Notes under the pieces: generated by a model | Seen by the model: only the letters and a program-made list of their open reading frames with translations | What the model was told of the DNA's origin: nothing | The model's database searches: none | Made by a program: the position numbers and the translations under genes | DNA from: an uncultured Salinisphaerales bacterium | GTDB taxonomy: Bacteria; Pseudomonadota; Gammaproteobacteria; Nevskiales; OUC007 | NCBI GenBank assembly: GCA_937896565.1 | Contig: CALBOV010000020.1 | Span: 1 to 37,088, forward strand | Length of the DNA stretch: 37,088 bases | Direction of reading: 5' to 3' | Shown here: positions 1 to 37,088 of the stretch, in pieces | Position numbering within the stretch: position 1 is the first letter of the stretch | How the letters are laid out: the number at the start of each line of letters is the position of its first letter

Positions 1-2
1 CG

Positions 3-1121
3 CTGGTCTGGCCCGGCGTGGTGGTCGGGGAGGATTCCCTGGCGCGCGCCGTGTCCAAGCTCCGGCGCGCACTGGGTGACCGGACCCAGGCGCCGGCCTA
101 TGTCGAGACGATCCCCAAGCGTGGCTATCGGTTGATTGCCGAGGTTCGGCCGGATCGGAGCGACCCCGAGGTGCAGCCCGGACCGGGCTCAGGGTCGCGC
201 CCGCGGCCATGGAGACTGGCGGGTGCCCTGGTGCTGCTGAGTCTGATCGCGGCGCTCGTGTTCCATCGGATGAATGACGGGTCGCCGTCAGCCGCGGCGA
301 CATCGCCCGCATCCGACGCAGCCCAATCGGCCGGCGCCGAGGGACTGGCCGATCGCGCGCACGATCTGTACATGCGGTTCACCCGAGCCGACAACGAATC
401 CGCGATCGTGCTGTACGAGCGGGCAATCGCGATCGATCCGGCCTATGCGCCGGCGCAGGCGGGCCTCGCCAACGCGCTGGTGCAGCGGGTGGTGCGCTGG
501 CAGTCGGCGCCAGGTGACGATTCGTCGGCGAATTCGCTGGGCGATGCGTTGGCGCAGGGCATCACTCAGGGGCCCGACATGGCCTCCGTCCTCGCCCGCT
601 CGGAAGCGCTTGCCGCCCGCGCCGTTCGACTGGCGCCACGCGATGCGGACGCGCACAAGGCGCTTGGCTTCGCCTATTCGGCCCAGGGCAAGCTGGACGA
701 AGCTCGCGAGAGCTACCAGCGCGCCATCCAACTTGATGCCACGGCCTGGGAGGCCATGATCAACCTGGGCGAACTCGCATCCATTGGCGGTGACACCGCC
801 GAAGCGCTTCGCTGGTACGAACAGGCCTTCGCCACCATGAATCGTCAGTACGCGGAAGAGCCGCAGCGCATCGGCCCGTGGCGGGCGCCCCTGGGCATTC
901 TCATCGGGGACGCTCATCTGGCGTCGGGTGACGCGGTGACCGCCGAGGGCTGGTATCGCCGCGTGCTCGATCAGACGCCTCTTGAACCCGTAGCCACCGT
1001 GCGTCTCGCCAAGCTGCTGCGCGCTCGGGGTGATGCCGACCAGGCCGCGAGGCTTTGTCGCGAGTTGTCGCAGCGTGTCGGGTCCCGGGAGGGATGCCCC
1101 AGTGGTCCGCCGGAGCCGTAG
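3..1121 (+). CDS. CadC-like transmembrane transcriptional regulator with TPR repeats (5' partial)
   Basis: The frame is open to the left edge, so the N-terminus is missing. The first ~45 visible residues are the C-terminal half of an OmpR/CadC-type winged helix: a recognition-helix segment (DSLARAVSKLRRALGD) followed by the wing motif ETIPKRGYRLIAEV. A charged/proline linker leads to one hydrophobic segment at about residues 65-83 (LAGALVLLSLIAALVF), then a periplasmic region rich in TPR-like helices (for example DADAHKALGFAYSAQGKLDEARESYQRAI). This is the ToxR/CadC layout: DNA binding in the cytoplasm, one membrane span, sensory TPR domain outside. Target genes cannot be told from this window. 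Any start codon given inside the window would be artificial. Confidence 0.85.
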   Translation: MVWPGVVVGEDSLARAVSKLRRALGDRTQAPAYVETIPKRGYRLIAEVRPDRSDPEVQPGPGSGSRPRPWRLAGALVLLSLIAALVFHRMNDGSPSAAATSPASDAAQSAGAEGLADRAHDLYMRFTRADNESAIVLYERAIAIDPAYAPAQAGLANALVQRVVRWQSAPGDDSSANSLGDALAQGITQGPDMASVLARSEALAARAVRLAPRDADAHKALGFAYSAQGKLDEARESYQRAIQLDATAWEAMINLGELASIGGDTAEALRWYEQAFATMNRQYAEEPQRIGPWRAPLGILIGDAHLASGDAVTAEGWYRRVLDQTPLEPVATVRLAKLLRARGDADQAARLCRELSQRVGSREGCPSGPPEP

Positions 1122-1198
1122 CGGCTGCCCGGGCGTCGGCACGTGGATGTCCGTCACCGCAGACCTGACGACGCGCATCGCCTAGAATGGCAACCCAC

Positions 1199-1275
1199 GC
1201 GCCTGTAGCTCAGCTGGATAGAGCATCGGCCTTCTAAGCCGGCGGTCGCAGGTTCGAATCCTGCCGGGCGCGCCA
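1199..1275 (+). tRNA. tRNA-Arg (anticodon TCT)
   Basis: A full cloverleaf can be folded by hand. The acceptor stem is GCGCCTG with CGGGCGC (1265-1271, one G-T pair), discriminator G and encoded CCA at 1273-1275. The D-arm is GCTCAGCTGGATAGAGC. The anticodon stem is TCGGC/GCCGG around loop CTTCTAA, giving anticodon TCT (reads AGA). The T-arm is GCAGG-TTCGAAT-CCTGC. The gene is 77 nt and stands alone just before the copper locus. Confidence 0.97.
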
Positions 1276-1349
1276 TTCCCAATCGGCTCCGGGCAGACGT
1301 GATCCGCGTCTCATCCGGTCTCGGCCGTCCTGCGACGGACACTGCCGTC

Positions 1350-1381
1350 TTGACTCTCGACCACGGTCCAGGGTTTATGAT
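1350..1381 (+). promoter_or_regulatory. MerR-type promoter/operator of the cus operon
   Basis: A -35 box TTGACT (1350-1355) and a -10 box TATGAT (1376-1381) are separated by 20 bp, longer than the usual 17. The spacer holds an imperfect dyad, CTCTCGACC-AC-GGTCCAGGG, with core GACC-AC-GGTC. MerR-family activators work on such over-long spacers by untwisting the DNA. The left half (TTGACTCT, then C, then GACCA) matches the promoter before copA at all but one base, which points to the regulator at 8583-8993 acting on both. The start site would fall about 15-20 nt before the ATG at 1406. Confidence 0.8.
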
Positions 1382-1405
1382 GAAGCTGGATAGTCCTGAC
1401 CGCCG

Positions 1406-1756
1406 ATGAAAACAGCCACCTACATTCTCCTGACGATCGTGATGATCTGGATGCCGGTCGGCACGGCGACGGCGTTCGTCTGCGGGTCGCCCGCGCCGAT
1501 GATGCATGACGAGGCCGGCAGCGAGATGGCCGGTGAGCCGGAGCGCTGTCACGGTAAGGTTCACATGGACGATTCCGACATGTCGGCCGGCGAGTGCGCC
1601 AGCCTCTGCGCCGCGCTGGCGCATGTGTCGCTGCCGGCGGATGCCTTGATCCTGCCGGGTGTTCAGGCGACGGAGGCATTGATCGAATCGTATCCGGCGC
1701 GCTTGCTGCCGGCTCACAGCCACCCACCGATACGACCACCACAAGATCATTCCTGA
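1406..1756 (+). CDS. Small exported His/Met/Cys-rich protein, CopL-like, first gene of the copper operon
   Basis: 116 residues. The N-terminus is a signal peptide (MKTATYILLTIVMIWMPVGT, then ATA). The mature part has clustered potential soft-metal ligands: PMMHD, EMAG, CHGKVHMDDSDM, then CASLC, and a His/Pro-rich tail. It resembles small secreted proteins annotated as CopL or DUF2946-like in proteobacterial copper loci, but it is too short and divergent to assign firmly. It lies about 25 bp after the -10 box of a MerR-type promoter, with no strong Shine-Dalgarno, and heads the cus gene run. Periplasmic copper binding or a role in copper-responsive expression is inferred from composition and position. 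Confidence 0.65.
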   Translation: MKTATYILLTIVMIWMPVGTATAFVCGSPAPMMHDEAGSEMAGEPERCHGKVHMDDSDMSAGECASLCAALAHVSLPADALILPGVQATEALIESYPARLLPAHSHPPIRPPQDHS

Positions 1757-1813
1757 ACCCGATTCGTCCGGCGCCTGAACCGCGCCGCCGATTTGCCTCT
1801 TCAGGAAGATCCC

Positions 1814-2026
1814 ATGAGAACGTTCTACACCGGCGCAGCGGCCGGCCTTCGGGCTGTTCGCGCGCCGAGTCAGGCGGTCGCCCGTGACAGGGTGCTTTCC
1901 GTCTTGCCCCTCGCATGCGGTCAGCGTGTGGCCGGCGGATTCGCCGATTCCGTTGACACTCGTTTGCTCGTCGCTGTCGGCGGGCGCGGGGTTCCATGCC
2001 CCAAGCCAGCGGAGGCGGTGTCGTGA
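1814..2026 (+). CDS. Questionable small ORF before cusC
   Basis: 70 codons from an ATG with a good ribosome site (AGGAAG about 5 nt upstream). Its TGA overlaps the GTG start of cusC in a GTGA arrangement, as at the other junctions of this operon. The product (MRTFYTGAAAGLRAVRAPSQ...) is Ala/Arg/Val-rich and matches no family I recognise. It has no convincing signal peptide and few potential metal ligands. It may be a real coupled leader gene, a decayed remnant of a small metal-resistance protein, or chance. The ribosome site and overlap are the only support. Confidence 0.3.
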   Translation: MRTFYTGAAAGLRAVRAPSQAVARDRVLSVLPLACGQRVAGGFADSVDTRLLVAVGGRGVPCPKPAEAVS

Positions 2027-3288
2027 CCCGGCTGATCGTCGGGCTTGCGCTGGCGACGCTGGTCAACCTCTGTAGCGCCGCGGGCGGTGCCGGACAACGC
2101 ATGCTCAGTGGCGAGGAGCTGGTTCGCGAGGTGCTTGCGCGCCATCCCGGTCCACAGGCGCTGGCCCAGGCCCTTGCTGCTGCCGAGGCCCGGGTCGGTC
2201 CGGCCGGCGCGCTGCCTGATCCGGTGCTCGGCTGGGCGGTTGCGCCGGAGACGATCGGTGACGAGGACCTCGGAACCCGGCAGATCTGGCAGATCAGCCA
2301 GGCCATCCCGTGGCCCGGCAAGCTGGACCTGAAACGCGAGGCGGCCCAGGCTGCCAGTCAGGCACAGGCCATGGATCTCGAGAGTCTGCGGCTCCAGGTC
2401 GTCGAACAGGCGAGGCGCCAGTTCGGTCAGTGGTATCTGGTCCACCAGGCGCTGGCGATCAATGCCGATGATCAGGCGTTGCTGCGCGAGCTGGGTGAGG
2501 TCGCGACACAGCTCTACGCCAGTGGCCGCGGCACTCAGCAGGCGGTGCTTCAGGCCGGTTTGCGTGAGGTCAGCCTGCGCCGCGAGGCACTGGAGCTGGT
2601 GAAACGTCAGCGGACGATCGCGGCGACAATCAACGCGCTGCGTGACCAGCCCGTGGAGACGCCGCTGGGCGCGCCGGCATCTTGGCCGGAGCCACCCGGC
2701 CTGCCGCCGCTCGCGGTGCTGATCGAAACCGCGCAGGCGCGCCAGCCCGCGCTCCAGGCGCTGGACGCCCGCGAGCGGATGTACGCGCACCGCGCCGAGC
2801 TCGCGCAGCGTGATCGCATGCCCGACCTGCGCCTGAACCTGAGCCATCTCGGCACGCTCGATCCACCGGAAAAGCGTCTGCAGGCGGGTGTCAGCCTGAA
2901 CCTGCCGCTGAACTTCGACCGGCGACGTCAGGAGGTAGAGGCCGCGCGCGCCGATGTCCAGCGCGCGCATTGGGCACAACGGGACCTCTCCGGGCAGGTC
3001 GCCGCGGCCGTCGCCGGTGCGCATGCGCAGGTCCAGCAGTCGCGTCAGACCCTGGCGCTGTACCGCAACGAACTGCTGCCGCTGGCCAGGCAGAATCTCG
3101 CGGCCGCTCAGGCCGACTGGCAAACCGGTGCCGGTGACTTTCAGGCCGTCGTCGACGCGCAACAGCAACTGCTGGAAACGCGCCTCGGGGTCGAGCGCGC
3201 CCGGGTGGAGGAATGGACCGCCCGCGCCGCGCTGGCGACTCAGGTGGCCGACCCGACTCTGCATCTTTTTCAGGAGACTCGACCATGA
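2023..3288 (+). CDS. cusC: TolC-family outer-membrane channel of a Cus-type copper/silver efflux system
   Basis: 421 residues. The chosen start is GTG at 2023: GGAGG lies 7 nt before it and it opens a signal peptide (VTRLIVGLALATLVNLCSA). An ATG 27 bases upstream lacks a ribosome site. The mature protein shows the long amphipathic helices and two-fold repeat of outer-membrane efflux proteins: GEELVREVLARHPGPQALAQ, then ALPDPVLGWAVAPETI, the IPWPGKLDLKREAA segment typical of heavy-metal CusC/CzcC members, and in the second half LNLSHLGTLDPPEKRLQAGV and GDFQAVVDAQQQLLETR. It forms the outer-membrane exit duct for CusBA. It overlaps cusB by ATGA. Metal specificity comes from context. Confidence 0.9.
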   Translation: MTRLIVGLALATLVNLCSAAGGAGQRMLSGEELVREVLARHPGPQALAQALAAAEARVGPAGALPDPVLGWAVAPETIGDEDLGTRQIWQISQAIPWPGKLDLKREAAQAASQAQAMDLESLRLQVVEQARRQFGQWYLVHQALAINADDQALLRELGEVATQLYASGRGTQQAVLQAGLREVSLRREALELVKRQRTIAATINALRDQPVETPLGAPASWPEPPGLPPLAVLIETAQARQPALQALDARERMYAHRAELAQRDRMPDLRLNLSHLGTLDPPEKRLQAGVSLNLPLNFDRRRQEVEAARADVQRAHWAQRDLSGQVAAAVAGAHAQVQQSRQTLALYRNELLPLARQNLAAAQADWQTGAGDFQAVVDAQQQLLETRLGVERARVEEWTARAALATQVADPTLHLFQETRP

Positions 3289-5051
3289 GCCTGCGCACAT
3301 TGATTTCGGGCGCGCTGCTGCTGGCCGTCGGCGGACTGGCCGGCTGGTTGCTGGCGGGCAACGGCGCTCACGACATGGCCGGCATGGAGTCCGGAGGCGG
3401 TGACGGCCCCTGCGCCGATGGCGCCGCGCCACGGCACTGGGCGGCACCGATGGATCCCAGCTACCAGCGCGACGAACCCGGCAAGTCGCCCATGGGCATG
3501 GACCTGGTGCCGGTGTGCGCCGAAGGCGGGGGGGCGGGCGGCGCCGATGTCACCATCACCCCGGCCGTCGTGCAGAACCTCGGGGTAAGGACCGCGACGG
3601 TGGAACGCCGCGCGCTGTCCCGCGAGATTCCGGCGGTGGGGACGGTTGCCTACGACGAGAACAGCTTCCAGATGATTCATGCGCGGGCCGAAGGCTGGCT
3701 CGAGCAGCTGTCGGTGGCCACCGAGGGTGGCGCGGTCAGGGCCGGCGAACTCCTGTATGCCCTGTTCTCGCCCAAGCTGACCGCCGCCGAGCAGGAGTAC
3801 CTGACCGCGCGCGCATCGGGTCGCTCGGCGCTGGTGCGGGCGGCCGCGGAACGGCTCGCGGCACTGGGCTACAGCGATGCGCAGATTCGCGCCCTGCGAC
3901 AGCGAGGTGAACCGGCCCGGCAGCTGCGACAGACCGCGGAGTCCGATGGCGTGGTCGCCATGCTGGGTGTGCGTGACGGTCAGTTCATCTCGCCGGGCAC
4001 GCACATGATGACGCTGGCCAGCCTGGAGACCGTCTGGGTGCTGGTCGACCTCATGGAGCGTGACGCGGGCCTGGTGCGAGAGGGATTGTCGGCGACGGCA
4101 ACCGTCGATGCCTATCCGGGCCGGCGGTGGCAGGGTCGGGTCGATTACGTCTATCCCAGTCTCGATCCGGTGACCCGCACCGTTACGGCGAGGCTGGTCT
4201 TCGACAACGCGGATGGAGCCCTGCGGCCGAACATGTTCGCTCGCGCGACGATCCGGGCCGAACCGCTGGACAACGCGTTGACCGTGCCGTCCGCGGCGGT
4301 GATTCGTGGCGGCGCAGGAGACCGCGTGGTGAGGCGCGTGGGCGACGGCGCCTTTGACGTGGTGCCGGTGACGATCGGCCTGCGTGCCGGAAACGACCTG
4401 CAGGTGCTGGAGGGCGTGGCTGCCGGCGATCAGGTCGTGGTGTCCGGGCAGTTCCTGATCGACTCGGAGGCGAATCTCGACGCCGAGACCCTGCGGCTGC
4501 AAGCGGTGCATCCCGGCGGCATGGCCATGGGCGTGGTCCGGTCGCTGGACGAGGCCGCCGGCACCATCATGCTGGAGCATGGCCCGATCACGCCGCTGGG
4601 TGAGGGCGGACTGGCGATGCCGGGCATGACCATGTCCTTCGAGCTTGCCGCGGACGTGGCGGACGTACGGGTCGGTGACCGGGTCGAGGTCACGGTCACG
4701 CAACCCGCGGCGGGTCGCTATCAGGTCACCGGGATTCAGCCGTCCGACACCATGGACGGCATGGATGCGGGAGGCGGGCCGCGTCACGGCGATCACGCGA
4801 TGCGTGAGGCCGCCATGCCGATGGAGTCCGGCGAGGGCATGACCAGCGGCCGCGTGATCGCGGTCGATCGGGAACACCGCCGGATCACGCTGGAACACGA
4901 ACCGATTGAATCCATGGGCATGCCGGCGATGACCATGCCCTTTCCCGTGAGCCCGGAGATCGACCTCGGCGCCGTCGAAGCCGGCGACGAACTGCTTTTC
5001 GGTCTGGACGACCAGACCATGACCATCAATCAAATGGAGGCGGGACAATGA
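3285..5051 (+). CDS. cusB: CusB-type RND periplasmic adaptor with two C-terminal CusF domains
   Basis: 588 residues. The start is ATG at 3285 (AGGAG upstream, ATGA overlap with cusC). Order: membrane anchor/signal (LISGALLLAVGGLAGWLLAG), Met/His-rich linker, a heavy-metal-binding domain at about 45-70 (PMDPSYQRDEPGKSPMGMDLV), adaptor hairpin and barrels (about 85-400), then two CusF-like copper-binding domains at about 412-485 and 520-585. The second has H538, M546, M549 and M551, spaced exactly like the H36/W44/M47/M49 ligand set of E. coli CusF but with Met in the Trp place. The first has M445, M448, M450 and a 5-residue insert after its His. CusB links inner-membrane CusA to CusC. Fusing two chaperone domains to it would put the metal donor in the pump. 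E. coli CusB lacks them. Confidence 0.92.
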   Translation: MSLRTLISGALLLAVGGLAGWLLAGNGAHDMAGMESGGGDGPCADGAAPRHWAAPMDPSYQRDEPGKSPMGMDLVPVCAEGGGAGGADVTITPAVVQNLGVRTATVERRALSREIPAVGTVAYDENSFQMIHARAEGWLEQLSVATEGGAVRAGELLYALFSPKLTAAEQEYLTARASGRSALVRAAAERLAALGYSDAQIRALRQRGEPARQLRQTAESDGVVAMLGVRDGQFISPGTHMMTLASLETVWVLVDLMERDAGLVREGLSATATVDAYPGRRWQGRVDYVYPSLDPVTRTVTARLVFDNADGALRPNMFARATIRAEPLDNALTVPSAAVIRGGAGDRVVRRVGDGAFDVVPVTIGLRAGNDLQVLEGVAAGDQVVVSGQFLIDSEANLDAETLRLQAVHPGGMAMGVVRSLDEAAGTIMLEHGPITPLGEGGLAMPGMTMSFELAADVADVRVGDRVEVTVTQPAAGRYQVTGIQPSDTMDGMDAGGGPRHGDHAMREAAMPMESGEGMTSGRVIAVDREHRRITLEHEPIESMGMPAMTMPFPVSPEIDLGAVEAGDELLFGLDDQTMTINQMEAGQ

Positions 5052-5452
5052 AGAATTACAACACGCTGTTTGCACTGGGCTTGACCCTGGCCCTGACGGG
5101 ACTGGCGCCGGCGGCGCTGGCCGCCAAGGACGATGGCGACGGCCATGCGATGAACGGCCACATGGATCACCACGGCGCCGCGCACGACCACGCGATGGAC
5201 CACGGCGAGATGTCGATGTCCGAGACCGCGAAGGACGGGATGACCCGGGCCAAGGTCATGGGCGTGGATCGCGACAGGCGTCGTGTCACCTTGAATCATG
5301 AGCCGATCGAATCGGTGGGCATGCCCGGCATGACCATGCCCTTCCCGGTGGGGCCGGATGTCGACCTGGACGCCGTGGAGCAGGGTGACGACGTTCGCTT
5401 CACGCTCAAGCACGGCACGATGATGGTGGACAGGCTGGAGCCGGAGCGTTGA
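5048..5452 (+). CDS. cusF: CusF-type periplasmic copper/silver chaperone
   Basis: 134 residues. It starts at ATG 5048 with GGAGG upstream and an ATGA overlap with cusB. A signal peptide (LFALGLTLALTGLAPAALAA) is followed by a long His/Met/Asp-rich stretch (about residues 30-60: HAMNGHMDHHGAAHDHAMDH) and then the OB-fold CusF domain. Its ligands are H84, M92, M95 and M97, in the motif GMPGMTMPF. Family members with this fold hand Cu(I)/Ag(I) to CusB. The Trp that caps the metal in E. coli CusF is Met92 here. The domain closely resembles the second CusF domain fused to cusB (shared HEPIES.GMP.MTMPFPV), so tandem duplication is likely. Confidence 0.92.
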   Translation: MKNYNTLFALGLTLALTGLAPAALAAKDDGDGHAMNGHMDHHGAAHDHAMDHGEMSMSETAKDGMTRAKVMGVDRDRRRVTLNHEPIESVGMPGMTMPFPVGPDVDLDAVEQGDDVRFTLKHGTMMVDRLEPER

Positions 5453-8400
5453 TCGCCCGCATCATCAACTGGTCGGTCAACAACCGGCCACTGGTCCTGA
5501 TCGCGACGCTGTTTCTGGTGGTCGCCGGCCTGATGGCGGTGAAGAACACCGCGGTAGACGCGATCCCGGACCTGTCGGACGTGCAGGTCATCATCCGCAC
5601 GCCGTTCGCCGGGCAGGCTCCGAGAGTGGTTGAGGAGCAGGTGACCTATCCATTGTCCACCGCGATGCTCGCGGTACCGGGTGCGGCGACCGTGCGTGGC
5701 TACTCGTTCTTCGGTGATTCCTACGTCTATATCCTGTTCGAGGACGGCACCGATCCGTACTGGGCTCGCTCGCGGGTGCTGGAGTACCTGTCGCAGGTGG
5801 CGCCCAACCTGCCGGCTGACGCGAGGCCGGCCCTGGGGCCGGACGCCACCGGAGTCGGCTGGGTCTACGAGTACGCACTGGTCGATCGCAGCGGGCGGCA
5901 CGATCTGTCCGAGCTGACCTCGCTGCAGAACTGGTTCCTGAAATACGAGTTGCAGACCGTTGACGGCGTGTCCGAGGTGGCCACCGTGGGCGGCATGGTG
6001 CGCCAGTATCAGGTGGTCGTGGATCCGGACAAGCTGCGGTCACTGAACATGCCCCTGATGCGGGTGCACCAGGCCATTCAGGCCGCCAACCAGGAGTCGG
6101 GTGGCGCCGTGGTGGAGATGGCCGAGGCCGAGTACATGGTGCGGGCCACCGGGTATCTGAGCGGGGTCGACGATCTGGAGGCGATTCCGCTGCGCACCAC
6201 CTCGGACGGCGTGGTCGTGCGTCTGGCCGATGTGGCCGACGTGCGTCTGGGCCCGCAGTTGCGGCGTGGCATCGCCGAACTGAACGGGGAGGGCGAGGTC
6301 GTCGGCGGCGTGATCGTGATGCGCTTTGGCGAGAATGCGCAGGCCACCATCGAGCGCGTCAAGGCCAAGCTCGCCCAGCTGCGCTCCAGCCTGCCCGACG
6401 GCGTGGAGGTGGTGACGGTCTACGACCGTTCCGATCTCATCGGCCGGGCGGTGAGCAATCTCTACCGCACGCTGATCGAGGAGTTCCTCATCGTCGCGCT
6501 GGTCTGCGCGCTATTCCTGTTTCACCTGCGCTCCGCTTTGGTCGCGATCGTCAGCCTGCCGGTCGGGATTCTCGGCGCGTTCCTGATCATGCGGTTCCAG
6601 GGCCTGAACGCGAACATCATGTCGTTGGGCGGCATTGCGATCGCGATCGGGGCGATGGTCGATGCCGCCATCGTGATGATCGAGAACCTCCACAAGCACA
6701 TGGAGCGCGAGGACGATGCCCGCGACACCTGGCAGCGCGTGGTCGATGCTTCCAGCGAGGTGGGGCCGGCGCTGTTCTTTTCGCTGCTGATCATCACGCT
6801 CAGTTTCCTGCCGGTGTTCACGCTGGAGGCGCAGGAGGGGCGGATGTTCGCGCCACTGGCTTTCACCAAGACCTACGCGATGGCGGTGTCCGCCGGGCTT
6901 GCGATCACGCTGGTGCCGGTGCTGATGGGCTATTTCGTCAGGGGACGGATACGGCCGGAGCGTGAGAACCCGATCAATCGCCTGTTGATGGCGGCCTACC
7001 GGCCGGTGATTCATGCCGTGCTGCGTGCGCCCTGGCTGGTGCTCGGGGCCGGTGTCGTCGTACTGGCCGCGACCTGGTATCCGGCCAGCCGACTGGGTTC
7101 GGAGTTCATGCCGCCGCTGGACGAGGGCGACTGGATGTACATGCCGACCACCCGTCCGGGCATCTCGGTCGGCAAGGCGCGGCAGGTGCTGCAGCAAACC
7201 GACAAGCTCATCAAGTCGGTGCCGGAAGTGGAGTCCGTGTTCGGCAAGATCGGTCGCGCGGATACCGCCACCGATCCGGCGCCACTGACCATGATCGAGA
7301 CCACGATCACCTTCAAGCCGCAAAGTGAATGGCGCGAAGGTATGACGCTGGATGACATCCGCGAGGAGATTCGGCAGCGCGTCAGGCTTCCCGGGGTCAC
7401 CAACGCCTGGGTGATGCCGATCAAGACCCGAATCGACATGCTGGCCACCGGTATCAAGACTCCGGTGGGCGTCAAGATCAGCGGGGCCGATCTGACCCGG
7501 ATCCAGGCGATCGGACGCCAACTGGAGGACATTCTCCCGCAGGTGCGTGGCACGGCCAGCGTTTATGCGGAGCGCGTGGCCGGAGGCCGCTACATCACCG
7601 TGGACATCGATCGCGAACGCGCCGGACGCCTGGGCCTGAACATCGCCGACGTGCAGGCGGTGGTGCGCGCCGCCATCGGGGGCATGAACGTGACCCAGAC
7701 CGTCGAAGGCCTGGAGCGTTACCCGGTCAATCTGCGGTATCCACAGGCGGTCCGGGACTCCGTGGAAGCGATTGATGCGCTGCCGATTGTCACGCCCACC
7801 GGTGCCCAGGTGGCCCTGGGTGATGTCGCCGAGGTGCGGGTCGAGGATGGCCCGCCGATGATCAAGAGCGAGAACGCGCGGCCGGCCGGCTGGGTGTTCG
7901 TCGACATCGCCGATCGCGACATCGGCTCTTATGTCAGCGACGCGAAATCGGTGGTCGAGCAGGCGCTGGATCTGCCGCCTGGCTACACGCTGCACTGGTC
8001 GGGGCAGTACGAATACATGGAACGCGCGAAACAGAAGCTCGCGCTGGTGGTGCCGGCAACCCTGGCGGTGATAGCGTTGCTGCTCTACCTGGCGTTCCGC
8101 AGTCTGGCCCAGGTCGCGATCATTCTCGGCACGGTGCCGCTGGCGCTGATTGGCGGCGTCTGGTTGCTTTATCTGCTGGACTATCAGCTGTCGGTCGCCG
8201 TCGGGGTGGGATTCATCGCGCTGGCGGGCGTGGCCACCGAAATCGGCGTGGTCATGCTGGTCTACCTGAACATGGCCAGAGACCGGCTGATTGCCGCGGC
8301 CACCGAACCGGGCGGCGCACCGTCGCCGGGGGAATGGCGGCAGGCGGTGGCGGACGGCGCCGGATTGCGACTACGGCCCGTGGTGATGACCACGGCGACG

Positions 8401-8580
8401 CTGATCTTCGGTTTGCTGCCCGTGATGATGAATCAGGGCACCGGCTCGGAAGTGATGCACCGCATCGCGGCGCCACTGTTCGGCGGCGCGATCAGCGCAC
8501 TGCTGCTGAGCCTGGTGGTGATTCCGGCCGTTTATCTGATCGCGTACCGGCGCGGTGTCTGCGGTGCGGCTCGGGGGTGA
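5449..8580 (+). CDS. cusA: CusA-type heavy-metal RND efflux pump
   Basis: 1043 residues, close to E. coli CusA (1047). The start is TTG at 5449: GGAG lies just before it, TTGA overlaps the cusF stop, and the protein then begins IARIINWSVNNRPLVL as CusA proteins do. No ATG fits. Features include TM1, the periplasmic porter domain, the TM4 proton-relay region GGIAIAIGAMVDAAIVMIEN, the heavy-metal RND signature MPPLDEGDWMYMPTTRPGIS, and NAWVMPIKTRIDMLATGIKT in the second half, then the C-terminal TM bundle. It exports Cu(I)/Ag(I) from periplasm or cytoplasm through CusB and CusC, driven by proton import. The 3' end faces the regulator gene with only 2 bases between the stop codons. Confidence 0.95.
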   Translation: MIARIINWSVNNRPLVLIATLFLVVAGLMAVKNTAVDAIPDLSDVQVIIRTPFAGQAPRVVEEQVTYPLSTAMLAVPGAATVRGYSFFGDSYVYILFEDGTDPYWARSRVLEYLSQVAPNLPADARPALGPDATGVGWVYEYALVDRSGRHDLSELTSLQNWFLKYELQTVDGVSEVATVGGMVRQYQVVVDPDKLRSLNMPLMRVHQAIQAANQESGGAVVEMAEAEYMVRATGYLSGVDDLEAIPLRTTSDGVVVRLADVADVRLGPQLRRGIAELNGEGEVVGGVIVMRFGENAQATIERVKAKLAQLRSSLPDGVEVVTVYDRSDLIGRAVSNLYRTLIEEFLIVALVCALFLFHLRSALVAIVSLPVGILGAFLIMRFQGLNANIMSLGGIAIAIGAMVDAAIVMIENLHKHMEREDDARDTWQRVVDASSEVGPALFFSLLIITLSFLPVFTLEAQEGRMFAPLAFTKTYAMAVSAGLAITLVPVLMGYFVRGRIRPERENPINRLLMAAYRPVIHAVLRAPWLVLGAGVVVLAATWYPASRLGSEFMPPLDEGDWMYMPTTRPGISVGKARQVLQQTDKLIKSVPEVESVFGKIGRADTATDPAPLTMIETTITFKPQSEWREGMTLDDIREEIRQRVRLPGVTNAWVMPIKTRIDMLATGIKTPVGVKISGADLTRIQAIGRQLEDILPQVRGTASVYAERVAGGRYITVDIDRERAGRLGLNIADVQAVVRAAIGGMNVTQTVEGLERYPVNLRYPQAVRDSVEAIDALPIVTPTGAQVALGDVAEVRVEDGPPMIKSENARPAGWVFVDIADRDIGSYVSDAKSVVEQALDLPPGYTLHWSGQYEYMERAKQKLALVVPATLAVIALLLYLAFRSLAQVAIILGTVPLALIGGVWLLYLLDYQLSVAVGVGFIALAGVATEIGVVMLVYLNMARDRLIAAATEPGGAPSPGEWRQAVADGAGLRLRPVVMTTATLIFGLLPVMMNQGTGSEVMHRIAAPLFGGAISALLLSLVVIPAVYLIAYRRGVCGAARG

Positions 8581-8582
8581 TC

Positions 8583-8993
8583 TCAGTCCGCCGGGGGCGC
8601 ACCGGCCGACAGCGACTGGATGATGGGGCATTGGTGCGGATCGCCGTGCCCCGGACAGGCATCGATGACCGTCTTGAGGCCGCGGCGGACGCTTTGCAGC
8701 TCCCGGATGCGACGTTCAACGTCATCCAGTTTCGCGGACGCGGCGGCCCGCACGGCGCTCATGTCCGTACCGCTGCTCAGTTCCAGCAGCTCGCCGATTT
8801 CGGTGAGCGTGAAGCCCAGCTGCTTGGCCCGCCGGATGAAGTGCAGACGTTCGACGGCGCTGTCGTCATAGACGCGATATCCGGAGGGCCGGCGTTGCGG
8901 CTCCGCCAGCAGCCGCTCGCGTTCGTAGTAGCGAATGGTGTCGATGTTGACACCCGTGGCCTTGGCCAGCCGACCGATCGTCATGCCGCTCAT
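8583..8993 (-). CDS. MerR-family copper/silver-responsive regulator (CueR/HmrR-like)
   Basis: 136 residues. The start is ATG at 8993 (GGAG 5 nt upstream). An in-frame ATG at 9005 has a poor site. N-terminal [29 protein letters not shown]. Then comes the dimerisation helix ([20 protein letters not shown]) and a C-terminal metal loop [19 protein letters not shown] with Cys-x8-Cys. Known CueR has Cys-x7-Cys, and divalent-metal sensors add a Cys in the dimer helix. That position is Met/Ser here (TDMSAVR), favouring monovalent Cu(I)/Ag(I). The one-residue-longer loop is unusual. The gene is divergent from copA, whose promoter overlaps its 5' region, and convergent with cusA. It probably activates both copA and the cus operon. 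Confidence 0.92.
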
Positions 8994-9010
8994 GGCGCGC
9001 TCCATATCTC

Positions 9011-9042
9011 TTGACTCTGGACCAGACTCCAGATTGTAAGCT
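9011..9042 (+). promoter_or_regulatory. MerR-type promoter/operator of copA
   Basis: A -35 box TTGACT (9011-9016) and -10-like TAAGCT (9037-9042) are 20 bp apart. Between them is a dyad, TCTGGA-CCAGAC-TCCAGA (perfect 6-bp arms). The left half agrees with the promoter at 1350-1381 (TTGACTCT, G or C, GACCA). The site lies 18 bp from the regulator's start codon, so the same operator probably also autoregulates the merR-family gene. Confidence 0.82.
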
Positions 9043-9070
9043 GGTCGCATTCAAATTCGGAGTGTTCGCC

Positions 9071-11332
9071 GTGGAAGATCATTCGCACTGTCAGCACCAT
9101 CATCACGACGCGAGCAAGCCGGCAGCGCCGGTGAATGCCGCGATCTGGACCTGCCCGATGCACCCGGACGTGCAGGCGTCGTCCCCCGGCGCCTGCCCCA
9201 GCTGCGGCATGGCATTGGAGCCGCGGACGCCGATGCCGCGACGGACGCAGTACACCTGTCCGATGCATCCAGAGATCGTTCGTGATGAACCGGGTGACTG
9301 TCCCATCTGCGGCATGGCGCTTGAACCCATGGTGCCCACCGGGCAGGAGGACGATGGCGAACTGCGCGACATGCAGCGACGGTTCCGGCTGGGCGTTGTC
9401 CTGTCGCTGCCTCTGCTGGTGATCGCGATGGGGCCCATGCTGGGCCTGCCGCTGCATGGCGCCTGGACAGCCTGGGCGGAGCTGGTGCTGGCGACGCCGG
9501 TGGTGTTGTGGGCCGGCTGGCCGTTCTTCGTCCGTGGCTGGGTCTCGCTGCGGGGCTGGAATCTCAACATGTTCACGCTGATCGCACTGGGCACGGGCAG
9601 CGCCTGGCTTTATTCGCTGGTCGCGACCCTGATGCCGGGCGTGTTGCCCGAGGCGTTTCTGGAGCATGGCCGCGCGCCGCTGTATTTCGAGGCGGCGGCC
9701 GTGATCGTGACGCTGGTCCTGCTCGGCCAGGTGCTGGAGGCGCGGGCCCGTGCGCGCACCTCCGGCGCCATCCGGGCGCTGCTCGAGCTCGCGCCCAGCA
9801 TCGCGCACCGGCTGGACGACAGCGGACGCGAGTCCGATGTGCCGCTTGAGCAGGTGCAGACCGGGGATCGGCTGCGCGTGCGCCCTGGCGAGAAGGTGCC
9901 GGTGGACGGCGTGATCGCCGAGGGGGCGAGTCACGTGGATGAGTCGATGCTCAGCGGCGAACCCGACCCGGTGCGCAAGACGGAGGGCGACAGCCTGTCC
10001 GCCGGCACGGTCAACGGCAACGGCAGTCTGGTGATGACGGCCGAGCGCGTCGGCGCCGACACGCTGTTGTCCCAGATCGTGACGATGGTCGCGGATGCCC
10101 AGCGCTCACGGGCGCCGGTGCAAAGCCTGGTCGACAAGGTGGCCGCGTGGTTCGTGCCGGCGGTCGTGGTCTGCGCGGTGGCGGCGGCCGTGGCCTGGGC
10201 CCTGCTCGGCCCGAGTCCGGCACTGGCGCATGCGCTGCTGGCCGCCGTGTCCGTGCTGATTGTTGCCTGTCCCTGCGCGCTGGGGCTGGCGACGCCGATG
10301 TCGATCATGGTCGGCGTGGGCCGTGGCGCGGAGCAGGGCGTACTGGTCAAGGATGCCGCGGCGCTGGAGCGTCTGGAACAGGTCGACACCCTGGTGGTGG
10401 ACAAGACCGGGACCTTGACGGAAGGGCGACCGCGACTCACCGGCGTGCATCCCCTGGGCGATGAGTCCGAGGCTGAGCTGTTGCGCCTCGCGGCCTCGGT
10501 GGAAGCCGCCAGCGAGCATCCGCTGGCCCGCGCCATCGTCGACGCGGCGCGGGATCGCGAGCTGGACCTGGCACCCGCCGATGACTTCGATAGCGACGCC
10601 GGGCTGGGCGTCTGGGCGACGGTGCAGGGTCGTCGGGTCGCGGTGGGCAACACGCATCTGGCGGAGCGTGAATCGGCGGAGCTGTCCGCGGTGCGCGACG
10701 CTGCGGAGGCCGCGCGAGCCGGCGGCGCCACCGTCGTGTATCTGGTCGTCGACGGCCGGCTCGCCGCCTGGCTCAGCATCGCCGACGCCATCAAGGGCAC
10801 CACGGCCGATGCCATGGGGCAGCTGCGGCATGCAGGCATTCGCGTGATCATGCTGACCGGTGACGGTCGCGCTACCGCCGAACATGTGGCGCAGCAGCTG
10901 GGCATCGACGAGGTGCATGCCGAGGTGATGCCGCAGGACAAGGCACGGATCGTCTCCGAGCTGCAGGAACAGGGGCGGGTCGTCGCCATGGCCGGGGACG
11001 GCATCAATGACGCGCCGGCACTGGCCAAGGCCGATGTCGGCATCGCGATGGGGACCGGCGCGGATGTCGCCGTCGAGTCGGCCGGTGTCACCCTGGTGCG
11101 CGGCGACTTGCTGGGTGTCGCCATCGCCATCCGCCTGTCGCGGGCGACGATGCGGAACATTCGCCAGAACCTGTGGTTCGCGTTCGGCTACAACAGCCTG
11201 GGCGTGCCGGTAGCCGCTGGTGTGCTGTATCCGTTTTTCGGATTGCTGCTGTCGCCGATGATCGCCGCCGCCGCGATGAGCCTGTCGTCGGTGTCCGTGA
11301 TCGGGAACGCGCTGCGGCTGCGGCGCGTCTGA
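9071..11332 (+). CDS. copA: Copper-translocating P1B-type ATPase with two N-terminal heavy-metal-binding domains
   Basis: 753 residues. The chosen start is GTG at 9071 (GGAG 9 nt upstream), giving an N-terminus [13 protein letters not shown]. In place of the usual HMA (GMxCxxC) domains there are two tandem YHS-like metal-binding modules, CPMHPDV...[10 protein letters not shown] and CPMHPEI...[10 protein letters not shown] (about residues 25-95). Then come TM helices, TGE/A-domain segments (SGEPDPV), the CPC motif (C400-P401-C402), the phosphorylation motif D444-KTGT, the GDGxAT and [15 protein letters not shown] hinge motifs, and a C-terminal TM pair with YNSLG and MSLSSVS. These TM residues are those of Cu(I) (P1B-1) pumps. 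It exports cytoplasmic Cu(I)/Ag(I). It is transcribed alone from the MerR-type promoter. Confidence 0.95.
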
Positions 11333-11650
11333 ACCGGGTGCGCGAGTTTTTCTTTGTTGATAAAAGAATTAGATATAAATCAACGAACTATTATTAATAA
11401 TTGATGTTGTTTATGACGGCGTTTGGAGGGCGCATCGTCAGCCCGAGACCGTTGCCGCGCAGCTTGGTGGTCGGGCCGCCGTGATCCCGTCATGACGTGG
11501 GCGCCGCTTGCGCCATGTTCTGGCCCGGTCAAGAATGGACTTTTGTCAAAATAAGTCCTCGATCCCGGTCGGATGACCGATCGTCGGCGGCGCGGCCTGC
11601 GCACCGATGGAGCGGCGACACGGGATCGACCGCGGCAACAGGAGACCGCG
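11333..11650. other. Intergenic region with an AT-rich island between copA and the GMC gene
   Basis: 318 bases without a convincing gene. Bases 11344-11413 are strikingly AT-rich against a high-GC background. They contain a perfect 12-bp palindrome ATTATTAATAAT (11390-11401) and GTTGAT/ATCAAC arms about 17 bp apart. A T-run (11347-11355) follows copA, but no strong hairpin precedes it, so a terminator is only possible. The right part (about 11414-11520) is ordinary GC-rich sequence. The conserved TTGACAAAAGTC element lies at 11538-11549. Confidence 0.6.
11527..11558 (-). promoter_or_regulatory. Putative operator, copy 1 of the TTGACAAA element (before the GMC gene)
   Basis: On the minus strand, 11538-11549 reads TTGACAAAAGTC, identical over 12 bases to the element at 13289. 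A further TTGACC lies at 11527-11532 on the same strand. On the plus strand it also sits in a dyad GGACTT-10-AAGTCC (11537-11558). It lies about 95 bp before the GMC start. The orientation is opposite to the other two copies, which suits a symmetric operator better than a core promoter. Confidence 0.5.
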
Positions 11651-13276
11651 TTGAACTACGACTACATCATCATCGGGGGCGGCAGCGCCGGCTGCGTGCT
11701 GGCCAACCGGTTGTCGGCCGACCCCGCCAACCGCGTCTGCCTGGTGGAAGCGGGCCCGGTGGATCGCAATCCGCTCATCCACATGCCGTTCGGCATTGGC
11801 GCCCTGGTCGGCAAGGCCTTCGTCAACTGGGCGTTCTGGAGCACCCCGCAACGGGAGTTGGGCGGGCGTCGGACCTACCAGCCGCGCGGCAAGACGCTGG
11901 GCGGCAGCAGCAGTATCAACGCCACGGTCTGTACCCGCGGACATGCGAGCGACTACGACCGCTGGGCGGAACTGGGCTGCACGGGCTGGTCCTATGCCGA
12001 TGTCCTGCCGTACTTCCGCCGTTCGGAGACCTACCGGGCGCCCTTGGCGGACCGGGACCGTCCGTTTCACGGGACCGACGGTCCGCTGTCGGTCAGCGAG
12101 CGCCGTTACACGAACCCCTTGTCCGAAGCCTTCGTCGAGGCCGGCGTCCAGGCCGGCTATGCACGCAATGACGATTTCAACGGCGCCGACCAGGAAGGGG
12201 TGGGGCAGTTCAAGGTGTTCCAGATCGATGGGCAGCGCTGCAGCAATGCACGTGGTTATCTGACGCCGGAGGTCCTGGCCCGGCCCAACCTGGAGATCCG
12301 CACGGGCCTGCAATGCACGCGGGTGCTGCTGGACGGCGATCTCGCGACGGGGGTGGAATGCGATGACGGCAGGCAACGGATCACGTTGAACGCCGCGCGG
12401 GAGGTGATTCTCAGCGCCGGTGCGTTCCAGTCCCCGCAGCTGCTGATGCTGTCCGGCATCGGGCCCAGAGAGGAGCTGACGCGTCACGGGGTTCCTGTGG
12501 TGGTCGACGCCCCGGAGGTCGGTGCCAACCTGCAGGACCACCTTGAGGTGATCGTGGAGACCCGCGCCCGGTCCAGGGTCGGATTCGCCGCGCGTGGACG
12601 CGGCTGGTGGACGCTGATCAAGGGTTTGTTCCAGTACCTGTTCCGCCGCACGGGGCCGTACACCAGCAATGGTCCGGAGGCGGGCGGCTTCATCCGTTCC
12701 CGTGCCGGAGAGGACATCCCCGACATGCAGTGGCATTTCTCCGCCGTGGCGAACCTGAAACATGGCCTGGAGATGTCCGTGTTGCTCAAGCGGTTCGGAT
12801 ACATCGTTTACGTCTACGCGCTCCGGCCCAGGTCCAGGGGCTGGGTGCGTCTGGCCAGCGGCAACCCGCTGGATGCACCGGAGATCGACCCGAACTATCT
12901 CGCCGAGCCGGAGGACGTGAGCGATCTGGTACGTGGCGTGCGCAAGACGCGGGAGCTGCTGGCGCAGCCAGCGTTCGACGCCCATCGGGATGTCGAGCTG
13001 CATCCGGGACCCGACGTGGAAAGCGACGAGGCCCTGGAGGACTTCGTGCGCCGCACGGCGGAGACGACCTACCACCCCGTGGGCACCTGCCGCATGGGCG
13101 GAGACGACCGGTCGGTCGTCGACCCTGATCTGAAGGTGCGCGGGGTGCGGGCACTGCGCGTGGTGGATGCGTCGGTGATGCCGACCCTGGTCGGCGCCAA
13201 CACCAACGCCGGCACGACGATGATTGCGGAGAAGGGAGCCGACCTGATCCTGCTGGGTGCGACAGCAGGCTCCTGA
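11651..13276 (+). CDS. GMC-family FAD alcohol dehydrogenase (AlkJ/choline-dehydrogenase-like)
   Basis: 541 residues. The start is TTG at 11651, with AGGAG six bases upstream, placing the FAD motif YDYIIIGGGSAGCVLANRLS at the very N-terminus as in the family. Further marks are GKTLGGSSSINATV (GMC signature 1 region), SAGAFQSPQLLMLSGIG (signature 2) and the C-terminal active site with H475 (TTYHPVGTCRMG) and N519 (VGANTNAGTTMIAE). Members oxidise primary alcohols to aldehydes and pass electrons to the respiratory chain; AlkJ acts on medium-chain alkanols at the inner membrane. No signal peptide. Its substrate is unknown. The following oxygenase and ester genes suggest a hydrophobic alcohol. Confidence 0.9.
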   Translation: MNYDYIIIGGGSAGCVLANRLSADPANRVCLVEAGPVDRNPLIHMPFGIGALVGKAFVNWAFWSTPQRELGGRRTYQPRGKTLGGSSSINATVCTRGHASDYDRWAELGCTGWSYADVLPYFRRSETYRAPLADRDRPFHGTDGPLSVSERRYTNPLSEAFVEAGVQAGYARNDDFNGADQEGVGQFKVFQIDGQRCSNARGYLTPEVLARPNLEIRTGLQCTRVLLDGDLATGVECDDGRQRITLNAAREVILSAGAFQSPQLLMLSGIGPREELTRHGVPVVVDAPEVGANLQDHLEVIVETRARSRVGFAARGRGWWTLIKGLFQYLFRRTGPYTSNGPEAGGFIRSRAGEDIPDMQWHFSAVANLKHGLEMSVLLKRFGYIVYVYALRPRSRGWVRLASGNPLDAPEIDPNYLAEPEDVSDLVRGVRKTRELLAQPAFDAHRDVELHPGPDVESDEALEDFVRRTAETTYHPVGTCRMGGDDRSVVDPDLKVRGVRALRVVDASVMPTLVGANTNAGTTMIAEKGADLILLGATAGS

Positions 13277-13288
13277 ACGATTGTTAAA

Positions 13289-13315
13289 TTGACAAAAGTC
13301 ATTATATTGATAAGG
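13289..13315 (+). promoter_or_regulatory. Putative operator/promoter, copy 2 of the TTGACAAA element (before the BVMO gene)
   Basis: TTGACAAAAGTCATT begins at 13289 and is followed by TATATTGATAAGG. It contains the palindrome TGAC-AAAA-GTCA plus a third half-site TGAT six bases on. It matches the copy at 17344 at about 21 of 27 positions. TTGACA could itself be a -35 box, but no good -10 lies at normal spacing. The rest of 13277-13554 is GC-rich and shows no further gene. Confidence 0.6.
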
Positions 13316-13554
13316 TCATCGCCACAGATGCTGGCTCTCCCGTGGGGGGAGGCCGGATTCGGAGGAGGCAGCGCCACCAAGCGTCGGGCATCCCACCCGA
13401 TGGCTGGCCGCAATGACCTCGGCGTCGCGGTGTGCGGGCTTGCTCGTTCGCGCGTTGGTGTTTCCGCGACCGCGTCGTACCCTCCTCCTACATGTGCGCG
13501 GATGCCCCGGGGCGGGTCGATGCCGGCCCGGGCGATGACCAAGGCGAGGACGTG

Positions 13555-15057
13555 ATGGTGGGAACAGGAACTTCAAGCTGCCGCGTCGCCGTGATCGGCG
13601 CCGGGTTTGGCGGCCTGGGGATGGCGTACTACCTCAAGCAGGCGGGTATTGACGATTTCGTGGTGCTGGAGAAGGGCGACGAGGTCGGCGGCACCTGGCG
13701 CGAGAACACCTATCCCGGCGCCGCCTGCGACATTCCGTCGCATCTCTACTCCTTCTCCTTCGAGAATCACTACCCCTGGTCCAGCCGCTACGCCCCGCAG
13801 CCCGAAATTCTGGGCTACATGAAGCATTGCGCGGACAAGTACGGGCTGCGTTCGCATATCCGCTTTGGCGCCGAAGTCGCCGAGGCACGGTACGAGGAGG
13901 CCTCCGGGCACTGGATATTGACGCTGGCGGACGGCTCGACCTTGCGCGCCGGTCACGTGGTCAGCGCGGTTGGTCAGTTGCACCGTCCGGCGACTCCGGA
14001 CATTCCGGGGCTGGGCCGCTTCGAGGGACACCGCTTTCACTCCGCCCGCTGGGACCATGAGCACGACCTGAGCGGTCGTCGGGTCGCGGTCATCGGCACC
14101 GGTGCCAGCGCGATCCAGTTCGTTCCCGCGATCGCCGACCGGGTGGCGCAGATGTACGTGTTTCAGCGTTCGCCGGGGTGGGTGATTCCCAAGTTCGAAC
14201 GCGTGTTCTCCGGGTTCGAGCAATGGCTGTTTCGTAAATTTCCGATCCTGCATGACATCGACCGCTTCCGGATCAGGATGATCACCGAGACGCTTGCCCG
14301 CGCCTACTCCGGGAATCGGTTCATCGAACGGCTGGTGACCTGGTTGTCGAAGGCGCAGTTCCGTACCCAGGTGCGTGATCCGGCGATGCGGAAGAAATTG
14401 ACGCCTGACTATCCGATCGGCTGCAAGCGCATTCTGCTGACCCGCGACTGGCTGCCGACGCTGATGCGTCCCAACGTCGAACCGGTGACCGATGGCATCA
14501 CCGAGATCACGGCCCATGGTGTTCGCACCGAGGATGGTCAGGAGCGGCAGGTCGACACCCTCATCTTTGGCACCGGATTCGCCGCCACGCAGTTCCTGAC
14601 GCCGATGCGTGTCGTCGGCCGCGACGGTCGCGATCTGCACGAGGACTGGCGGCGGGGCGCCGCGGCCTATCTAGGCATGGAGGTCAGCGGCTATCCGAAC
14701 TTCCATGTGCTCTACGGCCCCAACACCAACCTGGGGTCCGGGTCGATCATCTACATGCTGGAATGCCAGCAGCGCTACATCGTGCAGTTGCTCCAGGATC
14801 AGAATGCGCGTGGCTGGAGAGCAGCGGAAATCAGCGAGCAGGCGGAGCAGGCCTGGATCGAGGAAATGCGTCACCGCAGCGCCACCACCAGCTTCGAAGG
14901 GGGCTGCCGCAGCTGGTACGTGACGGCCGACGGCGTCAACACGAACAACTGGACGGGGCTGATGCGCGAATACCGCGACCGGACCGCGAAGCCGTTGATG
15001 ACGGCGTACCGGCTGACGCCCGCCGTCGCGGACGAACGGCGTCAGGTCGCCGCCTGA
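13555..15057 (+). CDS. Class B flavin monooxygenase (Baeyer-Villiger type)
   Basis: 500 residues. The start is ATG at 13555 (GAGG upstream; GTG at 13552 also in frame). The open frame extends further upstream without a ribosome site. Two Rossmann motifs, VAVIGAGFGGLGMAYYL (FAD) and VAVIGTGASAIQFVP (NADPH), flank the BVMO fingerprint FEGHRFHSARWD (from F156), which fits FxGxxxHxxxW(P/D). The GGTWRENTYPGAACDIPSHL segment and later FGTGFAATQF are also typical. BVMOs turn ketones into esters or lactones using NADPH and O2. Steroid, terpene and methyl-ketone degraders carry this type. It begins an operon with the WS/DGAT and SDR genes. Substrate unknown. Confidence 0.92.
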   Translation: MVGTGTSSCRVAVIGAGFGGLGMAYYLKQAGIDDFVVLEKGDEVGGTWRENTYPGAACDIPSHLYSFSFENHYPWSSRYAPQPEILGYMKHCADKYGLRSHIRFGAEVAEARYEEASGHWILTLADGSTLRAGHVVSAVGQLHRPATPDIPGLGRFEGHRFHSARWDHEHDLSGRRVAVIGTGASAIQFVPAIADRVAQMYVFQRSPGWVIPKFERVFSGFEQWLFRKFPILHDIDRFRIRMITETLARAYSGNRFIERLVTWLSKAQFRTQVRDPAMRKKLTPDYPIGCKRILLTRDWLPTLMRPNVEPVTDGITEITAHGVRTEDGQERQVDTLIFGTGFAATQFLTPMRVVGRDGRDLHEDWRRGAAAYLGMEVSGYPNFHVLYGPNTNLGSGSIIYMLECQQRYIVQLLQDQNARGWRAAEISEQAEQAWIEEMRHRSATTSFEGGCRSWYVTADGVNTNNWTGLMREYRDRTAKPLMTAYRLTPAVADERRQVAA

Positions 15058-15147
15058 CCTGATCCAGACTGCGCGTGCTGGCCGGGCGTCCGCGGCGAGC
15101 GGTTCAGCCGTCGGCGACAGTCGCCACTCGACCCAAGAACAACAACC

Positions 15148-16551
15148 ATGTCGATACCGATTGCACCCACCGACGCCGCATGGCTCTATGCGGAAAAGGC
15201 GGACATGCCGACTCACATCGGTTGTCTGTCCATCTTCCGGATTCCGGACGCTGCACCGGAATCCTATCTGCTGGATCTCGTCGACAGCTTTCGAAGCACA
15301 CGAATCTTCTCGCTACCGTTCAACTATGTGCTGAAGCGTTCCGGCATCGGCAAGCTGCTGCCGTTCTGGGAGGTGCTGGAGCCGGATCGGATTGATCTGG
15401 ACTATCACCTGCGTCACTCGGCGTTGCCTAGGCCGGGCGGCGAACGTGAGCTCGGCACGCTGGTGTCACGCCTGCATTCCTATCCGCTGGACCGGTCGCG
15501 GCCGCTGTGGGAGTTCCATGTCATCGAGGGGCTGGAGCGCAACCGGTTCGCGCTTTATCTCAAGGCCCACCATTCGCTGGTTGATGGTGTGGCGGGCACG
15601 CGGATTCTGCGGCGGATGCTGTCCGATCGATCGGAGGCCGGGCTGGGTGGCCCGCCCTGGTCGTTCGCGGAACGCGACCTGCCGGATCTCGGTGTCGCGG
15701 CTCCTGCTCGGCCACGATCCCAACCTGCGCTGCTGGATACGCTGAAGCTGCAGGGCGCCGCCGCCTGGGCGGCCGGCAAGGCGCTGGCGGGGCAATGGCG
15801 GGCGTCGGAGGACGAGATCGTCAGACCCTTCGCCGCTCCGATCACGCCGCTGAATCGGCGAATCGGCGGCAAACGCCGCTTCGCCACGCAGAACTACGCG
15901 CTGGAGCGGATTCAGCGGATCGCGCGGCGGGCCGACGTGTCGATCAACGATGTGTTCATGGCCCTTTGCTCGGCTGCGCTGCGCCGCTATCTGGGCGAGC
16001 TGGGCAAGCTGCCGGACGAGTCGCTGGTGGCGGGCATGCCCGTGTCCTATCGCAATGCGGAAGACACCAGGGCCGGGAATGCGATTTCCTTCATCCTCTC
16101 GAGCCTGCACACCGATCTTGCCGAACCGGTGGAGCGGCTGCGTGCCTGCCACGAGTCGGCGCGTGCCGCCAAGGACAGCCTCACCGGGCTCAGCAGTGAT
16201 TCCATGAATCAGTACACGATGCTGTTCATGGCGCCTTACATGATGCAGATCGTGCTGGGAGTCGGCGGTTACGCCCGGCCGATGCACAACCTGATCCTGT
16301 CCAACGTGCCGGGGCCCGCCGAGGCGCTTTATCTCAACGGCGCGACGCTGGAGGAGATCTACCCGATCTCGCTGCTGTTCAATGGCGAGGCGCTGAACAT
16401 CTCGGTGCTGAGCTACAACAACCGCTTCAACGTCGGTTTCACCGGTTGCCGCGACAGCCTGCCGCACATGCAGCGAATTGCCGTCTACACGGGTGAGGCG
16501 CTCGTGGAGCTGGAAAAGGCCCTGAAGATTCGGAGACGACGCACATCATGA
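15148..16551 (+). CDS. Wax ester synthase / diacylglycerol acyltransferase (WS/DGAT family)
   Basis: 467 residues, normal for the family. The active-site motif HHSLVDG spans H141-G147. Also seen are the N-terminal PTDAAWLYAE, SRPLWEFHVIEGL, NDVFMALCSAALRRYL, and the C-terminal DUF1298-type region with LILSNVPGPAEALYLNGA. These enzymes join acyl-CoA to a fatty alcohol or diacylglycerol to make storage lipid. Members in steroid and hydrocarbon degraders often sit in catabolic clusters, where their role is unclear. The ribosome site is poor (A-rich leader). Its end overlaps the SDR gene by ATGA, so the two are coupled. Confidence 0.92.
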   Translation: MSIPIAPTDAAWLYAEKADMPTHIGCLSIFRIPDAAPESYLLDLVDSFRSTRIFSLPFNYVLKRSGIGKLLPFWEVLEPDRIDLDYHLRHSALPRPGGERELGTLVSRLHSYPLDRSRPLWEFHVIEGLERNRFALYLKAHHSLVDGVAGTRILRRMLSDRSEAGLGGPPWSFAERDLPDLGVAAPARPRSQPALLDTLKLQGAAAWAAGKALAGQWRASEDEIVRPFAAPITPLNRRIGGKRRFATQNYALERIQRIARRADVSINDVFMALCSAALRRYLGELGKLPDESLVAGMPVSYRNAEDTRAGNAISFILSSLHTDLAEPVERLRACHESARAAKDSLTGLSSDSMNQYTMLFMAPYMMQIVLGVGGYARPMHNLILSNVPGPAEALYLNGATLEEIYPISLLFNGEALNISVLSYNNRFNVGFTGCRDSLPHMQRIAVYTGEALVELEKALKIRRRRTS

Positions 16552-17330
16552 CCCGAAACGTGACCCTGGTGACCGGAGCCTCCGCGGGCATCGGCCGGGC
16601 GCTGGCCGACGTGTTCGCCGAGCATGGGCACGATCTGGTGCTGGTCGCCCGCTCGGCCGGCCAGCTGAAGTCCGCGGCCGCGGAGATCGCCGGGCGGACG
16701 GGCGTGAAGTGCGACTGGATCGCGGCCGATCTCACGCTGGCTGACGACTGCGACCGCGTGCTGGCCGAGCTGGACGCCCGGGGGTTTCACGTCGATGTCC
16801 TGGTCAACAATGCGGGCGTGCTGCACGAAGGCCATTTTCTGGATGTGTCAGCGGACCGGCATGTCCAACTGGTCGATCTGAATGTCCTGTCGGTGATCCG
16901 ACTAACCCACGCGCTCGCCGGCCGGATGCGCGACCGCCGGGCGGGGCGCATTCTCAATGTCGCGTCCACATCGTCGTTCAATCCGGTCCCGTCGCTGGCC
17001 TGCTACGCCGCCAGCAAGGCGTTCCTGCTGTCGTTCAGCGAATCGCTGTCTCTGGAACTGGAGGGCGAGGGCGTGACCGTCACGGCGCTTTGTCCGGGCT
17101 TCACCAACACCGACATGATCGCCCAGGGCGGGCGGGCGCCGATGCGCTTGCCGGTGATCCCGAATCTGGAGCCTCGCGAGGTCGCGGAGAGCGGCTATGC
17201 GGCCTGCATGAAGGGCGATCCGGTGCGGATTCCCGGGTTGTTCAATCGGCTGGCCGTCACCGGTCTGCGGCACACGCCGGACTGGGTCCGACGCAGGACC
17301 ATCGCACTGGTCGAGCGCATCGGCGTCTAG
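16548..17330 (+). CDS. Short-chain dehydrogenase/reductase
   Basis: 260 residues of classical SDR form. Cofactor motif TGASAGIG is near residue 7, followed by NNAGV at about 85, the catalytic Ser in VASTSSFN, and Y153-AAS-K157. ARS after the second beta strand suggests NADP(H) preference. It overlaps the WS/DGAT gene by 4 bases (ATGA). It probably oxidises or reduces a hydroxyl/keto group of the substrate handled by the BVMO. No closer assignment is justified. Confidence 0.9.
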   Translation: MTRNVTLVTGASAGIGRALADVFAEHGHDLVLVARSAGQLKSAAAEIAGRTGVKCDWIAADLTLADDCDRVLAELDARGFHVDVLVNNAGVLHEGHFLDVSADRHVQLVDLNVLSVIRLTHALAGRMRDRRAGRILNVASTSSFNPVPSLACYAASKAFLLSFSESLSLELEGEGVTVTALCPGFTNTDMIAQGGRAPMRLPVIPNLEPREVAESGYAACMKGDPVRIPGLFNRLAVTGLRHTPDWVRRRTIALVERIGV

Positions 17331-17343
17331 TTCTCGCATAAAG

Positions 17344-17370
17344 TTGACAAACGTCATTTTTATGACGAGG
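17344..17370 (+). promoter_or_regulatory. Putative operator/promoter, copy 3 of the TTGACAAA element (before the diheme cytochrome gene)
   Basis: TTGACAAACGTCATT starts at 17344. It holds TGAC-AAAC-GTCA followed six bases on by TGAC. CGTCAT-TTTT-ATGACG is also a perfect dyad (17351-17366). It aligns base for base with the element at 13289 over 27 positions. It lies 14 bp after the SDR stop and about 95 bp before the cytochrome start, so it probably drives that gene. Confidence 0.6.
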
Positions 17371-17372
17371 CT

Positions 17373-17410
17373 TGTTTCAAGATGAAACATCGTCGGGTTC
17401 TCCGACGATG
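17373..17410 (+). promoter_or_regulatory. Two adjoining inverted repeats in the leader of the diheme cytochrome gene
   Basis: TGTTTCA-AGA-TGAAACA (17373-17389) is a perfect 17-bp dyad. Directly after it, CATCGTCGG (17388-17396) and CCGACGATG (17402-17410) form a perfect 9-bp stem with loop GTTCT. The two share two bases, so as RNA they would compete. There is no T-run, so it is not a normal intrinsic terminator. It could be an operator plus an mRNA-stabilising or translation-controlling hairpin about 30 bases before the start. Confidence 0.55.
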
Positions 17411-17439
17411 CAACCGATGATTGCTACAGGGAGGTAGCG

Positions 17440-19509
17440 ATGCAACGTGCATGGTGGGGTGTTGCGAGCGGCGCGCGAATGCGGGCGTGGGTTCCGGCGG
17501 TGCTCGCGCTGCTTGCCGCGGCGCCCGCGCAGGGGTTCGTGTTCGATGACGATCCGGATGCCTTGCTGGGGAGCAGCCGGGGCGGCACCTGGCAGTGGGA
17601 TTACTGCGTCGGCAAGCCCGACGCCACGCCGGTCCCGGTTGACCCGCGCACGTTGGTGCAGCCCGGCGTCAGTGATGGCAAGGCGGTTCACTTCAATACC
17701 CGCTGGGCCGAGTGCCATGTCGATCCCGAGCTGGTTCAGGAGCATGGCCATCCGGAGACCTGCGGCGGACTGCGAGACCAGTTCGAAGCTGGCGCGAGGC
17801 TGATGGACACCGGCGGCGAGGGTGTCGCGGCGCTGTTCGCAGGCGATAACTACCACGATGCCGAGGCCGCGGGCGGGGTCTCGACATTCAGCGCGACGCA
17901 GTACAACAAGCTCTGGCAGATCTGGGGTGGTTTCTTCGCCCGTCCCGGGAATTTCGACCAGCTGGTGGCCCAGCGCTACGGATCGGGGTTCTCCCAGGGG
18001 CGCAATCCCTATCCGCTGCCCGGGGAAAACCCCAACGCCACCGATGGCGGCAGCGGTCAGCTGCCCGAGATGTTCACCCAGCTGCGCGAGCCGGATGGTT
18101 CCTGGAGCGGCCGGATCGGGGTCACCTGTCACGGTTGTCACAGCGGCGAGGTGGGTACCCCGGCGGATGGCCCGGGCCTGGGATTCCAGTTCGGCGGCTC
18201 CAGCGCCACTGACCTGAATCTGTTCCTCCGTGACATGGCGCCGCTGGGTTACATGGCGTCTGGTGCCATGCCGCTGAACCTGACCCAGGCGCGCGGCACC
18301 AACAATGCCAGCGCGGTCAATATCGCCTTCCTGTTTCCGGACGAGGGATACCCGACGCCGGAGGGTTTTTTCCACATTGCCGGTTCCGGTTCCACCGGAA
18401 GCATGGATTCGCCGAACTGGTGGAACATGGGGCACCGCCCGCAGAAATTCGTCGACGGCTTGTTCCCGATGGATTCCCCACGGGTGGACTCGGTGTTCTA
18501 TACCCCGTTCTTCGGCCTGTTCGGCGGAACGGCGGGCCCCTGGGGCGAGGCGGGTCAGGACTGGATGCGAGAGCACGGTCCGGAGATCAATCGCTGGGCG
18601 GAATCACTGAAGGCTCCGGCCTATCCATTCCCGGTCGACACCGCGCTGGCTGAACAGGGTGCGGTGCTGTTCCACGAACTGGACCTGTGGGCGCCCGAGC
18701 GCGACAACTCCGTTCGCGCGCCGGAAGGCAATGGCTCCTGCGCAGGCTGTCACGGCGCCTACGCGCCGCGCTATGTGAACGATCCGGACTACCTGGCGAC
18801 GCCGCTGCTGGAAGGCATGGCGGGCTACATCGTTCCGCTGGAGATCATCGGTACGGACGAGCGACGGGTGCTGACCAACACCGAGGGCATGCAGCAGGCT
18901 GGGGCGGACAACTTCTTCGGCTATCCGCCGACCAAGGGTAGCGAGGAGGACTGCGGGCCGCAGAACCAGGAGCGGCTGCGCGGCGATCGGGAGCTGGGCT
19001 ACCTGGCCCAGCCGCTGTATGGCGTCTGGGCATCGGCGCCGTATTTCCACAACGGTTCCGTGCCCAACATCTGGGAGGTGCTGAAGCCGGAGGATCGCTA
19101 TCCGATCTGGCGCCGCAAGTCGGCCCCGAAGCCGGCGGGCTCACCGTATTCGGTGGTCATGGGTTTCGACACGAATCTTCAGCGCGCCTATGACACGGAA
19201 AAGCTGGGTTGGGACTACGATCGGATCAACTGCACGTTCTATCCGCCGATGGTGCAGCCGGAGTTCAACTGCAGCATCTGGAATATCGAACAGACACCGT
19301 ATCCGCAGCAGGCTCTGAACAGCTACTACGCCAGCATTACCGGTGCCTGGAACATCAGCTATCCGCCCATCGTGACGCAAAGCGACATGGAAAACCGCAA
19401 GATCATGAACACGCATCTGTACAGTCAGGGCAACGCGGGGCACGAATTCACGTCGGTGCTGACCGATGCGGAACGGCGGGCCATCATCGAGTACCTCAAG
19501 ACGCTCTGA
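17440..19509 (+). CDS. Exported diheme c-type cytochrome, RoxA/RoxB-like (rubber oxygenase / MauG superfamily)
   Basis: 689 residues with a signal peptide (VPAVLALLAAAPAQG) and a strong site (GGGAGG). Two heme c motifs are present: C230-HG-C233-H234 and C434-AG-C437-H438. Size (~70 kDa), two motifs about 200 residues apart and the long N-terminal extension match RoxA/RoxB, which cleave poly(cis-1,4-isoprene) outside the cell. Ordinary diheme peroxidases are ~330-450 residues. Other marks are NPYPLPGENPN before heme 1 and APYFHNGSVPNIWEVLKPEDR after heme 2, a segment common in this superfamily. Four further Cys (DCGP, NCTF, FNCS and others) may form disulfides. I cannot verify the RoxA distal Phe without alignment. 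It could instead oxidise another unsaturated lipid. Monocistronic, with its own promoter region. Confidence 0.72.
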   Translation: MQRAWWGVASGARMRAWVPAVLALLAAAPAQGFVFDDDPDALLGSSRGGTWQWDYCVGKPDATPVPVDPRTLVQPGVSDGKAVHFNTRWAECHVDPELVQEHGHPETCGGLRDQFEAGARLMDTGGEGVAALFAGDNYHDAEAAGGVSTFSATQYNKLWQIWGGFFARPGNFDQLVAQRYGSGFSQGRNPYPLPGENPNATDGGSGQLPEMFTQLREPDGSWSGRIGVTCHGCHSGEVGTPADGPGLGFQFGGSSATDLNLFLRDMAPLGYMASGAMPLNLTQARGTNNASAVNIAFLFPDEGYPTPEGFFHIAGSGSTGSMDSPNWWNMGHRPQKFVDGLFPMDSPRVDSVFYTPFFGLFGGTAGPWGEAGQDWMREHGPEINRWAESLKAPAYPFPVDTALAEQGAVLFHELDLWAPERDNSVRAPEGNGSCAGCHGAYAPRYVNDPDYLATPLLEGMAGYIVPLEIIGTDERRVLTNTEGMQQAGADNFFGYPPTKGSEEDCGPQNQERLRGDRELGYLAQPLYGVWASAPYFHNGSVPNIWEVLKPEDRYPIWRRKSAPKPAGSPYSVVMGFDTNLQRAYDTEKLGWDYDRINCTFYPPMVQPEFNCSIWNIEQTPYPQQALNSYYASITGAWNISYPPIVTQSDMENRKIMNTHLYSQGNAGHEFTSVLTDAERRAIIEYLKTL

Positions 19510-19596
19510 GCCCTGATCCCGGTTCCGCCGACACTCGGGGTCGGCATGATCGTCGGATGAATCGCCGGCGGCGCCGCCCGCCGGCGTCCCGGTGTG

Positions 19597-20502
19597 TCAG
19601 CCGGCCGCCATCTCCTGCGTCAGGCTCATGATGTCGCGCCGGGGCGGTGCCCCGAACTGGCGGCTGTACTCGCGGCTGAACTGTGAGGGGCTCTCGTAAC
19701 CGACCTCGAAGGCCGCTCTGGACGCGTCGAGATGTTCCGTCAGCATCAGCCGGCGCGCTTCGTTCAGACGCATCCGCTTCTGGTATTGAAGCGGGCTCAT
19801 GGCGGTCGTCGCGCGAAAGTGGTGGTGGAACGCGGAGAGGCTGAGCCCCGCCTTGCTCGCCAGCTCATCCATTTTCACGGGGCGGCTGTAGTTGTTCTTC
19901 AGCCAGTCGATGGCTCGTGAGATCTGGTAGCTGTGGTTGCCGGCGGTGGTGATCTGCTGCAGCAGCGCCCGTTGCTCACCGGCGAGCAGTCGATAAAGGA
20001 TCTCCTGCTGGATGAGCGGTGCCAGTGCCGGGACGTCGTCGGGGTTTTCGAGCAGGCCGATCAGTCGCCTGAACGCATCGAGTAGCGGGTCGGAGACCGC
20101 GCTGACCGCGATGCCCGGTCCGCGTCTGGACGCGGGTGGTGGTGCGAAGTCCTGGCTCAGCATCAGCTGCGCAAGCACTTTCAGGTCGAGCTCCATCGTC
20201 AGCCCGAGGTAGGGACGTTCGCTGCTGGCCTCGATGATCTGCGTGACCACCGGGAGGTCCACGGAGGTGATCAGGAAACTGTGCGTGTCGTAGACGAAGG
20301 TTTCCTCGCCCAGGTAAAGGCGTTTTCGTCCCTGGCCAATCAGGCAGATGCTCGGCGCGAGCATGTAGCTGGTGGGATCGGTCGGGTGATCCCAGCGGTG
20401 CAGGGCGAGCCCCTGAATCGGGGTGTCATGGCGGGTCCTGCCCTCGGTCCATCGGGCAATGTCCGCGGCCAGACTCAAGTTCTCTTCGTGCGCGCTGTTC
20501 AT
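19597..20502 (-). CDS. AraC-family regulator with AraC_N domain (YqhC-like)
   Basis: 301 residues. The N-terminal cupin-like AraC_N domain (about 20-175; TPIQGLALHRWDHPTDPTSY, then SICLIGQGRKRLYLGEETF) precedes two HTH motifs (about 195-290: SRPVKMDELASKAGLSLSAF and LDASRAAFEVGYESPSQFSR). YqhC of E. coli, in this subfamily, senses aldehydes and activates an aldehyde reductase. Here the gene is divergent from the cupin-CMD/ADH/tautomerase/ADH genes, which it most likely controls through the 350-bp gap. Confidence 0.9.
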   Translation of the reverse strand: MNSAHEENLSLAADIARWTEGRTRHDTPIQGLALHRWDHPTDPTSYMLAPSICLIGQGRKRLYLGEETFVYDTHSFLITSVDLPVVTQIIEASSERPYLGLTMELDLKVLAQLMLSQDFAPPPASRRGPGIAVSAVSDPLLDAFRRLIGLLENPDDVPALAPLIQQEILYRLLAGEQRALLQQITTAGNHSYQISRAIDWLKNNYSRPVKMDELASKAGLSLSAFHHHFRATTAMSPLQYQKRMRLNEARRLMLTEHLDASRAAFEVGYESPSQFSREYSRQFGAPPRRDIMSLTQEMAAG

Positions 20503-20852
20503 CCGGTGTGTCTCGTCATCGTCACGCGATTCGGGCCCTGCTGGTCCAGCGGTATACCGCCAACCATTTGGCGAGCCTAGTCGCCAGCGTGCGCTGCGAC
20601 AAACCCCGTTCGTCGATCGCCGAAGTATCAGGCAAGAATGACGGAGGATCGGGTGAGCCGTTTCGTTGCGTGACGCGAAGATATGCAGGCTCGAGAAGCC
20701 TGGCGATCGAGGCGTCGTGACAGCCCGGGCTGCTGCCCGATTGGACGGGGTTCTGGAGGAATGGGCAATAGATCAACAGAAATCGTCTAACGGGGTTTTG
20801 GCGTCGTCTCCTACAGTGTGAACAGAGATTCGCGCTCCACAGGAGAACCCAC
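20503..20852. promoter_or_regulatory. Divergent regulatory region between araC-type gene and cupin-CMD gene
   Basis: 350 bases without a supported gene. Two similar same-strand sites, GGCAA-12-ATCG at 20631-20651 and GGCAA-13-ATCG at 20764-20785, may be AraC-type binding sites. A TACAGT (20812-20817) could be the -10 for the rightward operon, with the second site just upstream of its -35 place (which has a poor -35 sequence), as for an activator-dependent promoter. A 12-bp palindrome CAGCCCGGGCTG lies near 20722. Confidence 0.5.
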
Positions 20853-22019
20853 GTGAAGAACCGAAAGCCACTGCTGCAGGCCCTGTTCCTCGCTCTGACG
20901 GGGTGTCTGACCAAGTCCGCATACGCCGACGGGACGTCGCATGACGGGCAGACGCTGTATCCGGCCGGTTCGCAGCAATCGTTCGCCGGGCCGGATGACT
21001 ATTTCTCCGGCGACGTTGATGTCCGGCTCGTCTTTCCCGGCAACGACACCGCGGATTACTCCGGCGCCTACGTCACCTTTCAGCCGGGTGCGCGGACCGC
21101 ATGGCACCGGCATCCGGCGGGACAGCACATGATCGTGACGTCGGGCGTGGCCCTCACCGGCACCCGTGACGGACGCGTGATCCGGTTTGGAAAGGGCGAT
21201 GCTGTGTGGTGTCCGGCGGGCATCGATCACTGGCACGGCGCGACGCCCGACGCGGCGATGACGCACTTCGTCGTCACCGGCAGCCTTGATGGCGAAAACG
21301 TGGTCTGGAAAGACAAGGTGTCGGACGCCGAATACCTCGGCGGGGTGGCCCGCGGCGACCGGGGCGACGCTCCCGTTGGCGCGTTGAGCGTGCGGCATCA
21401 GGCGATCACTCCCATCGCGGCGTACACGGCGAACGGTGACATCGAATCGTTGAAGGCCGCGATTCATGCCGGCCTCGACAAGGGGCTGAGCGTCAGCGAG
21501 GTCAGGGAAGTCCAGATTCACCTCTACGCCTACGCCGGGTTTCCCCGTTCGCTCAACGGCATTGCCGCGCTGATGTCGGTGCTGGACGAGCGGGCCGCCG
21601 ACGGTATCCGCGACGAGCCGGGCATCGCCGCGCAACCCCTGCCGTCGGAGACGAACGCTCGCGATCTCGGAGAGACCGTCCAGACCCGCCTGGCCGGTGG
21701 TCCTGTTGGCGGACCGCTGTTCGATTTCGCGCCGGCGATGAATGAACTCCTGCAAAGCCATCTGTTCGGGGATTTGTTCGCCCGCGGGGTGCTGAACTAC
21801 CAGGACCGGGAGATTGCAACGCTGTCCGCGCTGGCTGCTCTGCCCGGTGTCGACTCGCAGCTTCAGGCGCATGTCCGCATCGCGACCAATGTCGGGCTGA
21901 GCGACGAGCAGCTGTCCGACCTGGTCGTGGTCCTCCGACGTTCGGTGGGCGCCTGGCCCGCCACCAGGGCGCAGCGGGCGCTGGATGCGTCCGGCGGCGG
22001 GCGTGACGACAACCCGTAA
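20853..22019 (+). CDS. Exported cupin - carboxymuconolactone decarboxylase-like protein
   Basis: 388 residues from GTG at 20853 (AGGAG upstream). The N-terminus LLQALFLALTGCLTKSAYA is a signal sequence. It includes a lipobox-like LTGC and also an AYA site, so it may be a lipoprotein or cleaved later. A cupin domain follows (about 60-130; TAWHRHPAGQHMIVTSG with a metal-type HxH, then PAGIDHWHGATP), then two CMD-like repeats (about 170-245 and 285-375; second has QAHVRIATNVGLSDEQL). Single CMD proteins act in protocatechuate breakdown or as AhpD-like peroxidases. Exported cupin-CMD fusions are common beside YqhC-like regulators but have no proven reaction that I know of. Confidence 0.85.
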   Translation: MKNRKPLLQALFLALTGCLTKSAYADGTSHDGQTLYPAGSQQSFAGPDDYFSGDVDVRLVFPGNDTADYSGAYVTFQPGARTAWHRHPAGQHMIVTSGVALTGTRDGRVIRFGKGDAVWCPAGIDHWHGATPDAAMTHFVVTGSLDGENVVWKDKVSDAEYLGGVARGDRGDAPVGALSVRHQAITPIAAYTANGDIESLKAAIHAGLDKGLSVSEVREVQIHLYAYAGFPRSLNGIAALMSVLDERAADGIRDEPGIAAQPLPSETNARDLGETVQTRLAGGPVGGPLFDFAPAMNELLQSHLFGDLFARGVLNYQDREIATLSALAALPGVDSQLQAHVRIATNVGLSDEQLSDLVVVLRRSVGAWPATRAQRALDASGGGRDDNP

Positions 22020-22095
22020 TCCGAATCGACATTCGCATTCGATCGGGCCGACGCGTCCCGAATGCCCATCACGAACCCAGAAGGAGGGTATTGCC

Positions 22096-23259
22096 ATGAC
22101 CCAGGAGATCGACCGGGAAAAGAGAGACTTCATGCGTGCGTCCGCGCTGGCCGGTGGCGGTTTGCTGCTATCCGGACCGGTCGTGCTGTTCGCCGCGAAC
22201 GGGCAGCCCGGGACCATCCGGTCCAGGGGCTACGCGGCCGTGGACACGTCCGGAAAACTGGTGCCGTGGACCTTCGAGCGGCGCCCGGTCGGGGATGACG
22301 ACATCCTGATCGACATCAAGTACGCAAGCATCTGCCATTCGGATATTCATCAGATGAGAGGGCACTGGGGGCCGCAGCAATACCCGCAGGTTCCCGGCCA
22401 CGAAATCGTCGGAGTGGTCACCGCCGTCGGCAAGAACGTCACCAAATTCAAGGTGGGTGATCGTGCTGGCGTGGGCTGCATGGTCGACAGCTGTCTCGAT
22501 TGCGAGCACTGCGAAATAGACCAGGAGCAGTACTGCCCGGAGACTACCTTCACCTACGGCTATCCGATGGCGTCGTCGCCGACCGGCATCTCGCAGGGCG
22601 GGTATTCGAACAACATCGTCGTGCGTGATCACTTTGCCGTGCACATTCCGGAGACGATCAGCCTTCAGGAGGCCGCTCCGCTGCTGTGCGCCGGCATCAC
22701 GACGTATTCGCCGCTCATGCGGGCCGATGTCGGCAAGGGCACGAAGGTCGGTGTCGCCGGCATTGGTGGACTCGGGCACATGGCCATCAAGCTGGCGGTT
22801 TCACGCGGCGCGGAGGTGCATGCCTTTACGACCTCGCCCTCGAAGGTCGATGACATCCGTGGTTTTGGGGTCGAGCACGTCACCGTGGTTGACGATCCGA
22901 AGGCGCTGGCCGCCCATGCGGGAACGCTGGACTACATGATTTCCACCATCCCGGTTCAGTACGACGTGGCTGCCTACGCCTCGGTCGTCAGGCCTTACGG
23001 GGCGTTCACCCAGGTCGGCATGCCCGAGCGGTTCGAACTGACGATTAACAGCATCGCGCTGTCGATCGCGCGGGTGAACTTCAACGTGTCGCTGATCGGC
23101 GGGATGAAGGAAACGCAGGAGGTGGTTGACTACTGCGCGAGCAACGGCGTGCTTCCGGAAATCCAGCTGATCAAGGCCGGGCAGATCAACGACGCCTGGG
23201 ACAAGGTCGTCAACAAGCAGGCCCGCTATCGCTACGTGATCGACGCGGCGACGTTCTGA
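22096..23259 (+). CDS. Zinc-type NAD(P)-dependent alcohol dehydrogenase with a Tat-like leader
   Basis: 387 residues from ATG at 22096 with an excellent site (AAGGAGGGT). The body is a cinnamyl-alcohol/YahK-type [16 protein letters not shown] (catalytic Cys/His), [12 protein letters not shown], structural-zinc Cys cluster [20 protein letters not shown], and the nucleotide fold [17 protein letters not shown]. Unlike cytosolic relatives, it begins with about 35 extra residues ([20 protein letters not shown], then SGPVVLFAA) that look like a Tat leader with Lys-Arg instead of Arg-Arg. If exported, its cofactor supply is puzzling. It may have kept a vestigial leader. Part of the operon controlled by the divergent AraC gene. 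Confidence 0.9.
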
Positions 23260-23327
23260 GTGGCCACGTCGCTCGTGTCGACCGCCTGAATCGCCGCCCG
23301 AACTCGCCGCAGCACCAAGGAGCCACC

Positions 23328-23555
23328 ATGCCACACGTCATCGTCAAACTCTGGCCCGGAAAATCGGAAGACCAGAAGCAGCGCCTGGCCGACGCCATCA
23401 CGCGGGATGTGATGCAAGAGCTCGGCTGCGGACCGGACTCCGTGTCCGTCGCCATGGAGGAAGTCGACCCTGGCGACTGGACCGAGCAGGTCTACCGGCC
23501 GGATATCGAGCGGGGCAGTGGACGGCTTTACAAGAAACCGGGCTACCGCCCGTAA
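23328..23555 (+). CDS. 4-oxalocrotonate tautomerase-family protein
   Basis: 75 residues from ATG at 23328 (AAGGAG upstream). After loss of Met the protein begins with Pro1 ([20 protein letters not shown]), the catalytic base of the 4-OT superfamily. C-terminal half: [20 protein letters not shown]. Length fits the PptA/YdcE-like branch. It would interconvert keto and enol forms, or act on unsaturated carbonyls. Set between two ADH genes, it fits an aldehyde/electrophile-handling unit. Confidence 0.9.
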
Positions 23556-23577
23556 CCCACTTTCACAGGAGAATCCG

Positions 23578-24594
23578 ATGAAAGCGACTGTCATGTATGG
23601 CCCGAGGGACGTCCGGTTCGAGGATCGACCCGATCCCGAGCTGATGAAACCCACCGATGCCATCATCCGTCTGGCCGCGACCAGTGTTTGCGGTTCCGAC
23701 CTGTGGCCCTATCGCGGGCTTCAACCCACGGACGAACCCACCCCGATGGGTCATGAGTACTGTGGCGTGGTCGAGGAGGTCGGGCGTGACGTCAAGACCC
23801 TACGGCCTGGCCAGTTCGTCGTCGGCTCGTTCTTCGCCTCCGACAACAGCTGTCCGGTCTGCCAGTACGGCTACCAGACCTCGTGCCAGCAAACCGAGTT
23901 CGTGGGCGGCGCGCAGGCTCCGTATCTGCGGGTGCCGCTGGCGGACGGCACGCTGGTCGCCGTTGCCGAGACTCCGGATGCCGCCTTCATCCCGAGCCTG
24001 CAGGCCGTGTCGGATGTGCTGGGCACCGGCTGGTTCGCCGCCAGGGCCGCCAATGTCCAGCCCGGCTCGACGACCGTGGTCGTGGGCGACGGCGCGGTGG
24101 GGCTGCTCGGGGTGCTGTCCGCCAGGCAGATGGGCGCCGAGCGCATCATCGCCATGAGCCGGCACGCGCCCCGCCAGGCGCTGGCCCGGGAATTCGGCGC
24201 CACCGACGTCATCACCGAACGGGGCGACGAGGGCGTCGCCCGGATCATGGACATGACCGGAGGCCTTGGCGCCGATTCGGTGCTGGAATGCGTTGGCACG
24301 CAGGAGTCGATGATGCAGGCGATTCACGCGGCGCGCCCCGGCGGGCATGTCGGTTATGTCGGGGTGCCGCATGGGGTGACGCTGGATGGCCAGCAGCTGT
24401 TCTTCGAGCACGTGCATCTGCACGGTGGGCCGGCGCCCGTGCGCCAGTACCTGCCGGAACTGATCGATCTCGTCCTGGACGGTGCGATCAACCCGGGCAA
24501 GGTGTTTGATCTGACGTTGCCGCTCGATCAGGTCGCGGAGGGCTACCGGGCGATGGACGAGCGGATCGCCATCAAGGCGTTGCTCATGCCGTAG
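23578..24594 (+). CDS. Zinc-type alcohol dehydrogenase (MDR family)
   Basis: 338 residues from ATG at 23578 (AGGAG upstream). Catalytic zinc region VCGSDLWPYRG and MGHEYCGVVEEVG. The structural-zinc lobe is reduced (NSCPVCQYGYQTSCQQ, three Cys seen). Nucleotide-binding VVVGDGAVGLLGVLSARQMGA. It resembles the Tdh/formaldehyde-dehydrogenase-like MDR branch. No leader, so cytosolic, unlike the ADH two genes upstream. Last gene of the rightward unit. Its stop is 46 bases before the end of the facing AraC-type gene. Confidence 0.9.
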   Translation: MKATVMYGPRDVRFEDRPDPELMKPTDAIIRLAATSVCGSDLWPYRGLQPTDEPTPMGHEYCGVVEEVGRDVKTLRPGQFVVGSFFASDNSCPVCQYGYQTSCQQTEFVGGAQAPYLRVPLADGTLVAVAETPDAAFIPSLQAVSDVLGTGWFAARAANVQPGSTTVVVGDGAVGLLGVLSARQMGAERIIAMSRHAPRQALAREFGATDVITERGDEGVARIMDMTGGLGADSVLECVGTQESMMQAIHAARPGGHVGYVGVPHGVTLDGQQLFFEHVHLHGGPAPVRQYLPELIDLVLDGAINPGKVFDLTLPLDQVAEGYRAMDERIAIKALLMP

Positions 24595-24640
24595 CACCCG
24601 TGGTTGTCCCGGCCCGCGCTACGCGGTTGCCGGGGTGACC

Positions 24641-25696
24641 TCAGTGGGGGCGGGCGTCGGGGTTCTTGCGGAACTCGCCCGGCGACATCCGCTTCCAGCG
24701 GCGGAACGCCGCGACGAAGGCGGACGGCTCGGTGTAACCAAGGCGCTCGGCCACCTCTGCCAGCTTCATCTGCGTGGAGCTCAGCAGTTCCTCGGCCAGC
24801 GTCTGGCGCACTTCGTCGACCAGGCCCCGGTAGCTCACACCCTCGCTGCGCAGATGGCGGCGCAGGGTGCGCGACCCCATGTGCATTTCCTCCGCCAGTT
24901 CCTCGATGGACGGCATCGTGGCCGGTGAGCGCAGCAGTCGGTTTCGAACCCGTCCAGCGTAGCCGGACCGCATGCGGCGGCGGGCCAGCAGTTGTCGGCA
25001 TTGCTCCTCGCACATGCGCGCCATCTGCGGGTCCGCCTGTGGCAGCGGGGCGTCCAGGTCCCGGGCGGCCAGCAGGATCGCATTGCGGCGGGCACCGTAG
25101 ACGGGCTTCACCCCGCAGAGCTTTTCCAGGCGACGGGCGTAGGACGGCTGGGGAAAGCGGAACTGGGCCTCCAGCGTGTGGAATCCGCCCGGGCGCAGTT
25201 CCCAGGCCGCCGCCGCCCAGGCGGCGAAATCGCGTTCGACGAGAAACTGGCGCAAATCCTCGGGGATGGTGCTGTCGTCGAGCACGATGCGCAGGTTGCC
25301 GCCGCTGCTTTCCAGTCGGTAGCGAGCGAGGGCATAGCTCAGGTCGAGGTAGCGCACGGCCAGGCGCGCGGCGCTGCGGAACGTCGAACTGCTCAGCAGC
25401 GCATAGCCCCAGATGCCGTAGGTGGAGAGCCGGTAGCGCAGGCCCACGTCCAGTCCGCAGAACGGTTGATCGCGCAGGCCGTGAACCAGGTTGCGGATGA
25501 TCGCCAGTTCCTGCGTCGTGCTGATCTCGGTGTCCGGATCGAACAACAGATCCGGCTGCAGGTCCGTTCCCCGCAGGCAGGCGGCCTCCGTCAGCCCGTG
25601 TTCCCGCGCGAAGCGGAACATGATCTGCGCGCTGGCCGCCGGACGGAGCAACTCGTCTCCCGGCGACGCCGTGGCTGCTTCCGTGCCTGGATCCAT
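24641..25696 (-). CDS. AraC-family regulator with Arabinose_bd-type N-domain (OruR-like)
   Basis: 351 residues. The N-terminal sensing domain (about 25-215; AREHGLTEAACLRGTDLQPDLL, YGIWGYALLSSSTFRSA) is the type found in OruR/ArgR-like AraC proteins that respond to small acids or acyl compounds. The C-terminal HTH pair is at about 245-345 (MPSIEELAEEMHMGSRTLRR, LAEVAERLGYTEPSAFVAAF). It is divergent from the thiolase/FadJ/ALDH/ECH genes and is their likely regulator. The start ATG at 25696 has a weak ribosome site. Confidence 0.9.
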   Translation of the reverse strand: MDPGTEAATASPGDELLRPAASAQIMFRFAREHGLTEAACLRGTDLQPDLLFDPDTEISTTQELAIIRNLVHGLRDQPFCGLDVGLRYRLSTYGIWGYALLSSSTFRSAARLAVRYLDLSYALARYRLESSGGNLRIVLDDSTIPEDLRQFLVERDFAAWAAAAWELRPGGFHTLEAQFRFPQPSYARRLEKLCGVKPVYGARRNAILLAARDLDAPLPQADPQMARMCEEQCRQLLARRRMRSGYAGRVRNRLLRSPATMPSIEELAEEMHMGSRTLRRHLRSEGVSYRGLVDEVRQTLAEELLSSTQMKLAEVAERLGYTEPSAFVAAFRRWKRMSPGEFRKNPDARPH

Positions 25697-25750
25697 TTGC
25701 CGCTTTCGCCCCGCATCGCTGACTGCGATGGCCAGTGTAATTCAGCGTGG

Positions 25751-25771
25751 CCGATTCGAATAACGAATTGG
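25751..25771. promoter_or_regulatory. Dyad in the divergent AraC-type/thiolase promoter region
   Basis: CCGATTCG and CGAATTGG face each other across AATAA (7 of 8 positions pair; the ATTCG/CGAAT core is perfect). GGCCGAT also repeats directly on either side (25749 and 25770). It is the only symmetric block I see in the 216-base gap 25697-25912, so it is a candidate operator for the beta-oxidation genes. Confidence 0.45.
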
Positions 25772-25912
25772 CCGATCGGATTCTATTCAGTGCCGCCGGC
25801 GCTGTTGCAAGATCGGGAACCCACCCGGCGCTCGGGTGCAGTGGGCGAGGACGCCCCGGGGTGAGACCACCCGAGCGCGGACCCGATCATTCCAATCCAC
25901 ACAGGGCCAGAC

Positions 25913-27118
25913 ATGGAAGCATTCATCTACGATCACGTTCGCACCCCCCGCGGCAAGGGGCGGGCGGACGGCGCGTTGAACGAGATCACGCCGCTGCAGC
26001 TGGGCACGCAGGTGCTGGAATCCCTGCGCGAGCGTTCCCGGCTGGATACCCGTCTCGTCGACGACGTGATCATGGGGATCGTGTCGCCGGTCGGCGAGCA
26101 GGGCGCCGTGCTGCCGCGCTCGATGGCCTTGTGCGCCGGCTACGCCGAAACGGTCTCCGGCGTCCAGGTCAACCGGTTCTGCGGTTCCGGTCTGGAGGCC
26201 TTCGCGATGGCGACGGCCAAGGTGATGTCCGGCCAGTCGGAGGCCGCGATCGGCGGCGGCGTGGAGAGCATGTCCCGCGTCAAGATGGGATCGGACGGCG
26301 GCGCCTGGCCCACCGACCCCGCCTTCGCGCCCAAGGTGCATTTCGTGCCGCAGGGCATTGGCGCCGACCTGATCGCGACGCTGGATGGTTATGGCCGCGA
26401 GGACGTCGATGCGTTCGCCGTGGAAAGCCAGCGTCGGGCCACGGTGGCCTGGGAAGAGGGGCGGTTCTCCAAGTCGATCATGCCGGTGAAGGATGTCATC
26501 GGGCAGACGGTGCTGGACCGTGACGAGCACATCCGTTCCGGCACGACGGTGGAGTCGCTGGGGCAACTCAAGCCCTCGTTCGCGATGATCGGCCAGCATG
26601 GTGGATTCGACGCGGTCGCCATGCAGCGCTATCCGCAGGTCGAGGCCATCGAACACGTGCACACCGCCGGCAACTCCAGCGGCATCGTCGACGGCGCCTG
26701 CGGCGTCCTGGTCGGCACCAGGGCGTTCGGCGAAAAGGCCGGGCTCAAGCCTAGGGCGCGGATTCGCGCCTGCGCGGCGATCGGGTCGGAGCCCTGCATC
26801 ATGCTCACCGGTCCGGCGGCGGTGTCGGACAAGGCGCTGGCCCAGGCCGGGATGGATGTCAGCGACATCGACCTGTTCGAGGTCAACGAGGCCTTCGCCT
26901 CCGTGGTGCTGCGCTTCATGAACGCAATGGAGGTCTCGCACGACAAGGTCAACGTCAACGGTGGCGCCATCGCGATGGGTCATCCGCTCGGCGCCACCGG
27001 CGCCATGATTCTCGGCACGGCGCTGGACGAACTGGAGCGTCGGGATCTCAGCACCGCGCTTTGCACGCTTTGCGTGGGTGCCGGCATGGGCAATGCCGCC
27101 ATCATCGAACGCGTGTAA
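25913..27118 (+). CDS. Thiolase (acetyl-CoA C-acyltransferase)
   Basis: 401 residues. Active-site C90 (NRFCGSGLEA), H357 in NVNGGAIAMGHPLGATGA, and C387 (CTLCVGAGMG) form the thiolase triad. GGGVESMS, HTAGNSSGIVDG and NEAFASVV are also in place. It cleaves 3-ketoacyl-CoA to acetyl-CoA and a shorter acyl-CoA. Followed after 30 bases by the multifunctional beta-oxidation gene (thiolase first, as in fadIJ), it forms a two-gene beta-oxidation core. The ribosome site is weak (AGGG). Confidence 0.95.
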   Translation: MEAFIYDHVRTPRGKGRADGALNEITPLQLGTQVLESLRERSRLDTRLVDDVIMGIVSPVGEQGAVLPRSMALCAGYAETVSGVQVNRFCGSGLEAFAMATAKVMSGQSEAAIGGGVESMSRVKMGSDGGAWPTDPAFAPKVHFVPQGIGADLIATLDGYGREDVDAFAVESQRRATVAWEEGRFSKSIMPVKDVIGQTVLDRDEHIRSGTTVESLGQLKPSFAMIGQHGGFDAVAMQRYPQVEAIEHVHTAGNSSGIVDGACGVLVGTRAFGEKAGLKPRARIRACAAIGSEPCIMLTGPAAVSDKALAQAGMDVSDIDLFEVNEAFASVVLRFMNAMEVSHDKVNVNGGAIAMGHPLGATGAMILGTALDELERRDLSTALCTLCVGAGMGNAAIIERV

Positions 27119-27148
27119 CAGATCAGATAAAGAATACGAGTTAAAGAC

Positions 27149-29311
27149 ATGAAAACAATGACGTTTGAAGTGGATGGAGATGGTGTTGCACTGATCTCCA
27201 TCGATGTGCCGGGTCGTCCGATGAACGTGATCACGCCGGAGTTCACGGCAGACCTGACCGAGGCTGTGGAAGCCGTGGCCGGTGACGAGACCATTCGCGG
27301 TGCGATCATCACGTCGGCCAAGCCCGGCAGCTTCATCGCCGGTGCCGACCTCAAGGATCTGGTCACCGCCTTCGACAAGGGCATGACCGAGGCCGAGGCC
27401 GCCGAGTTCGCCGGCGAGCTGTCGCGACTGTTCCGCCGCCTGGAGACCTGCGGCAAGCCGTTCGTGGCGGCGATGAACGGGCTGGCGCTGGGCGGTGGTC
27501 TGGAGCTTTGCCTGGCCTGTCACCACCGCGTGCTGTCCAATCACCCCAAGGCCATCGTCGGCCTGCCGGAGGTCAGTGTGGGCCTGCTGCCGGGCGCCGG
27601 CGGTACACAGCGGCTGCCACGCCTGATCGGCATTCCCAAGGCCTTGCCGTTGCTGCTGCAGGGCAAGCAGATCAAGCCGGACGCCGCGTTGGCGGTGGGC
27701 GTCGTCGACGCCGTCGGCGCGCCCGAATCCCTGGTCGACATGGCCCGGGTCTGGCTGATGGACGCGCCGACGGCAGAACAGCCCTGGGACAGGAAGGGCT
27801 TTCAGGTGCCCGGTGGCGCCGGACCGCTGGCGCCGCATGCTCTGGAGACCTTTTCCGCGGGCAACGCACTGGTATCCGGCATGACGCAGGGCAACTACCC
27901 GGCGCCGCCCGCGATCATGAGCTGTGTCTACGAGGGCACGCAGGTGTCCATCGACAAGGGGCTGGGGATCGAGGTCAAGTACTTCGGCAAGCTGCTGGCC
28001 GGGTCGGTGGCCCGCAACATGATCCGCACGCTGTTCATCAACAAGGGCGCGGCTGACAAGCTGGCCGGGCGACCGAAGGATGTCCCCAAATCCCGGGTCG
28101 CGAAGCTGGGCGTGCTGGGCGCCGGCATGATGGGTGCCGGTATCGCGCATGTGAGCGCCAAGGCTGGCATGGAGGTCGTGTTGCTGGATTCGACCCTTGA
28201 TCAGGCGGAGAAGGGCAAGCAGGGCATCGCCAAGTTGCAGGAGAAGGCGCTGGCGAAGGGCAAGACCACTCGGGACAAGGTGGTCGAGCTGCTGGAGAGA
28301 ATCACGGCGACCGACGATTACGCGTTGCTTGAGGGCTGCGATCTGGTCATCGAGGCGGTGTTCGAGGATCGCGGCATCAAGGCCGACGTGACCGCCAAGG
28401 CCGAGGCGGTGATTCCGGAGTCCGCGACGTTCGGGTCGAACACCTCGACCTTGCCGATCACCGGATTGGCGACCGCGTCCAAGCGGCCGAAGCAGTTCAT
28501 CGGTATTCATTTCTTCTCGCCGGTGGAGAAGATGCCGCTGGTCGAGGTGATTCTCGGCGAGCAGACCGACGATGCCACGCTGGCGCGTACGCTCGACTAC
28601 ATCGGCCAGATTCGCAAGACGCCGATCGTCGTGCACGACTTCCCGGGTTTCTACACCAGCCGCGTGTTCGGCAGCTTCACCCAGGAAGGCCAGCGGATGC
28701 TCATGGACGGCATCGAGCCGGCGCTGATCGAGAATGCCGCCAAGATGGCCGGCTTCCCGGTCGGCCCGCTGGCGGTCTCCGACGAGGTGACGCTGTCGCT
28801 GCAGCAGAGCATCTACAAGCAGCAGGACGTTGACGGTCTGGACGACAAGTACCGTGGCACGCTGGCACGACCGGTGGTCGACAAGATGGTGGACGAGCTC
28901 AAGCGCCCCGGACGTCGGCAGGGCGGCGGGTTCTACGACTATCCGGAGAACGGTCAGAAGCGTCTGTGGCCGGGCTTGCGCGAGGCGTTCCCGCCCGCGG
29001 CCGAACAGCCCGACGTGGAGGAATTGAAGCTGCGGTTCCTCTACCGCATGGCGGTCGAGACGGCGCGCTGTGTCGAGGAGGGCGTGATCACCAGCCCGAT
29101 CGACGCCGATATCGGCTCGATTCTCGGCATCGGCTACCCGGCCTGGACCGGTGGCACGTTGTCCTTCATCGATACGGTGGGTGTTCGCGAGTTCGTGGCG
29201 ACCTGCAAGCGCCTGGCCGAACGCTGGGGGCCACGCTTCGAGCCGCCGCAGGAACTGCAGGCCCGGGTCGAGCGGGAAGAGGGCTACTATCAGGCCATGA
29301 AGGCGGCTTGA
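27149..29311 (+). CDS. fadJ: Multifunctional beta-oxidation protein: enoyl-CoA hydratase / 3-hydroxyacyl-CoA dehydrogenase
   Basis: 720 residues, as FadJ (714) and FadB (729). The N-terminal crotonase domain has [13 protein letters not shown] (oxyanion hole), [19 protein letters not shown] and [20 protein letters not shown] (the two catalytic Glu). Then comes the NAD domain, [25 protein letters not shown] (about residue 320), and the dehydrogenase motif [18 protein letters not shown] with a C-terminal HCDH domain. It hydrates enoyl-CoA and oxidises the 3-hydroxy product. The leader (27119-27148) is AT-rich with only a weak ribosome site, so it probably depends on read-through from the thiolase gene. 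Confidence 0.93.
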
Positions 29312-29343
29312 GTTCGCCGGCGGATCGTCAAGGAGGCGGCGTC

Positions 29344-30816
29344 ATGAGTGAATCATCGAATGTCACGGACATCAGTCGGGCCCCCGAGCCGCTGAGCCGC
29401 CTCTTCGATCGACAGCGCCTCGCGTTCCGGCAACGCGAGGCCGCGATGCCGGTCGCCGAGCGCGAGCAGGCGATCCAGTCGCTGCTGGATTGCGTGCTCG
29501 ACAATCGCGCCGAGCTGGCGCGTGCGATGCGCGAGGATTTCGGCGGGCGCGCGGTCGAGGAATCGCTGCTGGAGCTGTTCGTCGTCATCGACGATCTGCG
29601 CCATGCGCGGCGACACCTCAAGCGCTGGGCCAGGCCGAGGCGCGTGGCCACCAACTGGCAGTTCCGGCCGAGCCGGTCGGAACTGCGGCCACAACCGCTG
29701 GGTGTGGTGGGCGTCATCGGCGCCTACAACTATCCGGTGATGACGACGCTGTCCCCCGTGGTCAATGCCCTGGCGGCCGGCAATCACGTGATGATGAAGC
29801 CGTCGGAATTGACGCCCCGGACCACGGCGCTGATGCGCAAGCTGATCGGCGGGCTGTTCGACGAGTCCGTCGTGGCCGTGGTCGATGGTGATGTCGCCGT
29901 CGCACGGGCGTTTTCGGCGCTTCCGTTCGATCACCTGGTGTTCACCGGATCGACCCGGGTGGGGCGGATGGTCATGCAGGCCGCGGCCGCCAATCTCGTG
30001 CCGGTGACGCTGGAACTGGGTGGCAAGTCGCCGGTGATCGTCGGTGAGGATTTCGACCTTCAGACGGCCGCCGAGACGGTCGTGCAATCCAAGCTGCTCA
30101 ACGCCGGCCAGACCTGCGTGGCGGGGGACTACGTGCTGGTCCCGGAGCGCCACCGCGACGCCTTCCTGGCGCATGCCCGCGCTGCCATCCGGGCGAGCTA
30201 CCCGACCCTGGTCGACAACAAGGATTACGGCCGACTGCTGTCCGGCAACGACTGGATGCGCCTGGACGAATGGACCCGGGAGGCGGAGTCACAGGGCGCG
30301 TCGGTGGAGGCGATCAATCCGGCCGGCGAGGTCTGTTCCGCCGAGAACAAGGTGTTTCCCCCGACGCTGGTATGGGATTGCCCGCGTGGCGCAAAACTCA
30401 GCGAGGAAGAGGTGTTCGGTCCGGTGTTGCCGGTGGTGACCTATCGCGACATCGAGGATGCCATCGCCCACGTCAACGCCGGAGAACGTCCGCTGGCGCT
30501 CTACGTGCTGAGCGGTAACAAGTCCCTGGTGCGACGGGTGCTGGAGCGCACGATATCCGGCGGCGTGAGCGTCAATGGCTGTGGCTATCACGCCATTCAG
30601 CACAATCTACCGTTTGGTGGTGTCGGCAGCAGCGGGATTGGCTGCTACCGGGGGCAGGCCGGATTCGACCGGCTGTCGCACCTCAAGCCGGTGCTCTACA
30701 TGAGCCCGCTGACCAAGGCCAGTGCGTATCTGCGGCCGCCTTATGGCAAGGTGGCGGCCTGGATACTCGGATTCATGCTTCGTAACCGGATTCACCGCGA
30801 AGACACGTCCGTCTGA
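29344..30816 (+). CDS. Aldehyde dehydrogenase (coniferyl-aldehyde-dehydrogenase-like, class 3)
   Basis: 490 residues from ATG at 29344 (AAGGAGG). Marks: VVGVIGAYNYPVMTTLSPVVNALAAGN, FTGSTRVGRMVMQAAA, E224 (VTLELGGKSPV), catalytic C258 (NAGQTCVAGDYV), EEEVFGPVLPVV, and the NLPFGGVGSSGIGCYRGQ ending typical of class 3 fatty/coniferyl aldehyde dehydrogenases. A hydrophobic C-terminal tail (VAAWILGFMLRNR) could bind the membrane. It oxidises long-chain or aryl aldehydes to acids with NAD(P)+. Between beta-oxidation genes, it would supply acids for CoA activation. Confidence 0.92.
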   Translation: MSESSNVTDISRAPEPLSRLFDRQRLAFRQREAAMPVAEREQAIQSLLDCVLDNRAELARAMREDFGGRAVEESLLELFVVIDDLRHARRHLKRWARPRRVATNWQFRPSRSELRPQPLGVVGVIGAYNYPVMTTLSPVVNALAAGNHVMMKPSELTPRTTALMRKLIGGLFDESVVAVVDGDVAVARAFSALPFDHLVFTGSTRVGRMVMQAAAANLVPVTLELGGKSPVIVGEDFDLQTAAETVVQSKLLNAGQTCVAGDYVLVPERHRDAFLAHARAAIRASYPTLVDNKDYGRLLSGNDWMRLDEWTREAESQGASVEAINPAGEVCSAENKVFPPTLVWDCPRGAKLSEEEVFGPVLPVVTYRDIEDAIAHVNAGERPLALYVLSGNKSLVRRVLERTISGGVSVNGCGYHAIQHNLPFGGVGSSGIGCYRGQAGFDRLSHLKPVLYMSPLTKASAYLRPPYGKVAAWILGFMLRNRIHREDTSV

Positions 30817-30892
30817 ACCCGCGATCGGCCCGCCGGACGCCTCGGCGTCGCGGCCTCGCAACCAACTGTTTTCTGATCTGGGATCTTCCTCA

Positions 30893-31693
30893 ATGGACTA
30901 TGAAACTCTGCTCGTGCGCCGGGAGGGGCGTGTCGCAATCATCGCGATGAACCGGCCGAAGATGCTCAACGCGATGTCGGTCACGATGACGCGTGAGCTC
31001 AACCAGGCGTTTGACGCCGCGGCCGGTGACGACGAGGTGACCGCCATTCTGCTGACCGGCGAAGGGCGCGCGTTCTCCGCCGGCGCCGATGTGGGCGGCA
31101 ACCCCGCCGAGCTGCCCAAGGACGAGTCGGGCAGGCTTGATCTCGGCGCGCCGCTGGAAGAGTCGTACAACCCGTTGATCCGCAGCATGCGCGCCACGCC
31201 GAAACCGGTGGTTGCGGCGGTGAACGGTCTGGCTGCCGGGGCCGGGGCGGGCGTCGCGCTGGCCGCCGATCTGACCGTGGCCGCGCGCTCCGCCTATTTT
31301 CTCCAGGCCTTCGTCAACATCGGCCTGATGCCGGACGCCGGCTGCACCTACACGCTGAGCCAGGCCGTCGGTCCGCAGCGGGCGATGGGCATGGCCATGC
31401 TGGGCGAGAAGATCAGTGCAGAGCAGGCACAGGCCTGGGGTCTGATCTGGGATGTCATGGACGACGAGAACTTCATGGAGTCGGCCATGGCGCTGGTCAC
31501 CCGCCTGTCACTGGGGCCGCTGAAGGCACTGGCGCACATCAAGCGGGCGATCCATGCCGGAGAGACCGGCACCATGGACCAGCAGCTCGAGATGGAGCGG
31601 GACCTGCAGCGCGAATGCGGTCAGACCCAGGATTTCATGGAAGGCGCGATGGCCTTCGTGCAGAAGCGGGCGCCGAAGTTCACCGGACGCTAG
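30893..31693 (+). CDS. Enoyl-CoA hydratase/isomerase (PaaG-like)
   Basis: 266 residues from ATG at 30893. The open frame goes further upstream but without family sequence. The start lacks a clear Shine-Dalgarno. Crotonase motifs: GRAFSAGADV (oxyanion hole), KPVVAAVNGLAAGAGAGVALAADL, and FVNIGLMPDAGCTYTLSQAVG, where Asp replaces the usual second Glu as in PaaG-type isomerases. It may shift double bonds of unsaturated acyl-CoAs. Its TAG overlaps the TAG of the facing SDR gene within the sequence CTAG. Confidence 0.92.
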   Translation: MDYETLLVRREGRVAIIAMNRPKMLNAMSVTMTRELNQAFDAAAGDDEVTAILLTGEGRAFSAGADVGGNPAELPKDESGRLDLGAPLEESYNPLIRSMRATPKPVVAAVNGLAAGAGAGVALAADLTVAARSAYFLQAFVNIGLMPDAGCTYTLSQAVGPQRAMGMAMLGEKISAEQAQAWGLIWDVMDDENFMESAMALVTRLSLGPLKALAHIKRAIHAGETGTMDQQLEMERDLQRECGQTQDFMEGAMAFVQKRAPKFTGR

Positions 31694-32529
31694 TCGCGAC
31701 CCGCGTAGGGATTCGTCGGCGGCCGCTGCTCGATGATGTCGCGCATGCGCTGTTCGGTCTGCGCCAGCGCCCCGCGGTGCGGAATGATGTAGAAGCGGTC
31801 GACCGAGATCGCCTCCATGGTGATCTCGGCGATCCGTGTGGCGGAGAGGCGGCCAGCCTCGATCGCCGCCTTGAGCCGCCGCGCGTATTCCTCTCCGTCC
31901 GGATTCGTGCTCGCCAGCGCCTGCGGGCGGTTGCGGTCGGATTCGGCGATGCCGGTCTTGAAGAAGGCCGGGCAGAGCACCGAGACGCCGATGTTCGCCC
32001 GGGCCGCGGTCAGTTCGTGATGCAGGCATTCCGACAGCGTCACCACGGCATGCTTGCTGGCGCAGTAGACGCTGGAGCCCGGCACCGAGGTCAGGCCGGC
32101 CAGCGATGCGGTGTTGATGATGCGGCCGGCTTCGCCGCCCTCCAGCATGCGCGGCACGAAGCTTCGCACGCCATGGACTACGCCCATCAGGTTCACGCCC
32201 AGGACCCAGTTCCAGTCCTCGGCCGTTGTCGTCCAGGTCGGGCCCGAAACGAACACGCCGGCGTTGTTGAACAGCAGATGGGTCGCGCCGAAGCTTTTGT
32301 AGGTCAGATCAGATAGCGCCTCCACGGCCGCGGCGTCGGAGACATCCACCCGCCGGGTGACGACCTCGGCCCCGGCCGGCAACAGCGCCATGGTTTCGGC
32401 CAGCCCGGTCTCGTCGACATCGGCCAGCACCAGACGCATGCCGGCGGCGGCGCACTGCACGGCCAGTTCACGCCCGAGCCCGCTGCCACCACCGGTGATG
32501 ACCGCGACCTTGCCTGCCAGTTGATCCAT
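31690..32529 (-). CDS. Short-chain dehydrogenase/reductase
   Basis: 279 residues. The start is ATG at 32529, which opens MDQLAGKVAVITGGGSGLG. The longer open frame runs into the upstream gene and is not family-like. Motifs: TGGGSGLG, DVD (NAD(H)-type Asp after strand 2), NNAGVF, catalytic Ser in INTASLAGL, YCASK. The tail after residue 210 is longer than in the core family. Last gene of the minus-strand operon, 11 bases after the previous SDR gene. A second SDR in such a ligase/ACAD/kinase set may reduce or oxidise the 4-oxo or 3-hydroxy group. Confidence 0.9.
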   Translation of the reverse strand: MDQLAGKVAVITGGGSGLGRELAVQCAAAGMRLVLADVDETGLAETMALLPAGAEVVTRRVDVSDAAAVEALSDLTYKSFGATHLLFNNAGVFVSGPTWTTTAEDWNWVLGVNLMGVVHGVRSFVPRMLEGGEAGRIINTASLAGLTSVPGSSVYCASKHAVVTLSECLHHELTAARANIGVSVLCPAFFKTGIAESDRNRPQALASTNPDGEEYARRLKAAIEAGRLSATRIAEITMEAISVDRFYIIPHRGALAQTEQRMRDIIEQRPPTNPYAGRD

Positions 32530-32540
32530 GGTGTCGATCG

Positions 32541-33320
32541 TCAAAGCGAGCGCAGCAGATGGCCGCCGTCCACCGGCAATGCAACGCCGGTGATGAAGGA
32601 GCCGGCGTCGCTGGCGAGCATCAGCAGCGGGACGTCCAGTTCCGGATACCGGCCGAGCCGTCTTGGCGGCGTGCTCTCGATGTAGGCCTGGCCGCGTTCG
32701 GACTGGAAGAAATCGCTGTTGAGTTCGGTTTCGAAGTAGCCCGGGCAGAGCGCGTTGACCCGGATGCCGTCGCGCCACAGCTCCATGGCCGAATTTTTCG
32801 TCAGCTGGACCACGCCGGCCTTCGCCGTTGCGTACAGCGTGTGATTGCGGCCCTGCTGGAGTCCGAGGATCGACGCGATGTTGACGATGCTGCCTGGTCG
32901 TCCCGCCTTCACGAGTCGGCTGGAGGCCTCGCGGGACACGCGCCAGACCGCGCGCAGGTCGGTGTCGACGACAAAGGTCCATTGGTCCTCGGTGGAATCG
33001 ACGAACTTGCTCGGCGTGGCGACACCGGCGTTGTTGACCAGCAGGTCGACCGGCCCCCAGGCCGATTCGATGGCGTCGAATGCCCCCGTCACGGATTCGG
33101 GATCATTGACGTCCATGGGCACCGCCATGGCCTGACCTCCGGCCTCGGTGATCGACTCGACCAGCGCCTCGAGCCGGTCCACGCGTCGGGCGGCGGCGAC
33201 CACCCGGGCGCCGGCGGATGCCAGCACCCGCGAAAAGTGGGCGCCGAAGCCGCTGGATGCGCCGGTCACCAGGGCGGTTCGGCCGTCCAGTCGCAGGGAG
33301 TGTGCAATCGCGTCGGTCAT
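32541..33320 (-). CDS. Short-chain dehydrogenase/reductase (FabG-like)
   Basis: 259 residues. A GTG (33323) and an ATG (33320) are adjacent. The ATG has the better distance (6) to GAGG. Motifs: VTGASSGFGAHFS, AARR (NADP-type), NNAGVA, NIASILGL, YATAK, and the FabG-like ending GVALPVDGGHLL. It lies 41 bases after the kinase gene in the same direction. In the Lva system an SDR (LvaD) reduces the 4-oxoacyl-CoA. This gene or its neighbour could fill that place. Confidence 0.92.
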   Translation of the reverse strand: MTDAIAHSLRLDGRTALVTGASSGFGAHFSRVLASAGARVVAAARRVDRLEALVESITEAGGQAMAVPMDVNDPESVTGAFDAIESAWGPVDLLVNNAGVATPSKFVDSTEDQWTFVVDTDLRAVWRVSREASSRLVKAGRPGSIVNIASILGLQQGRNHTLYATAKAGVVQLTKNSAMELWRDGIRVNALCPGYFETELNSDFFQSERGQAYIESTPPRRLGRYPELDVPLLMLASDAGSFITGVALPVDGGHLLRSL

Positions 33321-33361
33321 CACGGTCCTCGTTGTGCTTCAAGCGTTGCCGCGGGCCGGGA

Positions 33362-34387
33362 TCAGGCGCCGCGTTCGGTGAGTTCGACGCCCATCTGAGC
33401 CAGCGGGCCGGCCAGCGCGCCGTAGTCCATCGCCTTGCGGCTGGAGGCATTGCCGTCCAGCGCGCGGCGGTAGACGCCGAACAGGATCGCGCTGAAGCGG
33501 AAGAAGGAGAACGCCAGGTAGAACGTCCAGTGGTCGATCGAGTCGATGCCGCGTCGCCGGCAGTAGCTGGCGACGTATTCGTTCTCGGAGGGAATGCCCA
33601 GCGCCTGGCGGTTCTTGTCGCCGAGACCGGGGATGGCCGCGTCACCGGGGATGCGCAGCTGCATGCACTGATAGGCCAGATCGGCGTAGGGGTGTCCCAG
33701 CGTCGACAGCTCCCAGTCCAGCAGGCCGATGACTTGCGGGGCGTCGCTGGCGAACATCATGTTGTCCAGCCGGTAGTCGCCGTGCACCAGAGATACCTGA
33801 CCGTCGTCCGGCGGCAGCTGTGCCTCCAGCCAGTTGATCAGCCTGTCCATTGGCGCGAACGCTTCGGTCTTCGACGCGTGGTACTGCTTGGTCCAGCGCG
33901 CCAGTTGCCGCTCGAAGTAGTTGCCGGGGCGGCCGTAGTCGCCCAGGCCCACCGCCTCGGGGTCGACCGCGTGCAGATCGGCGAGCACCTGATTCATCGC
34001 ATCGTAGATCGTCGCGCGCTCGTGGGGGCGCTGATCGGGGAGGGCGGAATCCCAGAAGATCCGGCCCGGCAGAAAGTCCATGATGTAGAACACCGACCCG
34101 ATGACATCCTCGTCTTCGCACAGCAGGTGCATGGTCGGTACCGGGACGGCGGTGTTCGCCAGCGCGGACATCACCCGGTATTCGCGGTCGACCGCATGAG
34201 CGGATTTCAGCAGCTTGCCCGGCGGCTTTCGACGCAGCACGTAGTCGCCGCTGCGCGCGCGAATGCGGTAGGTGGGGTTGGACTGGCCGCCGCTGAACTT
34301 CTCCGCCGAGATCGGGCCTTCGAACCCGTCGATGTGGGCGGTCAGGTAGGCGCCCAGGCGCTCCTGGTCCAGGTCGAATCCGGTCAC
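33362..34387 (-). CDS. APH-fold kinase, acyl-CoA-dehydrogenase-associated (LvaA/ACAD10-11 kinase-like)
   Basis: 341 residues. The start is GTG at 34387, overlapping the dehydrogenase stop (GTGA). The open frame continues upstream but only as a shadow. N-lobe: FSGGQSNPTYRI, YVLRRKPPGKLLKSAHAVDREY. Catalytic loop LVHGDYRLDNMMF, metal site IGLLDWELSTLGHPYADLAY. This is the family fused to ACAD in mammalian ACAD10/11. In Pseudomonas LvaA it phosphorylates 4-hydroxyacyl-CoA before phosphate elimination by a dehydrogenase-like partner. It is not a drug-resistance gene. The overlap with an ACAD gene is the strongest functional hint. Confidence 0.9.
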   Translation of the reverse strand: MTGFDLDQERLGAYLTAHIDGFEGPISAEKFSGGQSNPTYRIRARSGDYVLRRKPPGKLLKSAHAVDREYRVMSALANTAVPVPTMHLLCEDEDVIGSVFYIMDFLPGRIFWDSALPDQRPHERATIYDAMNQVLADLHAVDPEAVGLGDYGRPGNYFERQLARWTKQYHASKTEAFAPMDRLINWLEAQLPPDDGQVSLVHGDYRLDNMMFASDAPQVIGLLDWELSTLGHPYADLAYQCMQLRIPGDAAIPGLGDKNRQALGIPSENEYVASYCRRRGIDSIDHWTFYLAFSFFRFSAILFGVYRRALDGNASSRKAMDYGALAGPLAQMGVELTERGA

Positions 34388-35616
34388 GTCGAGTCGCCGC
34401 CGAAGCGCTGGATCACCTGCTTGCCCAGTGCCATCTGGTGCACCTGATCGGGCCCATCGGCCTGACGGCACCAGCGCGCGTAATTGAAGCCCTCGGCCAT
34501 CATGTAGTCCTCGGTCAGGCCGCCGGCGCCATGCATCTGCATGCAGCGGTCGATCACGGTCTGGACCAGCAGCGGAACCGTGGTCTTGGTCGCCGCGATC
34601 ATGTCGGTGGTGTTCAGCGGGCCCTGCTCATCAATGAGTCGGCAGGTCTTGTGCACCAGCAGGCGCGCCATCTCGATCTCGGAGAATGACCGGGCGATGT
34701 CCTCGCGGACCGACTGGTGCTTGGCGAGCGGCCGGCCGAAGGTGCTGCGCCGGGTGACGCGCTGACAGGCCAGTTCCAGGCTGCGCTGGGCGGTACCGAT
34801 CAGGCGCATGCAGTGGTGCATGCGACCCGGTGCCAGGCGGCCCTGGGCGATCTCGAAACCGCGGCCTTCGCCCAGCAGGACGTTGTCCACCGGCACGCGC
34901 ACATCGTCGAACACCAGTTCGGCGTGGCCGATCGGCGCGTCGTCGTAGCCCAGCGTGGTCAGCGGTCGCACCACGCGCAGGCCGGGGGTGTCCTTGGGGA
35001 CCAGCACCTGGGTCTGCTGCTTGTGGCGACTGGGATGATCGGGCGCGGACTTGCCCATGACGATCAGGATCTTCGTCCGCGCATTCATCGCGCCGGTGAT
35101 GAACCACTTGCGGCCGTTGAGCACCCATTCATCGCCTTGCTGTTCGATCCGCAGCTCGATGTTGGTGGCGTCGCTGGACGCCACCTGCGGCTCGGTCATC
35201 GCATAGGACGAGCGGATGGAGCCGTCGAGCAGGGGTGTCAGCCACTGATCGCGCTGGGCGTCGGTGGCGTACTTCATCAGCACTTCCATGTTGCCTGTGT
35301 CCGGCGCATTGCAGTTGAACACTTCCGGCGACCACAGTACCCGGCCCATCTCCTCGCAGAGCGGCGCATAGTCGAGAAAGCTCAGGCCGCCATGGGGGCT
35401 GTACCGTCCGTACTCCTCGGGAACGAACAGGTTCCAGAGACCCGCGGCCCTGGCCTTGTCCTTCAGTTCGTCGATCAGCGGCAGCGGCGCGTAGCGATCG
35501 GCGGCGTTGTGCAACTGCTCGGCGTGGACCGATTCGTTCGGGTAGATGTGTTCATCCATGAACGCCTTCAGGCGCGTGAGCAGCTCCATGGCCTGATCCG
35601 AGGGGCGCAAGTCCAT
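34384..35616 (-). CDS. Acyl-CoA dehydrogenase family protein (ACAD11/LvaC-like by context)
   Basis: 410 residues. Typical ACAD layout: N-terminal helices (MDLRPSDQAMELLTRLKAF), YAMTEPQVASSDATNI (flavin/substrate strand), WVLNGRKWFITGAMNARTKI, RVTRRSTFGRPLAKHQSV (FAD site), MQMHGAGGLTEDYMMAEGFN. The ASSDATN form and the partner kinase place it with the ACAD10/11-type branch rather than the classical FadE or short-chain type. Predicted roles are alpha,beta-desaturation or, with the kinase, conversion of 4-phosphoacyl-CoA to enoyl-CoA. Start ATG at 35616, with a GGAG-type site. Confidence 0.92.
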   Translation of the reverse strand: MDLRPSDQAMELLTRLKAFMDEHIYPNESVHAEQLHNAADRYAPLPLIDELKDKARAAGLWNLFVPEEYGRYSPHGGLSFLDYAPLCEEMGRVLWSPEVFNCNAPDTGNMEVLMKYATDAQRDQWLTPLLDGSIRSSYAMTEPQVASSDATNIELRIEQQGDEWVLNGRKWFITGAMNARTKILIVMGKSAPDHPSRHKQQTQVLVPKDTPGLRVVRPLTTLGYDDAPIGHAELVFDDVRVPVDNVLLGEGRGFEIAQGRLAPGRMHHCMRLIGTAQRSLELACQRVTRRSTFGRPLAKHQSVREDIARSFSEIEMARLLVHKTCRLIDEQGPLNTTDMIAATKTTVPLLVQTVIDRCMQMHGAGGLTEDYMMAEGFNYARWCRQADGPDQVHQMALGKQVIQRFGGDST

Positions 35617-35730
35617 TTACGATCTCCTACTGAGGCGTTGGCCCGAACGAGGGCGGACCGGGTCGCCACCGGTTCGGGCGCCGGAATCCGCGGGCTGATG
35701 CCATGATGGTTGGTGTCGTCGGTGGCGGGG

Positions 35731-35758
35731 TGCCCGCGCCGATGTGTCGACGCGGGCA
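35731..35758. other. Hairpin between ligase and acyl-CoA dehydrogenase genes
   Basis: TGCCCGCG (35731-35738) and CGCGGGCA (35751-35758) pair perfectly around a 12-base loop. No T-run follows on either strand, so it is not a standard intrinsic terminator. It could trim or stabilise the mRNA and set different levels of ligase and downstream genes. The rest of the 169-base gap 35617-35785 shows nothing else. Confidence 0.45.
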
Positions 35759-35785
35759 GTCAGCCGGTGCGGGTCCTGCCGTGAT

Positions 35786-37088
35786 TCAGGCGGATTGCCA
35801 CAGCACCGCCGACCGGGCGGCGTACCAGCCGTCCTCGTGATCGGCATAGTGCTTTTCGATGATGTTGCGTCGAATCTTCATCGTCGGCGTCAGGAACCCG
35901 TTCTCGATATCCCAGACATCGTTGACGATGGCCAGGAATTGCACGCGCTCATGCGCGTCGAGCTGCGGATTCACCAGTTCCAGCAGCGAACCCAGTTCCT
36001 CGCTGATGGTGTCGCGGTCGACCTGGCCTTCGTCGAGGTGCTGGCGCGTGTCCTCGGCGAGCAGCACCATCGCGTACGGAGCCGGTCGGTTGGCGCCGGC
36101 CACGCAGACGACCTCGACGCGCGGATGGTTGCCCAGCTTGTTCTCGATCGGCACCGGGGCGACGTACTTGCCCTTGCTGGTCTTGAACAGCTCCTTGACG
36201 CGGCCGGTGACGCGCAGACGTCCGGCCTCATCCTCCTCACCCATGTCGCCGGTCTTGAAGTAGCCGTCGTCGGTGTAGCACTCGGCTGTCTTGTCCGGTG
36301 CCTTGAAGTAACCCAGCATCTGCGCCGGGCTCTTGACCTGGATTTCCCCGGTGGCGGGATCGATTCGGCATTCCACGCCGGGATTCGGCGGGCCGATGTG
36401 GCCGTCCTTGGCGTCGTTGGGACGGGTGAAGTGCGAGTACGCGAAGTTCTCGCTCATGCCATAGGCTTCCAGCAGGTCCAGTCCCAGCGAGCGGTACCAG
36501 GCCAGAATCGACGGGGGCAGCGGGGCGGCGCCGGTGAAGGCGACACGCACGTGCTGCAGGCCGAGCTTGGTCAGGATCGCTCGCTTGATCTTCTTGCCCA
36601 GGATCGGCAAGCGGAACAGCAGCTTCTGTTTCTTCAGCGGCAGGTTGTCGCAGACCGCCAGATGGAACTTGGTCCACAGACGCGGTACCGAGAAGAACAT
36701 CGTCGGCTGCGCGCGCTGCAAATCGGCCAGGAAGGTGTCCAGCGACTCGGCGAAGAACACATGGAAGCCGTGGTACGTCGAGTTGTTCTCCACCACCAGG
36801 CGCTCGGCCACGTGGGCCAGCGGCAGGTACGAGAGCATCCGGTCCGAGGTGTCCAGCGGGAACAGTTCCTGGAGCAGCGTGCCGCAGACCTTGAACGAAC
36901 CAAAGGTCTGCATCACGCCCTTGGGCTGGCCGGTGCTGCCCGAGGTGTAGACGATGGTCGCCAGATCATCCAGCGACCGGTCGGGTTCGCCCTGCAGGGG
37001 TTCGGTGGTCGCGATGATCCCGTCCCAGGACGGGCAGTCGATGTCGGGCGCCAGCGGCAGGTACGAGAGCATCCGGTCCGAGGTGTCC
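35786..37088 (-). CDS. Long-chain acyl-CoA synthetase (AMP-binding), N-terminus beyond the window
   Basis: The frame runs off the right edge. About 430 residues are visible of the ~600 usual. Motifs: P-loop TIVYTSGSTGQPKGVM, YLPLAHVAER, VAFTGAAPLPPSIL, LDLLEAYGMSENFAYS, YFKTGDMGEEDEAGRLRVTGR and the catalytic-lysine region KTSKGKYVAPVPIENKL. This is the long-chain/FadD15/ACSBG-like branch, which activates fatty acids to CoA esters with ATP. It is upstream of the dehydrogenase/kinase/SDR genes and may be in their operon. The last visible segment (SDRMLSYLPLA before PDIDCPSWDG) copies an internal motif and may not be genuine; see the repeat entries. Confidence 0.9.
   Translation of the reverse strand, partial: DTSDRMLSYLPLAPDIDCPSWDGIIATTEPLQGEPDRSLDDLATIVYTSGSTGQPKGVMQTFGSFKVCGTLLQELFPLDTSDRMLSYLPLAHVAERLVVENNSTYHGFHVFFAESLDTFLADLQRAQPTMFFSVPRLWTKFHLAVCDNLPLKKQKLLFRLPILGKKIKRAILTKLGLQHVRVAFTGAAPLPPSILAWYRSLGLDLLEAYGMSENFAYSHFTRPNDAKDGHIGPPNPGVECRIDPATGEIQVKSPAQMLGYFKAPDKTAECYTDDGYFKTGDMGEEDEAGRLRVTGRVKELFKTSKGKYVAPVPIENKLGNHPRVEVVCVAGANRPAPYAMVLLAEDTRQHLDEGQVDRDTISEELGSLLELVNPQLDAHERVQFLAIVNDVWDIENGFLTPTMKIRRNIIEKHYADHEDGWYAARSAVLWQSA
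36816..36854. repeat. 39-base exact direct repeat, internal copy
   Basis: This stretch encodes (minus strand) DTSDRMLSYLPLA, a normal family motif at its normal place before HVAER. The same 39 bases recur at the window end (37050-37088). Confidence 0.95.
37050..37088. repeat. 39-base exact direct repeat, terminal copy at the window edge
   Basis: Identical to 36816-36854 and ending exactly at the last base of the window. In the protein it puts DTSDRMLSYLPLA directly before PDIDCPSWDG, where acyl-CoA synthetases do not carry this motif. An assembly or contig-end artefact is more likely than a true duplication. Confidence 0.9.

Follow-up and report, generated by a model that had tools for sequence, protein, structure and literature searches.

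This locus raises two linked questions: to which type of haem oxygenase its exported dihaem protein belongs, and whether the catabolic genes around it process the products of that enzyme. The window, by which we mean the whole 37,088-nucleotide stretch of DNA that was analyzed, is one entire contig (C20) of an incomplete genome of 4.07 Mb. A preliminary description had reported an exported protein of 689 residues with two CxxCH motifs 204 residues apart, and we confirmed this open reading frame; the haem motifs are CHGCH (residues 230–234) and CAGCH (residues 434–438), and their spacing is exactly 204 residues. The gene starts with ATG, preceded by AGGGAGGT, which provides a good ribosome-binding site. 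Read by eye, the N-terminus MRAWVPAVLALLAAAPAQG/F carries a hydrophobic stretch resembling a Sec signal, with no lipobox cysteine at the cleavage site. The mature protein has a predicted mass of about 72 kDa and a predicted pI of about 4.7. It carries a MauG motif (PYFHNGSVP, residues 534–542; test pattern PY[FLM]HNGSVP), and H668 was assigned as the distal axial histidine, the second axial ligand of the C-terminal haem.

Profile searches clearly separated the Rox subtypes. The protein scored 1089.8 bits against the NCBIfam RoxB profile (cut-off 900), compared to 595.8 bits against RoxC, under the cut-off of 900, and 423.9 bits against RoxA, far under the cut-off of 1000. The Pfam RoxA-like_Cyt-c domain was detected at 71.7 bits (cut-off 26.7), and a sequence search of the PDB returned RoxA (4b2n) as the sole match (E 3e-102). 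The same structure was the only Foldseek match in the PDB (E 1.7e-49, TM 0.70–0.74) for a haem-free AlphaFold model of the protein (mean pLDDT 77, pTM 0.83). In a tree of 64 rows that included RoxA, RoxB and RoxC, the window protein fell inside a 14-row RoxB clade with 100/100 support, separate from RoxA and RoxC, in the company of Spongiibacter, Ketobacter and Nannocystis proteins; the nearest named RoxB was that of Spongiibacter pelagi. A peroxidase-type dihaem cytochrome (CcpA/MauG) would have the dihaem core and the MauG motif in common with the window protein, but the cytochrome c peroxidase profile (CytoC_perox) reached 100.9 bits, under its cut-off of 150, and both tree and fold group the protein with Rox. 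The comparison with peroxidases that had been suggested at the outset thus gave no peroxidase placement by profile or tree, and we rejected this identity as highly improbable.

Alignment with RoxA placed F337, V338 and F353 at the positions of RoxA F301, W302 and F317. The preliminary description had pointed to these distal Phe and Trp positions; both phenylalanines are kept and the tryptophan is replaced by valine. The F317 and W302 positions are occupied by Phe and Val in characterised RoxBs and by Ala and Phe in RoxCs (PMC10837239, Table 1; PMC6311187), and the F/V/F set of the window protein agrees with the active-site residues F309 and V294 of RoxB35Y (PMC10837239, PMC6311187). V338 is the usual RoxB state and not a defect. 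RoxA of Steroidobacter cummioxidans 35Y (PDB 4b2n) shares with the window protein the fold, the haem sites, F301 and F317 at about 37% identity; a RoxA identity was rejected on its score and on the replacement of Trp302 by Val. RoxC, a putative Rox type and a lipoprotein, belongs to the same superfamily but has Ala at F317, a lipobox and often a third haem, none of which was seen here, and a RoxC identity was rejected on these grounds and on its score. The RoxB (LatA) proteins of S. cummioxidans 35Y and Rhizobacter gummiphilus NS21 resemble the window protein throughout: all exceed the profile cut-off, are of about 70 kDa, keep the F317 equivalent with Val at the W302 position, and have two haem motifs and a MauG motif; the N-terminus of the window protein, read by eye, would also fit their Sec-type export with no lipobox. 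The window protein is more acidic, the pI of RoxB35Y being 6.3, and its gene lies in an unlike setting, with Baeyer–Villiger monooxygenase (BVMO), WS/DGAT and AraC genes around it.

Sequence, tree, residues and fold agree and place the window protein firmly in the RoxB family. Judged from its sequence, the gene is roxB, so that the original reading of a RoxA/RoxB-like oxygenase holds and is narrowed to RoxB. Because rubber oxygenases of the RoxB type have been described, with homologues on record in Ketobacter alkanivorans, Spongiibacter tropicus and Alcanivorax (PMC10731047), the enzyme is one further member, beside about a hundred known, and not an undescribed type. The suggestion of an undescribed system was not upheld for the enzyme, and only the Rox-BVMO linkage, considered below, seems unreported in the literature searched.

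By analogy with the two characterised RoxBs, we infer that the window enzyme would act as an endo-type dioxygenase on polyisoprene and release keto-aldehydes, RoxB products being of C20 and longer. In the exported protein, O2 would bind to the N-terminal haem, where two phenylalanines line the pocket, and C=C bonds within polyisoprenoid chains would be cut to give aldehyde and methyl-ketone ends. A polyisoprenoid other than rubber may be the native substrate. Going further, the RoxB fold and active site could have been kept for a different unsaturated hydrophobic substrate, for instance squalene, a carotenoid or another algal lipid. The genome holds about six divergent Rox genes and relatives hold up to ten, seemingly beyond the needs of natural rubber; the mature pI is closer to that of RoxC than to that of RoxB35Y; and no rubber activity was seen for two RoxC proteins (PMC10837239). 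However, in its F/V/F residues and its RoxB score the protein matches the characterised RoxBs that cleave rubber, and we regard such a change of substrate as rather unlikely.

Five more Rox genes were found in the same genome: three on contig C39, one on contig C256, and another that seems to be divided over the ends of contigs C216 and C158. No RoxA over its cut-off was found in this incomplete genome. The C256 paralogue is of RoxC type. On C39, where the three genes form a Rox island and all three N-termini look lipoprotein-like by eye, the copy at 17200 exceeds the RoxB cut-off yet carries Ala in place of F317, and the one at 35533 is a tri-haem form. The third copy (38128–40068, equivalent to L010 1501–3621, minus strand) is also over the RoxB cut-off and contains an in-frame TGA, at the codon of a cysteine that is invariant in all aligned Rox proteins covering the site (Cys611 in the window protein). 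A selenocysteine reading of this codon was rejected: since no SelB passed the cut-off in a profile search of the incomplete genome, a nonsense mutation or an assembly error is likelier.

The BVMO, GMC, alcohol dehydrogenase (ADH) and aldehyde dehydrogenase (ALDH) genes that had been named as neighbours were all found in the window (Table 1). A further short-chain dehydrogenase (SDR) is listed between the enoyl-CoA hydratase and acyl-CoA dehydrogenase genes. The true ALDH start probably lies downstream of the start of its reading frame, since its domain begins so late. The repeats between the SDR gene and roxB comprise CGTCAT-TTTT-ATGACG and a 10-pair hairpin, and represent a possible operator, promoter region or terminator; searched for as a shared operator, the hairpin pattern was absent from all other loci compared and was seen only in two copies of this same stretch. 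Because these two palindromes intervene, co-transcription of roxB with the SDR gene is not assured, and roxB may be transcribed separately, perhaps from its own promoter. At 1996–11332 the window also carries genes for CusCBFA-like metal efflux, one of which encodes an HlyD protein fused to CusF domains, and after them a P-type ATPase gene whose product has heavy-metal-binding domains.

Table 1. Predicted features of the window around roxB.
Feature	Position	Strand	Remarks
GMC flavoprotein alcohol dehydrogenase/oxidase	11573–13276	+	68–69% identical copies adjoin BVMO and Rox in two relatives
Type I Baeyer–Villiger monooxygenase (BVMO)	13432–15057	+	orthologue and a Rox gene no more than 8 kb apart in 7/21 relatives
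WS/DGAT acyltransferase	15148–16551	+	also beside roxB in Paraliomyxa (L027)
Short-chain dehydrogenase (SDR)	16548–17330	+	4-base overlap with the WS/DGAT gene
Two perfect inverted repeats	17352–17411	.	17352–17367 and 17387–17411; between SDR and roxB
roxB, predicted secreted dihaem rubber oxygenase B	17440–19509	+	689 aa; profile, tree, residues, fold
AraC-family regulator (AraC_N type)	19597–20502	-	convergent with roxB
Two zinc alcohol dehydrogenases	21985–24594 (21985–23259, 23518–24594)	+	not kept beside Rox in relatives
AraC-family regulator (Arabinose_bd type)	24641–25696	-	in several relatives, homologue flanked by Rox and BVMO
Thiolase	25913–27118	+	83% identical in the Rox-BVMO cluster of G055
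FadB-type enoyl-CoA hydratase/3-hydroxyacyl-CoA dehydrogenase	27149–29311	+	74% identical in the Rox-BVMO cluster of G055
Aldehyde dehydrogenase (ALDH)	28966–30816	+	domain from residue 153
Enoyl-CoA hydratase	30722–31693	+	found again in Rox-BVMO clusters
Acyl-CoA dehydrogenase	34384–35616	-	
AMP-forming acyl-CoA synthetase, truncated by contig end	35786–37087	-	counterparts of 56–72% identity in relatives' Rox/BVMO clusters

Operons of the mymA type combine a BVMO with an SDR, an acyltransferase and an AraC-type regulator. To our knowledge they contain no Rox gene. The window has the same four kinds of gene, a likeness judged by gene content alone. Both type I fingerprints are present in the window BVMO, in the order Rossmann motif (56), [GA]GxWx4[FY]P[GM]x3D (86), FxGx3Hx3W[PD] (197) and second Rossmann motif (222); mymA itself and the definition of the type I motifs are described in PMC9044951.

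We then considered whether this BVMO, which had been named before any linkage test, is associated with Rox genes in other genomes. Among the 21 relatives having both, the best BVMO orthologue and a Rox gene lie no more than 8 kb apart in 7, where 0.34 were expected (15 kb was the distance used for the expectation). The resulting P is 2e-8 across genomes and 0.0013 at genus level (3 of 12), for counts that are not independent, as the linked relatives are three genera of one family, and for a linkage that was noticed before it was tested. Because the genomes are related, the first P is too small and the genus-level P is the fairer one. Other BVMO paralogues of the same genomes were ruled out as Rox-linked partners (1 of 43 linked), and Rox is present in 13 of 15 genomes whose BVMO is at least 57% identical, compared to 9 of 45 of the rest. 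We found no report of a Rox-BVMO cluster in the literature searched, and this linkage appears to be the only new part of the system.

The linked clusters have further genes in common with the window, namely those for the acyl-CoA synthetase, GMC, FadB and thiolase proteins at the identities given in Table 1, together with enoyl-CoA hydratase, AraC regulator, acetoacetate-decarboxylase-like and acyl-CoA dehydrogenase genes. No single relative has the full shared set. The earlier proposal that the neighbours process the oxygenase products therefore stands in part: homologues of the BVMO, GMC, acyl-CoA synthetase, FadB/thiolase and enoyl-CoA hydratase genes recur beside Rox, whereas conservation of ADH and ALDH was not found among the Rox loci of relatives. 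Nor is the cluster present at the four closest gammaproteobacterial roxB orthologues, all from MAGs (L018, L019, L020 and L028), and a general conservation of the roxB neighbourhood was rejected, since close orthologues are flanked by unrelated peptidase, MgtE, glutamate-synthase or GGDEF genes.

These unrelated neighbours could mean that roxB encodes an independent rubber oxygenase that lies by chance beside a ketone, wax-ester and beta-oxidation region, as proximity without function. The possible promoter or terminator in front of roxB would fit such an arrangement, as would the BVMO modules that some genomes, e.g. G036, carry although Rox is missing from the vicinity or from the whole genome. 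Chance does not readily account for a linkage that is peculiar to this BVMO group, for the synthetase, thiolase, FadB and GMC genes common to the clusters, or for an independent thiolase-FadB-SDR-roxB run in the myxobacterium Paraliomyxa, where the thiolase and FadB pair again adjoins a canonical roxB, with esterase and WS/DGAT genes nearby. We consider chance proximity unlikely, though a serious alternative. The BVMO that directly adjoins one of the several Rox genes of Spongiibacter pelagi is a different one.

We thus favor, as the probable explanation, that RoxB cleaves a polyisoprenoid outside the cell and that the surrounding catabolic genes break down the fragments. The later steps we infer from the chemistry and from the conserved gene linkage. 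Once the RoxB fragments had entered the cell, the BVMO would convert the methyl-ketone end to an acetate ester, and a hydrolase, together with the GMC enzyme or other alcohol and aldehyde dehydrogenases, would take the ester to an acid. The AMP-forming acyl-CoA synthetase would then activate this acid, and acyl-CoA dehydrogenase, enoyl-CoA hydratase, FadB and thiolase would finish its beta-oxidation. The recurring Rox-BVMO-acyl-CoA synthetase linkage suggests in this way a breakdown route for the methyl-ketone ends that Rox enzymes generate.

The BVMO-linked Rox proteins of relatives are tri-haem or unassigned forms and not canonical RoxB; most of them are tri-haem, keep F317 and score below both the RoxB and RoxC cut-offs. 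Three tri-haem Rox genes near a BVMO, all on the minus strand (L144 12640–15138, L145 11301–13679 and L147 5928–8345), encode Gln at the W302 position. With F317 kept, these three proteins possibly represent a further Rox subgroup. More tentatively, and with more doubt than confidence, we propose an undescribed isoprenoid-cleavage pathway that extends across the gammaproteobacteria of this order. Trisubstituted C=C bonds would be cut there by exported RoxB or by tri-haem Rox lipoproteins of the outer membrane that keep F317, a dedicated BVMO would open the methyl-ketone ends to acetate esters, and acyl-CoA synthetase and beta-oxidation would follow. If this pathway is real, the BVMO-linked tri-haem Rox proteins would form one more active subgroup of Rox. 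Through the partner genes, the linkage also opens the unexplained RoxC-like and tri-haem Rox proteins to testing.

Rox genes also occur in larger islands, with about nine within 55 kb in S. pelagi (L017 genome, G426; C23 304771–359241) and six in about 28 kb in G005 (C1 408836–436103). DUF3570 proteins and thioredoxin-like proteins of the AhpC/TSA type are repeated neighbours of Rox (L144, L145, L146, L147 and L149), and DUF3570 only is found beside Rox in the genome studied here (L065 11157–12596); both are possible accessory or maturation partners of Rox. Between Rox genes of G005, one further gene (L071 6506–7729, plus strand) encodes a weak match to the Lcp-type rubber oxygenase domain (PF09995, 37.8 bits).
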